Of a DNA stretch of 50,541 nucleotides, positions 1 through 50,541 are shown piece by piece. The notes beneath the pieces are model-generated. The model did not search any database. It saw nothing but the letters and a program-made list of their open reading frames with translations, and was not told where the DNA came from. Source of the DNA: a virus. Position 1 is the first letter of the stretch, and each line of letters opens with the position of its first letter. The stretch covers positions 1 through 50,541 of IMG/VR virus record IMGVR_UViG_3300033153_004262; one strand, 5' to 3'. The position numbers and the translations under genes are program-made.

Positions 1-1236
1 ATTGTTGATATGAAGATTACTTTGTCTGCTCCGACTACAGCTAAAGACATGATAACCGGTTCTGGTTCATTGAGTTTGCGTGATTGTCACCAGACCGTTA
101 CCAGTTCTGCCGCACTAGCACAGCTACAGCAGCCTTCGTGTCTTTACACTACAGGCACAGTAAAGGTAGTGCGTGGTACGATAACATATAACAACTCAGG
201 TGTCTGCGCTGGTGGTATTAAAGCCCCTGTGCGTATAGGCGCATCTGCAAATATAGAACTGCGTAAAGTTAATATAGATGTTGATGGCAGTAATGCCGCT
301 ACTGCAACCACTGTGGCGTATGAGGCATCCGGTGTAACGGGTGAATGTACTAAGTATCGCTGTAGGGTGACTGTTGATGATGCTACGGCAACGCTTGTAG
401 TTGGCTTCGGATACCTCGTAGGTACAGGCACGACACATGAAAATATTGATAATGACATTCATGTTACAGTAGGTGCTGGTAATACTGGTTATGGGTACTA
501 TATTGATGGTACTGCTACTGTACGTTCTATGTATAACCATATTCATGTTGTCGATGGTGGCGGTACATCACATAGTTACTTAGTGGATACCGGTTGTACA
601 TTAGCATCACAGTTCGACGACTTCGTTGCAGATGATGGCGAAGCTACTATAAATGGTGATGTTACTGGCGTTATCAGCCCTGCTGATGGATGGTTAAAGA
701 TTGGTACTGATGCGGATTATGTGTCTATAAGTTCGACTGGAATGGTACGAGTAGGTGGGGCGAAACGTGCGCCGTATGTTACTATACATGCTAACTCTAT
801 GCAAGCTGTGGGTGATGGTGGCGATAATGTAGGCGCAAGTAATAACCTATTCGACACCACTGACCAGATAGAATTTAAGGCGTGGGTTCCTAATGACGCT
901 GATGATGACATGGATTTCTGGTTCAACTGGATAATCCCTGATGATTTTGAGTCGTTCCATGCGTTAGCCGTAACGGTGTTGACTGAGTCAGACGAAGCTG
1001 CTGGTGCAACGGCAACGCTGACTATGTATGATGAAGGGAAGAATGTTGACGCTACTATCAACGGTTCTGATGTATCGCCTGATTCAGATGATACTATCAA
1101 GTCAACTGCACTACAACCCGGTAGTTCGTATTCTGCTGGCGAAAGAGTAACGTTCAAGTTCCATGTAGCGCAAGACACTGCTGGTGAGGAAATCAAGGTT
1201 GGCTTTGTCGAACTAAGTTACTACGGCCAGTATTAG
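1..1236 (+). CDS. Tailspike / beta-helix protein, C-terminal part (5' end lies at the far end of the window)
   Basis: The frame is open from base 1 (Ile-Val-Asp before the first ATG at base 10) and ends with TAG at 1234-1236, giving 411 residues. The sequence is rich in Thr, Gly, Val and Asp with short repeating strands, as in pectate-lyase-like right-handed beta-helices of phage tailspikes; the last ~130 residues look like a compact beta-sandwich. It almost certainly continues the open frame that leaves the window at 50541: there a second beta-helix domain has just begun, and its last strand runs on here. Start at base 10 is unlikely: it has no ribosome binding site and falls within a beta-helix rung. 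Predicted role: host glycan binding or depolymerisation. No catalytic residues are assigned. Confidence 0.75.
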   Translation: MVDMKITLSAPTTAKDMITGSGSLSLRDCHQTVTSSAALAQLQQPSCLYTTGTVKVVRGTITYNNSGVCAGGIKAPVRIGASANIELRKVNIDVDGSNAATATTVAYEASGVTGECTKYRCRVTVDDATATLVVGFGYLVGTGTTHENIDNDIHVTVGAGNTGYGYYIDGTATVRSMYNHIHVVDGGGTSHSYLVDTGCTLASQFDDFVADDGEATINGDVTGVISPADGWLKIGTDADYVSISSTGMVRVGGAKRAPYVTIHANSMQAVGDGGDNVGASNNLFDTTDQIEFKAWVPNDADDDMDFWFNWIIPDDFESFHALAVTVLTESDEAAGATATLTMYDEGKNVDATINGSDVSPDSDDTIKSTALQPGSSYSAGERVTFKFHVAQDTAGEEIKVGFVELSYYGQY

Positions 1237-1249
1237 GGAGGTGGCAATC

Positions 1250-3808
1250 ATGTTGAGAAAACTAACTATATTTATAGTCCTGCTACTGGTTGTCACATCT
1301 GTATCTGCTCAGGAGCTTGTGATAGAGAATTATTGGGCGACGTATGCTATGAGACCGGCTAGTCTTACTGCATACAAGGCTATGCACATCTTCGGTGAGG
1401 ACAACCTGCAATACAGCACCGGCTCGGCGTCGTTGAACAGCGCGGTGATAGCGGAGTGCTTGTCAGCAACGCAGGGGACGATTGAGTGTTGGATTAGGCC
1501 AAGCTGGAATGGGGATGATGGGCTAAACCATTATATCTTTAGTATACAGCCATCTGCTGCTGACTGGATACATTTTTATAAATTAAACAGTAGTTATTGG
1601 TATTTGTCGTACCGCTCTAATAGCGTTACCCATACTTCTCATATAACCTCTGCCAGTGATATTGCTGGTTCGTGGGTACACCTAGTTGTTGTATGGGATA
1701 AAAACAATACTGTTGATGGCACTAATTACGTTGTGCTATATAAAAATGCTACCACCGATACGGTTGATGCCGTACAGCCCGGCGTGTTTGGCAGCCTTAG
1801 TAATGCGGTTGCGGTGGGTGAGAGGTTTGATACCACCTATTGCTTCAACGGCCTCATCGTAACACGCATCCTCGACCGCGCCCTATCCGCAGCCGAAGTC
1901 ACCGCACTCTACGCCGCAGGTGCAGGCAGCGCAGACAGCTTCGTGGTAACGCCCGACACGAAGCTGCTGATGCTCACGAGTGATGATAGTACGTCAGTGG
2001 TATATCACCATTTCGGCCAGAAGATTCAGAGCATTTCAACAGTAACGCTCACGACTGTTGACAACGTTACTGGCCGTTGGATAAACGGGGACAAGGTGCT
2101 AGTCTACGATGATGATGACCCTGCAAATAATGTTTATACTGGTATAGACGGCACACCTTCAGGAAGCACAATCACGGTTGACGATAGCTGTGCGGCGGTA
2201 TCTGGAACTAATAAGTTTATCTCTCGCAATCTTGTAGTAGACCCAGATTTCGAGACGGCTGGTGTAAATAACATTACAGTTGATGCCAATGTTACACCGA
2301 CTAAGGATAGTTCAACTGTTAAATTTGGTACGCAGTCGTTGAAGCTGGCTTATGTGGCAGCGGATGATGATGAGTCCGGTGCGCTTCCAGCTATGACGCT
2401 AGAAAACGGGCAGGATTACTATTACAGGCTATGGACGCAAACACCCACCATAGACCCTGACACAGTTATCGACTACAACATCGACGGTGCTGGCTCAATC
2501 GTGAGTCGTGAAGTCGGGAAGGCTCTCGGTGATAATAACCAGTTTGACCGAGACTTTAATCTTGGCGGGTCTAATACCGCTGTTGCCGCCAATAATACCG
2601 TTCACGACATAACGACTGAGGATATTGGTATCGGTATATGGGTAAATATCGCCTCTAGCGTAACAGATACATGCACAATTATTGACAAAGGCGCAAAGTA
2701 TCGTTTTTATATTAACACAGTCGGGGTAATAGTGATCGAGATTAACGACGGTAGTAATAAATACACCCTTCAAGGAACTACCGATATTCGCGGGACTGGA
2801 TGGCGATATATTACAAGTATAATAGATAGAGACAATGCTGATAACTGTGAGGTCTATCTTGATACTGTTGTTGATACCGATGTCAAGACAGGAACTATCG
2901 GAGATGTTGGTTCTTTAACGACGGCATCTGTTTTTACTTTTGGCGCAAGAACCGGCGGGGCTTGGCCCTTTATCGGCAAGGCTCGCGGTGTTGTTTTTTC
3001 CTACCCCGCCGACATCATGGCCGCAGGTGAAATGGGAGACACTGGCGAAATAGCCAACTTATACAACAACCCATCAAATCCGTCAGCATGGCCGAACAGC
3101 GAAGACTACTGGCTGTGTGATGACAACGCTGCATCAACGGTAGTCACGGGAGATAACAACAACCTAATCGCCAGTGCTAACACAGATACCTTTGCGGAAA
3201 CGCATTGGAAGATGTTTGAAGGCACGTTTGCCGGTGACCAAGACGGGGCGCATACTGTCAGCTTTGCTGTTACAGGCGAAGGGGCTGGCGCGAATGATGC
3301 GGAGTTCTACTGTGATAAGATGGAAGTGTTGCCGAGTCTTATCCCTGACGGTGGAATGGAAGGTGTGTTTACTTCCGGCCTGAACGATAGCTGGACTAGT
3401 TATGGGGCTGGAAGCGGGTGGTCGTCAGAAGAAACAACCGACGTTCATAGTGGTAGCAAAAGCCAGAAAGTAACCGCTAGTAATAATAATGAGGGATTTA
3501 GCAGAACGTTAGGTGTTGCTACAGGCTATCATACAGTTAGCTTTTTTGCAAAGGTTACGTCTGGAACGTTGCAGGTCGCCACGCTTTTGCCTTCATCGAG
3601 TATGAATATAACTGGGAATACATGGACGAAATATTGTATATCTTTTTACTCAGAGGGTAGCACTGGTCTTTGGTTTTATTCAACTGGTGCTGCGGCAACA
3701 TTCTACATCGACGATGTATCACTTATCCGCAACGACACCCGCGCGGCGTTAACGGCGATAAAGGGGCCGGGTTATTATTCTGACCAGTTGTGGGATATAC
3801 ATGAATAG
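1250..3808 (+). CDS. Secreted-type lectin-like tail/adhesin protein with LamG folds
   Basis: Start ATG 1250 follows GGAGG at 1237-1241 with an 8-base gap; the upstream in-frame GTG at 1241 overlaps that site and is rejected. The 852-residue product begins with Lys/Arg, a hydrophobic run (IFIVLLLVV) and a likely signal peptidase site after VSA (about residue 21). Residues ~55-220 form a concanavalin-A/LamG-like domain with the typical ending LDRALSAAEVTALY. A second LamG-like segment lies at ~400-600, and a C-terminal jelly-roll carbohydrate-binding-like domain (starting PDGGME, ending FYIDDVSL) at ~700-835. Role inferred: glycan-binding fibre or decoration protein next to the tailspike. A signal peptide is odd in a virion protein. 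Confidence 0.75.
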   Translation: MLRKLTIFIVLLLVVTSVSAQELVIENYWATYAMRPASLTAYKAMHIFGEDNLQYSTGSASLNSAVIAECLSATQGTIECWIRPSWNGDDGLNHYIFSIQPSAADWIHFYKLNSSYWYLSYRSNSVTHTSHITSASDIAGSWVHLVVVWDKNNTVDGTNYVVLYKNATTDTVDAVQPGVFGSLSNAVAVGERFDTTYCFNGLIVTRILDRALSAAEVTALYAAGAGSADSFVVTPDTKLLMLTSDDSTSVVYHHFGQKIQSISTVTLTTVDNVTGRWINGDKVLVYDDDDPANNVYTGIDGTPSGSTITVDDSCAAVSGTNKFISRNLVVDPDFETAGVNNITVDANVTPTKDSSTVKFGTQSLKLAYVAADDDESGALPAMTLENGQDYYYRLWTQTPTIDPDTVIDYNIDGAGSIVSREVGKALGDNNQFDRDFNLGGSNTAVAANNTVHDITTEDIGIGIWVNIASSVTDTCTIIDKGAKYRFYINTVGVIVIEINDGSNKYTLQGTTDIRGTGWRYITSIIDRDNADNCEVYLDTVVDTDVKTGTIGDVGSLTTASVFTFGARTGGAWPFIGKARGVVFSYPADIMAAGEMGDTGEIANLYNNPSNPSAWPNSEDYWLCDDNAASTVVTGDNNNLIASANTDTFAETHWKMFEGTFAGDQDGAHTVSFAVTGEGAGANDAEFYCDKMEVLPSLIPDGGMEGVFTSGLNDSWTSYGAGSGWSSEETTDVHSGSKSQKVTASNNNEGFSRTLGVATGYHTVSFFAKVTSGTLQVATLLPSSSMNITGNTWTKYCISFYSEGSTGLWFYSTGAAATFYIDDVSLIRNDTRAALTAIKGPGYYSDQLWDIHE

Positions 3809-3816
3809 GTGCAATC

Positions 3817-4227
3817 ATGAGAGTAGCGATATTAGACATTGATGGCGACCATGCGTTAGCAATGCGTAAAATAGTCAACGCTGATACGAAGATAATCAAT
3901 GTGCGTAATGATTTTCCACAGGGCATACGGGAAGCTATTGAGTGGAAGCCTGACGTTATCCTTATGAGCATACAGGTGGATAATGACTTACCCGGTGTAC
4001 ATGATGCAATCAAGGAGGCTTATGAGGCAGGGATAACGTTAGTAGCGGCGAAGGGAAACCGTAACTGGTTTCTCGATAGGCTCAAGAAAGCTATGGGGCA
4101 TAAAGGTGATGGTTATTATCCTGCGAAATATCCAGAGGTAATAGCTGTCAGTGGCAAGGACAAACGCGGCAATTCATACGATGCGGCAAATTATGTGAGA
4201 GGGTTTTGTAATGGGCAAAACGACTAA
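3817..4227 (+). CDS. Small subtilase-like (S8 fold) protein lacking catalytic His and Ser
   Basis: The 136-residue product matches the central part of subtilisin-like serine proteases. It has an N-terminal strand with an Asp (VAILDIDGDH), then DVILMSI, a helix ending GITLVAAKGN (the GN of the oxyanion hole), and YPAKYPEVIAVSGKDKRG, which resembles the conserved YPA-x-YPxVIAVGA segment. The His motif (HGTHVAG) and the GTSMA serine loop are absent, and the family is normally over 250 residues, so proteolysis is doubtful. It sits where an endolysin would be expected, just before two membrane-protein genes, and overlaps the next gene by 17 bases. It could be a relic or a binding or chaperone module. 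Confidence 0.55.
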   Translation: MRVAILDIDGDHALAMRKIVNADTKIINVRNDFPQGIREAIEWKPDVILMSIQVDNDLPGVHDAIKEAYEAGITLVAAKGNRNWFLDRLKKAMGHKGDGYYPAKYPEVIAVSGKDKRGNSYDAANYVRGFCNGQND

Positions 4228-4450
4228 TGGTTCTTCACCGGTAGGATTGGTACAGTATAATGAAACTATAAATAGAATATATGATAAAATTGATGATATA
4301 CATAGCGATGTTGGAGATATAGCGGTTAAGCTAGCCAGACTAGAAACCGCATTTAAGATTAAGAGTGGTATGTGGGGGTTACTTGGTGGTATGGTTCCTG
4401 TATTGATTATAATAGGATGTTACCTTATTAAGAATAAACTTATACCATGA
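4211..4450 (+). CDS. XhlA-like membrane-anchored coiled-coil protein (lysis cassette candidate)
   Basis: This 79-residue protein has a soluble heptad-rich stretch (~14-50, YNETINRIYDKIDDI and ARLETAFKIK) and one C-terminal membrane segment (~53-73, WGLLGGMVPVLIIIGCYLI) followed by Lys-Asn-Lys. This is the architecture of XhlA/haemolysin-type phage proteins that assist holins. It overlaps the previous gene and ends in an ATGA overlap with the next, so translation is probably coupled. Function is inferred from architecture and place only. Confidence 0.6.
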   Translation: MGKTTNGSSPVGLVQYNETINRIYDKIDDIHSDVGDIAVKLARLETAFKIKSGMWGLLGGMVPVLIIIGCYLIKNKLIP

Positions 4451-4629
4451 CATTTAGATTATATGATAGATGCACTAATAAAATTATAACAGAAAAAGTT
4501 GTATGGGGTCGCGGTATATTTTTAACCCCGTTTGGCGATTTAGTTCAGATAGTTACTAAAAAAGGTGCTTTACATCTTATAGATGTTACTAAGCGTTATG
4601 GTTTATTACGAAAGGTTCCGTGTGGATAA
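4447..4629 (+). CDS. Hypothetical 60-residue protein
   Basis: The start codon overlaps the upstream stop (ATGA) and the stop is directly followed by the next ATG (TAAATG), so it sits in a tight coupled cassette. The product is basic and beta-rich with no membrane segment, and resembles a small SH3-like barrel in its alternation of strands and turns. I do not recognise a family. Its place between two membrane-protein genes suggests a role in lysis, but nothing in the sequence proves it. Confidence 0.55.
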   Translation: MTFRLYDRCTNKIITEKVVWGRGIFLTPFGDLVQIVTKKGALHLIDVTKRYGLLRKVPCG

Positions 4630-4929
4630 ATGGCTGATATTTTTGATAAATGGATATTTATTTATGCTGTAGTGGTTGTATCTATTACCGAATTGGTAAT
4701 TCGTACGACGCCAGAATATATTAGTCGTAGACGTTTTGGTGCAATATTTAGTGTTGTACTAAGTTTTCTAGTAGCCAGCGTGCATGGCATGGTATTGGAA
4801 TACCGGATTAGCGAAATTTTATGGCGTACATTGTTGACGCTGGCCTTTAGTAATTGCGGTTATGACCATTTGAAAACTTATATTGGTGAGTTTATCAAGG
4901 GAAAGGGAGTTGTAAAAAATGTTGGATAA
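4630..4929 (+). CDS. Holin-like small membrane protein
   Basis: This 99-residue product has three hydrophobic segments: ~8-24 (WIFIYAVVVVSITELVI), ~36-56 (FGAIFSVVLSFLVASVHGMVL) and a weaker one at ~62-76. It has a short charged N-terminus and a Lys-rich C-terminus. Size, topology and position after an XhlA-like gene fit a holin, but no family signature is recognised. It overlaps the scaffold-like gene by 11 bases, so lysis-type and head genes are translationally linked. Confidence 0.5.
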   Translation: MADIFDKWIFIYAVVVVSITELVIRTTPEYISRRRFGAIFSVVLSFLVASVHGMVLEYRISEILWRTLLTLAFSNCGYDHLKTYIGEFIKGKGVVKNVG

Positions 4930-5788
4930 TAGTATTCCAATAGATAATCAAAAGGGTGAAGAGCCAACCAGTGCTCAAAAAGAACAGGATAATACTATTG
5001 AAATACCAGTAGGTACTCAAGCACCTGGTGCTCAAAAAGAACAGGATAATACTACTGAAACACCAGCAGATGTTCAATCAACCAAGGAAGATGCTAGTAT
5101 ACAATTAAATGCTAGAATACAGGAATTGGAGCAGGAGGTTAACCTTAATAACGAAAAGGCTGTACAGCTAGATACGCTAACGGGGGACGCTGATTTCCAG
5201 AATTTTTTGATAAATAGGCATAATCAATTACAAGAATCACAGCAGGTACCAACTGTGCCTGCCGAGTTAGATGTAAATTTTGATGAGTATGAGGGAGGTG
5301 AAGCGTTTGAGCGATTAGGAAACGCCGTATCTAAAAATGTTGCAGGGCAGTTGGATGCTTTGCGTAAAGAGTTTGCTCAACAATTAGCACCTATGCAGGA
5401 AATGATAAGTGGTACTAAATCACAATCAGAGTGGACGGCTTTAATAAATACTGCACAGCAGCAAGGTTGGGATGACCCACAGAAGTATAAAAAGTCCATT
5501 GATTTCACTTTACAAAAATATCCCGGTATGTCAATGGTGGATGCTTATGATATTGTTAAAGGTTCTATGTCAAGGCGACCGATCGCTGCGGCAACAGTAC
5601 AGAGTGCCGCTGGTCAACAGCCGCAAGTACCTACAGTTAAACCCGGAGGTACTTCTGTTGTAACGAATCCTATTGCTACTTCCGTAGATAATTTAGAAGC
5701 GGCACAACAGGCACGAAAGGAAGGTAAGCCTAGACGGAGTATAACTGAACTTTTGGCAGAAACCACAAAATTTATAATGAATAAGTGA
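4919..5788 (+). CDS. Putative capsid scaffolding protein
   Basis: The 289-residue protein is acidic, Gln/Glu-rich and mostly helical. It has a low-complexity N-terminus containing a duplicated block, a coiled coil at ~58-85 (ARIQELEQEVNLNNEKA), and a basic C-terminal end (ARKEGKPRRSITELL). It lies directly before the major capsid gene, the standard position for scaffolds, and its Pro/Ala/Gln-rich disordered stretches agree. The start ATG follows GGGAAAGGGAG. No protease motif is seen, so the scaffold may be released intact or cut by a host enzyme. Confidence 0.65.
   Translation: MLDNSIPIDNQKGEEPTSAQKEQDNTIEIPVGTQAPGAQKEQDNTTETPADVQSTKEDASIQLNARIQELEQEVNLNNEKAVQLDTLTGDADFQNFLINRHNQLQESQQVPTVPAELDVNFDEYEGGEAFERLGNAVSKNVAGQLDALRKEFAQQLAPMQEMISGTKSQSEWTALINTAQQQGWDDPQKYKKSIDFTLQKYPGMSMVDAYDIVKGSMSRRPIAAATVQSAAGQQPQVPTVKPGGTSVVTNPIATSVDNLEAAQQARKEGKPRRSITELLAETTKFIMNK
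4971..5077 (+). repeat. Imperfect tandem duplication of ~50 bp in the scaffold gene
   Basis: Bases 4971-5020 and 5028-5077 are near-identical 50-base copies (57-base period). Each encodes a block starting AQKEQDNT followed by Glu-x-Pro. This is a recent in-frame duplication inside the disordered N-terminal tail of the scaffold-like protein. Confidence 0.85.
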
Positions 5789-5798
5789 GGTGTATAGA

Positions 5799-6902
5799 AT
5801 GTTACTATCGCTTGTTGAAATGTTGGCTAAGTCATTGTTGTCACAAACCTTGACTCAGAGCCAGACTGATGAGCTAATAGCGACTACGTTAGATAAATAC
5901 GAAACCGAACTTATGAACCAGACTATATTGGATATTCCAATATATCAGGCTTTTCTGAATGGTAAGTATAAAAAGGCTGTATCTGGTGGTCATAGGATTC
6001 GATTTCCATTCGTGAAAGATAAGAATGATTCTTTTGGATGGTGGGGATTGAATGATACGTTTAACCCACAGCCCAAAGATATACTAGGATGGGGCTATGC
6101 TACACTTAAACAGGGTGCTGGTGATGTAACCATCGAAGATTTGTTGACGTGGATGAATTCAGGTGAAGGCAAGTTTGAAGATATAATGCAAGCCAAGATG
6201 GATTCGCTAACACAGGCAACAAAGGAAACACTTAATGTTGTAGCATGGGGCGATGGTACCGATAGTGCTAAAGAGCCTACTGGTATTACTGGTCATATCC
6301 CTTCATCGCCTACAACTGGAACGTACATGGGTTTCCCAAGAAGTACAAACTATTGGGCTAGGGTATGGTTTGATGATGGGGAAACAGTGGGGCCTCACAG
6401 TCTTGATAACCCAGTTTCTGGTGCAACGCCACAAGCAGTTGGTAAAATTGGTGATATAAGTGAGAAGTATGCTTATATTATAGATAAATTGGATGAATGT
6501 TTTGAGGGTTGTGCGAAGAACGAGAGCCCGTCTGATTTGATGTTGCTAACTGATTTGCAGACGTTGTTGTGGTACAAAATGATACCTACTAGATGCCAAA
6601 CTGATATAGGTATCAAATCAAATGGTAATTTTGATGTTGGATATGAGGTTCCGCATTTTAGAGGAATACCTATCATTTCCGATACAGTGGAAATGGGAGC
6701 TGTTTCTGGTGAAATGAGAATGATTAACCTCAAGTATTACCGTTTGTATTACGATAAAGATCATATGTTCAAATGGGTTGGTCCCAGAAGCCCGTATAAT
6801 GCGCTGCGTAGAGCTTGGTATCTAGTGGTTAGATTCCAATGGGTTTGTTTGATGCCTCGTAAGATGGGTTACGAGACAGGCATTTCAACATGGGCTTCGT
6901 AA
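5799..6902 (+). CDS. Major capsid protein
   Basis: Start ATG 5799 follows GAGG (5787-5790) at 8 bases; an in-frame GTG at 5790 overlaps that site and is rejected. The 367-residue protein begins with a helical arm (LTQSQTDELIATTLDKYETELMNQ), has a loop-rich centre with many Trp/Gly, and ends in a beta-rich domain (DHMFKWVGPRSPYNALRRAWYLVVRFQWVC). Length, the upstream scaffold-like gene and the downstream head gene all fit an HK97-fold major capsid protein. It forms the icosahedral shell around the DNA. Assignment is by organisation and fold impression, not by a diagnostic motif. Confidence 0.75.
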   Translation: MLLSLVEMLAKSLLSQTLTQSQTDELIATTLDKYETELMNQTILDIPIYQAFLNGKYKKAVSGGHRIRFPFVKDKNDSFGWWGLNDTFNPQPKDILGWGYATLKQGAGDVTIEDLLTWMNSGEGKFEDIMQAKMDSLTQATKETLNVVAWGDGTDSAKEPTGITGHIPSSPTTGTYMGFPRSTNYWARVWFDDGETVGPHSLDNPVSGATPQAVGKIGDISEKYAYIIDKLDECFEGCAKNESPSDLMLLTDLQTLLWYKMIPTRCQTDIGIKSNGNFDVGYEVPHFRGIPIISDTVEMGAVSGEMRMINLKYYRLYYDKDHMFKWVGPRSPYNALRRAWYLVVRFQWVCLMPRKMGYETGISTWAS

Positions 6903-6915
6903 GGAGGGATATGTA

Positions 6916-7800
6916 ATGGTTAGAAATGCTAGAGATTATGGCCACGAACAGAAATTGGCTCAGGTTACATATCCAGAAAACTTGGATGCCGTACTTTCCG
7001 ATGCGGATTTTAAGTCCAACCCGGAAAGATGGAATTTTTTGCCCGGTTCAAGGCGCTGGGAAAATGCTAAGATTGGTGAAGGTGTTTATCGTAATATATA
7101 TTGTGATGGTAAAGCTCGTTTTGTATGGGCTTGCAATAGGTCTGGTGGTACACTAACTCAAGGAGTTGGTGCTACTTTCAAATCTTGGACTGGTACTGTA
7201 GTAAGCGGTACTACCTCCACGGTATATAGTACTGTGGCTGCATTTGTAGAAGATGAAAACGAGCATGACGTTCTTCGTATAACTGATGATGCTGGTGGCG
7301 CTGGTGCCGCCCCTGAGGGTGAATGGGGTAAGGTGCTTCGTGCAAAGCTTAATACCGACGAAGATCATATTACTTTTACCGTACAGACCGCAGCCACCGA
7401 TCAGTTGCTTACAGCTGCCCCGGCAGTTGGTGATACGTTTGCAATACGTTCCCGCTGTAACGTAATACCTATGACGGCTGATGTTGAAGTACAAGACTTC
7501 GCCGGTGTAGTTGTTAGACGAGACGGCATTGCAGATAATTACTGGGGTTGGTTCTGTCTTGAAGCTGATATGGTTGGTGCTATGATTAAGGCCGCTACTG
7601 CGTTGACGGCTGGTCTTGGTATTGTTGCTGCTGATGATGCTGATGGTGCAACCGTTGCATTGTCAAGATTTATCAATAGTAGTGCCGGTGATCTTGTCAA
7701 GGGCGTTATACTTGGTAAGGCGATCTTCGCTGGTTCGGCTGATCTTGTAAGTGACTTTGTTCCGGTGTCTCTTGGTACTGTTGGTGTAGATGAAGCATAG
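6916..7800 (+). CDS. Virion protein after the capsid gene (possible head decoration protein)
   Basis: A strong site (AAGGAGGG) precedes ATG 6916. The 294-residue product starts with a helical stretch, then becomes beta- and Gly/Ala/Thr-rich, ending with segments such as ALTAGLGIVAADDADGATVALSRF and a valine-rich tail. That composition resembles capsid-decorating or head-stabilising proteins, which commonly follow the major capsid gene. No family is recognised. Likely abundant in the particle. Confidence 0.6.
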   Translation: MVRNARDYGHEQKLAQVTYPENLDAVLSDADFKSNPERWNFLPGSRRWENAKIGEGVYRNIYCDGKARFVWACNRSGGTLTQGVGATFKSWTGTVVSGTTSTVYSTVAAFVEDENEHDVLRITDDAGGAGAAPEGEWGKVLRAKLNTDEDHITFTVQTAATDQLLTAAPAVGDTFAIRSRCNVIPMTADVEVQDFAGVVVRRDGIADNYWGWFCLEADMVGAMIKAATALTAGLGIVAADDADGATVALSRFINSSAGDLVKGVILGKAIFAGSADLVSDFVPVSLGTVGVDEA

Positions 7801-7812
7801 ATTCAACTAACT

Positions 7813-7838
7813 GAGCGGGAGACAAGATTCTCCTGCTC
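7813..7838 (+). other. Intergenic RNA hairpin before the next head gene
   Basis: Bases 7813-7822 (GAGCGGGAGA) can pair with 7829-7838 (TCTCCTGCTC): a 10-bp stem with one G-U pair and a 6-base loop. No U tract follows; instead the ribosome binding site of the next gene (GGAGG, 7839-7843) begins at the stem base. It could stabilise the upstream capsid-gene message or partly attenuate the next gene. Confidence 0.55.
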
Positions 7839-7850
7839 GGAGGCTCAATT

Positions 7851-8477
7851 ATGGCAGAAGAAAAGAAACAAGAAATAGAACCGAGAATAATAGAAGTCAA
7901 GGCGGGGGATAAACCGCCGATAGGAAAGTTTTATTTTGGTGATATAATAGAACCTTATGGTCTTAGACCTGTGTATTTTAGGTATTCAAGATTTTCTACT
8001 GTTAGGATTGATGCTAGTGGTAATCCTGCTACGGTACTTGAAGATAGGTTGAATCATTTTGAACGTATAGTAAAGTCTGATAATGATTTGTTATCATTAC
8101 TATATTACCATAAGCAGCCACCTTATAGGGTACCTGATAATTGTTTGGTTCCGGTAGCGCAATGGAATATAACTGCTGATATGCTGGATTCGGTAGACGT
8201 GGTTCCATATTGGAAACCATTTCCGGTAGTTATAGATGGTACAAGGCCAAGAATAAAACCTGATGCAAGAGGCAAAAATACTTCTTTGATGAACGCATTT
8301 CATTGGGTTATTCTCAATACTGGTTATGTTCCTAATATTAGCCCGACTGGTTCTAGTGATGATGGTCATTGGGTTATGAGCGATCCTGCTGTAGGGTCTT
8401 GGATTAATCAACAATTAGATAATGAGCTACATGCAGGTATAAATACAATAGCATATACGAGGCGGAGGGTGGGCTAA
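7851..8477 (+). CDS. Hypothetical structural protein
   Basis: ATG 7851 follows GGAGG at 7839-7843. The 208-residue product has a Lys/Glu-rich N-terminus, then a mixed region rich in Tyr, Trp and Pro (YWKPFPVVIDGTRPRIKP). Its stop shares a base with the next start (TAATG). It lies among head genes, so a head or connector role is likely, but I do not recognise the family. Confidence 0.55.
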   Translation: MAEEKKQEIEPRIIEVKAGDKPPIGKFYFGDIIEPYGLRPVYFRYSRFSTVRIDASGNPATVLEDRLNHFERIVKSDNDLLSLLYYHKQPPYRVPDNCLVPVAQWNITADMLDSVDVVPYWKPFPVVIDGTRPRIKPDARGKNTSLMNAFHWVILNTGYVPNISPTGSSDDGHWVMSDPAVGSWINQQLDNELHAGINTIAYTRRRVG

Positions 8478-8845
8478 TGGCCTTAACTACCGTAGGAAAA
8501 AGAAGAATAGCATCGCATTTAGCTAACGCTACACCGCTAAAAGAGCTTATTACTCATATCGCATTGGGTACAGACGATACACCCGAATCTTCATCTGACG
8601 AGGCTCTTGGTGCAGAAATTTATCGAGTGGTTTTAGCGGAAGTTACTCAAGATAATAAAGGCTGTATAGGGGACGCTACTATTGCGGGTAGCGATATAGG
8701 GGACTCATCTTATACCATTAAGGAGATTGGGTTTTTAGATGCGTCAAGTGGGGGCAACTTGATATGGAGACACGTTCTGGACACAGCGATAACTCTGGAC
8801 GGTGGAACGCAGGAGCATATAATTGGGGAAGTAATGTTTCCGTAG
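8477..8845 (+). CDS. Short tail-fibre-like (baseplate/collar) protein
   Basis: The 122-residue product resembles the N-terminal attachment domain of phage tail-collar fibres. It starts with ALTTVGKRRIASHLAN, continues with ITHIALGTDDT, and later has IKEIGFLDASSGGNLIWRHV followed by a DTAITLDGGT strand. Fibre families use this domain to dock on the tail; here the protein stops with no receptor-binding part. A good Shine-Dalgarno (GGCGGAGGG) precedes it. Its last 82 bases overlap the only plausible start of the downstream glycosyltransferase in another frame. Confidence 0.65.
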   Translation: MALTTVGKRRIASHLANATPLKELITHIALGTDDTPESSSDEALGAEIYRVVLAEVTQDNKGCIGDATIAGSDIGDSSYTIKEIGFLDASSGGNLIWRHVLDTAITLDGGTQEHIIGEVMFP

Positions 8846-10761
8846 CTGATACCGTAATCTATGAAAGAGTACAACGCGGTCTCGGCGATGCCATAATGCT
8901 ACGACCGGCTATAATCGCATCCATAAAGGAGCGACCAAATAAACAGCACATAATACACACTTTAGCTAATCCTGCGCCGTTATATAGTGATATTGATAAC
9001 TTAGAAATAGTGGTGATAGATGGCGATAATTATATAGAGTGTTTAGAAAATTCCAGTAAGTTGTATCATGAATATGATAATTGTATTGTATATAAGCTTT
9101 CTAGTCCTTGTTATGATTATGAGGTAGAGAACAGTCCGAACATCTATAGGTCACGTCAGGAGATGTTTTGTGCTGTTATAGGAGTTAAGTTCAGCATTGA
9201 TAATTACAATGTCAAATTCACGCAGCAGGAGCGTGATACAGCTAGAAAGTTTATAAAGAGTGGTTATAAAAATATTGGTATACATTTACGGGCTATGCAA
9301 GATTATAGGAGTTATAGGTATACAACAAAGGCTGTTAAGCTTGTAGATGATAACATAAAGTATCGAAGTTTTGTAGAACATATAGCTAGACGTTTTAGCG
9401 GATATGTTTATATATTCGACCTTAATTATAAATATGATGGCAAGCTTGACAATATCGTTAATGTAAATTTTGGTGATGTAAGGCTAGTATGGGCTATAAT
9501 GTCTTTGATGGATATAGGTATAGGTGTAGATTCGTTTGGTATTCACGCAATGGGATCCGTTGGCGTTCCTGTATATGGTATATTTGGAGCTACAGACCCC
9601 AAATGCAGGTTGTTATATAAAACTAGTTATACATCTCCATTATTTGATAAATGCAGTAGGCAGCATTGTTGGTATCAACCATGTAAATATGTTCCATGTA
9701 TCAATGCTAGGTACCCATCATTCTATTGGAACGATATAGAATCAAAGATGGGTCATTATTTATATGATAAACCAATAGGTAAAAGCGAACCGGTATATAA
9801 GTCATTATTAAAAACTAAAAGTTCTAATATTGCTATTGTATTATTGGAGGGTATGGGTGGTACGATTACCATTACTGACCACGCTAAGAAAGTCTATGAG
9901 TTGACTGGTAAGAAAGTAGATATAGTTGTTAGGGGCTATGAGTCATTATTTATAGATAATCCACATATAGATCAAGTTATCAATGTTGGTAATGCTATAC
10001 CGGTAGACAAAGGGCTTAAATCTATTGCGGATAGTTATGATATAGCGGCTTTAATAAAAACCGGTATTGGTAAATGGTCGAACAATAATATAATAAAGCA
10101 GGACTTTACTGAGTGGGAAGATAGGTATAATTATCATCCATTAAAACTGAATGAATTAGAGAAATACAATCTTAATCTTGTTCAGATGGTAGACATGACA
10201 CTTGGGTTACCTTATGATACTATTGATACTGAGATATATCATACTAAAAAGTGGGAACCCAAACTACCTTATCAGTATATACTGGTTGCTAATGGGGTAG
10301 ATACACTTCATGGCGGTAAACTCCAAACGAAAAGTTGGCCTTATAAAAAGTGGTGTGATTTTGTTGCTAATGCAAATTATCCAGTGGTTCAAGTGGGTAC
10401 TAAGTTCGATAAGTCTATTCGTGGAGTTAAGCAAAACCTGCTTGGAAAAACAACTATCCCCGAACTACTTAATATAATACAAAGGGCTAAAGCTGTTGTA
10501 TGTATCGAAGGCGGTATAATGCACCTTGCATATGCTTTACATCATAGCAATGTTTTTGTACTAAGAGGCCCCACTTGCGGTAGTTTCTATGGGTATCCCG
10601 GTATGACAATGATAGACGCTAAGGTTGATTGCGCTGGCTGTTATTGGTCAACGATGAGTTGGTCAAGTATTTGCCCACAGAATGTTGATGCGGAATGTAT
10701 GAAACGAATTGACCCATTTAATGTTGCAGAGTTAGTAAATATATCTATGGGTTTGTTATAG
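8764..10761 (+). CDS. Double-domain GT9 (heptosyltransferase-like) glycosyltransferase
   Basis: The protein carries two GT-B domains of glycosyltransferase family 9. Domain 1 starts with the phosphate-loop motif RGLGDAIMLRPAI (residues 38-50) and ends near GIGVDSFGIHAMGSVGVPVYGIFG, the usual acceptor of the nucleotide-sugar diphosphate. Domain 2 starts with LLEGMGGTITITDHA (from about residue 358) and ends with CIEGGIMHLAYAL followed by VFVLRGPT. Both parts keep the GT9 landmarks, so two successive transfers by one polypeptide are possible. Cys-rich tails follow each domain (CSRQHCWYQPC and CAGCYWSTMSWSSIC), perhaps zinc-binding. The start is uncertain: ATG 8764 lies 82 bases inside the fibre gene, its first ~27 residues have no family counterpart, and no in-frame start lies between it and the GLGDA motif. 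Confidence 0.8.
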   Translation: METRSGHSDNSGRWNAGAYNWGSNVSVADTVIYERVQRGLGDAIMLRPAIIASIKERPNKQHIIHTLANPAPLYSDIDNLEIVVIDGDNYIECLENSSKLYHEYDNCIVYKLSSPCYDYEVENSPNIYRSRQEMFCAVIGVKFSIDNYNVKFTQQERDTARKFIKSGYKNIGIHLRAMQDYRSYRYTTKAVKLVDDNIKYRSFVEHIARRFSGYVYIFDLNYKYDGKLDNIVNVNFGDVRLVWAIMSLMDIGIGVDSFGIHAMGSVGVPVYGIFGATDPKCRLLYKTSYTSPLFDKCSRQHCWYQPCKYVPCINARYPSFYWNDIESKMGHYLYDKPIGKSEPVYKSLLKTKSSNIAIVLLEGMGGTITITDHAKKVYELTGKKVDIVVRGYESLFIDNPHIDQVINVGNAIPVDKGLKSIADSYDIAALIKTGIGKWSNNNIIKQDFTEWEDRYNYHPLKLNELEKYNLNLVQMVDMTLGLPYDTIDTEIYHTKKWEPKLPYQYILVANGVDTLHGGKLQTKSWPYKKWCDFVANANYPVVQVGTKFDKSIRGVKQNLLGKTTIPELLNIIQRAKAVVCIEGGIMHLAYALHHSNVFVLRGPTCGSFYGYPGMTMIDAKVDCAGCYWSTMSWSSICPQNVDAECMKRIDPFNVAELVNISMGLL

Positions 10762-10775
10762 GGGGTGTACGATAA

Positions 10776-11840
10776 ATGCGGTTACGAAAGAAAAAACAGG
10801 ATATCACTTTATCAATGCATGTTATCACTCAGGATAATTATGAGGGTATGCTTAGGCTACTAGGCCATACTGTTGGTTATTTTGACAACATTAGAGTATG
10901 CGAGGCTGATGATAAGTGCAAGTCATGGGAACTTTATAATAAATTTGGTTGTGATGTGGTGTATAGTGCATGGCAAGACGATATGTCTATACAGCATAAC
11001 GAATTGCTAGACAAGGCCAAAGAGGGCGAATGGATATTTATTATGGATGATGATGAATGTCCAACGCCACAATTACTCAAGAAGCTTCGGTGTTATGCTG
11101 AGGCTAGTAATAACGGTGAGAGTTACAAGTCGTGTAAAATTGCTTCTATTGTTGATATAGATGGTGTTATGAACCATACTATTAGAGAATTTATCAAAAA
11201 TGTTAAAAATAATGATGAGCAATTTCGTAAAGAGTGTTTTTTTCTATATGATGGTTTGATAGTATATACCGGTACTAGCCATTATGAATTGCTATGTGAT
11301 GATAAACGAGAATCTAGTGTATGGAATAAGTTTGATATTTCAGAACCATATATTCATTACAAGATACCAGAGGATTATGCTAGGTGTGATATACAACAAG
11401 CATTTATTGATCCGTCAATGCAAGATATTAGCGATGATGACGCCATAAAATTTAGGCTTTTATGGGATAATGCTGGTGTAAAAAGTAGTCGTGATATGTT
11501 AGATTATTTGAATAATGGCGATATATCAAAAGACCTTAAAGATTTCTTTGTTTTGCACAGGTTCCCGGCAAAAAGTAAAATATTTAGGTATTTTCAGTAT
11601 TACTTTTTATTTCATCATCCATTAGAACTAAATGATTATAGTAATATAATTGATAATATTGAAATTGATGCTTGTGTTTTACACCATTTGAGAGAACTTG
11701 GTGGCCACAAATCTTATGCTAGGTGGATGACGTTAAATGGTGTAGATGGAGAATGGTTACCGATAGGTCATTTAGATATACATGAAGATTTGAAGGCTAT
11801 GTTAAATGTTTCTTATGTTATGTTGCGGGTGGAAGAATAA
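10776..11840 (+). CDS. GT2-type (GT-A) glycosyltransferase
   Basis: The 354-residue product opens with a strand-helix typical of GT-A enzymes (LSMHVITQDNYEGMLRLL, FDNIRVCEADD). It has the metal-binding acidic cluster WIFIMDDDECPTPQL at ~87-101, equal to the DXD motif. Known relatives transfer sugars from nucleotide donors to glycans or proteins in the cytoplasm. A strong site (GGGGGTGT) precedes ATG 10776. It follows the double GT9 gene closely and belongs to the same sugar module. Acceptor and donor are unknown. Confidence 0.75.
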   Translation: MRLRKKKQDITLSMHVITQDNYEGMLRLLGHTVGYFDNIRVCEADDKCKSWELYNKFGCDVVYSAWQDDMSIQHNELLDKAKEGEWIFIMDDDECPTPQLLKKLRCYAEASNNGESYKSCKIASIVDIDGVMNHTIREFIKNVKNNDEQFRKECFFLYDGLIVYTGTSHYELLCDDKRESSVWNKFDISEPYIHYKIPEDYARCDIQQAFIDPSMQDISDDDAIKFRLLWDNAGVKSSRDMLDYLNNGDISKDLKDFFVLHRFPAKSKIFRYFQYYFLFHHPLELNDYSNIIDNIEIDACVLHHLRELGGHKSYARWMTLNGVDGEWLPIGHLDIHEDLKAMLNVSYVMLRVEE

Positions 11841-11865
11841 AAACAAGTACATGGGGGCTGAGAAA

Positions 11866-12609
11866 ATGACTAAAGCTGGTATAATAAATAAATTTCCTAC
11901 TGATTATAATATAAATAAAAAAGAGTGGCCTTATAACGCTATACATTATTACGGGTATACAACGAATACTAGGCGGTTTGCAAGCCCAATACCAAGTTCA
12001 GAAGAAGATTTTGATGTAACATTTGATGAGTTTCGTGAATGGATGAAGCATACTGGTGGTACTGGTTATTCGACTGAGGTTTCTAAGTTATTTTTTGATT
12101 GTGCTAAAGATGGTAATGGGGAAGGCTATATCGTAGAAACTGGTATGTGGGAAGGCTTTAGTGCTTCGTGGTTTGCAGCAGGTAGTAAAACTGCAGGTAG
12201 GGAATTAGTTATATCTGTAGATAATTATTTCTGTAGGGATATATGGCCTTTTGTTCATAACGATTTGATACATTATGGTAAATGTGATAGCAGGTTGTTT
12301 TTTCTTGGTGTATTTGATTGGGTAAGAAGGCTTGGTTTTCATTCGGCAGAAGCAGCAGAGATGTTGAATTCGCCGGTAAGGATTTTATATGTAGACGATG
12401 ATCATGGTTATGAGGCGTGTTCTGCTAGTATATTTGCATGGACACCATTGCTTATATCTGGTGGAACAATTTTTGTTGATGATTACCACCCAGAAATTGA
12501 AAATGATACAGTAGTAAAAGCGGTTAATGAACATATTAGGGATTCTAAGCTATACAAAGATTTTTATATTATTGATGATTCCCATGTGGTAATGGCTACA
12601 AAAATTTAG
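11866..12609 (+). CDS. Class I SAM-dependent methyltransferase (CmcI/Methyltransf_24-like)
   Basis: ATG 11866 is chosen because GGGGG (11853-11857) lies at the right distance; the longer frame from 11806 overlaps the previous gene and adds unrelated residues. The 247-residue product has a Rossmann start YIVETGMWEGFSASWFAAGS (motif I region), VISVDNY (motif II acidic residue), and ILYVDDDHGYEACSASIFAW then GGTIFVDDYHPE, typical of small-molecule or sugar O-methyltransferases such as CmcI and TylF relatives. Inferred role: methylation of a sugar in the glycan made by neighbouring enzymes. Confidence 0.75.
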   Translation: MTKAGIINKFPTDYNINKKEWPYNAIHYYGYTTNTRRFASPIPSSEEDFDVTFDEFREWMKHTGGTGYSTEVSKLFFDCAKDGNGEGYIVETGMWEGFSASWFAAGSKTAGRELVISVDNYFCRDIWPFVHNDLIHYGKCDSRLFFLGVFDWVRRLGFHSAEAAEMLNSPVRILYVDDDHGYEACSASIFAWTPLLISGGTIFVDDYHPEIENDTVVKAVNEHIRDSKLYKDFYIIDDSHVVMATKI

Positions 12610-12641
12610 ATAATTATAACTTAGTGGGAGTTGGTGTATAA

Positions 12642-13682
12642 ATGAAAGTTTTAATATGCGTAGAATATTGTGGTGATATATCAACTCTCACTGAAAGAAA
12701 AATCGTAGCCAATATTGGTGATTCATTAAAGTATCATGGTATAGATGTTGATTTTATACATCCATCTCATGTTTCTGATTTGTCAATGTATGATGCCTGT
12801 ATATGGGACTGTGGTAATACACCACCGTTATATTATAATAGAAAAGGTTATTATAATACTATCAATCTTTTGTTTGCCAATGGAGGCGCACAAGCAGGCT
12901 TAGATATTGATGGAGTTATATATAGTAGAAAATTTGCTTATCGTGGTGCTATAATAAGACATAACGAACAGAAAATAGATTATAGGTTTATACATTTATT
13001 TCCTCCAGCCATGAAATTACTTTATGAGCCAGTAAAAGAATTTGGTAAATATATATTGATAGCAGGAACATTTCATCCCGATAGGGGGCTTCGTATAGGA
13101 TTATTGGCTGACATAATGTCAAAATCTAAAATGCCTATTAAAATTGTTATGAAACAGTGTGCAGAAAAGCGACCAGATGGAACATTTAAGTTTTTACTTC
13201 AAGATAGTTTTCATGATGTAAATGCTAATCTTTATAATGATATGTTTAACCTTTATAGAGATTATGCCGATAAAGAAGGTGTTGTTATTGAAGAATATAG
13301 CGCTTTGCCATCCATAGATTTTCAACGCTTGATGAGATATGCCGGTATTTATATACATACACCTGATTGTTTTCCGGGTAGTGTAGTTTGTTATGAGGCC
13401 ATGTTATACGGTATCCCAATGATTGCCTCCAATTTGGATAGATTTAGTTTCCTAGATTCTAATGGTAATAATTATTTTCATGTGAATAGAGATTTAGATT
13501 TCAGCATGGCTAGGAAGGTAACTGAGCATATAGATTATATATGCACAAATTGTGATGAAGTTAAAGCCAAATCATTACAATGGGTAAATGATAATACTAA
13601 AATGTATTCCTATGAATATGCCGGTAAAGATTTAATAGACTTTATAGAAGGGATTATAGCAAATAAAAATGCGGTATCCTAA
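12642..13682 (+). CDS. GT4-like (GT-B) glycosyltransferase
   Basis: The 346-residue product has a GT-B layout. A poorly conserved N-terminal acceptor domain comes first, then YILIAGTFHPDRGLRIGLLADIM at ~150-172, which begins the donor domain. The signature PDCFPGSVVCYEAMLYGIPMIASNLDRF follows at ~245-272, where the E of the CYEAM segment matches the EX7E-type donor-binding motif of family 4. Base composition is strikingly AT-rich compared with the structural genes. It overlaps the next gene by 14 bases. Donor sugar unknown. Confidence 0.75.
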   Translation: MKVLICVEYCGDISTLTERKIVANIGDSLKYHGIDVDFIHPSHVSDLSMYDACIWDCGNTPPLYYNRKGYYNTINLLFANGGAQAGLDIDGVIYSRKFAYRGAIIRHNEQKIDYRFIHLFPPAMKLLYEPVKEFGKYILIAGTFHPDRGLRIGLLADIMSKSKMPIKIVMKQCAEKRPDGTFKFLLQDSFHDVNANLYNDMFNLYRDYADKEGVVIEEYSALPSIDFQRLMRYAGIYIHTPDCFPGSVVCYEAMLYGIPMIASNLDRFSFLDSNGNNYFHVNRDLDFSMARKVTEHIDYICTNCDEVKAKSLQWVNDNTKMYSYEYAGKDLIDFIEGIIANKNAVS

Positions 13683-14292
13683 TGTACATATAGGGAAAAA
13701 TGTAATTATAGAAGATAATGTTGTTATAGGTTATCCACCTAATGGCAAGGCCGTTGGAGAATGTAAAACAATTATTGGTGATAATTGTCATTTACGCTCT
13801 GGTGCCATAATATATGCTGGTAATATTATTGGTGATGGTTTTGTTACTGGTCATTATGCGCTTGTTCGTGAGTTTCATACGATAGGTAACGATGTGAAAA
13901 TTGGTTCTTACGCTGACCTTGAAGGTTATTCTGAAATAGGTAATGGTGTAAGGATTCATAGTGGTGTTCAGGTTGGTGATTATACAACAATTAAAGATGA
14001 CGTTTGGATTGGTCCCAGAACTGTATTGACAAATGTATGGCATCCTAAATGCGAAAAAGCTAAAGATTGTATGCGTGGATGTGTGATACATAATGGGGCT
14101 ATTATAGGTGCTAGGGTTGTAGTAATGCCTAGGGTATGTATAGGTCAGTATTCTGTTATTGGTGCTGGGTCTGTTGTTGTTAAAGATGTCGATGCAAATA
14201 TTGTGGTAGTTGGGAACCCTGCACGATATATTAAAGATGTCAATCAACTTACCTGTCCATATAGCTTGGTGGAGCGACCTTACAATGTGTAA
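13669..14292 (+). CDS. Left-handed beta-helix (hexapeptide repeat) acyltransferase
   Basis: Almost the whole 207-residue chain consists of hexapeptide rungs ([IV]-G-x-x-[VCSA]-x), for example VHIGKNVIIEDNVVIG, CIGQYSVIGAGSVVVKDV and the C-terminal VVVGNPARYI typical of sugar N- or O-acetyltransferases of the WlbB/FdtC type. His residues in the loop GCVIHNG and in VLTNVWHP may include the catalytic one. These enzymes act as trimers and transfer acetyl from acetyl-CoA to amino sugars. It overlaps the genes on both sides and is followed by an oxidoreductase and an aminotransferase, which supports an amino-sugar pathway. Confidence 0.85.
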   Translation: MRYPNVHIGKNVIIEDNVVIGYPPNGKAVGECKTIIGDNCHLRSGAIIYAGNIIGDGFVTGHYALVREFHTIGNDVKIGSYADLEGYSEIGNGVRIHSGVQVGDYTTIKDDVWIGPRTVLTNVWHPKCEKAKDCMRGCVIHNGAIIGARVVVMPRVCIGQYSVIGAGSVVVKDVDANIVVVGNPARYIKDVNQLTCPYSLVERPYNV

Positions 14293-15115
14293 AATTGGTG
14301 TTATCGGAACAGGAATAATGGGGGTTAGTATAAGTTCTTGTATGTCTAATGCCGGGATGGAAGTAAGGTTGTTAACAAGAGGTTGCACCGAAATTGCTAA
14401 TAAAAAGTTATTTAATAGATTGTTGTCAGCCGAAAAGAAAAATAAAATAACTAAAGATGACACCTCAAAAATATTAAACAATGTTTATATTACTAACAAT
14501 ATAAACGATTTGGCTAATGTTAGCTTGGTAATTGAGTGCGTGGTTGAAGATTTTGATACTAAGAAAAGTTTATTTTATAAATTAAATGCCATGTGTGGTG
14601 AAGATACAATATTCTGCACCAATACATCTTCGTTATCGGTATTGCAACTGGCGTTATCGAGTGGCCGTAAACGTTCTTTTGTAGGTGTGCATTTCCTGAA
14701 CCCAGCTGATGTCATTAAGTTTGTTGAAATAGTAAGAACAAAATTTGTATTACAAGGCGTAATAGATAAAGTTATTGATGTTATTGATTGTGTAGGTTAT
14801 AATTATATTGTAGTTAATGATACACCAGGTTTTATAGTAAATGCTTTATTGTTCACTTTAATAAATACAGCAGCCAATATGTTAGATACCGTATCTATAA
14901 TGGTGATTGATAGTGCGATTGTAAACGGCCTTAGTCACCCAGAGAATCCGTTACGGTTAGCTGATAGAATAGGACTAGATGTTTGTTATACTATATTGAC
15001 TAATCTTTATAATAGAACTGGTAATATGGTATACAAACCTGCTGTTACAATAAAAAAATTAGTCGATAGCGGTAATTATGGAAAGAAAACAGGTAGGGGG
15101 TTTTATCAATGGTGA
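14285..15115 (+). CDS. 3-hydroxyacyl-CoA dehydrogenase-type oxidoreductase
   Basis: The 276-residue protein has the full length and order of 3-hydroxybutyryl-CoA dehydrogenases. It has an NAD-binding GVIGTGIMG at 5-13, SLVIECVVED (~80-89), CTNTSSLSV (111-119, catalytic-site Ser 115), GVHFLNP (134-140, catalytic His136), KFVEIV with Glu148, NDTPGFIVN with Asn186, and the C-terminal HPENPLRLADRIGLDV and KKTGRGFY. All four active-site positions are kept. ATG 14285 is chosen because the Rossmann strand starts there; it overlaps the acyltransferase stop by 8 bases. Such an enzyme in a phage, between a sugar acyltransferase and an aminotransferase, is unexpected. The family also includes L-gulonate 3-dehydrogenase, so a sugar-acid substrate is possible. 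Confidence 0.85.
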   Translation: MCKIGVIGTGIMGVSISSCMSNAGMEVRLLTRGCTEIANKKLFNRLLSAEKKNKITKDDTSKILNNVYITNNINDLANVSLVIECVVEDFDTKKSLFYKLNAMCGEDTIFCTNTSSLSVLQLALSSGRKRSFVGVHFLNPADVIKFVEIVRTKFVLQGVIDKVIDVIDCVGYNYIVVNDTPGFIVNALLFTLINTAANMLDTVSIMVIDSAIVNGLSHPENPLRLADRIGLDVCYTILTNLYNRTGNMVYKPAVTIKKLVDSGNYGKKTGRGFYQW

Positions 15116-16224
15116 TAGTACCTTTAGTAGACCTTAAATCTCAATACGATACTATAAAATTTAGTATAGATAACGCAATACAAACCGTTATAAATAAAAG
15201 TGCTTTTACTTCTGGTGAGGAAACCGATAAACTAGAAAAAGAATTTGCTGTTATTTGTGGAACAAGATATGCGGTAAGTGTTGCTTCCGGTACAGCGGCG
15301 ATACATCTAGCTTTACAATCTGCGAATAAAAAAATATATACGTTAGACAAAATGATAGTTTCGCCTTCTACATTTACAGCAAGTGTTGAGCCAGCAGTTT
15401 TGCTTGGTATTGAGCCGATTTTTATAGATATAGATAAAGATACATATTGCCTTGATCCAAATAAAGTAGAAGATAAGATTAAGCAAAAACGCGATATTAG
15501 GTACATTATGGTTGTTCACCAATATGGACATCCTGCTGATATGGATGCCTTTATTGATATTGGTACTAGGTATAATATTACTATTATTGAAGATTGCAGC
15601 CATGCTCATGGTGCTGTATACAATAAAAAAAATGTTGGTAGTTTTGGCAAGGCCGGGTGTTTTAGTTTTATGCCAGCAAAGATTATAGGTGGTTATGGTG
15701 ATGCTGGTATTATAGTTACTGATGATGATATTGTTGCTGAACGTATTAGAAAACTTAAGTCGCATGGCCGTAGCGGTAAACATATTCATAATGTTGTTGG
15801 TTATAATTTTAGGATGGATAATTTACAAGCCGCTATTATTAGATGCAAATTGGAATATCTTAGTAGGTGGACTGACAGGCGTAGAGAAATAGCTAAAATG
15901 TATACAGAAGGCTTCGCTAATTTAACAAATTTGATAACTCCTTTTGTTGATTCTAAGGTAAGTCATGTTTATTATTTGTATGTAGTACAAGTCGATAACA
16001 GGGATAATGTTGCAGAAAACCTTAAAACTAAAGGTATTCAAACCGGACTACATTACCCAATACCATTACATATGCAAAATGCTTATGAGGAGTTCACCTT
16101 TAGATGCGAATCTTTACCAAATTCAGAACGACTTGCAGTTAATTGCATTTCATTACCAATTTATCCAGAGATGACAAACGAGCAAGTTAATTATGTTATA
16201 GATATTATAGGAAAAATAATGTAA
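15109..16224 (+). CDS. DegT/DnrJ/EryC1-family PLP-dependent sugar aminotransferase
   Basis: The 371-residue product is a complete family member. It begins IVPLVDLKSQYDTIK, has ASGTAAIHLALQ (59-70), FTASVEPAVLLGIEPIFID, IIEDCSHAHGA (159-169, Asp162 contacts the PLP pyridine nitrogen) and CFSFMPAKIIGGYGDAG with Lys191 as the Schiff-base lysine. It ends with the usual LPIYPEMTNEQVNYVIDII. These enzymes aminate keto-sugar nucleotides using glutamate. It overlaps the dehydrogenase gene by 7 bases, which suggests co-translation and a shared pathway: oxidation to a keto sugar, amination, then acylation. Confidence 0.9.
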   Translation: MVIVPLVDLKSQYDTIKFSIDNAIQTVINKSAFTSGEETDKLEKEFAVICGTRYAVSVASGTAAIHLALQSANKKIYTLDKMIVSPSTFTASVEPAVLLGIEPIFIDIDKDTYCLDPNKVEDKIKQKRDIRYIMVVHQYGHPADMDAFIDIGTRYNITIIEDCSHAHGAVYNKKNVGSFGKAGCFSFMPAKIIGGYGDAGIIVTDDDIVAERIRKLKSHGRSGKHIHNVVGYNFRMDNLQAAIIRCKLEYLSRWTDRRREIAKMYTEGFANLTNLITPFVDSKVSHVYYLYVVQVDNRDNVAENLKTKGIQTGLHYPIPLHMQNAYEEFTFRCESLPNSERLAVNCISLPIYPEMTNEQVNYVIDIIGKIM

Positions 16225-16805
16225 TGTATACAAAACCTGATAAGGAAAGAGATTGTAATTATTATGATAATATGTATTGTAAATTTGGTGGACATAGTAC
16301 AATACCTGATGAGGATCATAATTATTATTATAATTGGATAACAGTTATTAAAGAAATAAATAAAAATGAGTTTGTTGCAGATTTTGGTTGTGGCTCAGGC
16401 CAGTTTGCTAATTTGTTATTGCAGTTTGGTTATCATTTTTCTTATGGTATAGATTTTAGTAATAATGCTATAAAGATTGCTAAAAAATTAAACCATAATG
16501 ATAAGTTTTATACGGGTAATCTGCTTGATAAAGAAGTATTTGGATTTGGGCAATACGATGTAGCCGTTTTATTAGAAACCTTAGAGCACATAACTAATGA
16601 TCTTGAGGTTTTATCATATATACCATCACGCACTAAGGTTATATTTAGTGTGCCTACTTTTGATAGTGATGGTCATGTTAGATATTTTAATAACGTGGAT
16701 GAGGTGATAAATAGATATAGTGAATTAGTAGAAATAAAAAAGATTATAATAATAAATCCTGGTGCGAATGTATCATTTTATATTGCGGTTGGAAAAAGAA
16801 ACTAG
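16224..16805 (+). CDS. Class I SAM-dependent methyltransferase
   Basis: The 193-residue product has motif I EFVADFGCGSGQFANLL (~50-66), motif II YGIDFSNNAIKIAKKL and motif IV YDVAVLLETLEHI, as in Methyltransf_11/23 enzymes (ubiE-like fold). Its start shares a base with the aminotransferase stop (TAATG). It is very AT-rich like the rest of the module. Probable substrate: a sugar or lipid-linked sugar made by the neighbours; the fold alone does not decide it. Confidence 0.8.
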   Translation: MYTKPDKERDCNYYDNMYCKFGGHSTIPDEDHNYYYNWITVIKEINKNEFVADFGCGSGQFANLLLQFGYHFSYGIDFSNNAIKIAKKLNHNDKFYTGNLLDKEVFGFGQYDVAVLLETLEHITNDLEVLSYIPSRTKVIFSVPTFDSDGHVRYFNNVDEVINRYSELVEIKKIIIINPGANVSFYIAVGKRN

Positions 16806-16825
16806 TATAATTAGGGGGTTATATA

Positions 16826-17839
16826 ATGGCTAAGACATTAGGGGTATATACTTATGTTGTGCGCGGTGTAGAATACGACATGCCGTTTGTAGAAATGATT
16901 CGTTCTGTAGTGCCGATAGCGGATGAGATTGTTATACTAACAGACAGTACCTTTGAAGATGGTACTATAAAAGAACTTAGGCAACTAGAAGAAGAAATAC
17001 CACGGCTTAAAGTAATAATAGAGAAATTCGATTGGTGTAATCCCGGTATAGATGGAATAAGTAAAGCAACGGCTAGGTCAGCCTGTACTTCTGACATACT
17101 AATGCAGATGGATGCCGATGAGATTGTTAGGGAGAAAGATTATGGTAAAATAGAGTTCCTAAAAAATAACTGGCCTGATGATACAATAATGATAAGTACA
17201 GGTGTTGTTAATTGGTTCAACGGGTACTTTCTGAACTTGGATGCCGCCGGGTGGGTAAAGGAAAGACTTTCACTTAACAGTGAAAATATTACACATGGCA
17301 TACCTAGACAATTAAGAATACCTGTGGATGGTACAGACTATTATAAAGTGCAGCCGTTCAAATCTGATGGAGCTGGCTATATAACCAAAGATGGCCGACC
17401 AATATATGCCAGTATGGCATTGTGTGGTAGAGACCAAAAGAAAATATTTAGGGATATAAACAATCCTCAGTACATATATATTCATCATTGTTCGTATACT
17501 TCGTTGCCAAGAAAATGGGAGATGAAGAACGCATGGCATTATATGTGGGGTATACTTAATGGTAAGTATACTTGTCCTGAAGATTATACAATTAACGAAG
17601 ATAACGAGCCGGTTAATTTCTTTGCTCCTAAAGATACTAAACCACCGGCTTCTTATATCCAGCCTATAACTGACGAAATGCAAAAGAAGCGTTTGGTCAA
17701 ATGCAAGAATGTTAAATACCCGAAAGCAGTACAGGGATGGGTAGACAAGCAGAGAATATATGTACCGAAGGATATTAGAAAATTTAGATTTAGTGAGTTC
17801 CAACAGAACATGAAAGCAGAAGTTTTTAAGATGGGGTAA
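16826..17839 (+). CDS. GT2-type (GT-A) glycosyltransferase
   Basis: The 337-residue product has GT-A features: VVPIADEIVILTDSTFEDGT (~27-46), KATARSACTSDILMQMDADEIV at ~79-100 with the DXD-like MDADE, and a later IYIHHCSYTSLPRKWE. GGGGG sits seven bases before ATG 16826. Its base composition is closer to the structural genes than the preceding AT-rich stretch. As last gene of the module, directly before the connector genes, it may act on virion proteins, but this is inference. Confidence 0.75.
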   Translation: MAKTLGVYTYVVRGVEYDMPFVEMIRSVVPIADEIVILTDSTFEDGTIKELRQLEEEIPRLKVIIEKFDWCNPGIDGISKATARSACTSDILMQMDADEIVREKDYGKIEFLKNNWPDDTIMISTGVVNWFNGYFLNLDAAGWVKERLSLNSENITHGIPRQLRIPVDGTDYYKVQPFKSDGAGYITKDGRPIYASMALCGRDQKKIFRDINNPQYIYIHHCSYTSLPRKWEMKNAWHYMWGILNGKYTCPEDYTINEDNEPVNFFAPKDTKPPASYIQPITDEMQKKRLVKCKNVKYPKAVQGWVDKQRIYVPKDIRKFRFSEFQQNMKAEVFKMG

Positions 17840-17842
17840 ATC

Positions 17843-18031
17843 ATGCCTACGTTATTATGGGAATACTATGATACATGGCGATCACGTCTGCGTTCAGCGC
17901 AGTTAAGATATTATATTGGTACTGTTGGTGGCCTCGAATACCATCAGTTAGACCTTTATAACTACGCTGAGACAGAGCTAAGATTTACCAACTGGCACAA
18001 GCCACAGAGTACAGCATCGGGGGTGGGTTAA
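17843..18031 (+). CDS. Hypothetical 62-residue protein before the adaptor gene
   Basis: ATG 17843 lies 3 bases after the previous stop and its stop touches the next ATG (TAAATG), so it is part of the late operon. The product has Tyr/Trp/Leu-rich helical stretches (WEYYDTWRSRLRSAQLRYY) and no known motif. Its place just before the adaptor suggests a small connector or neck component. Not recognised. Confidence 0.55.
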   Translation: MPTLLWEYYDTWRSRLRSAQLRYYIGTVGGLEYHQLDLYNYAETELRFTNWHKPQSTASGVG

Positions 18032-18739
18032 ATGCTGCTTCATCAGATACATGATAGGTTCCATGCAAGAATTAAAGACCCTGAATACTGGACAGATACC
18101 TTGGCTACCGCATTGGCTAATGATTGCTTGTTATCTATCTCAGCACATTTCGGTATAACAAAGACTCCGGCATATACACAACTAACAACGGTTGAAAGCC
18201 AGAAGCAGTATACACCCCCTGTTGGCTTTATAGCTAACGAGCTACTACATTATGATGATGGGTACAATCAGGATATAACTTTTCTTAATAGCCCTAAAGA
18301 AGTATATGGGGTTGTAACTGACCCTGACGAAGAGAGCAATCCCATATACGCTTATTTCTGGCCGACTGATGCTAGAGAGGAATTATGGTTTTATCCTGTT
18401 CCAAACGATGAATATACAATGGATTGGTTTTACTGGTCTATACCGTCTACGCTAGTTAATGATAACGATACGCCATATATCAATACTATATTTCATACAT
18501 ATATAGTTGACTATATGGTTTGGCGTTCTAAAGTAAATGATGATGAAGATGGCATGAATGAAGGTACATTCGAGGCTTTATGGAATGGTCGCTTGGGTGA
18601 TATGCAAGCAGGGACAATTAACCAGCTAATTACTACTCGTTGGCCTAAACCCGGTGGCGGCAAAGGATTGTTTCCATCCGATGCAGCTTCTTCCTTTAGC
18701 GTAAGATTGGCCGATCCTACTGGCAAATATATTTGGTGA
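18032..18739 (+). CDS. Putative head-to-tail adaptor (connector) protein
   Basis: The 235-residue product shows the pattern of podovirus adaptors. It has an N-terminal helix pair (LATALANDCLLSISAHF), a beta-hairpin region (IYAYFWPTDAREELWFYPVPND), then TMDWFYWSIPSTLVNDNDTPYINTIFHTYIVDYMVW, which matches the common ending in which a basic or aromatic segment is followed by helices. A GGGGGTGGG site precedes ATG 18032. It would dock under the portal dodecamer and receive the nozzle encoded by the next gene. Assignment by pattern and order. Confidence 0.6.
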   Translation: MLLHQIHDRFHARIKDPEYWTDTLATALANDCLLSISAHFGITKTPAYTQLTTVESQKQYTPPVGFIANELLHYDDGYNQDITFLNSPKEVYGVVTDPDEESNPIYAYFWPTDAREELWFYPVPNDEYTMDWFYWSIPSTLVNDNDTPYINTIFHTYIVDYMVWRSKVNDDEDGMNEGTFEALWNGRLGDMQAGTINQLITTRWPKPGGGKGLFPSDAASSFSVRLADPTGKYIW

Positions 18740-18745
18740 TAAGAT

Positions 18746-20524
18746 ATGAGACGCTTAAATTGGGAAAGATTTGATGGCGGATTAGTCACGCTAGAAAAAG
18801 TAGGCATGGGCAAAGGCGCACTTAATATGGTACGCTATGGTTCTAACATTAGAACCAGAAGCGGCGATATAAGACCACGAGCCGGTATAGCTATATTCAA
18901 AGACTTTAAGAAGGATACCGTAGTTGGCGGCGAAACAATAGAAGCACTTTATGAATACAGTAGAGAGTATGGTACCGGTGGTACTATATGGTATGCTATT
19001 GTATTTACATTTGATGATAAGGTGTATTACTATGATGTAGCCGCTGATGCTCAGGCGGAAATAGAGCCGGGGTTTACATTACAAGATACAGATATATATG
19101 CAGCTAAAGTATTTGATCGTCTATTTTTTGGTAATGCAAAGAATGAATTAAAGGTTACTGATTGTAATAATATATACGATGCGGGTATAACCAAACCTGC
19201 TGCTATCCCAACATTTGTAGTCAATACGCCGGGGCCTGACTGGTGTAATTACAAATACACTTACTATAGAGAAGCTGCTGATCTTTACAATAAGGAATCA
19301 GCGGCCAGCACACAGGCCACAGCTACGGCCTTATTGAGTGGAAGCGTAGACGTAGATGTGACCTACACGCAGACATCTGACTCTCAGGTCACGCATTACA
19401 AGATATACAGGACAGACGTTGTGACGCCCCCTACAGTTATCCCTACTGATTACTATTTGGTAGCTACTATCGCTATAGCTGATGCTGCTGCTGCTGGCTA
19501 TACATACAATGATACTACAGATGATGTAACTGGCAATACAGCTTATGACACTACAGACAGAACAAAGCCTCCTAAAGTCAAGTATCTGTTATGGCATGAG
19601 GGTTATTTGTATGGAGCAGGTATAGATACAGACCCTAGTATTATAGCCTATAGCGAAGCTGGTAAACCCTTCTATTGGCCTGTTGCTAATTGGGATAATA
19701 TATCACCCGATGATGGAGATATTATAACAGGACTTGGGGCAATAGGGACTACTAGGTTTATATTCAAAGAGCATAGTATATACCAATGGACTGGTGACCC
19801 TACCGTAGCTACACCTATTATTGCTGTCGCTTTAACAGACGCTACTGGTAATATGAATAGATTAGAGATAGGTTGTAAAGACCCTAGAAGCCTAGCGTCG
19901 TGGGGTAACTCACTAATATTCAGGGCTGCTGATGGTCATATATACCAGTTGACCATGAATAGTATTACTTGCTTGAGTCAAAACTTTGATGATATAACTA
20001 ACTTAGATTCTGCTTCTGTTGCGGCTATACATGATAATTATTATATAATTCATTCCGGTATATTGACTAAAGTGCTTGATTTGAATAGAGGTATAGATGG
20101 ATGGGAAGGCAGTGATACTAATGTCAACCCAAATGGCTTTCTTGTTACCCACAATAACTGCTGTTTAGGTAGTGAGGGTGACAAGATAAAAAGATACTAT
20201 ACAGGCACTCAGGATAGCGATGAGGACTTTACTAAATACTTCCAGCCAGAATATGCTAAGTGTGGTGGTAGTGATATAGAGGCCATGGCTCGTCGTTTGA
20301 TTATACATGGTAGAAATCATAGTGACGACATTAGTGTACAGTTATATAATGAGGATGGCTGGATGGAGGAATTAGGCACTTTAACTTATGAGGATAGTGA
20401 TAGATGGTTATCTTTTGTTAGAGGCGCAAGAGGGGATTTCTTTGCACCTAGATTATCATGGGATGATACTGACTTAATCATACATGAGATTAGTTTGATA
20501 TATCAAACAGGAATGAGGCATTAA
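18746..20524 (+). CDS. Tail nozzle / DNA-stabilisation beta-propeller protein (P22 gp10-like)
   Basis: The 592-residue product starts with a strand pattern typical of propeller nozzles (WERFDGGLVTLE, NIRTRSGDIRPRAGIA). It continues with repeated blades, among them GLGAIGTTRFIFKEHSIYQWTG, LASWGNSLIFRAADGHIYQL and VAAIHDNYYIIH. An inserted Ig-like region (~170-280) includes the short hydrophobic loop AIADAAAAGY. Such proteins form the hexameric tail tube tip of short-tailed phages and plug the packaged DNA. Its position after the adaptor and before internal virion genes is the podovirus order. Confidence 0.7.
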   Translation: MRRLNWERFDGGLVTLEKVGMGKGALNMVRYGSNIRTRSGDIRPRAGIAIFKDFKKDTVVGGETIEALYEYSREYGTGGTIWYAIVFTFDDKVYYYDVAADAQAEIEPGFTLQDTDIYAAKVFDRLFFGNAKNELKVTDCNNIYDAGITKPAAIPTFVVNTPGPDWCNYKYTYYREAADLYNKESAASTQATATALLSGSVDVDVTYTQTSDSQVTHYKIYRTDVVTPPTVIPTDYYLVATIAIADAAAAGYTYNDTTDDVTGNTAYDTTDRTKPPKVKYLLWHEGYLYGAGIDTDPSIIAYSEAGKPFYWPVANWDNISPDDGDIITGLGAIGTTRFIFKEHSIYQWTGDPTVATPIIAVALTDATGNMNRLEIGCKDPRSLASWGNSLIFRAADGHIYQLTMNSITCLSQNFDDITNLDSASVAAIHDNYYIIHSGILTKVLDLNRGIDGWEGSDTNVNPNGFLVTHNNCCLGSEGDKIKRYYTGTQDSDEDFTKYFQPEYAKCGGSDIEAMARRLIIHGRNHSDDISVQLYNEDGWMEELGTLTYEDSDRWLSFVRGARGDFFAPRLSWDDTDLIIHEISLIYQTGMRH

Positions 20525-20525
20525 C

Positions 20526-20684
20526 ATGGCAGTACCGGCAGAGAAAACTAGAATCTACGGATATAAAACTAGAACGGCTAGAACTATATCGCTGCAACAG
20601 GTTGTTGGTGGACTGGAACGTACTGTTGGGTATGGAAAAGTAAAGACACCGTGGCAGCGTTATACAGAAAAGAAGGTGAATTAG
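20526..20684 (+). CDS. Small basic protein (52 residues)
   Basis: An unbroken frame fills the gap between the nozzle gene and the next gene exactly: ATG 20526 starts 2 bases after the nozzle stop and TAG ends just before the next ATG. The product is Lys/Arg/Thr-rich (EKTRIYGYKTRTARTI) with no membrane segment. Basic charge suggests DNA or head-interior contact. Not recognised. Confidence 0.55.
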   Translation: MAVPAEKTRIYGYKTRTARTISLQQVVGGLERTVGYGKVKTPWQRYTEKKVN

Positions 20685-21167
20685 ATGGCCGGATATTGGG
20701 ACGAAGTAGGTAGGTCGGCAGCAGGAGCTTTAGAAGAAGTCCCGTTGGTTAATTGGTTTGTTCCAGATAAGTGGTCACAGCCTCAGTTCCCAACTAGACC
20801 CGCCCTTGGTGCCGAGAGTGCTAGAGCCGCTAAAGAGCAGGCTATGTTTTATAAGAACATGATGAACCGTAGTTTTATGAATACTACAATGCCAGCTATC
20901 AATAGAGAGTTTGCTGGTGCAGGTAGATTCCAAAGTGGCCAGAGAATGGCGGCTATGGGTCAAGCTGGTAATCAGATGCAGACCGTACTTGGTGATTTGT
21001 TGGCCAAGACCGCTATGGATAGATACCGTACGGATTTGGGTGCAACCTTACAAAGAGAAGGTATGGATGAATCAAGGGCGTTTAACCAAGCCCAACTGGA
21101 TTCTCAAGGCGGTATGGATTGGGGAGCCATAATGCAAGCCATAATGATGATGCAAGGCGGTGGATAA
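20685..21167 (+). CDS. Internal virion (ejection) protein, small
   Basis: This 160-residue, Gly/Ala/Met/Gln-rich helical protein has the segment MPAINREFAGAGRFQSGQRMAAMGQ and a Met-rich tail (IMQAIMMMQGGG). T7 gp14-like and P22 ejection proteins show the same small-residue-rich helices and the same place after the tail nozzle gene. It is likely packed inside the head and injected to help cross the cell envelope. Inference from composition and order. Confidence 0.55.
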   Translation: MAGYWDEVGRSAAGALEEVPLVNWFVPDKWSQPQFPTRPALGAESARAAKEQAMFYKNMMNRSFMNTTMPAINREFAGAGRFQSGQRMAAMGQAGNQMQTVLGDLLAKTAMDRYRTDLGATLQREGMDESRAFNQAQLDSQGGMDWGAIMQAIMMMQGGG

Positions 21168-21168
21168 G

Positions 21169-22425
21169 ATGCAGGCTACTCCATATAGAGTAAAGAAATC
21201 CCCTATATCCAATGTTGCTAAAGGTTACATTGCTTATAAAAAATCAGAAGCCGATCAAGAATATAAAAAGACTGTACTTGGGCTAAAGAAAACTGAGTTA
21301 GATATAGAAAAGCAAAAGCTATCAATACTGTCACAAAAAGGGACAGGCATGACGGCCAAAGAAGCTGCTGATGTTAAGTTAAATATAGAAAAACATGAGC
21401 AAACTATAAAAGAATATGAAGAAGAACCTGAAAGAGAAGCAGAAAAAGTACGACAAGAAACCAAAAAAGAAATAAGGGTTGCAAAGCGAAAAGAATATAT
21501 AGATAAACAGGCAGAGGAGCGGGGGTTTAATCGTACATTGGGCATCCTTACCAAAGAGTATGAATTAAAAGGTGGCTTAGCAAAGGCATCCGATGTACGC
21601 AAGGTGGCGATTGGTTTGCAGATGCAAGCTAATCAAGCCGCTAGGGATGTAGAGGTTTATAACGCAACACACCCAGAGGCTATGAGAAGCTTGGAACAAC
21701 AACAAGCATTTGCAAATTTACAAAAGACGCAAGCCGAAACTGCTGATATTGCCAGAAAAGCTGAACATGATGCCGATATGTATGAATTAGAAGAAGATAA
21801 AAAAGCGTTAGCAACAAGAAAGCAGACATGGGCAGAACAAGAGGCTATTATAAATAGACAAACAGAGATTGGTTTCCGCCAATTTACTAGCGATTCTGCT
21901 ATGAACCTTGCGGAGTATGGTGCCGGTATTAAAGTGTTGCTTCACTCAACTATGAGCGGTGATGCATATGTTATGTCGTTGGTATCCAACATGCAGCATT
22001 ATGTAGCATCTGCAATGCTAGCAGATGATCCACAGCAAAAGAAAGACTTTATGCAAATTGCTAAAAATACTGCCGCTCAAATAGAAACCGAAACGAGTAA
22101 GCTAGGTAACAAAATAAGTATTAAGATACCAATTACTGTTGATATAAAGAAAAGTTTCTGGCATCCGATTGCTGGCGCAGCCACTATGGATATTGGTGAA
22201 GTTGCCCCACAACCAGCACAATCTCCACAGCAAATGCCTATACTGAAAAGACCGGTAATGGATATAACAGGTGATAAATTACCTGAGGAATCTCAAAAGT
22301 TCATTGTGTATATGGAAGAACAAATAGCCAAGCAAGGTAAAGAAGCAGTAAAGGCTAGATGGGAACAAGTCAAGTCTAAGTATACCAAAGAAGAACAAGA
22401 AATCATAGAGTCTATGTTACAATAA
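21169..22425 (+). CDS. Internal virion protein, long coiled coil
   Basis: ATG 21169 is preferred over an in-frame GTG at 21160 because it follows AAGGCGG at a usable distance and starts after the previous stop. The 418-residue product is Lys/Glu/Gln-rich, with long heptad stretches at ~10-150 (TELDIEKQKLSIL, EEEPEREAEKVRQETKKEIR) and a Pro-rich linker at ~345-360. It sits second in a three-gene block like T7 gp14-15-16, so a role in the ejection apparatus is inferred. Confidence 0.55.
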   Translation: MQATPYRVKKSPISNVAKGYIAYKKSEADQEYKKTVLGLKKTELDIEKQKLSILSQKGTGMTAKEAADVKLNIEKHEQTIKEYEEEPEREAEKVRQETKKEIRVAKRKEYIDKQAEERGFNRTLGILTKEYELKGGLAKASDVRKVAIGLQMQANQAARDVEVYNATHPEAMRSLEQQQAFANLQKTQAETADIARKAEHDADMYELEEDKKALATRKQTWAEQEAIINRQTEIGFRQFTSDSAMNLAEYGAGIKVLLHSTMSGDAYVMSLVSNMQHYVASAMLADDPQQKKDFMQIAKNTAAQIETETSKLGNKISIKIPITVDIKKSFWHPIAGAATMDIGEVAPQPAQSPQQMPILKRPVMDITGDKLPEESQKFIVYMEEQIAKQGKEAVKARWEQVKSKYTKEEQEIIESMLQ

Positions 22426-22437
22426 CAGGTGGTATAA

Positions 22438-25400
22438 ATGGGTAAAAGTAAAATAGATATATTTGAAGGTACTAATAAAATAGCAATCTTTGAAGAAACA
22501 GAAAGCAAGATAGATATATTTGAAAGTACACGGACGGCAGAGTCTCCCATTACCCCCACCATAACACCCCCTGTTGATGATGCCAAAACTACACTGCCTC
22601 CTCTGCCGTCCATATCTGATTCCGCCGGGCGGATAGAAGAAGAAGCGGCTGTCTCATACCCCTATGAGAACACCGCATCAGTTGCTTCTTCTTCGCGTCC
22701 GTCTTGGTACCAAGCTATGATAGATATTGTTTCTGCGCCATTTGAAGCTTATGGTCAAGGTGTAATAGATGAGTCTCAAGCGAAGGTGGCCTCTAGCAAA
22801 CAGCTTGTAGAAACCATATCGTATCTTAACAAACCTATAGATTCTGTTAAGGTGGGAATGAAACGAGCTATAGAAATTGGTGAGTTTAGGAGACCAAGAA
22901 CAGAACAATTAGGTATATTGAAAAAGGGTTTCTGGACTGTACCCGGACAAATACAAAATGTAAAAGCTGCCGGTAAAGACATAAAGTTTGATGCAAACTA
23001 TATAGTTGATGGCTTAATAGATGGATGGAATGGCGAGGAATACTGGTCACCAGCAGATTTAGTCAATCAAGCTGTTATTGGTACAGAACGTACTGAGAGA
23101 ATGAACGACTTTATCAATGACCATTGGTACTTAGCTATACCAAAAACTGGTGTGGATTTTGCCAGTGAGTTTGTATTAGATGCTTTTGTAGATACCGCAT
23201 TACTTACCGCTGCTGGAAAGGTTACAAAAACATTACCTATTGCATTACGAGCAGCCAGCAAATCAGATAAAGCAGCTGGTATTATGGCTAAGCGTATACC
23301 GAAAACTTATGCTAACGCTGTGTTTGATAAAGTGAAGCTACCTCCCGTAAAGGGTCATGTATTCGGTGACTGGATGGATGATGTAGTTAATCTAAATACA
23401 CGCCATCGTAACGTAGATGATATGCTTAGGTGGCAACTAACCAAAGGGTCTGATGATGCAATAAATTTAACTGGCGATATAGCTATGGGTAGACCAACGA
23501 AGAAGTACCCAAGAGGCAAGCCATCTTTAATTGATCCAAGAGATAAGATATGGGTTAGTCGTTCTGGTACTAGCGGCCCCATGTTAAAACAAGCTAAGAC
23601 AGTGATAGATGAGAATGTAGTCTTATCTCGGCATATAGACAATGTTAGTAAGGTCAACAGAATAAGACTTAAACAGGTCGACGCCGACCTACCCAGAGTG
23701 CGTCAGGTCATGCGGAATATGGATGATATAGCTGATGACATACTTCCAGCAGGAGCACGCGAGACAGCGCATATTGACTATGATAACTTACTCTTGGAGC
23801 AGAAACATCTAGTGGACTGTGGAAAGCGTAATGCGTCTGTAAAGCGTAGTTTAACACTTATGAGTAAGTCTATCAAGAATGGAAGTTATTATGATTACAT
23901 GGCTTCCAGCAGAGTTATCAGACAGAAGTACCTAGAGAATGTATACAAGATAACAGATGCACCAGGTAGAAAACGTGTCAATGAGATAATAGATACACTT
24001 ACATTAGGCAGATTGAAAGATACATCAGGCAAAGGCTTTGCTAAGGGTGTAGGTCAAGGCTGGAAGAAAATGGAGTTGTTGAGTGATGATGAACTGGGCA
24101 CTTTATTCGATATGATGAATTTCTATGAGAACCCTATCAAAGCAACTAAATCTACATGGCGTTTTATGCCATTCAAAGATGACTTCACTCCTATATGGGC
24201 ATGGTATAAAAGAAAAGGTGTGCCGATTATAGGCCAGCTATTTGAATCAGCAGACTTTGAAAATACTAGGCGCGTTAAGCGATTGACTGATTTGTGGCAA
24301 GACCAAGTTAAGATTGTCGGTGATGATGATTTGACACAGAAATTGGTGTATCATCTAGCTGAGGGTGATCCAGATAATGCAGCACATAAACTTATTAAGT
24401 ACCATAATATACCGGATGCAAAGGTAGAGAAGTTGAGAGAGGCGGCTCGTGTTGCCAATACTATTACCGATGAATTAGCTGATGATTTAGTAAAGCTGAA
24501 CTTGTGGCCTGTAGACAAAAGCGGTAAGCCGTTACCGAGATACAAAAACTATGCTTATCATCAGGTTAAACTAGAAGCAATGAAAGAACATCCCGATCCG
24601 TATCTAATAGCTAAGATGGTTCAGCAGTATGAACATGCCACTAATACTAAGATTAGTATATCAATGTTAAAACATAGGTTGAAGCATGATCTACCTTTAG
24701 CTTATAACGCTAATGCTTCTACTATGTCGGCTATACACATGGAGTCATATAAGATACATTGGGAGCCTACATATAAACAAGCTAGGCAATATGCTAAATT
24801 AACTGGTGACCATCAAATAATAAAGCGTACCGATGATGTTATTAAATTTACCTTGCGTGGTGAGATTACTCCTTTTGAAGCAAGGCTTGAGCCAAAGTTC
24901 CAAGCTTTATCTAAAAGAATAGATGCTATAGATAATTGGCTACCGGGCAAGAAACATTGGCAGATACAGGAGAGAGAAACTAAAAGGTTTCTCAACGCAT
25001 GGAGACGTGGAGTATATGGCGGCGCAATGAGTTACAGGCCGGGTCCCGCCTTACGAAACCTTACACAGTCCACATTCCCTATAGCCATAACAGGGTATAA
25101 AGATTTCTTTAGTGGGCAGCAATCTTTATGGACACAAAATGGCAGAGCGTTTGTCAAAGACAACTGTAGGTTGCTAGTTAATAGAACACCTATGGAAGGC
25201 TTTGATATGGGTATGCTATCAAGAATAGAACAAACAGGTATGTGGGGCTTTAGGAAGGTAGACGAGATACCTAATGTACAGGGTACTTTTAACTCTACAT
25301 TCTATCATCGGGTAGCTCGCAATAAAGACAAGTTAGATATAGTAAGAAAGTATGGAGATTTTGGCAATCCGAGGTTGGATGTAGATGGTTTCTTCAAGGC

Positions 25401-26106
25401 TGCTAACAGGGCAGTAAGGCATGGACAGCTTGGTAACGAGGTTACTTATGCTAATCTAGCTACAAAAACTTTCCAATATGGTTACAGACCATACGATATG
25501 CCACATGCTATGAGTGGCGTAGTTGGTAAAACGGTGTTCCAGTTTGGTACGTGGCCGTCAAACTATTTCTATAACGTACTGCCTACATTGGCGGATGGAG
25601 CATTGTATGGAAAGGGTATAGCAGGAGAGTCTTTATCCATTAGGCAGAGAATGGGAATGTTTAGACATTGGCTTAATGGTCAGGCAATAATAGCCGGTGG
25701 AGCGGCTCTTGGTATAGATGCTACGAGACATGCAGCACCGGGACCAACACTAAGACCAACACAAGAAGGTTTAACTGGTGGTGCAGTCCCTTTAACTATT
25801 GGCGGCGCGTTTCCTATGTCTATTGCATCGCCGGGTGTTCAACTATTATCTGGTACAGTACAAGCTTTGTTTGCTATGTCGGCAGGTCGTGGTACAAAAG
25901 CAGCTAGATATGAATTGCAGAAGGCGTTACCAATGTTACCGCCCCTAATTATTAGAGACATCATGAAATCAATAGAATCAAATGATATAACACCTATGTT
26001 TGGACGCCCTCTGCAAAAGAAAGTAGCCGATAAGAAAAAGAAAAATGTTCTTGGTGGTATACTTAAAGGTGTCTCTGGCCTTAAAGCACCTACTATGAAG
26101 TGGTAA
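22438..26106 (+). CDS. Large internal virion / DNA-ejection protein
   Basis: At 1222 residues this is the largest gene and the last of the rightward operon, in the place of T7 gp16-type ejection proteins. Three short repeats of the form KIDIFE lie at residues 5-10, 14-19 (KIAIFE) and 23-28, followed by a Pro-rich linker (~35-60) and long helical domains. The C-terminal third has a Gly/Ala-rich hydrophobic stretch (HWLNGQAIIAGGAALGIDA), possibly membrane-inserting, and a Lys-rich end. I see no lysozyme-type catalytic motif. Its stop overlaps the convergent nuclease gene by 14 bases. Confidence 0.6.
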   Translation: MGKSKIDIFEGTNKIAIFEETESKIDIFESTRTAESPITPTITPPVDDAKTTLPPLPSISDSAGRIEEEAAVSYPYENTASVASSSRPSWYQAMIDIVSAPFEAYGQGVIDESQAKVASSKQLVETISYLNKPIDSVKVGMKRAIEIGEFRRPRTEQLGILKKGFWTVPGQIQNVKAAGKDIKFDANYIVDGLIDGWNGEEYWSPADLVNQAVIGTERTERMNDFINDHWYLAIPKTGVDFASEFVLDAFVDTALLTAAGKVTKTLPIALRAASKSDKAAGIMAKRIPKTYANAVFDKVKLPPVKGHVFGDWMDDVVNLNTRHRNVDDMLRWQLTKGSDDAINLTGDIAMGRPTKKYPRGKPSLIDPRDKIWVSRSGTSGPMLKQAKTVIDENVVLSRHIDNVSKVNRIRLKQVDADLPRVRQVMRNMDDIADDILPAGARETAHIDYDNLLLEQKHLVDCGKRNASVKRSLTLMSKSIKNGSYYDYMASSRVIRQKYLENVYKITDAPGRKRVNEIIDTLTLGRLKDTSGKGFAKGVGQGWKKMELLSDDELGTLFDMMNFYENPIKATKSTWRFMPFKDDFTPIWAWYKRKGVPIIGQLFESADFENTRRVKRLTDLWQDQVKIVGDDDLTQKLVYHLAEGDPDNAAHKLIKYHNIPDAKVEKLREAARVANTITDELADDLVKLNLWPVDKSGKPLPRYKNYAYHQVKLEAMKEHPDPYLIAKMVQQYEHATNTKISISMLKHRLKHDLPLAYNANASTMSAIHMESYKIHWEPTYKQARQYAKLTGDHQIIKRTDDVIKFTLRGEITPFEARLEPKFQALSKRIDAIDNWLPGKKHWQIQERETKRFLNAWRRGVYGGAMSYRPGPALRNLTQSTFPIAITGYKDFFSGQQSLWTQNGRAFVKDNCRLLVNRTPMEGFDMGMLSRIEQTGMWGFRKVDEIPNVQGTFNSTFYHRVARNKDKLDIVRKYGDFGNPRLDVDGFFKAANRAVRHGQLGNEVTYANLATKTFQYGYRPYDMPHAMSGVVGKTVFQFGTWPSNYFYNVLPTLADGALYGKGIAGESLSIRQRMGMFRHWLNGQAIIAGGAALGIDATRHAAPGPTLRPTQEGLTGGAVPLTIGGAFPMSIASPGVQLLSGTVQALFAMSAGRGTKAARYELQKALPMLPPLIIRDIMKSIESNDITPMFGRPLQKKVADKKKKNVLGGILKGVSGLKAPTMKW

Positions 26107-26620
26107 CACCCCCCAACAAATGAATATCATCTAAGAAGTGGCCTAGCTTATTGATACACAAACCGTAGCTAGGCCATGACTCTATGTAATAGGCTGGTAA
26201 GTAATGGTCTTTTATAGCACATGCCGAATCCATATGTTGCAGCAGTACCTTTGTGCTTTTCTTTTCAAAGCATACTGCACCTAGTACAGTGTGCATGGTC
26301 TGATTATATTCTTCTTTCCAATAATACATAGCGTACAAATTATGACAATTCTTAAATGACATTGTTATAACAGGTATGCTACCATCTTCTGCCATACTAC
26401 AATACCCAAGCAGCTTAGGCATCCAGTCTGATTGCAGTGACATCTGGTATTCATGCGTGGTACTCTTATGATCCACCCTAAGTAACACATCATCACATTC
26501 TACCAAAAAGTCACCCTTGTGTGCCTCCCTAGACCCATAGTATTTTAACAATTCACACCGCGGATGCTTCTCAAAGTACCTCTTTAGTCTATACTCTTGA
26601 GCTTTACTATAGCCGCTCAT
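26093..26620 (-). CDS. PD-(D/E)XK nuclease, Holliday-junction-resolvase-like
   Basis: The 175-residue product has an N-terminal helix with Glu9, then GSREAHKGDFLVECDDVLLR followed by VDHKST. Asp37 with Asp50-x-Lys52 forms the PD-(D/E)XK metal site, and the small size and GSRxxxKGDF start resemble archaeal-type Hjc resolvases. The C-terminal half, with several Cys and His, has no known counterpart to me. Likely role: resolving branched DNA before packaging, or host DNA degradation. A strong AAGGAGAG site precedes its start, which overlaps the upstream stop (ATGA). Confidence 0.7.
   Translation of the reverse strand: MSGYSKAQEYRLKRYFEKHPRCELLKYYGSREAHKGDFLVECDDVLLRVDHKSTTHEYQMSLQSDWMPKLLGYCSMAEDGSIPVITMSFKNCHNLYAMYYWKEEYNQTMHTVLGAVCFEKKSTKVLLQHMDSACAIKDHYLPAYYIESWPSYGLCINKLGHFLDDIHLLGGVTTS
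26139..26176. terminator. Inverted repeat inside the nuclease gene, possible bidirectional terminator
   Basis: TGGCCTAGC (26139-26147) and its exact reverse complement (26168-26176) are 20 bases apart. It lies 33 bases beyond the end of the rightward operon and near the end of the leftward one. There is no U tract, so termination is only a possibility. Confidence 0.35.
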
Positions 26621-26781
26621 TTTCTCTCCTTCCGTTTAGGTACGTTCTCGCAACTAGATCGGTGTGTTTTTACAAATGACCTTGTGCCAATAATAAGAAA
26701 TTCATGACCGTTAACGAGTCGGCTGGCAAGCCTCTTGACATAGTATTCTTCTTTAGTTTTGCAGAAACAAGGTTTACTCAT
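26617..26781 (-). CDS. Small protein (54 residues)
   Basis: ATG 26781 follows CGGAGGGAGAG and the frame ends in an ATGA overlap with the nuclease start. The product starts with a Cys-x-Cys (SKPCFCKTKEEY) and is basic (VPKRKERK at the end). It contains no membrane segment. Tight coupling on both sides supports it as real. Function unknown. Confidence 0.6.
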   Translation of the reverse strand: MSKPCFCKTKEEYYVKRLASRLVNGHEFLIIGTRSFVKTHRSSCENVPKRKERK

Positions 26782-26858
26782 TTTCTCTCCCTCCGTTTAT
26801 CTATCCAGTCAAACCAAAATGGTACTATAAACGCAACCAGTATCAATACAATCTCCAT
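26778..26858 (-). CDS. Micro-protein with one membrane segment (26 residues)
   Basis: ATG 26858 opens a 26-codon frame whose stop overlaps the next start (ATGA). The product is a hydrophobic stretch (EIVLILVAFIVPFWF) followed by a charged tail ending RRERK, a plausible single-span membrane peptide. The tail codons also form the next gene's ribosome binding site, so part of the signal may be coincidental. Confidence 0.4.
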   Translation of the reverse strand: MEIVLILVAFIVPFWFDWIDKRRERK

Positions 26859-26860
26859 AA

Positions 26861-27187
26861 CTAAAACCTACTTTCTATGGTACAGTCAGGGTTCTCCTTT
26901 ACAAATCTATCCCTATATTCTTTTCTACTATCATAAGGCAATGGGTCTAAAGGACAACCACATACGGGCTGTAACGCTGTAGCCACTTCTCTATATACAA
27001 CACGAAAACTCCTAAAGTCTTTGTCTTGTCTGGCCTTTACAAACTCACCTGCTGTAGGCCAGAAGTCTTTGTCGTGGGTACTAATCCATGCTAAGTATTC
27101 TGGGTCATCAAACTTTTGTTTAGCTATTTCATACCGTTTATCATACTCGGTTAACAATATCTTTAGTTGCTTTAATTCTAGATTCAT
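26861..27187 (-). CDS. Hypothetical 108-residue protein
   Basis: ATG 27187 is chosen because AAGGGG lies 8 bases upstream; a longer frame to 27244 lacks one. The product has an N-terminal helix (LELKQLKILLTEYDKRYEIA), aromatic and Asp-rich centre, and a Cys-x-Cys (PVCGCPLDP). Not recognised. It is part of the leftward string of small genes after the replication block. Confidence 0.55.
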   Translation of the reverse strand: MNLELKQLKILLTEYDKRYEIAKQKFDDPEYLAWISTHDKDFWPTAGEFVKARQDKDFRSFRVVYREVATALQPVCGCPLDPLPYDSRKEYRDRFVKENPDCTIESRF

Positions 27188-27275
27188 TTCTGGAACCCCT
27201 TGTATGTAAAACCGCGCAAAAGAACATCCAAACCGATACAGCATAAATAAGCCCTACGATAATTTTATCTATCAT
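27141..27275 (-). CDS. Small single-span membrane protein (44 residues)
   Basis: ATG 27275 is preceded by AAAGGGGA and opens a 44-codon frame overlapping the next gene by 47 bases. Residues 4-23 form a membrane segment (KIIVGLIYAVSVWMFFCAVL) followed by a basic tail. The good start site and clear topology favour a real gene; the long overlap counts against. Confidence 0.45.
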   Translation of the reverse strand: MIDKIIVGLIYAVSVWMFFCAVLHTRGSRNESRIKATKDIVNRV

Positions 27276-27290
27276 CAAAAATCCCCTTTC

Positions 27291-27533
27291 TCAATACAAC
27301 GCTATGAGTTCGTAGCTTTTGAATTTTGATTCATCTATTTCAATCCAATTTACTTGTTTGCCGTCTTTAGTTTTAAAATTCTTAAACCATTTATCTGGTT
27401 TCTCGATAATCTTTGTACCAAAAAAACTACTTGCAAAATTGTTACCAGTTATATCATCATTTTGCATCTGTGCCGAGCATCCAGCTTTAAGTTTATCTGC
27501 TAACTCTTTGGTGCAATAAATATTCTTAGCCAT
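27291..27533 (-). CDS. Hypothetical 80-residue protein
   Basis: A strong AAAGGGGA site precedes ATG 27533. The product has a Lys-rich helix at the N-terminus (TKELADKLKAGCSAQ) and a mixed C-terminal half (WFKNFKTKDGKQVNWIEIDE). It is not recognised. Its leader is nearly identical to those of neighbouring genes. Confidence 0.55.
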   Translation of the reverse strand: MAKNIYCTKELADKLKAGCSAQMQNDDITGNNFASSFFGTKIIEKPDKWFKNFKTKDGKQVNWIEIDESKFKSYELIALY

Positions 27534-27567
27534 TACTAAAAATCCCCTTTCTTTTATTGTATCATTA

Positions 27568-27840
27568 TCATTTTACCAATATTAAAACTTCCCCTTTTCT
27601 TATTTCTTTTATTTTTCTTGATAATCTTTTATACCATTCCGCATATTCGTTTGTTTCATATAGCAATACTTCATGCCATACACAACTTCGACATAATTTT
27701 CTTACTCTCTTGCCAAATTTAATCTTAGTATAAATATATTTATCCCTTACGCCCCAAGAGCAATAATCGCAGGTAAGGCCACCGGAATTTATTTTGCGAT
27801 TGTACCCAATACGCCTAACCCGCCCAAGCCTTGTAATCAT
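27568..27840 (-). CDS. Small zinc-ribbon-like protein (90 residues)
   Basis: Two Cys pairs (CDYC at ~24-27 and CRSC at ~50-53) separated by a basic stretch form a likely zinc ribbon. Flanks are Arg/Lys-rich (TRLGRVRRIGYNRK), consistent with nucleic-acid binding. AAAGGGGA precedes ATG 27840, and its start is separated by only two bases from the stop of the primase-helicase gene. Specific function unknown. Confidence 0.6.
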   Translation of the reverse strand: MITRLGRVRRIGYNRKINSGGLTCDYCSWGVRDKYIYTKIKFGKRVRKLCRSCVWHEVLLYETNEYAEWYKRLSRKIKEIRKGEVLILVK

Positions 27841-27842
27841 TA

Positions 27843-30800
27843 CTAAAAATCCCCTTTCTCATCATCACTCAATATTTCTTTCATACTTAACGATGGGTCT
27901 ACAATAGATATACCAACTAGTTTCTCAAAGAACATCACCCCTAATTCATTCTTGTAGTATGAGCCACGAATAGTATCTTCTATGAATTTATTACCAGCCA
28001 GCCAGCTAAGGCAATCACGCACCTCCTTTATATCATATAAATACATCGATGAAATTTGTTTAGGGCTAGTATATGGATTCTTGACAATCCATTCGGCTAT
28101 ATTCTTGCCCATTTCTTCAAACTTATTTGTATAATTTGTTATCCTATCAGCCATTTGCTCATCGTCCAGCATATAGCCAGCATAGGTGGCACTATACTGT
28201 TTATAGTTTAACGACCTATCGCTATAATTATTATCTATAAAATTGTAGGCATACTCCACATGGTCTGGCGTAACTACTAATTTATTATCAAGGCTTCTAT
28301 TATTCATTCTAGCAGCCACTGCCACGGATACCCTAGCAAGCTTGAGTCTAAAATCGCCGGGTTCTATTAAAGGTATCTTAGCAATGTAGTTTCTGCACAT
28401 ATAGTTAGCCACTTTAAGTATGGTATCTTCCGTCTCATTTGATATTATAATGTCATCAGGGCGTAGATTCCATACCCACATAAGCTGGTTATGACATACC
28501 TGAGCCGAATACTTATCTTCTACAGGCGGTATATCGTTAATGTTTTCATTTATAACCTCATCTTCTACTTGGTTTGACACTACACCTATGGCATAGGTAA
28601 ACCGTCTTATATTTTCTCTACGGTCTATCAAATCCTGTATAGCCAACACAGGAAAGTTATAACTGCCCATGCTTTTATGCTCTACTGGGTTAGTCAACCA
28701 AATAATTCTTGTCTCACACATAGCCTGACCAAACACAGTCTTGGCTACCGTCACTGTCCCCGATGATCTAACATCCTTTAACTCGTTGAAGCCACCGTTC
28801 TCTACCAGATTTGATAACTCGTCTATACATACTAATCTACCGGTATATCTAGGCAATACACCCCATACTATATATGGTGTGTCGCCTTCTTTCATATGTA
28901 CTGTCCATAACAAACCAGTTCTACCGGCAGACTCTCCACTTACCTTCATACCAAGATCGTAGTATTCCATAAACTTCTCTACTATAGTAGACTTACCTTG
29001 ACCGGTATCGCCTATGACAAGCAAGTCTATCCAGCCATTGACCAACTCTCTTTGAAAGTTAAATTTTCTTACACTGTGATACGCTAAGTCAACAGCTTTA
29101 ACCAATTCATTTCGGCCCCATATCCTTATATGATTATACGATAAGGCAGAAGCTATATCCTCATGCTTGGCTTCTATTGATTGGTTCTTGTCTGGACGAA
29201 ATATTTTAGCTTCTTCTTTCATTTCGGCTGTTTCATTAAAGTTGGATAATGAGTCGGATAGCAACTCGGCTTTATCCATAACCAATCTTAGCTTTCGATT
29301 ATTCGCATTGTAATGCAGATAACCAGAAAATTTGTATGATTTATTTGGTTCAAGCCCTTTGCCTAAGAAGTAAATGCTTTGCTGCGTATACTTATCACCT
29401 GTTTCAAAATTATTACTTACCATTGGCGATAAAAATATTATCTCACAGTTGGCTTCAACAACTTTGTAGAACCAATGCGAGCATGTACGTCGATTGGGTA
29501 GTCCAAGACAAGCACCTACCAATCCTGTCAAGTCCATACGTGATGGTTCTATGAATGACAATATACCTTTTCTTTTAGCGGATATATCTATAGTCAGACC
29601 ATCGGTTTGACCATACAGCGGGCAACCAGAACATTTGGCTGTATCTGTTGGGCTACAATTAGCCGTAATCTGTTTAGGATAAGCTATGGTATCATCTCTG
29701 CGACCAACAGCCTCCGCTTGTATAGATAACCTAGTATTCAAATACTGTACGTCTAAAGCATCAAATAAACCAACCTCTGTTTCTGTATCTAATGACTTTT
29801 GACATTCTTCGGTACAGTAATCTTCCATACCTGCAATTTGCTTAATACCAGCACAAGAAAAACCATATTGATCGCTGTTATACACAGTATTGCAAACATA
29901 ACCAACCTGTGAATGTAACGAGTTCAAATCTAGGTGACCATCATTTGTAATACTGTGTGTCAACGATGGTGGTATATTAACACACCAACTTCTTAGGTAA
30001 CCTGTAGTTTCAATCTTATTGGAACCTTGTGACTTGAAGAAAGCAGCCAGTCTAAACATTACCATATTAACTGTGCCTAGTTCAAGCACTCCTTTATCTA
30101 ATAGCGCGGCTATACAGGGAGGCGGATCGTCAAAAATCTTAATGTCATCTTTGCTCCATGTTTTATTATCAGAGCTGGCTTTATGTTCTTTTACCGCCGC
30201 TTGATAAAGCTTATTGGGTAATAGGATTTCTTGACCTTCATAGTCATCAAAGTGACTAACTTGTTCTGTTTTGGCTAGGTCTTGTATTTCACCTACAGTT
30301 AATGATGCCACCTCATCAATTCCAAGTGGTATTTTATAAAGGCCGGACTTACCATGAACGGTATTCTCTACGCGCCACATTCTGCGCTTGCTGTATATAA
30401 CCATATCCATAGACTTCAAGCCCAGAACACCAGCTATCTTATTTGCCATTGTATGCCAGATTTTATTTAGATGGTCGCTTTTCTCGGCACCAAATATTTC
30501 ATGAGGTATAACAATATGAAAACCCCTGTTGCCAGTATACCATACCTTGATATATGCTCTATCTATTTTCAGGTTCTCGGTATAATATTTTATAGCGTGC
30601 TGGGTATCGTTTAGTGCGTTCTCTAATGTCATACCTTCTTCCTCTTTGGCATCAAAGTCGCTATAAAAATCAGATATAAACTCTTCGCTATCTGATTTTT
30701 CTTTAGCAAAAAACGTCTGTATGGTGGCGAAAGTATGAAGCGGCTGTTCTTCTTTAATGATTTTAACAGCATCGTCTACCTTGTTTGCTGGTACCCTGAA

Positions 30801-30854
30801 CCATTCACCCCTACCTCCATCCTTATCAACATAGGTGACATCTCTGTATTGCAT
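27843..30854 (-). CDS. Primase-helicase: AEP primase, PriL-like region and MCM-like AAA+ helicase in one chain
   Basis: The 1003-residue product has three parts. Residues ~1-180 are an archaeo-eukaryotic primase: catalytic YSDFD (Asp66, Asp68), TGNRGFHIVI (107-116) and a third motif with Asp150 and HGKSGLYKIP (167-176). Residues ~245-411 start with PPPCIAALL, contain TGYLRSWCV, and carry clustered cysteines (321, 334, 347, 351; then 400, 408, 411), like the PriL C-terminal domain plus a zinc ribbon. Residues ~575-760 are an MCM-type AAA+ core: RIWGRNELVKAVDLA, Walker A GDTGQGKS (615-622), VSGESAGRTGLLWTV, Walker B LVCIDE (674-679), sensor TNP (721-723), and DLIDRRENIRRF like the MCM arginine finger. 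A winged helix follows near 905-960. It would unwind and prime phage DNA. No separate polymerase gene is seen. Confidence 0.8.
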   Translation of the reverse strand: MQYRDVTYVDKDGGRGEWFRVPANKVDDAVKIIKEEQPLHTFATIQTFFAKEKSDSEEFISDFYSDFDAKEEEGMTLENALNDTQHAIKYYTENLKIDRAYIKVWYTGNRGFHIVIPHEIFGAEKSDHLNKIWHTMANKIAGVLGLKSMDMVIYSKRRMWRVENTVHGKSGLYKIPLGIDEVASLTVGEIQDLAKTEQVSHFDDYEGQEILLPNKLYQAAVKEHKASSDNKTWSKDDIKIFDDPPPCIAALLDKGVLELGTVNMVMFRLAAFFKSQGSNKIETTGYLRSWCVNIPPSLTHSITNDGHLDLNSLHSQVGYVCNTVYNSDQYGFSCAGIKQIAGMEDYCTEECQKSLDTETEVGLFDALDVQYLNTRLSIQAEAVGRRDDTIAYPKQITANCSPTDTAKCSGCPLYGQTDGLTIDISAKRKGILSFIEPSRMDLTGLVGACLGLPNRRTCSHWFYKVVEANCEIIFLSPMVSNNFETGDKYTQQSIYFLGKGLEPNKSYKFSGYLHYNANNRKLRLVMDKAELLSDSLSNFNETAEMKEEAKIFRPDKNQSIEAKHEDIASALSYNHIRIWGRNELVKAVDLAYHSVRKFNFQRELVNGWIDLLVIGDTGQGKSTIVEKFMEYYDLGMKVSGESAGRTGLLWTVHMKEGDTPYIVWGVLPRYTGRLVCIDELSNLVENGGFNELKDVRSSGTVTVAKTVFGQAMCETRIIWLTNPVEHKSMGSYNFPVLAIQDLIDRRENIRRFTYAIGVVSNQVEDEVINENINDIPPVEDKYSAQVCHNQLMWVWNLRPDDIIISNETEDTILKVANYMCRNYIAKIPLIEPGDFRLKLARVSVAVAARMNNRSLDNKLVVTPDHVEYAYNFIDNNYSDRSLNYKQYSATYAGYMLDDEQMADRITNYTNKFEEMGKNIAEWIVKNPYTSPKQISSMYLYDIKEVRDCLSWLAGNKFIEDTIRGSYYKNELGVMFFEKLVGISIVDPSLSMKEILSDDEKGDF

Positions 30855-31048
30855 TGACGTTCCCTTTCCGCGTATAATGATTCGATGTGATCGCTACGGC
30901 ATTGATTATGAACACCACCGCATCTTTTTTGCAATACTTTGCTATCATAAAAGCAACTGGTACACTCATCCATGTCGACCAGTTCTTCATGATAATGGCA
31001 CCATTTAATCTGTAAGTGCTTTGAGTTTTTTGCTGGCTTCGCTGTCAT
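30776..31048 (-). CDS. Cys/His-rich small protein (90 residues)
   Basis: ATG 31048 follows AGGAGG at ~9 bases, so translation is likely. Cysteines and histidines (WCHYHEE, CTSCFYD, RCGGVHNQC) suggest a zinc-binding module. The last ~26 residues overlap the primase-helicase start in another frame (79 bases), and the frame also overlaps the RHH gene start side by 44 bases. Perhaps an accessory factor of the helicase; unrecognised. Confidence 0.55.
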   Translation of the reverse strand: MTAKPAKNSKHLQIKWCHYHEELVDMDECTSCFYDSKVLQKRCGGVHNQCRSDHIESLYAERERQCNTEMSPMLIRMEVGVNGSGYQQTR

Positions 31049-31337
31049 TTTTTGCTGCCTCCTGTGTTATAGCTTTTTCATCATCGTCTACCAACAAGGC
31101 TATATCAAAAACATTGCCTGTAACTTCCTCATACATTCTTGCATGTTGAGCAAGCATACCGGAGTCATCATGCTTGTATATTTTTAACACTTCTTTGTAA
31201 ATCGCAAGGTTCATAAATTCCCTTAGCGATACCCCGCGAGCAGATGCGGCTATCTTAGCCATGTAACTTATCTGCATCGGCATTGTATGGCTCATTGAAA
31301 CTTTTTCTACACCTTGTTTTATAATTAGTTTAGCCAT
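31005..31337 (-). CDS. Ribbon-helix-helix-like DNA-binding protein
   Basis: The 110-residue product has a strand then two helices (MSHTMPMQISYMAKIAASAR and GVSLREFMNLAIYKEVLKIY, ~15-55), the layout of Arc/CopG-type repressors. An acidic, Lys/Ala-rich tail follows. GAAAGGGAAAAAG precedes ATG 31337. It probably dimerises and regulates early transcription or marks DNA; the operator is not known, though repeated TTGAC elements nearby are candidates. Confidence 0.6.
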   Translation of the reverse strand: MAKLIIKQGVEKVSMSHTMPMQISYMAKIAASARGVSLREFMNLAIYKEVLKIYKHDDSGMLAQHARMYEEVTGNVFDIALLVDDDEKAITQEAAKNDSEASKKLKALTD

Positions 31338-31354
31338 TATTCTTTTTCCCTTTC

Positions 31355-32215
31355 TTATACAAATAATTTCAGTTGATTGGTACTTTTTTCTAGTACATCA
31401 TTCCACCATAACACTTCGACCCTCATGTGATCTGGATTGTTCTTTAACGCCCCCTTCCCTTTTAGTCCTGTAGAATCAGTGGTAGGTGTAGCCCTACACG
31501 CCACCTCTGTATCTACATAATGCCAATCAAATTCTTGCTGTGCCGCATCATAAGTAGGGCAATGATACCCACTCAGTAAGAACATCCCTTTAATATTCTG
31601 TAGCAGTAATAGCAATTCTCTGTGATTATTAAAGTCAACCATATATCTAGTACCGCTTCTCGTATCGTGATGATACGGTGGGTCTACATAGAAAAAGGTT
31701 TTGCTACTATCGTATTTTTTGATACAATCTAAAACATCTAGGTTTTCTATTTGCGCATCCTTTAGCCTATCAATTATTGCAGGTAATCTATCTACAGCAG
31801 ATAGCCATGCACCTACTGTATCTTTTTGCTTTCCGTAACTCCAACCACCCTTAGCATCACCAGACATAGACTGTCTACATCTAATAAAAAATAGTCTAGC
31901 TTTTTCTATGTCAGTCATGCTGGAGGTCTTAAAGATGGCCTTAGCTTCTTTATGCTCATGCCTAGAGTACGGCGTCAGGTATAACTGTTCCATAAAGCTA
32001 TACGGCTGATCCCTCAGCACTTTATAGAAGGCAACCAGTATAGCGTACTTATCATTTAATACCTCTACTTCTGATTTGCCTTTAGCAAAGAAGTACGAAG
32101 CACCACCAGCAAATGGCTCAACATAAGTTAAATACTTATCAAGTGGTGGGCTATGCTTTGCTAATAGCCCCGTTAAGTGCCCTTTGCCTCCAAACCACAG
32201 TATCGGAGATTCCAT
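31355..32215 (-). CDS. Dam-type DNA adenine N6-methyltransferase
   Basis: The 286-residue product has the D12 class order. LWFGGKG (6-12) is motif X, YVEPFAGGAS (31-40) is motif I for SAM binding, VLND (52-55) motif II, and FFYVDPPYH (175-183) catalytic motif IV (DPPY). Length fits Dam-like enzymes. Probable role: methylating phage DNA to evade restriction or to time replication and packaging. No partner nuclease is encoded nearby, so it is an orphan methylase. A strong AAGGGAGA site precedes it. Confidence 0.9.
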   Translation of the reverse strand: MESPILWFGGKGHLTGLLAKHSPPLDKYLTYVEPFAGGASYFFAKGKSEVEVLNDKYAILVAFYKVLRDQPYSFMEQLYLTPYSRHEHKEAKAIFKTSSMTDIEKARLFFIRCRQSMSGDAKGGWSYGKQKDTVGAWLSAVDRLPAIIDRLKDAQIENLDVLDCIKKYDSSKTFFYVDPPYHHDTRSGTRYMVDFNNHRELLLLLQNIKGMFLLSGYHCPTYDAAQQEFDWHYVDTEVACRATPTTDSTGLKGKGALKNNPDHMRVEVLWWNDVLEKSTNQLKLFV

Positions 32216-32216
32216 T

Positions 32217-32402
32217 TTATTTATTCTCCCTTAAGTTATACCGAGCCTCTTTTAAAAATTCCTTTATCTCAGATGCAATCTCCACTAAAGTATCTATTTC
32301 TTCTGGCTGTAACTGTAGGCTGATTGCGCACATATCTAAAGTTACCTTTTCCAACCTACCGCCAATACTTGAAATAAAATCTATCGTTTCTTGACTAACC
32401 AT
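32217..32402 (-). CDS. Small helical protein (61 residues)
   Basis: The frame starts directly after the upstream stop (TAAATG) and ends one base before the methylase start. The product is nearly all alpha-helix and acidic (ETIDFISSIGGRLEKVTLD, LVEIASEIKEFLKEAR). No family recognised; GAGGTGAT provides the ribosome site. Confidence 0.55.
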   Translation of the reverse strand: MVSQETIDFISSIGGRLEKVTLDMCAISLQLQPEEIDTLVEIASEIKEFLKEARYNLRENK

Positions 32403-32582
32403 TTATATCACCTCTATGTTCTCACGTTTTACACCTTTACTAATCAAATAGTTTATAGCTTTTTCGCTGTGCGCCCTGACTGTAAACTTTTTTCCCTTTG
32501 TTTGCCTTTCTAAAGCCCATAGTAGTGTAGCAAAGCTTTTGCTACCACGCCTACCATAAAATGTTCTAGTCTTATTTGGCAT
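32403..32582 (-). CDS. Small protein with P-loop-like start (59 residues)
   Basis: The frame opens at ATG 32582, sharing a base with the upstream stop (TAATG), and its TAA abuts the next ATG. Residues 9-17 (YGRRGSKSF) look like a Walker A loop lacking the GK[ST] order, followed by a helix and a strand (KKFTVRAHSE). This could be the first third of a P-loop fold or coincidence. Strict packing with its neighbours supports translation. Confidence 0.55.
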   Translation of the reverse strand: MPNKTRTFYGRRGSKSFATLLWALERQTKGKKFTVRAHSEKAINYLISKGVKRENIEVI

Positions 32583-32809
32583 TACTTTACTCCTTCCCTA
32601 ACTGTTTTTATATACTGTTTCATTTCTTCTGCTATTTCATGCACAGGTATACTGGCTGTCCAAGAATCATAATCTTTGGCTATCTCATTAGACAAGCTTT
32701 CTAGTTTATCAGCGGTTTCCTTAATGAAATTTAGATAACATTGTTCTGCTTCATGATACAAATTCCTGTAAGTAGCAGATATTTTTCTCTCTCTGTCACT
32801 ATTATACAT
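32582..32809 (-). CDS. Hypothetical 75-residue helical protein
   Basis: ATG 32809 is preferred to a longer frame because GAGGAT lies 7 bases upstream. The product has charged helices (AEQCYLNFIKETADKLESLSNEIAKDYDSW) and an HEIAEEMKQYIKTVRE tail. Not recognised. It is the first gene after a 158-base gap holding repeated TTGAC elements. Confidence 0.55.
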   Translation of the reverse strand: MYNSDRERKISATYRNLYHEAEQCYLNFIKETADKLESLSNEIAKDYDSWTASIPVHEIAEEMKQYIKTVREGVK

Positions 32810-32837
32810 GATATATCCTCTATAAATTGTTCTCAGA

Positions 32838-32956
32838 TTGACCTGTGTTGACCTGAAATTGACATACGCTAGTTTGAGCATAAGGTCAATCAAGACGCTG
32901 CGTGAAGACGCTCTCGTTGTTGACAGTCCGTGATAGATAAGTTGACTGGCCGGCCA
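32838..32956. promoter_or_regulatory. Cluster of TTGAC elements and a GGCC palindrome in an intergenic gap
   Basis: TTGAC occurs at 32838, 32848 and 32859 (spacings 10 and 11 bases), on the other strand at 32884-32889, then again at 32920 and 32942. A 10-bp palindrome TGGCCGGCCA is at 32947-32956. Spacing near one helical turn suggests protein binding sites; some could serve as -35 boxes for the leftward genes, but -10 boxes are weak. Confidence 0.45.
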
Positions 32957-32967
32957 TAGATAGCACC

Positions 32968-33285
32968 TTAATAAGTCGATATATTATACAAAACACCAAC
33001 ACCTCTTGTCTTTGCCCTTGTTTGTTCTTTTGTAGAATGGTGTTCTGTACTGCCAAAATCAATACCTAGTATAAATTTCTTATCTAATTCTTTTCTTTTA
33101 TTATCTACCCATTCATTCCAATGATCCGGGTACCCAATATTATAATATGTTCTTTCAAATGTAAACAATCTGAGAAAATGTTTTGGCGGTTCAACTATAC
33201 TTATAAGTTCTTCAGCAATTTGTTCTTGTTCGCCCTTATCCCTATTATTTAATGACAGTTTATACCGTTCAAATCGCTCATTCAT
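32968..33285 (-). CDS. Hypothetical 105-residue protein
   Basis: ATG 33285 is chosen over an upstream TTG at 33321, which lies inside a hairpin. There is no clear Shine-Dalgarno. The product is charged (NERFERYKLSLNNRDKGEQE) with an aromatic centre (FTFERTYYNIGYPDHWNEW) and a basic C-terminal end. Not recognised. Confidence 0.5.
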   Translation of the reverse strand: MNERFERYKLSLNNRDKGEQEQIAEELISIVEPPKHFLRLFTFERTYYNIGYPDHWNEWVDNKRKELDKKFILGIDFGSTEHHSTKEQTRAKTRGVGVLYNISTY

Positions 33286-33296
33286 AATAATATTTA

Positions 33297-33319
33297 GTGG
33301 CGGGTTGTTAGCCCGCCAC
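33297..33319 (-). other. Intergenic hairpin downstream of the SSB-like gene
   Basis: GTGGCGGG and CCCGCCAC form a perfect 8-bp stem with a 7-base loop, between the SSB-like stop and the next gene. An AT-rich stretch rather than a U run follows on the minus strand. It may protect the SSB message or partly terminate. Confidence 0.55.
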
Positions 33320-33332
33320 AACCCCCATCATA

Positions 33333-34208
33333 CTAGAAGGTATCGTCACCGCTATCAGCTACGGTTGTACCATCAGTATCATAGTCAATATCTTTCTTCA
33401 TCTCTAGGTTAAGGAACTCTGCCATTATAGCAGTTATTTCCTTCACCTTCTGACCCTGATACGTTACGGGTTTAGCAAGACTGGCAAGCTCTACCATATT
33501 TACTTCCGCCTTTGGTGTAAACATAGCCACACTATACTGAATCTTCTTGCCTTTAGAGATAGACTCTAAAGTAATCTCAGTAACCACATTACTAAAGTGC
33601 TTGTTAGGTAATGATGCCCTATACTCTTTCCAGTTGCGGATGCTGGACGGTGGCAATGATAGTACACCGGTTACCTGACTGGCCGGTATCCATATTAGCA
33701 GCCTACGCATCTCTTTGCACATCTTACCATCGCCCTTGCTGCCAAACTGATTGTAAGGGCAAGAGATACAGCTAAACTCGTTGTCGATAACGGGTCGCAC
33801 CATATCTTTGAGCACCTGTGGGGTATCACCATCGACCGGTTTGATTAAAGCTCCTGATGCCCCATTGTTATTCCTGCTAGAGCAAATAGGGCGGCTCCCA
33901 GTCCATGCGTCCATTTGGTCTTGTTCTTCTTGGGTACCATCGCTCCATAGGGAACGTGCTATTTCCACCGACAAGATTACACCCGCTATAGTAGAGAATG
34001 TCTCGTTGGTTGATGGAGTAGTAAACTCAGCGGTTTCTTTTACTATCTTAAATGTTACCAATCCGGCTTCATACTGATCGTCGGCGGCAGCGTTTAAGAT
34101 AGCCATTATAGCCGTACCAGACTCAGCCTGTTCAGCTAAGTCAGTAGAGACCTCTTCTACTACCTCAATATCGGTTATTGCTAGTTCTTCTTTCTTTTCT
34201 TTAACCAT
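33333..34208 (-). CDS. Putative single-stranded DNA-binding protein
   Basis: The 291-residue product has a beta-rich core with a Cys cluster (FSCISCPYNQFG, KMCKEM) that could bind zinc. It ends in an acidic, disordered tail closing with an aromatic residue (DTDGTTVADSGDDTF), the layout by which SSB proteins recruit partners. It lies between the SNF2 helicase and the primase-helicase, consistent with a replication role. The start shares a base with the upstream stop (TAATG). Assignment is inference from architecture; no OB-fold signature is diagnostic. Confidence 0.5.
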   Translation of the reverse strand: MVKEKKEELAITDIEVVEEVSTDLAEQAESGTAIMAILNAAADDQYEAGLVTFKIVKETAEFTTPSTNETFSTIAGVILSVEIARSLWSDGTQEEQDQMDAWTGSRPICSSRNNNGASGALIKPVDGDTPQVLKDMVRPVIDNEFSCISCPYNQFGSKGDGKMCKEMRRLLIWIPASQVTGVLSLPPSSIRNWKEYRASLPNKHFSNVVTEITLESISKGKKIQYSVAMFTPKAEVNMVELASLAKPVTYQGQKVKEITAIMAEFLNLEMKKDIDYDTDGTTVADSGDDTF

Positions 34209-34441
34209 TATTCTTTATCCTCCAATTTCACTTGGTAAGTATTGCCCCCATTTACACCATTAAACAAAGGTTGAAGCATTGTACAATAACCAAGTTTGTT
34301 CTGTTTTAGCACCGGCTGTAAATAAACCTCATTGTTTTCCCTAACCACAATGCAACAGCTTATAGCCATTACATCGGGGTCTGCCTTAACAACGTCCTCT
34401 TTAACCTTTATCGCTGCTTTTGCTAACTCTGTCAAGCTCAT
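34208..34441 (-). CDS. Hypothetical 77-residue protein
   Basis: ATG 34441 follows GGGAG at six bases and is preferred over a longer frame that overlaps the previous gene further. The product has an N-terminal helix (LTELAKAAIKVKEDVVKAD) and a beta-rich end with two adjacent Cys (AISCCIVV). Translationally coupled to the SSB-like gene. Not recognised. Confidence 0.55.
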   Translation of the reverse strand: MSLTELAKAAIKVKEDVVKADPDVMAISCCIVVRENNEVYLQPVLKQNKLGYCTMLQPLFNGVNGGNTYQVKLEDKE

Positions 34442-34880
34442 CAAATACTCCCATTTGTTCGAGTAAGCCCTCGGCTGCGGTATCAAAGTCCTTACTCTTA
34501 CTCATGCCTTTATTAACACGCAAGCTCAGGTTGCTGTCCATTTTTACACCAGCAGGTATTTCACCTCCCTCTTTAAGGTGATTCTTGAGGCTGGTCATAT
34601 TAGGCTCTTCTTTAACCAATACCTCAAACAGTCCATGTTCTCTACACCACTCTATGTAATTAAATTTATCTTCTACATAGTTTCGGTCACCAGTAACAAC
34701 AGTAACTCCCGATTCTTTCGTCCCTAACTGTCGTTTAATACCTCTGTTGTCCAGTTCAGGTGCAAGTGTGTCCCTCAACGCTTCACGGTTTTTCTTAGCC
34801 GTTTTATGCAGTTCGTAAAGGGCTTTTTCTTGTTCTACTAACTCTATGTACCTGTCTACCTGCTCTTTGAGATCGTCCAT
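34401..34880 (-). CDS. Hypothetical 159-residue coiled-coil protein
   Basis: ATG 34880 directly follows the upstream stop. Residues 1-40 form an acidic/basic coiled coil (DDLKEQVDRYIELVEQEKALYELHKTAK...), then a mixed domain ending with VKMDSNLSLRVNKGMSKSKD. It overlaps the next gene start by 41 bases. Early-gene position and the coiled coil suggest an adaptor in replication; no family recognised. Confidence 0.55.
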   Translation of the reverse strand: MDDLKEQVDRYIELVEQEKALYELHKTAKKNREALRDTLAPELDNRGIKRQLGTKESGVTVVTGDRNYVEDKFNYIEWCREHGLFEVLVKEEPNMTSLKNHLKEGGEIPAGVKMDSNLSLRVNKGMSKSKDFDTAAEGLLEQMGVFDELDRVSKSSDKG

Positions 34881-35093
34881 TTAGTTAAATCTCCTTATTA
34901 CTTCGGTGACAATGCGCGTCCATCTCAATGACATTACTGCCCCAGCTATACCTAGAGCTTCACCAAGTGCATATACAGCAAGAGCAAGAAATGACATATT
35001 AGGCATACGCATAAGTCTAACAAGTGGTACAATACAAAATATACTCACGAAACACGATCCAAATAGCAGCAGAAAACCCAACTGTGTATTCAT
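34881..35093 (-). CDS. Small two-span membrane protein (70 residues)
   Basis: The product has two hydrophobic segments, ~5-24 (LGFLLLFGSCFVSIFCIVPL) and ~34-55 (SFLALAVYALGEALGIAGAVMS), separated by a short basic loop, so it should be an inner-membrane hairpin. It lies between the SNF2 helicase gene and early hypothetical genes. Possible roles in early host takeover or superinfection exclusion are speculation. Confidence 0.55.
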   Translation of the reverse strand: MNTQLGFLLLFGSCFVSIFCIVPLVRLMRMPNMSFLALAVYALGEALGIAGAVMSLRWTRIVTEVIRRFN

Positions 35094-35098
35094 TTATA

Positions 35099-36961
35099 TC
35101 ACCTCAGTAAAGCGAAGAGATCATCTTTACTTATGTTAAGACCGCCGGGAATACTTTGCGGCGTTGTCTTTCCGTCGTCACCCATTACGGCATCAAACCA
35201 CTTCTGTTTTTGTTCTAGTATCACCTCCAAATTAGTATCAACACTATTTTCACATAGCAACGGTATTATAGTAGCTTCTTCTTTTTGATGGAAACCGGTT
35301 ATCCTATCTTCACATTGCCAGTTGACCTTGGGTTGAAAATCTTTAGTATACTGAATGATGACATGGCATGGGTTCAAGTCTAAACCCTCAGCCGTTTTGG
35401 CGTTAAGTATCATAATTCTACAGTCGTCGGTTTGCGTAAACCGCTCCATACGTTCCGATCTTTCTTCTGGTCTAACACCGCCATAGATACTTGTCGCACC
35501 GTACTTGGCATATCTGTTTTCTAAAGTCTGGATGATCGCCCTAAACTTACAGGAAATAACTACTTTTCCCCAATCATCCAGATATTCTTTTATAAAGTTG
35601 TCTATCCACATCAACTTGGGGTTCTCTTTATCCTCCAAGAAATGTGGTGTTTTATAAGCGTCTATGATAAAACCACCTGTTATTTCTTGTAGCTTCATTA
35701 CCTGCGCTAGAAAACCAGATACTTGAACCACGCTCATGTCATCCATTTCATAAAGTTGAGTTCTGAAAGTATCACGAAGATCATCATGGATTTTTCTTTG
35801 TCTGGCACTCATAACTAGTTCTTCGGGATAAACTATCTTGCCCAACTCCATATTGACTTGTTCTCTTAAGGCGCGGACGCTAAATCTAGCCATAATATTA
35901 TGTAGGTTATCTAATGCGCCGCGTCGGTAGCCAGTGACCTGTGAATGTCCGTTATAGCCATTAGTGATACAGAAGTTACTGATAAAATCGGGATAGTTCT
36001 TGCCGATAGTATCAGGGGCTGTCATCTGTATAACTCTGGCTACATCGTGTGGCTTATTGGCCACGGGTGTACCTGATAACGCTACAAGCGCAACGGGTTT
36101 ATTCTTACCGAACACCAAAGACTGTACCGCCGCTGTTTGGCTGGACTCATTCTTTACGTTATGACACTCATCTAAACATAAAGCATACCGTTTTGGTTTT
36201 CGTCCCAGCTCAACATCGCCATCCAAATACTCATGGACGGTTTCAATATCCGATCTGAGTGACTCGTAGTTGACAATTTTAAAGATGCCTGACTTATACC
36301 AAAGCTCCTTCTTCTTAGCTTTGGTACCTTCTATAACCTGTGATACTACAGGCACAATAGAATTAGTAAACTTACCTAATTCTTTGTGCCATATATGCTT
36401 AGTGCTATTAGTCACCACACAGATAGCAACATCTATCTCTTGCCTCATATAAAGTGAGTATAGATACACTATTGTAGGCGGTGTCTTTCCAGTCCGCATC
36501 TGGCCCCAATTATCGCTATAACCTAAATAGATATTTAGAGCCAGTGCTTGCAACTGATGATCCCTTAATCGGTTAGGTATAGTAGTCAGGTCTAACCCAA
36601 AATCATCAATCACTTTATGTATAGTTGCCATATCGTTTTGTTTAATCTTTAATATGGTTCCATACATGGCCAAACCGGACTCATAAAGCACCTGTGCATC
36701 ATCATCCCACTGCAAATCAAAGATTCTTTTAATCGTGCTTTCGTCTCTATGTGCTTCTAACCGCTGGAACATTAAAGGTGACAGAGTATAATGAGGATTT
36801 CTAAATAGTCCCTCGTTATCCCTTCTGTGTTCGTTATAGGGATGATAGAATGAAAATCCTATATCCCGTGTCAGCCTAGAATCGCCGTGGTTATCATCGC
36901 ATATAATAGCCAGTGATGCTAGTCCGGGACGACCCTCTGCTGTAGTAACATACTTAAACAC
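35099..36961 (-). CDS. SNF2-family SF2 helicase/translocase
   Basis: The 620-residue product has the SF2 motifs in order. The Q-like region is RLRDHQLQALALN (~131-143), motif I GQMRTGKT (153-160), motif II LCLDECHNVKN (261-271), and motif III ALSGTPVANKP (294-304). The C-terminal RecA domain has KVVISCKFRAII, a YGGV followed by a basic run, LNAKTAEGLDL and CEDRITGFHQKEE (motif VI with Arg). SNF2-type helicases of phages are placed with replication genes and may remodel forks or displace proteins. It heads the compact leftward operon. Confidence 0.85.
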   Translation of the reverse strand: MFKYVTTAEGRPGLASLAIICDDNHGDSRLTRDIGFSFYHPYNEHRRDNEGLFRNPHYTLSPLMFQRLEAHRDESTIKRIFDLQWDDDAQVLYESGLAMYGTILKIKQNDMATIHKVIDDFGLDLTTIPNRLRDHQLQALALNIYLGYSDNWGQMRTGKTPPTIVYLYSLYMRQEIDVAICVVTNSTKHIWHKELGKFTNSIVPVVSQVIEGTKAKKKELWYKSGIFKIVNYESLRSDIETVHEYLDGDVELGRKPKRYALCLDECHNVKNESSQTAAVQSLVFGKNKPVALVALSGTPVANKPHDVARVIQMTAPDTIGKNYPDFISNFCITNGYNGHSQVTGYRRGALDNLHNIMARFSVRALREQVNMELGKIVYPEELVMSARQRKIHDDLRDTFRTQLYEMDDMSVVQVSGFLAQVMKLQEITGGFIIDAYKTPHFLEDKENPKLMWIDNFIKEYLDDWGKVVISCKFRAIIQTLENRYAKYGATSIYGGVRPEERSERMERFTQTDDCRIMILNAKTAEGLDLNPCHVIIQYTKDFQPKVNWQCEDRITGFHQKEEATIIPLLCENSVDTNLEVILEQKQKWFDAVMGDDGKTTPQSIPGGLNISKDDLFALLR

Positions 36962-36978
36962 TTTACACCTCCGTTTTA

Positions 36979-37149
36979 TTAATTTCTATTTGCATTTGTT
37001 ATCTCTGCCATCGTATCGTCTAGTTCATTTTCTATATCCAAAAGCGCAGCCTTGAATTCTTGCGAATTGTTTTTATCAAGCCACAGTGTGTCCGATATTA
37101 ACTGATGCGCCTCTTTGATCATTTTTAAGGCTCCTCTTAGTTCATCCAT
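36979..37149 (-). CDS. Small helical protein (56 residues)
   Basis: ATG 37149 opens a 56-codon frame just after the upstream stop, with GGAGG 11 bases before it. The product is acidic and helical (RGALKMIKEAHQLISDTLW, KAALLDIENELDDTMAEI). No family recognised. Confidence 0.55.
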   Translation of the reverse strand: MDELRGALKMIKEAHQLISDTLWLDKNNSQEFKAALLDIENELDDTMAEITNANRN

Positions 37150-37152
37150 GAC

Positions 37153-37563
37153 TTACACGTCCTCCAAGAAATGAGTACCGTTCTTATAGTCCTCGAACTG
37201 CTTGACTCCAACTTTATAGGCACCACCAAGCCCTTGCTTTTTCCACAGCTTCAGGTTATTAGCCAACAGCTTTCTGATGGCGGCTTCGGACTTAAAGTCA
37301 TTGTTACCTTTACTTATCAGTTCAAGTTTTTTAAGGTCGAATGTTACCTTGATAACGGTTTCTTCCATTATCATTTTGTGTATATCGGGCATCTCTTTTT
37401 GTAGCACTTTCATAAGGGCGTAGTCGCGAACTTTTGTTCGACCCTCTAGTTCATTGAGTTGGCCTTGTAGCTGCTGTATGCCAAATGCTAGAGCCTCTAT
37501 AGGATTGTTAAACGCATTTTCTTGTTTGCCATTCTTGTCTAGTAGTATCGGTTTTCCCCTCAC
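37153..37563 (-). CDS. Hypothetical 136-residue protein
   Basis: GTG 37563 is chosen because GGAGGG lies 7 bases upstream; the longer ATG frame overlaps a membrane-protein gene. The product has a helix-rich middle (IEALAFGIQQLQGQLNELEGRTK) and a basic C-terminal part (SEAAIRKLLANNLKLWKKQG). It may be an adaptor to the SNF2 protein encoded downstream; unrecognised. Confidence 0.55.
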   Translation of the reverse strand: MRGKPILLDKNGKQENAFNNPIEALAFGIQQLQGQLNELEGRTKVRDYALMKVLQKEMPDIHKMIMEETVIKVTFDLKKLELISKGNNDFKSEAAIRKLLANNLKLWKKQGLGGAYKVGVKQFEDYKNGTHFLEDV

Positions 37564-37564
37564 C

Positions 37565-37741
37565 TTAGTACCCTCCAAAAATAACTGCTGCAAACCTAAA
37601 GCACAACTCTGTGCCAAAAGCCCAAGCAAAGGCTAACATTGTCATAGTTATTATTAGCGTAACTATAACAAATGCAACAAATATGCAGTCACGAAATATC
37701 TTGCGGTGAAGCCTCTTTAGCCTAGCCTTAAATTCATTCAT
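37565..37741 (-). CDS. Small single-span membrane protein (58 residues)
   Basis: ATG 37741 follows GAGGG at six bases. The N-terminus is strongly basic (KARLKRLHRKIFRD), followed by a long hydrophobic segment (~19-42, CIFVAFVIVTLIITMTML). Its last codons supply the ribosome binding site of the next gene. It would insert in the inner membrane with the basic end in the cytoplasm. Function unknown. Confidence 0.6.
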   Translation of the reverse strand: MNEFKARLKRLHRKIFRDCIFVAFVIVTLIITMTMLAFAWAFGTELCFRFAAVIFGGY

Positions 37742-37761
37742 TATAGACCCTCATCAAAATA

Positions 37762-37974
37762 CTATTCCTCTATTACCTTAATAGCATCGCAAATATCTTT
37801 TACCGCTAACCATACATAATGATTAAATTCATTACTATCTGTTAGCTTAAGTTCGCCTTTATCGAGCAGGTTTTTTATGTGGTTGGTTTTATCAATCAAC
37901 CACTGTATATTTTCTGCTGTCTCTTTTGGTTGCTTTTCGCGTATTGTTTTCAAAAAGGCTGCTGCATCATTCAT
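37762..37974 (-). CDS. Hypothetical 70-residue helical protein
   Basis: A strong GGGAGAT site precedes ATG 37974. The product is helical and charged (AAAFLKTIREKQPKETAENI, AVKDICDAIKVIEE). No membrane segment and no known motif. Part of the leftward micro-gene string. Confidence 0.55.
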   Translation of the reverse strand: MNDAAAFLKTIREKQPKETAENIQWLIDKTNHIKNLLDKGELKLTDSNEFNHYVWLAVKDICDAIKVIEE

Positions 37975-37976
37975 TT

Positions 37977-38138
37977 TTATCTCCCGCGTTTATAAAACAG
38001 GAGCATGGCAATAGAGAAAGACAATAACACTATCGCCAATAAATTTATAACGCGACACTTACCCAAACAAACGATAATATTTAGTACCAATAATGTTGTA
38101 TTGGTTATCGTCCATAATATTCTCCATTTCTGTTTCAT
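37977..38138 (-). CDS. Small two-span membrane protein (53 residues)
   Basis: ATG 38138 overlaps the upstream stop (ATGA), and the stop lies two bases before the next start. Two hydrophobic segments (~8-25 and ~30-48, VINLLAIVLLSFSIAMLLF) are separated by a Cys/Lys loop and end in a basic tail (YKRGR). A likely membrane hairpin of unknown role. Confidence 0.6.
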   Translation of the reverse strand: MKQKWRILWTITNTTLLVLNIIVCLGKCRVINLLAIVLLSFSIAMLLFYKRGR

Positions 38139-38341
38139 TTTTTCATACACTCCCTATATAGCCACCTAGACAGACTATCCGGTAATGCAGGCTCTATTTT
38201 CGCGTCACCTAGAAAATCAGATAACTCTCTTAGTTTTTCTCGTTGGTGCCTAATCTGCCGGTTACGACGAGCTACCTTCTCAGCAAATTGCAGCACCGAA
38301 GCATCGTGAAACGATTTCTTTACTACTTCTTTTTTGGCCAT
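38135..38341 (-). CDS. Small basic protein (68 residues)
   Basis: GGAG lies 8 bases before ATG 38341. The product is rich in Arg/Lys (ARRNRQIRHQREKLREL) with helix propensity, so nucleic-acid or membrane-surface binding is plausible. It is the first gene downstream of an intrinsic terminator, so a separate promoter or read-through is needed. Not recognised. Confidence 0.55.
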   Translation of the reverse strand: MAKKEVVKKSFHDASVLQFAEKVARRNRQIRHQREKLRELSDFLGDAKIEPALPDSLSRWLYRECMKK

Positions 38342-38352
38342 AACTAGACTCC

Positions 38353-38402
38353 GATAAAAATGCCGCCCTAGCGTGGAAGTGCAACTGCCAGCTTAGGGCG
38401 GC
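38353..38402 (-). terminator. Intrinsic terminator after the 170-residue gene
   Basis: On the minus strand GCCGCCCTA pairs with TAGGGCGGC (9 bp, GC-rich; arms 38402-38394 and 38370-38362, with extra AGC/GC pairing inside) and is followed by ATTTTTAT. It lies 11 bases after the stop of the leftward gene at 38413. Confidence 0.75.
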
Positions 38403-38412
38403 GATAAGTGCT

Positions 38413-38925
38413 TTATTTCTGTCGTACCGGAATATCTACATCGGCTTCATGCAGTGCTTTGATTAAAGCGTCTATATACAACCCATCGTGTGAGTGTTGT
38501 AGCTTAAAGGCTTCGACTTTATTATGTAACTCATCGACAATCCCTTTTTGCCTCTCAATTTGTTGCACAAAACCTTCATTAGTTTTCTGGTAGGTTCTGA
38601 TGCAATCACCCTGCCTTTTGGAGTCTTGTTCCAATTCGCTAAGGTCTAGCTTTGTTTCTTCATGCAGCTTGCGCTCTGTACTGACGGCTGTCTTATAGCT
38701 GACCACGTTACTGTTGGCAATGTTCAACTCTTCTTTTTCTACGCCTAACTGAACCTCTAAAGTTTCGTACTCATCGTACAGTCTGGCATTATCTCTACTG
38801 AAATTGTCATTTAGTCTTGCTAACTCGGTGTAGCTTTCTTGCGTCTCTGTTAGCAACTGCGTTAGTTCGCCCATAGCTAGTGTAACCTTGCCGACAGTCT
38901 GTTCGATTCTTTCATCTGAAGCCAT
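38413..38925 (-). CDS. Coiled-coil early protein (170 residues)
   Basis: ATG 38925 follows AAGGGGAT at 7 bases; a longer frame to 39006 runs through a structured RNA leader and is rejected. The product is almost wholly coiled coil (DEYETLEVQLGVEKEELNIA, ETKLDLSELEQDSKRQ). It ends with DVDIPVRQK. It is flanked by a structured leader and an intrinsic terminator, so it is its own controlled unit. No family recognised. Confidence 0.6.
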   Translation of the reverse strand: MASDERIEQTVGKVTLAMGELTQLLTETQESYTELARLNDNFSRDNARLYDEYETLEVQLGVEKEELNIANSNVVSYKTAVSTERKLHEETKLDLSELEQDSKRQGDCIRTYQKTNEGFVQQIERQKGIVDELHNKVEAFKLQHSHDGLYIDALIKALHEADVDIPVRQK

Positions 38926-38947
38926 TTTATATCCCCTTTTAGTATGT

Positions 38948-39021
38948 GGTTGGTGTCTGCGTAGTCTGCTAAAAATTAGCAGATAGGACACATTGTTATC
39001 CAACAAGGATAACTTCCAACC
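38948..39021 (-). promoter_or_regulatory. Structured three-way-junction RNA leader
   Basis: Read on the minus strand, GGTTG (39021-39017) pairs with CAACC (38952-38948) and encloses two hairpins. One is GTTATCC/GGATAAC (39013-38995, 7 bp, loop of 5). The other is GTGTC/GACAC topped by TCTGCTAA/TTAGCAGA with a 3-base loop (38991-38953). The element ends 22 bases before ATG 38925. It may be a regulatory leader; I do not recognise a known riboswitch class. Confidence 0.6.
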
Positions 39022-39042
39022 GTTACGTCCCTAAATACGCTT

Positions 39043-39056
39043 GGGGCTTTCGCCCC
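39043..39056 (-). other. GNRA-capped hairpin
   Basis: On the minus strand GGGGC-GAAA-GCCCC forms a 5-bp stem with a GAAA tetraloop. It lies 12 bases after the stop of the leftward gene at 39068. No U tract follows, so it is more likely an RNA-stability element than a terminator. Confidence 0.5.
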
Positions 39057-39067
39057 TTGAGCTACGC

Positions 39068-39286
39068 TTACCCCGGAACAAAACATTTCATTACTATATC
39101 ACCATTATCAAACTGTGCGCCAGCTTTACCGATATATGTTGAGCATATATTTATTCTCCATGTTCTTTTATCCCCACTAGGCTGTATCTTTTTAGCCGCT
39201 CGATGACTTGGAGCTACTACTACCATTGATGAATATTCATCGTACATGCTAGTTTGGGTTCTTTCTACTAAATATAGGTTTTTCAT
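39068..39286 (-). CDS. Hypothetical 72-residue protein
   Basis: ATG 39286 follows AAGGTGG at about 8 bases; an upstream GTG at 39298 overlaps that site. The product is beta-rich and basic (SHRAAKKIQPSGDKRTWRINI), with a GDIVMKCFVPG end. Not recognised. The ~236 bases upstream to 39522 hold only hairpins and a terminator, no gene. Confidence 0.5.
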   Translation of the reverse strand: MKNLYLVERTQTSMYDEYSSMVVVAPSHRAAKKIQPSGDKRTWRINICSTYIGKAGAQFDNGDIVMKCFVPG

Positions 39287-39371
39287 GATTTGCACCACCT
39301 TGAAATAGTACTTTTTGTACTAAACTGTAAAACTGAGACTCTTGTGCTATTGTTATGCTATCTGTCAAAAC

Positions 39372-39387
39372 TAGAGCGGAAGCTCTA
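39372..39387. repeat. TAGAGC-GGAA-GCTCTA hairpin, copy 1
   Basis: A 6-bp stem with a GGAA (GNRA) loop on the plus strand, within a ~25-base block that recurs inverted at 42473-42488. It lies in a gene-free gap. Confidence 0.6.
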
Positions 39388-39453
39388 CGTCGTTGGACTA
39401 TGTCCACGTCGTGGAATTTTAGCGATAAATTCCAGAAACGACAAAAAGCCGAT

Positions 39454-39494
39454 AAATGCAAGATTTCTGCATCTATCAGCTTTTCTGGAATAGC
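39454..39494 (-). terminator. Strong intrinsic terminator after the 323-residue gene
   Basis: On the minus strand the 17-base arms (39494-39478 and 39470-39454) pair completely, with two G-U pairs, around a 7-base loop; the 3' arm ends in TTTT, extended by a further T to a five-U run. It lies 28 bases after the stop at 39523. The wobble pairs exist only in minus-strand RNA, which shows its direction. Confidence 0.85.
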
Positions 39495-39522
39495 TTAGTC
39501 AAGTCAGTTGTTTTTGTTCCGC

Positions 39523-40494
39523 TTATTCCGCTTTGTGATTCGTGAAATGCTGCTCGATCGTTGGAAGTGACTTCTCTAGCTGTAAAGCTTTCTGCGTCCA
39601 GTTGATTGCACTGGAAGCCAGTACCCCTTCAGCATCCGTATGCTTTGCGATCAGTGCTATCAAATCAGTGTTTTCGTGCTTTCCGCTTGCTCCAAAAACT
39701 GCAAGTATATATTCCTTTGTAGATGTATAACTGTTTCCATCTACGTCAATCTTGAACGTTCCAGAACGTCCACCACCGGCCTTTTTGGCCTTGACCGCTT
39801 TTCCAAGAGTAACATTGACCAGAGACCAGTGGGCTTGTTTATCTTCAGATATTGCCGCACTGTTGTATACGATCTGCGCTGATCCGCTTTCGTCGACAAT
39901 TACACAGTCGTTAGTCAATACAGTGAGTTTGTCAGTCGCAAAAGACTCAGTGATTGATACTAGTGACTCTTTTATCCATTGTCGTTTAGCTAGACAGCCA
40001 TTCCACAGTTTCTCAGGATTATCGACACCAGCACCAAACGTATCATGAACAAAAGAAGCAATCGCATCTTTTCTATCCTTTTTCGGTTTCAGATAGTTAT
40101 TGACAGATGCAATCAAATCTAGCGTTGTAGTATACGCGCCCTTGACCTGAGACGACATTTTCTCACTGTACGTTGTCTTGATAATGTTATTACTGTCTAG
40201 TGTCATCTTCTTATCGTTATTGAGCACCAGCGATACCGTAACAACGTCAACAGACACCGGGATCTCTATTGCTTCCAAAGTTTTCCGCATAGCTGTAAAG
40301 TTCGCAACTATAGCGTTCTCTGCTTTCTCCTTTGCAATAGCCGCATTCTGCGACTGGATTGCAAGTTCTGTTTCCGCTTTCATTGCCCCGATAGCTTGCT
40401 TTTCTACTTCAGACAAAGCAGAATCATCTATCTTTGAAAGCATAAGCTTGAGTTGTTCTGCTGTAAACGCAACAGTCTTTTTTTCTACTGCCAT
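39523..40494 (-). CDS. Orphan early protein (323 residues), own promoter and terminator
   Basis: The product starts with a helical, Ala/Glu-rich region (~10-70, KAETELAIQSQNAAIAKEKA). A mixed domain follows with a possible glycine-rich loop (KAVKAKKAGGGRSGTFKIDV) and a repeated-strand segment (GNSYTSTKEYILAVFG). Its codons are visibly less AT-rich than those of neighbours. AAAGGA lies 11 bases upstream of ATG 40494. A perfect sigma70 promoter and a strong terminator make it a one-gene unit, as for strongly expressed early or establishment proteins. No family recognised. Confidence 0.65.
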   Translation of the reverse strand: MAVEKKTVAFTAEQLKLMLSKIDDSALSEVEKQAIGAMKAETELAIQSQNAAIAKEKAENAIVANFTAMRKTLEAIEIPVSVDVVTVSLVLNNDKKMTLDSNNIIKTTYSEKMSSQVKGAYTTTLDLIASVNNYLKPKKDRKDAIASFVHDTFGAGVDNPEKLWNGCLAKRQWIKESLVSITESFATDKLTVLTNDCVIVDESGSAQIVYNSAAISEDKQAHWSLVNVTLGKAVKAKKAGGGRSGTFKIDVDGNSYTSTKEYILAVFGASGKHENTDLIALIAKHTDAEGVLASSAINWTQKALQLEKSLPTIEQHFTNHKAE

Positions 40495-40578
40495 TTTAGT
40501 ATTATCCTTTTCTAAAATGACTTGACTATAACTATTCAGTTGTAAAAGAACAGTTTGTTTATCTCTTGTTACATCTTA

Positions 40579-40607
40579 ATTATATCATAATATATCATCT
40601 ATGTCAA
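40579..40607 (-). promoter_or_regulatory. Perfect sigma70 promoter for the 323-residue gene
   Basis: On the minus strand TTGACA (40607-40602), exactly 17 bases, then TATAAT (40584-40579). The start would be near 40572, about 78 bases before ATG 40494. Upstream is AAAAGGCC, shared with the promoter at 42322. Confidence 0.9.
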
Positions 40608-41480
40608 GGCCTTTTTGATATTATTCTGGAAATAAAACGAAAAGTATGTGGAATAAGCTAGACCAGGATTTTCTGTCCAGTGCTGTCTGCATGTCTGTCT
40701 TAAGCTATCACTGCGCTTAACTGTGCGTACGCTTTACAAGCGCACGCAAGCGTAGACTCGTAGAGTCCACGTGCGATTATACTCTATATATGGCCATGCT
40801 CTACATAGCACAGACCTGTAGTTTGTCCTTAGATGCGCTCTCGCGCTGGCCGAATATGCAACTTGTGTTAGCTATGGAGTATTTATCGCTATTTCCAATC
40901 TATCTGTGATAATGAGTCTGTCAACTTCAGACTTGTCAAGATAATAATTTTACTTGACATTGACCACACACAGTCAGAATCTACTTGACCGTTGCTCCCT
41001 ACGATAGAATATATTTGTACTATCAGTATGCTATTAGTATATATGCAGAAGTATCAAAAGTATAATTATATACTATCGCAGGGGGCAATGGTCAAGATGT
41101 TTCAGTCTCTGTGTAGGGAAAGTCAAGTAACATTGTTATCACAATCGTTATAATGAGAGGACGTTAGACCGCGAAAACATTGACATTTTGACAAAAACTG
41201 TCGAAGCAAAACTACTTAAGTAGTATATATATACTATAAGAGACTCTTTATTATATATAGATATATATATATCTGGTTCATATTCCTTACGGAATATTTC
41301 CATATCATTCTGGAATAGTGAGTCTCATTCATATATATTCCTGTGTGCAGAGAAAAAAAAGCGAAAACGCTTGACAAATCAACTTTAATCAGAAAAAACG
41401 CGCATATCTATCTGCAATCTACATTTCAGGAAACAGAACCGAGTGATTAGTTGTGCTACTACTATCCTTTAAGCAAAGCA
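40608..41480. other. Gene-free, palindrome-rich region; candidate replication origin
   Basis: No credible reading frame is present. It holds a nested hairpin at 40741-40775 (CGCAC/GTGCG around GACTC-GTA-GAGTC), an inverted pair of ~37-base arms (40984-41096), repeated TTGACA/TGTCAAG elements near 40933-40985, and an AT-rich run with perfect palindromes at 41211-41224, 41221-41236, 41259-41274 and a hairpin at 41280-41297. Easily melted AT tracts beside palindromes fit an origin or a multi-promoter control region. Confidence 0.5.
40984..41096. repeat. Large imperfect inverted repeat containing two facing promoter-like boxes
   Basis: Arm 40984-41020 starts CTTGACCGTTGCTCCCTACG; the other arm, reading the minus strand from 41096, starts CTTGACCATTGCCCCCTGCG. 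Both continue CGATAG then an AT-rich -10-like hexamer 17 bases after TTGACC (AATATA and TATATA). The 39-base centre is AT-rich. The arms differ at about six positions. Confidence 0.7.
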
Positions 41481-41481
41481 C

Positions 41482-41513
41482 AAAAAAAGACCGCTAAAAG
41501 TATCTTAGCGGTC
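41482..41513 (-). terminator. Intrinsic terminator after the three small early genes
   Basis: On the minus strand GACCGCTAA (41513-41505), a 7-base loop, TTAGCGGTC (41497-41489) and seven T residues (41488-41482). It lies 20 bases after the stop at 41534. Confidence 0.9.
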
Positions 41514-41533
41514 AGTAGTAGTTTATTTAGTTG

Positions 41534-41764
41534 TTAGGAATGTTTATGTGCATCATAGTTTCCAGTAAACTGAAGCACACGCTGGAAAGCAGAATCACAT
41601 GATGTTCCAGATAAGCAGTCTGACAAATCGTATGTGATAAACTGATCTGTTTCCTTTTCATATCCATAAAAGGACGCATGTTTGTTATCACATACACCCA
41701 CAGCGATCAGTTGATCATCGGGGCCGTTGTCTTTGTAGGTCAGTGTCAATGTAGCATATTTCAT
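41534..41764 (-). CDS. Small early protein, MKYATLTLT family, copy 1 (76 residues)
   Basis: The product starts MKYATLTLTYKDNG and continues with a beta-strand VGVCDN that matches its neighbour's MGVCNE, so the two are diverged tandem duplicates. It is acidic with four Cys in the second half region (SDCLSGTSCDS). The leader AAAGGGAGTACAAAGCAA is repeated before all three genes of this unit. First-transcribed small acidic proteins often act on host enzymes, but this is inference. Confidence 0.6.
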   Translation of the reverse strand: MKYATLTLTYKDNGPDDQLIAVGVCDNKHASFYGYEKETDQFITYDLSDCLSGTSCDSAFQRVLQFTGNYDAHKHS

Positions 41765-41792
41765 TTGCTTTGTACTCCCTTTAGTTGTTTAG

Positions 41793-42008
41793 TTACACAA
41801 GGAAATGATCTAGTTTATATATTTCTGTAAAGTTTAGCACGTTGCTGTTGTCTGATGATTCGACTTTGCATGCAACTATATTATAGTATATTATACACGT
41901 AGACTCATCAGATCCAATAAATCTTGTCTGTGCTTCATTGCACACGCCCATAGCTGCAACTTGCACGTTTCCATCTATGTCCGTCAATGTTAGTGTTGCA
42001 TATTTCAT
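41793..42008 (-). CDS. Small early protein, MKYATLTLT family, copy 2 (71 residues)
   Basis: Paralogue of the gene at 41534: the first nine residues and the following VxxxGVCN strand are shared, and the rest has diverged (ACKVESSDNSNVLNFTEIYK versus SFQ-like end). Same repeated leader with AAAGGGAG. Acidic and beta-rich, no membrane segment. Function unknown. Confidence 0.6.
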   Translation of the reverse strand: MKYATLTLTDIDGNVQVAAMGVCNEAQTRFIGSDESTCIIYYNIVACKVESSDNSNVLNFTEIYKLDHFLV

Positions 42009-42033
42009 TTGCTTTGCACTCCCTTTAGTTGTG

Positions 42034-42237
42034 CTATTTTCCTAATACTAATTCCCTAAGTGTATACAGAATAACGTGAGATTTGAGACCATCATAAATG
42101 ACTGACTTTGCATTAATGTTCTTGTGTAATGCAATAGCATGATCAAGGTCAAGATCGACGATTTCTTCATATGTTGACTTGTCGACACACATTTTATAAC
42201 TGTCTGTGTTGGGATGATCAAATACGACTGTGGTCAT
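42034..42237 (-). CDS. Small early protein, first gene of the leftward unit (67 residues)
   Basis: It lies directly behind the early promoter and shares the repeated leader with the two following genes, though its protein (TTVVFDHPNTDSYKMC...) is unrelated to theirs. It is acidic with helices (YEEIVDLDLDHAIALHKNI). Probably among the first proteins made after infection. Not recognised. Confidence 0.6.
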   Translation of the reverse strand: MTTVVFDHPNTDSYKMCVDKSTYEEIVDLDLDHAIALHKNINAKSVIYDGLKSHVILYTLRELVLGK

Positions 42238-42269
42238 TTGTTTTGTACTCCCTTTAGTTGTTGAGTGTT

Positions 42270-42287
42270 AGTAGGTCAATTCCTACT
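42270..42287 (-). other. Hairpin at the 5' end of the early transcript
   Basis: AGTAGG and CCTACT form a perfect 6-bp stem with a 6-base loop exactly where transcription from the promoter at 42322 should start (about 42287). It may protect the 5' end of the message or be an operator. Confidence 0.5.
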
Positions 42288-42293
42288 ATCTTT

Positions 42294-42322
42294 AGTATAG
42301 CACAACTTACAACTAATGTCAA
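42294..42322 (-). promoter_or_regulatory. Sigma70 promoter for the three small early genes
   Basis: On the minus strand TTGACA (42322-42317), exactly 17 bases, then TATACT (42299-42294). Upstream of the -35 is AAAAGGCC, the same as at the promoter at 40607; the AAGGCCTT junction is an 8-bp palindrome and may be a shared operator. Confidence 0.88.
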
Positions 42323-42378
42323 GGCCTTTTCACAACTATTTTCACAACTATCTTTTTGCAGGTGCGGGAACAAAAGGC

Positions 42379-42428
42379 GTCGTGACGGTCTAAATAGGCG
42401 CGATTAAGGTCAAACCCCCCGTCACGAC
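42379..42428. repeat. Inverted repeat between the divergent promoters
   Basis: GTCGTGACGG (42379-42388) and CCGTCACGAC (42419-42428) are exact reverse complements, 30 bases apart. GC-rich against an AT-rich surround. Possible regulator-binding pair or cruciform in the control region. Confidence 0.6.
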
Positions 42429-42472
42429 CCAACTGTCCAAATCCATCTTCTTGTCGCTCCGCGCCTTCGACA

Positions 42473-42488
42473 TAGAGCTTCCGCTCTA
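42473..42488. repeat. TAGAGC-GGAA-GCTCTA hairpin, copy 2 (inverted)
   Basis: Reverse complement of the hairpin at 39372-39387, with matching flanks (TCAA-x-ACTAGAGCGG on the minus strand). Lies in the 557-base gap between the early and late units. Confidence 0.6.
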
Positions 42489-42539
42489 GTCTTGACACTC
42501 CGTGCCTTCAAAAATTCAACATCTTGACTCCTTGCTCAC

Positions 42540-42559
42540 TCCTACATCCTCCTACATCC
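42540..42559 (+). repeat. Two tandem copies of TCCTACATCC
   Basis: An exact 10-base direct repeat, one helical turn long, ending 37 bases before the late promoter -35 box. It is a candidate activator site. Confidence 0.55.
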
Positions 42560-42596
42560 GCTCTATGAGCGCATCTACAAGCATTTCATTTTTTCC

Positions 42597-42625
42597 TTGA
42601 CAAATTGGACAAACTATGATATAAT
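42597..42625 (+). promoter_or_regulatory. Perfect sigma70 promoter for the rightward (late/structural) operon
   Basis: TTGACA at 42597-42602, exactly 17 bases, TATAAT at 42620-42625. It points at the terminase genes starting at 42795. No other strong promoter is seen on the plus strand before the structural genes. Confidence 0.9.
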
Positions 42626-42753
42626 CAGGAGTAGTAGTATAATTATAAATATAAATATGTTGGTGCTTCTTCTCCTTGTCTGTCCTCCTATACTGGGGGT
42701 GTTTCCAATGGGTCGCTAACAACAAAAATTGATTACAAGATACTTTTGGGGAA

Positions 42754-42782
42754 TGACCAGCCAGCATAACAAACTGGCTGGT
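42754..42782 (+). other. Perfect hairpin just before the first late gene
   Basis: GACCAGCCAG (42754-42763) pairs with CTGGCTGGTC (42773-42782): 10 bp, 9-base loop, ending 12 bases before ATG 42795. There is no U run. The first late gene lacks a clear Shine-Dalgarno, so the hairpin may control its translation or be a protein-binding or packaging-start site. Confidence 0.6.
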
Positions 42783-42794
42783 CTACAATAACAA

Positions 42795-43199
42795 ATGTCT
42801 AAAACAGTAACTCCATTTGTTCCAACAGTAACAGCGACATCTCGCCAAGAAGAGGTGGATGCCTTACTAGAGCAGTACCCTGATGACATAGATTTACCGG
42901 CCACAGGCGATTTAACACTAAAGCTTTTGATGGCCAGTCTGCTGGGGCAGATCAAATTCTCTCCCTCTGAGATAGTCACTTTAACTAATGTGATGAGAAA
43001 AACGGTACCCGATGCTCCTAAGCGAATAAAGGTGGAAACCAAAATAGCCCCTGAGAAATACCTAGAGGCGGCGTTAAACTTTAACGAAGAAGCGTTTAAT
43101 AGAATGACAGCTACAGCTAAAGCACTTATACCGATAGTAGAGGCAAAGACTTTAGCTGTTAATGCGGTATTGCGAATAGAAAAAAACGATGGCGAATAA
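42795..43199 (+). CDS. Putative small terminase subunit
   Basis: The 134-residue product precedes and overlaps the large terminase gene by 11 bases. It has an N-terminal disordered stretch, a helical centre (LTLKLLMASLLGQIKFSPSEIVTLTNVMRK) that could be a DNA-binding helix pair, and an acidic C-terminal end. It would recognise phage DNA and regulate packaging. Assigned by position and size, since small terminases are poorly conserved. Confidence 0.55.
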   Translation: MSKTVTPFVPTVTATSRQEEVDALLEQYPDDIDLPATGDLTLKLLMASLLGQIKFSPSEIVTLTNVMRKTVPDAPKRIKVETKIAPEKYLEAALNFNEEAFNRMTATAKALIPIVEAKTLAVNAVLRIEKNDGE

Positions 43200-44664
43200 A
43201 GCTTTATCGCGTATACAGCTTTCCTTAAAGAGAAGGCAAATAGTAGATGCACAGAAGTGGGCATGGTTTGATTACATAGGATGGGAACCGCATAGAAAAC
43301 AGATACCATGTCATGCTTCGTTAGCTCGCAATAGGTATACGTGTGCCGGTCGCCGTGGAGGGAAAACAGCTTGGGCGGCCAAAGAAGCTGGAGCCTATAT
43401 GATAGCGGGGCCGTATAGAATATGGTTGGTTGGCCCCAGATATGATGACGTTAATATGGAGTTTCGTGCTATATTAGAAGATTTAGAGCATGAAGCTAAC
43501 CCACATGACTTCACCGTTAAGGTACATAATCCTAGCGGTGGTAATATGCGCATCTGTCTATCGAATGGCTCCGAATGTCTAGGTCGTTCTACCGCACAAT
43601 CTGGTAAGTTCCAGATAGTAGGAGAGGAGGTTGATCTTCTAATTCTATGTGAGGGTGCTAGAATACAGGGACTAGGAGGGGAAGGTGGTGTATGGGAAAC
43701 ACAGTTAGAAGGAAACCTATCGACTAGACTTGGTGATTTAATAGTTCCGACAACGCCAGCCGGGAAAGATAACTTCCTTTATCCGCGTTTCATGAAAGCT
43801 TTATCAGGTGTAGATAAGAACGAATTTGCCTTACAATGGCCGAGTTGGGAAAATCCGACATTCTTAGAAGATCCCGTGGCTCTTATGAGTCGTTTATCAC
43901 CCAGAGCTTTTTCGCAAGAGTATCTCGGTGAATTTGTAAGTTGGACTGGTTCTATATGGATTGAGGATTGCGGCTTTAGTGAAAGGCATGTAGTTAATCC
44001 TTTATCTTCCATCCCATCGTGGTGGAAGCGAACAGAAGTTATTGACCCCGGCTGGTCTGACTACTGTTTTTGGATAGCAGCAGTTACAGATGATTTTGGC
44101 GTCACTTATATAGTTGATGAGTTTCACGATAAGCAGAGAACGTTTGATTCTATGGCAAAGATGATACTTCGTAGACGTAGGGAATTCTATGGTGGCGAAG
44201 ATCACGTTCCCTCTGTCATACCTGTATATGTAGACCCAGAGGACCCGCAGTATAGGACTGAATTATCAAAAGCCGCTTTAGAGCAAGGCGGTAGAATCTC
44301 CACTTTACAAGCCGACAACAATGTTATCTTAGGTTTTGAATCTGGTTCCAGAATGTTTAGGACAGATTCTTTATTCATTACTACAGATTGCCCTATATCT
44401 ACAGAAGCATTACGTTACCATGAATGGGGAGACCTATTTAATTCTAAGGGTGGTAGAATAGAAAAGCGTGATGAATACAAACATGCTTCCGATTGTATTA
44501 GGTATTTGTGCATTAGTAATATATTGCCTGCAAGCAGACCTAAAGAAGAAAAGATAATCGAGGGTGTTCCAGTAAGTTCTTTATTTAGTACGGCTTATCC
44601 AGATGGTGTATTTGGTGGCTCCTTTGACAAGTTCAAGGAATTACATGGCGGTAGGGGGTTATAA
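43189..44664 (+). CDS. Terminase large subunit (TerL)
   Basis: The 491-residue product has an ATPase domain with Walker A AGRRGGKTA (53-61), Walker B DLLILCEGARI (149-159) with catalytic Glu155, and the coupling motif VPTTPAGKDNFLY (186-198). The C-terminal RNase-H-like nuclease has Asp286 (VIDPGWSDY), Asp349 (YVDPEDPQY) and Asp435 (KHASDCIRYL). It packs DNA into the capsid and cuts it. The position before Glu155 is Cys, not the usual Asp; this variant may be normal in its subfamily but deserves a check. Confidence 0.9.
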   Translation: MANKALSRIQLSLKRRQIVDAQKWAWFDYIGWEPHRKQIPCHASLARNRYTCAGRRGGKTAWAAKEAGAYMIAGPYRIWLVGPRYDDVNMEFRAILEDLEHEANPHDFTVKVHNPSGGNMRICLSNGSECLGRSTAQSGKFQIVGEEVDLLILCEGARIQGLGGEGGVWETQLEGNLSTRLGDLIVPTTPAGKDNFLYPRFMKALSGVDKNEFALQWPSWENPTFLEDPVALMSRLSPRAFSQEYLGEFVSWTGSIWIEDCGFSERHVVNPLSSIPSWWKRTEVIDPGWSDYCFWIAAVTDDFGVTYIVDEFHDKQRTFDSMAKMILRRRREFYGGEDHVPSVIPVYVDPEDPQYRTELSKAALEQGGRISTLQADNNVILGFESGSRMFRTDSLFITTDCPISTEALRYHEWGDLFNSKGGRIEKRDEYKHASDCIRYLCISNILPASRPKEEKIIEGVPVSSLFSTAYPDGVFGGSFDKFKELHGGRGL

Positions 44665-44665
44665 A

Positions 44666-44920
44666 ATGTCAAAACGACTTTGTGTGGCTTGCAAACAGAA
44701 GGTGAATAAAAACAGAATAATAACTAGGCTTGATATGGGAAAGGTATGTTTTGATTGTTTCGATAAAGTTAGAGATAAGTTTTACGAGACATTTCATATA
44801 GGCTTGATTAGCCGTTCAGCAAAGGTTTTTATTATAACACCGGAAAATGCGGACAAATTTATTAAAAAATTTACCGCACTTAAAGTAAGTTGTTTTAATA
44901 TTATTGAATATATGACTTGA
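44666..44920 (+). CDS. Small zinc-ribbon protein (84 residues)
   Basis: ATG 44666 is chosen because GGGGG lies just upstream; a longer frame overlaps TerL. The product has two Cys pairs, CVACKQK and CFDC (about 20 residues apart), a typical zinc ribbon, then a basic helical tail. Between terminase and portal; may be a packaging accessory or nucleic-acid binder. Confidence 0.65.
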   Translation: MSKRLCVACKQKVNKNRIITRLDMGKVCFDCFDKVRDKFYETFHIGLISRSAKVFIITPENADKFIKKFTALKVSCFNIIEYMT

Positions 44921-44930
44921 GAGAAGGCAA

Positions 44931-46652
44931 ATGAAACTATTTCGTAAGGCCGATAACAAACTAGCGAAGGGTGATTTATACAATCGCTGGCAATCCAGAA
45001 TAAAAAACGCCGAGTTTGCTCGGTATCCATATGAGACTAACTGGGCTCGTTGGATGAATATGATGGATGATAACTTATGGAAGGGTTTGAACTTACCAGA
45101 TGGAAACAAACCGGCTGATGTAAATTTGCTAAAAAGCACATTGATGAGTATTATACCTCATCTAATACTTGAGCCGCCAGAGATAGAAATCAGGGCATAC
45201 AGCCCGCAATTTGTTGACCAAGCTTTCTTTTGGGAAAAGGTTGCAGAATATTTAGAACGTAACCTAGATTTATATGAAGAGTTCTTGCTTTGCGCTTATG
45301 ATGGATTATTACTTGGTGATGGAATAACTAAAGTCGGATATTGGGACGATGTGATGATAGGTTCACAGCCGTGGGCTTCTGGTCTAACGATTCCCCATGG
45401 CATACTAAGGTCGGCCTTTACCAGTTACTCATCATTATTTGAGATATGGCCTGATTATTCAGTTAAAAGATGGCGCGATATTCCCTTTATTATACAGCAG
45501 ACGTGGGCGCATATAGATGATGTAAAATCAACACCGGGATATAATAAACGACTGGTAAATAAACTTGTTCCCACTGCTTCCGCTGAAAAGATATATCAAT
45601 TTGAGACAAGATATGTTACAAAAGACGGAACACAAACTATAGACAATAATGATGAATATGTATTACTTCAAGAGATACACGACTTTAGAAATGGAAAAAT
45701 GCTAGTATGTGCTAATGAGATGGAGGGCTTCCTTTATGAAGGCCCCGAACCATATAGTATAAATCCTTACCAAAACCTTTCCTTCTTTCCAAGACCCGGC
45801 AATCAAGTATGGGGTGATTCGGTATCCCAATCCATAGAAAAGCATATAAAGGATTACAGCGAGGTACAGACCTATGAGATGAACAGGGTGCAACTTGAGG
45901 GGTTAACCAAAGTATTAGTTAAGGCTGGTAATTTAGATGATACTGGTTTGAAGCAATTAGAAGCCAGTACAGGTAATCAGATAATTCAGGTTCCAGATAT
46001 AAAAGATTTTGTAGAAGTATTAGATTATGGTACATCTAAAACTCAATATATATTTGAAACATCTAAAAATAGTTTGGGTGAGATGATAAGGCTTTTGAGT
46101 GGGGTTACACAGCAAGAGCAAGGCAGGCATGAAGCTGGTGTTGAGACTAAATACGAGGCCAGTATGTTGAAGGCTGCGTCTGATGTTAGAAATGCCATGA
46201 GAAAGAAAATGTTTTCTAGGTTTGCTTCGGCTGCGGTGACTAAATTACTTTATGTAGTAAGTTTAGAATACCCACCAGCTAAATTAGTTGAGATGGCTGG
46301 ATTGGGACAAGAATATATTTATCCTGTATCTCAATTCGGCCCCTTTGATGCTTCTAAATTTGTAGTTGATTATGGTATGACGGCATTAAATTCAAGGAAA
46401 GAGCGGATAGAAAAGTTAATGATGTTGCGGCAATTGGTTCCAGAAGGTTTTTTGAATCCAGTAGCTTTGGCTAATATGTCTGTAGATGCGCTAGGCTTTA
46501 ACATGGCAGAGGAATTGGTTATATTTAATGGTATACAGCAAGGTGGTAATGCAGCTACCCAGCAGCAACCTCAGTTAGTAGGGGATATACAGAATTCGAG
46601 AGTTGCTAATCCGGGTACGCAGCCACCGATACAGATGAATCAGGCGGGGTAA
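44931..46652 (+). CDS. Portal protein
   Basis: The 573-residue product has the expected length and position after TerL. It shows an N-terminal helical part (DLYNRWQSRIKNAEFARYPY), a beta-rich wing (DGLLLGDGITKVGYWDD), a long helix region (~300-420: SVSQSIEKHIKDYSEVQTYEMNR, ETSKNSLGEMIRLLSGVTQ with the E-x-x-LSG motif common in portals) and a Gln/Pro-rich C-terminal tail. It forms the dodecameric vertex for DNA entry and exit. Confidence 0.8.
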   Translation: MKLFRKADNKLAKGDLYNRWQSRIKNAEFARYPYETNWARWMNMMDDNLWKGLNLPDGNKPADVNLLKSTLMSIIPHLILEPPEIEIRAYSPQFVDQAFFWEKVAEYLERNLDLYEEFLLCAYDGLLLGDGITKVGYWDDVMIGSQPWASGLTIPHGILRSAFTSYSSLFEIWPDYSVKRWRDIPFIIQQTWAHIDDVKSTPGYNKRLVNKLVPTASAEKIYQFETRYVTKDGTQTIDNNDEYVLLQEIHDFRNGKMLVCANEMEGFLYEGPEPYSINPYQNLSFFPRPGNQVWGDSVSQSIEKHIKDYSEVQTYEMNRVQLEGLTKVLVKAGNLDDTGLKQLEASTGNQIIQVPDIKDFVEVLDYGTSKTQYIFETSKNSLGEMIRLLSGVTQQEQGRHEAGVETKYEASMLKAASDVRNAMRKKMFSRFASAAVTKLLYVVSLEYPPAKLVEMAGLGQEYIYPVSQFGPFDASKFVVDYGMTALNSRKERIEKLMMLRQLVPEGFLNPVALANMSVDALGFNMAEELVIFNGIQQGGNAATQQQPQLVGDIQNSRVANPGTQPPIQMNQAG

Positions 46653-46653
46653 G

Positions 46654-47073
46654 ATGCCAATATATTGTTTTATATGTGAAAATTGCGGTGAGAAAGTTGA
46701 GGAATTAAGAAAATTAGGAAATACTTTCCCGCCTATGTGTAGTTGTAGGCATAATATGGTTATAGATTATAGCGAACAAAAGCCTGTTATGCTGGATGAT
46801 ATACCTGCTTATTTTGATAAGTCAATAAACCAGTGGGTAAATGGCCGCAAAGACAAAGCGACTAAGTATAGAAATGGTGGATATACTATGATAGGTGCAA
46901 ATCATGGTGGAGATGTTACAATGCCTGAGAAAAGATTGTATGGGGACGAGGAATACGAAGAAAAGGTATATGGTAAAACGCCTGAGCAAGAAGCCGATGA
47001 TAGATATTTGGAGTTGATGGTAGATAAAGGTATCGAGGACTCTAACCAAGATTTTGGTGAGGATGGTGAGTAG
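46654..47073 (+). CDS. FmdB-like zinc-ribbon protein
   Basis: The N-terminal PIYCFICENCGEKVEELRKL has the CxxC start of FmdB-type zinc ribbons, and PPMCSCRHNM gives the second pair. The C-terminal half is acidic and disordered. Phage relatives commonly lie near portal genes with unknown roles. ATG is two bases after the portal stop. Confidence 0.65.
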   Translation: MPIYCFICENCGEKVEELRKLGNTFPPMCSCRHNMVIDYSEQKPVMLDDIPAYFDKSINQWVNGRKDKATKYRNGGYTMIGANHGGDVTMPEKRLYGDEEYEEKVYGKTPEQEADDRYLELMVDKGIEDSNQDFGEDGE

Positions 47074-47076
47074 AGG

Positions 47077-47622
47077 GTGAATTTTTTGTTGTTAGTGTTT
47101 GATACAATCGTATGTAGGCTATACGGTACACAAACAGCTACTCATGTTGTGTATAATTGGAATGGCATAGAGGACAGAAACGCTTTAGTAGATTTTGTTA
47201 ATATGTTTGGCGAGACATTGAACATTGGCGCAGGCGCAGAAACGGGGCCTAGTGGGTTTGTTGTTTACAAAATGGCTGGTAACCCTAGAATCAAGTTGTT
47301 AATTACCGCACAAGATGTTGGTCGTCGTAATATTACCGTATTGATAGATTACTTTGAGTTGGTAAATGGCAATTTGGAAACTGCTTATCGAACTCGTTTT
47401 CAGAATATGAGTGAAATTGATTATGCTGGTAAGCAACTTTCATGGACGGTGCCATTGAATAGACAGCATGGTTCTCATGCTAGGATAAAGACTATATATA
47501 ATGAGAGTGCTATGGATGTATATATTGAAGCCAGAGGCATGGGTTTAATGTTTCCGTTTGCTGGTTATGATAATATAGTTGATAGAGAGGTGATAGAAAG
47601 TGCGACGAACAGAGAATTTTAG
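47077..47622 (+). CDS. Hypothetical virion-region protein (181 residues)
   Basis: The GTG start at 47077 is the first in frame; the site is modest. The product is beta-rich with segments GPSGFVVYKMAGNPRIKLLITAQD and NITVLIDYFEL. It may be a tail or fibre component near the surface proteins that follow. No clear signal peptide: the first residues (NFLLLVFDTIVCRLYG) are hydrophobic but have no cleavage-like site. Overlaps the next gene by 23 bases. Confidence 0.5.
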   Translation: MNFLLLVFDTIVCRLYGTQTATHVVYNWNGIEDRNALVDFVNMFGETLNIGAGAETGPSGFVVYKMAGNPRIKLLITAQDVGRRNITVLIDYFELVNGNLETAYRTRFQNMSEIDYAGKQLSWTVPLNRQHGSHARIKTIYNESAMDVYIEARGMGLMFPFAGYDNIVDREVIESATNREF

Positions 47623-48100
47623 TATTAGAACTATTGTAACGGTATTACTTTTAACTGCCTTAGTGGTTAATGTAGCTTATGCTGTAGATATTTATCTTGG
47701 TGAAACTTACAGTGCTTATGCTAACCGTGGTGGTGTCGCAATTCTACGAGACTCTGCTATATTGACTACAGGTTACGTTGCTACCGATTCTATACAGTTG
47801 AAAGGTACTAATAATATAGGAGTCTTTTTTCTTATTACTAAAGGTAGTTTGACTTCTGTGCAGTACAAGTTCCAATTTAGTGCTGATAAAGTTAATTGGT
47901 GTGATGAGGTAACTGAATCAGTGGCTTCTGGTGTTATAACTGTTGTACCGTTATATTATACGGAAACGCTTGGTGCTGCTACTGTTAATTTTATACAGCC
48001 TATTCCTAGTCGTGGGGAATGGCTTAGGGTGTCTATTAAAGGAACTGGAACTGCCACTGGTTCTTTATGCGAAATACAGATTACGGGGAGGGCGATGTAA
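47600..48100 (+). CDS. Exported-type beta-rich tail/adhesin protein (166 residues)
   Basis: GTG 47600 follows GAGAGG at 9 bases. The product starts RRTENFSIRTIVTVLLLTALVVNVAYA then Val-Asp: an Arg-containing n-region, a hydrophobic core and an AYA cleavage site, i.e. a Sec signal peptide. The mature part is beta-rich with two Cys, possibly disulphide-linked (VNWCDE, GSLCEI). It is the first of three such genes in a row (counting across the window ends). Function unknown. Confidence 0.65.
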   Translation: MRRTENFSIRTIVTVLLLTALVVNVAYAVDIYLGETYSAYANRGGVAILRDSAILTTGYVATDSIQLKGTNNIGVFFLITKGSLTSVQYKFQFSADKVNWCDEVTESVASGVITVVPLYYTETLGAATVNFIQPIPSRGEWLRVSIKGTGTATGSLCEIQITGRAM

Positions 48101-50541
48101 GTGAAACGACTAGTTATACTAATTGTTATTTTTACATTGTTTTGCTCTTTATCTTTTGCCTCCATGAGGGATAGAAGTCCGCAAGTACAGGGTGGCGCAG
48201 GAGTAGAGATTGACCCATGGTCTATCCATAAAGATGGCTCAGTATCTCTTACAGCTAACTGGGATGCTGGCCCCTATACCATCACTGGCACTAGGTTTAT
48301 TTCAGACATAGCTATAGGTACCGCGCCCTTCGGTGTCACATCTGCCACTGTAGTACCAAATCTTAATGTAAGTTATCTTGAAGGTCATCCTGCATCAGAT
48401 TTTGCTATTGCTACTAACGCTTTACTTAAAGATGGCTCAGTATCTCTTACGGCTATATGGGATGCTGGCTATACGATAACGACCGACTTGGTGAATGATG
48501 GCTTACGTGGTTACGATATTGTAGCTTACGGCGCAACGGCTGCTGATGCCTCCGCTGGATTGCAAGCTGCTGTAACGGCTGCTGGTGCTACTGGTGGAGT
48601 GGTAATTATCCCCGCTGGTACATGGGTTTGCGATACGGCAATCCTATTGGACTATTCTGATATTGTTATACAGGGTGTTGGTTCTGGCTCTATATTGGAA
48701 TTTACTAATGCCGGAGACGCTCTATATACTGATGATAGTGGGTATCTGGCTAATGTAACGCTCAGGGATTTCGCACTTTCTACAACAAATGCCAATGCTG
48801 AATGTGCGCTTCATGTTGATGGTACGAACTTTTATGCGACCTCTTGGATAATAGATAACGTGAAGGTTACGCGGTCAGCGGGTGTTTACTGGGACTATGG
48901 GTTCCGGTTTAAGAACGCTCTAATGGGCAATATTCGGGATTGTGATTTAGCGTACTGCGGAAGTGCGATTTCGTTTGAGAATACTTCAAATGCGTGGAAT
49001 GTTATCGGTTGCCTTATACAGGCTAGTGATATAGGTATCTATCAAAATTCTGCGGGACTGAATGTAGTAGGTGGAACGATTCAGGGCACCATCTCCGACG
49101 CCGGTATATATATTCGTAAGAGCGGCACGTCTATCGCTGGTACTTGGTTTGAAATTACAGGGGCGGGAGAAGCGATACACAAAGCTTTTGGAAATACTTT
49201 GTCAGTTAAGGGCTGCGGTAACATTGCAAGCGGTGTGGCAACAAATTCTGTGATTTTGGGAGCTAGCGGCTCTGGGAATAAGCTATGTGGAATATCTTTC
49301 GAGGGAAACAATTTTGGATTAGGGCAGGTGCTGATTAATGATGATGTATATGGTTGTACGATTCAGAGTAACAGAAGCCATTTAAGTGGTTTTTATACGA
49401 ACAATGGAATTAACTCCATAATTCTTGGGAACTATAGGTATACCGGTGCAGCGCAATCTAATATATTAGGTGGCGATATTGCTGTTCCGGGTGACATTGC
49501 TTTTACAGGCAACAATAGCGATACAGGCGACAACACACATACTGCCGGGTCGATGACTGCCTCGGCAGGCGTTGCTTATGAGATACCCGATGTGTACCTC
49601 CCTAACGGTGCAAGAAAAGATTACTACCCATCGCCAGCAAATAGCGAGGTTGTTTTCGACTTCTCGTTTGGCGAAGGAGCCGGTACGTCTCTTTATGACG
49701 CATCCAATGGTGGTTGGGATGGAACGATTACCGCCTCTACATGGGTACAGAATGATACTGCATGGGGTGGTCATTCTCTGTTGATGGATGGAACGGCTGC
49801 TGATTATGTTACCATCAGTGACGACGTTAATAATAGACTCGGAACGTCTGATTTTAGTATAGAAATGTATTGTTATGCAGGTGACGCAACAGCAGGAACA
49901 GGTGGGCTACGGAAGGGTAACTGGTATAGTGCTGGCAACTTCAATCTGTGCAAGGACACTAATACATCTTGGGTGTTTAGGGCTGAGGCCGAGGTTGATA
50001 ATTATATAAATTCACGAACAAGTGTAACTAATGATTCGTGGAATTATCTGGTCTTTATTAAGTCAGGGCGAAATTTCTATGGTTACGTTAATGGAGTGTT
50101 AACTAAAACTGCAACGGATTATTTTAACGTTGGGGCGGATTTTAATACTGGTAATAATTGGGTGCTTGGCAATACGTTTAATGGAAAGGTTGCTAAGCTG
50201 AAGATTACAAAGCGGGTGTTGACCGCTATAGAAATAAAAGAGAGCTATTTGAGAAATACACAGACTAGCGTGGTATACAACGATGGCTTTCGCGTTATTG
50301 GTACAGATGGAGCGGTTGATTTCAGTGTAGTGGATGGTGTTGTTACCGCTGCGGCATTAGCAACGCCTTGGGAAGATGTATACGTTGTTGCCCAATCGGG
50401 TGGTGACTATACCAGCATCCAGACAGCACTCGACGCACATACTTCTGGTGGCGAGGTATTTCTAATAGCTCCCGGTAGCTATACTGATACGATTAACTTT
50501 ACTGCAAGCAACCAGACCGTGCGTGGAATAGGTAATACTTC
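48101..50541 (+). CDS. Tailspike: two beta-helix domains and a LamG domain, signal peptide; 3' end beyond the window
   Basis: GTG 48101 directly follows the previous stop, with GGGGAGGG 8 bases before it. The open frame runs off the window (813 codons). Residues 1-20 (KRLVILIVIFTLFCSLSFA) form a signal peptide. Two copies of a KDGSVSLTAxWDAG unit follow, then a pectate-lyase-type beta-helix (GYDIVAYGATAADASAGLQAAV..., VVIIPAGTW), a LamG domain (~545-705) and the start of a second beta-helix (DYTSIQTALDAH, VFLIAPGSYTD). The final Gly-Ile-Gly-Asn-Thr rung continues naturally in the frame beginning at base 1. Inferred role: glycan-degrading or binding receptor protein. Confidence 0.8.
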   Translation, partial: MKRLVILIVIFTLFCSLSFASMRDRSPQVQGGAGVEIDPWSIHKDGSVSLTANWDAGPYTITGTRFISDIAIGTAPFGVTSATVVPNLNVSYLEGHPASDFAIATNALLKDGSVSLTAIWDAGYTITTDLVNDGLRGYDIVAYGATAADASAGLQAAVTAAGATGGVVIIPAGTWVCDTAILLDYSDIVIQGVGSGSILEFTNAGDALYTDDSGYLANVTLRDFALSTTNANAECALHVDGTNFYATSWIIDNVKVTRSAGVYWDYGFRFKNALMGNIRDCDLAYCGSAISFENTSNAWNVIGCLIQASDIGIYQNSAGLNVVGGTIQGTISDAGIYIRKSGTSIAGTWFEITGAGEAIHKAFGNTLSVKGCGNIASGVATNSVILGASGSGNKLCGISFEGNNFGLGQVLINDDVYGCTIQSNRSHLSGFYTNNGINSIILGNYRYTGAAQSNILGGDIAVPGDIAFTGNNSDTGDNTHTAGSMTASAGVAYEIPDVYLPNGARKDYYPSPANSEVVFDFSFGEGAGTSLYDASNGGWDGTITASTWVQNDTAWGGHSLLMDGTAADYVTISDDVNNRLGTSDFSIEMYCYAGDATAGTGGLRKGNWYSAGNFNLCKDTNTSWVFRAEAEVDNYINSRTSVTNDSWNYLVFIKSGRNFYGYVNGVLTKTATDYFNVGADFNTGNNWVLGNTFNGKVAKLKITKRVLTAIEIKESYLRNTQTSVVYNDGFRVIGTDGAVDFSVVDGVVTAAALATPWEDVYVVAQSGGDYTSIQTALDAHTSGGEVFLIAPGSYTDTINFTASNQTVRGIGNT
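48230..48469 (+). repeat. Duplicated 42-bp block in the tailspike
   Basis: Bases 48230-48271 and 48428-48469 differ at only three positions and encode the same 14-residue unit (KDGSVSLTAxWDAG). This unit recalls particle-docking repeats of fibres; the close DNA identity indicates a recent copy. Confidence 0.85.

Follow-up and report, generated by a model that had tools for sequence, protein, structure and literature searches.

Which polymerase copies the genome of a phage that encodes a primase and an MCM-type helicase in a single polypeptide, with no DNA polymerase gene in sight? This question is raised by IMG/VR virus record IMGVR_UViG_3300033153_004262, whose 50,541 nucleotides were analyzed over their full length and are referred to below as the window. 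Two issues that are usually mixed were separated, namely which primase drives the MCM-type helicase and which polymerase follows. In the reading that we favor, to which we assign a probability of roughly 0.55, a single protein, the fusion, initiates replication, unwinds DNA and lays primers, and the host replicase takes care of elongation.

Domain layout of the fusion

The open reading frame at issue (Table 1) encodes a single chain of 1003 amino acids, which matches phrog_18685 over residues 2-913 and, at its N-terminus, a primase family as well. An inspection of the letters without database searches (the sequence-only reading) had proposed that this one chain combines AEP motifs, a PriL-like region opening with PPC, an MCM core and a winged helix, a layout now borne out by motifs, conservation, profiles and modeling.

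Table 1. Features of the window and of related loci (locus-numbered where so indicated)
Feature	Position	Strand	Basis or remark
AEP-PriL-MCM fusion	27843..30854	-	ORF; Pfam MCM 37.3 bits; PHROG 18685; relatives in phages and IMG/VR
AEP (PriS-like), ~residues 1-200 (D66xD68, H113, D150)	30255..30854	-	Profile, Foldseek, conservation
PriL-like four-cysteine helical domain, ~residues 240-355 (C247, C334, C347, C351)	29790..30137	-	
MCM N-domain-like part, ~residues 360-540 (C400, C408, C411, C458; OB-like strands)	29235..29777	-	
MCM-type AAA+ core	28515..29177	-	Pfam MCM, PDB MCM match, conservation
C-terminal winged helix, ~residues 898-970	27945..28163	-	Secondary structure of the model; Foldseek
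Acidic C-terminal tail, terminal Phe (SDDEKGDF)	27846..27887	-	Tips in 7/7 clade members; F1003
Dam-like N6-adenine methyltransferase, end QLKLFV	31355..32215	-	PF02086 65.0 bits
SSB-like protein, 291 aa, tip ...DSGDDTF	33333..34208	-	Ortholog in six other clade contigs and G002
SNF2-like helicase, 620 aa	35099..36961	-	PF00176 50.5 bits, PF00271 38.7 bits
Orphan, 323 aa	39523-40494		No Pfam or PHROG family
MCM-type half with DnaG-type CHC2/TOPRIM primase	L003:4023-6926, L007:3981-6866, L004:4026-6980, L005:3996-7013		Also in IMG/VR relatives

The AEP pattern hDhD, sxH, hD is satisfied by D66xD68, GFH113 and D150, accompanied by R158/R161. Conservation was assessed over 53 non-identical AEP-MCM fusions, several of them near-copies, in all of which D68, H113, D150, R158 and R161 are invariant, D66 being kept in 52. 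By profile, the AEP part matches Sulfolobus PriS at E 2.8e-4, and for the N-terminal part, modeled with AF2 at a mean pLDDT of 72, the best Foldseek PDB matches are RepB', PriS and Prim-PolC, with E-values of 2e-4 to 8e-4 and modest TM-scores. Judged by motifs and predicted fold, the fusion is a PriS-like member of the AEP superfamily. The proposed profile check held in part: the window protein itself passes for MCM, while for AEP and PriL the Pfam cut-offs are passed by relatives. Against PF01896 (DNA_primase_S) the window protein scores 10.5 bits, under the cut-off of 26.8, and the vB_BboS-125 homologue 40.8, above it, this cut-off being a detection threshold and not a defining biological feature. 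PF04104 (DNA_primase_lrg, cut-off 22.4) is not reported for the window protein by the Pfam scan; vB_BboS-125 reaches 19.0 bits and one related fusion, L014, exceeds the cut-off with 27.4, in support of the PriL reading. The PriL C-terminal domain from the PDB also aligns in register with the fusion by profile, if weakly (E 0.05-0.2), and the PPC cysteine C247 is, like C334, C347 and C351, invariant in 53/53 fusions. PriCT-1 and PriCT-2, a feature of the PrimPol-PV1 supergroup, have no Pfam match in the window protein.

For the C-terminal half, the window protein exceeds the cut-off of Pfam PF00493 (MCM; 37.3 bits against 23.3), and a profile built from this half finds MCM chains exclusively among its best 60 PDB matches, the best at E 4e-16. 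The AAA+ domain thus matches MCM, as first claimed; an SF3/D5 identity, set beforehand as a refuting condition, was considered and set aside, with no SF3/D5 Pfam match and the same 60 MCM chains on top. The core comprises Walker A at 615-622, the Walker B pair D678 and E679, sensor N722 and an SRFD-like arginine finger, RRF, at 750-752, with K621, D678, E679, N722 and R751 invariant in every one of the 53 fusions, as are the zinc-type cysteines C400, C408, C411 and C458. MCM identity here rests on sequence, because the AAA core came out poorly (mean pLDDT 55) when the C-terminal half was modeled with AF2; the model includes a beta-rich segment in the MCM N-part. The predicted winged helix matches winged-helix regulators in Foldseek at target TM-scores of up to 0.66. 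Since catalytic, cysteine, Walker, sensor and arginine-finger positions are conserved across the 53 fusions, the protein is very probably active in both priming and unwinding.

One MCM chassis, two primases

Single-protein queries of viral and genome contigs gave nothing usable, and relatives were recovered by alignment-based searches, which yielded 80 IMG/VR loci via the MCM side and 80 via the AEP side. Within the phage collection, vB_BboS-125 alone encodes a relative that matches over the full length, at 26% identity. BSP7, Youna2, Wollypog, Krampus and API480 encode proteins that match the fusion only from residue ~330-370 onward, and their N-terminal halves carry a CHC2 zinc finger and/or TOPRIM according to Pfam. 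A TOPRIM motif pattern matched 37 of 69 non-AEP rows, some of which are partial, the TOPRIM call being based on Pfam for the named phages and on reading of the alignment. On a tree of the MCM part, the AEP forms make up one side of a branch (SH-aLRT 98) when the long-branch row L085 is left out; L085, a partial TOPRIM-type row, lands within the AEP group, and with L085 kept in the data, a constraint holding the AEP rows as one clade was not rejected (p-AU 0.084). One MCM chassis thus carries two unrelated primases, and because the AEP forms group together on this tree, whose root is uncertain, the primase half was swapped, apparently once. Exchange of this kind has a precedent in D5 helicases, which often bear either DnaG- or AEP-type domains (PMC7581432). 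A limited literature search returned no paper describing TOPRIM-MCM fusions. Throughout, the MCM half is constant and is paired either with AEP plus PriL-like or with a DnaG-type TOPRIM primase; PolA or a DnaE-like enzyme serves as the polymerase, or none is present.

Several relatives deserve separate mention. In the closest one (L135, genome G058), the region 6001-9302 encodes AEP in an ORF of its own (207 aa); an ORF of 111 aa comes next and then PriL-MCM (796 aa), so that the chain is naturally split between AEP and PriL. Near position 1300 of L146 (G064), AEP and PriL-MCM lie in different frames, with a break near window-protein residue 240 that may reflect either a genuine frameshift or faulty assembly. 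Five genomic contigs, from Fermentibacteria, Planctomycetes and other MAGs, hold mostly weak relatives and do not identify the host. L197, a contig binned to a Candidatus Fermentibacteria MAG, contains a relative of the fusion with 26% identity over residues 18-878 and is a possible prophage.

Polymerase genes and the route to elongation

The window clusters with G047, G048, G054, G058, G064 and G067 in a clade of seven contigs (tree support 100). Six-frame profile searches found neither PolA, PolC nor PolB in the window, with controls that gave signal, and the same search found none of the three in the six other contigs. The refuting condition set beforehand, a profile hit to a DNA polymerase in this genome, thus did not occur for families A, B and C. 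Among relatives the picture differs: PolA or DnaE-like polymerases are present, by six-frame profiles, in 7/7 annotated phages with MCM-primase fusions, in 37 of the 46 IMG/VR relatives of a first set and in 17 of the 27 of a second, AEP-based set. The polymerase-less clade is new, most other relatives carrying PolA or a DnaE-like enzyme, and since the same MCM chassis is accompanied by PolA in some of them and by a DnaE-like polymerase in others, the polymerase partner is exchangeable. In the further relative G074, neither PolA nor PolB, the two families searched there, was found. G010, a 100-kb AEP-MCM contig without a detected polymerase, contains at 52597-53982 (-) (L098:12597-13982) a beta-clamp-like ORF that scores 24.4 bits against DNA_pol3_beta_2, just below the cut-off of 27.

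Contig truncation was considered as a general cause of the missing polymerase and rejected, because G047 and G058, also devoid of one, are complete genomes by their exact end repeats of 123 and 127 bases. The deeper AEP-MCM relative G002, again without polymerase, has its start repeated at position 59943 of 60056 bases, an end repeat of ~114 bases as inferred from length, of which 58 were checked. The window itself looks nearly complete, as the ORFs at its ends, tail-spike-like frames at 1-1236 and 48101-50541 (+), are frame-compatible and would join with 3n+1 bases missing, which suggests a circularly permuted genome.

A polymerase too unusual or too divergent for the profiles would offer a different way out. 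PF03175 (DNA_pol_B_2) matched no control genome, so that its silence carries no information, and many clade genes lack a family, the 323-aa orphan included. This orphan, however, is unmatched in the six other clade contigs, the remaining early genes of the window and of the two complete relatives G047 and G058 do not exceed ~330 aa, and of the early-strand genes only those for the SNF2-like helicase, SSB-like protein and fusion were found in every clade contig, which makes an overlooked enzyme highly improbable. The same three genes occur in conserved order, as would be expected of core replication proteins, and this speaks against a second proposal, that the fusion acts in repair or in the restart of replication and the genome is copied wholly by the host replisome. 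According to PMC4538821, BcMCM has been proposed to take part in fork restart, and we nonetheless consider such a role for the fusion improbable.

The other same-strand genes of more than 250 aa are as the sequence-only reading described them, with products of 620 aa (SNF2-like), 286 aa (Dam-like), 291 aa (SSB-like) and 323 aa (orphan). Orthologs of the SNF2-like helicase occur across the rest of the clade as well as in G002. No Pfam family exceeds its cut-off for the 291-aa protein, whose SSB role we infer. The methyltransferase ends in a beta-clamp-binding-like pentapeptide, QLKLF, and in G058 the orthologous protein carries QMKLF close to the end. An inverted repeat of 30 nt, 93% complementary, with arms at 39363-39392 and 42468-42497, ~3 kb apart, brackets the start of the early region. 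At 41534-42237 (-) lie three short ORFs (76, 71 and 67 aa), two of them similar in sequence; in front of each lies a 59-nt stretch, alike among the three and with the common end CTCCCTTTAGTTGT (repeat family D1). Among the structural genes, 8764-17839 (+) is a stretch of lower G+C encoding a glycosyltransferase, a methyltransferase, a DegT-type aminotransferase and a 3-hydroxyacyl-CoA dehydrogenase, perhaps for surface-sugar modification.

The fusion and the SSB-like protein both end in an acidic tip with terminal Phe/Leu. Such tips occur on 7/7 clade fusions versus 21/393 genes overall in these genomes, some of them on unrelated proteins, and F1003 is invariant in alignment A6. In T7, the acidic tail of the primase-helicase is the dock for T7 polymerase (PMC12230644, PMC5997990). 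The exchangeable polymerase partner and the acidic Phe/Leu tips are the grounds on which we favor hand-over to the host replicase. Opening of the origin or fork and subsequent priming are the most likely tasks of the fusion itself, because BcMCM is reported, in literature citing the original studies, to unwind, prime and polymerize. Binding to the phage origin would fall to the winged helix and MCM N-domain; the MCM ring would unwind DNA 3' to 5' and AEP, together with the PriL-like domain, would lay primers that are probably rich in dNTPs, the last two activities as reported for BcMCM. The acidic Phe tails of the fusion and the SSB-like protein may then dock, in T7-like fashion, on polymerase or clamp machinery. 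That the clamp-like motif sits on the methyltransferase and not on the fusion weighs against recruitment of the host replicase.

The sequence-only reading had named two options, extension of primers by the AEP part itself (PrimPol) and recruitment of the host replicase. A host polymerase may also be unneeded, given the intact AEP active site and the polymerase activity ascribed to BcMCM in PMC4538821. The AEP would then be the replicase, with a PrimPol-helicase that primes and copies the whole genome, processivity from the MCM ring and help from the SSB-like protein. The catalytic positions kept in 52-53 of the 53 fusions fit this idea, as do the primase and polymerase activities with dNTP preference that PMC4538821 relates for BcMCM and the absence of family A, B and C polymerases from the clade; moreover, NrS-1 PrimPol is described as the replicative polymerase of its phage, boosted by the helicase and SSB of that phage (PMC8718748). 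NrSPol is, however, described as far weaker than classical polymerases (PMC8718748), and sister phages with the same fusion retain PolA close downstream, the AEP there being apparently insufficient, so that we regard replication by the AEP as possible but doubtful. We give still less credence to the joint claim that a tailed-phage lineage of ~47-50 kb copies its genome by an AEP-PriL-MCM replicase without any A, B or C polymerase of phage or host, and would have arisen as such among relatives carrying PolA or DnaE-like enzymes. The polymerase-less clade allows a direct test of the AEP-MCM enzyme as phage replicase against recruitment of the host replicase, and its PriS-PriL-MCM chain is a compact model of eukaryotic-type primase/MCM coupling, for which cells use separate proteins.

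Comparison with known systems

The window protein belongs with BcMCM among the AEP-MCM fusions of phages, and such fusions are not new. The surprise that the sequence-only reading saw in this combination disappears in view of BcMCM from a Bacillus cereus prophage, already described in 2005 (McGeoch and Bell 2005; Samuels 2009; Sanchez-Berrondo 2012, as cited in PMC4538821 and PMC5862659). As related in PMC4538821, BcMCM is a 3' to 5' helicase, a primase and a DNA polymerase with dNTP preference, and like the window protein it is a phage-encoded single chain in which an N-terminal AEP precedes a C-terminal MCM helicase. Compared by description, the two differ in that the partner polymerase is missing across the whole window clade. 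In the later literature citing the original reports we found no description of a PriL-like four-cysteine domain for BcMCM; the four PriL-like cysteines are shown here in all 53 compared fusions.

Closest in build are vB_BboS-125 gp45 (NC_048735) and related prophages, which share full length, domain order and catalytic residues with the fusion and differ in having PolA nearby (two genes downstream of gp45 in vB_BboS-125) and a C-terminal tip that is mostly ...DDDY. The TOPRIM-MCM proteins of Bacillus phage BSP7, Microbacterium phage Krampus, Paenibacillus phage API480 and others are homologous to fusion residues ~360-960 (Zn/OB and MCM), whereas their N-terminal half is CHC2 and/or TOPRIM instead of AEP plus PriL-like. 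NrS-1 PrimPol, the described replicative polymerase, likewise joins AEP and helicase in one chain; in the published descriptions by which it was compared, its helicase is called unique, not MCM, and a four-cysteine PriL-like domain is not reported. PolpTN2 of plasmid pTN2 also unites PriS-like and PriL-like parts in one chain, but belongs to an archaeal plasmid, lacks a helicase and has Gln for His in motif II (PMC5862659). The primases of Thermus phage P23-45 and Moorella phage MTATph1 consist of AEP followed by PPC...C...C...C and are homologous to fusion residues ~20-350, and differ in being stand-alone proteins that adjoin a DnaB-type helicase. In functional logic, the fusion would resemble the alpha protein of phage P4, in which origin binding is united with helicase and primase functions and which relies on host Pol III.
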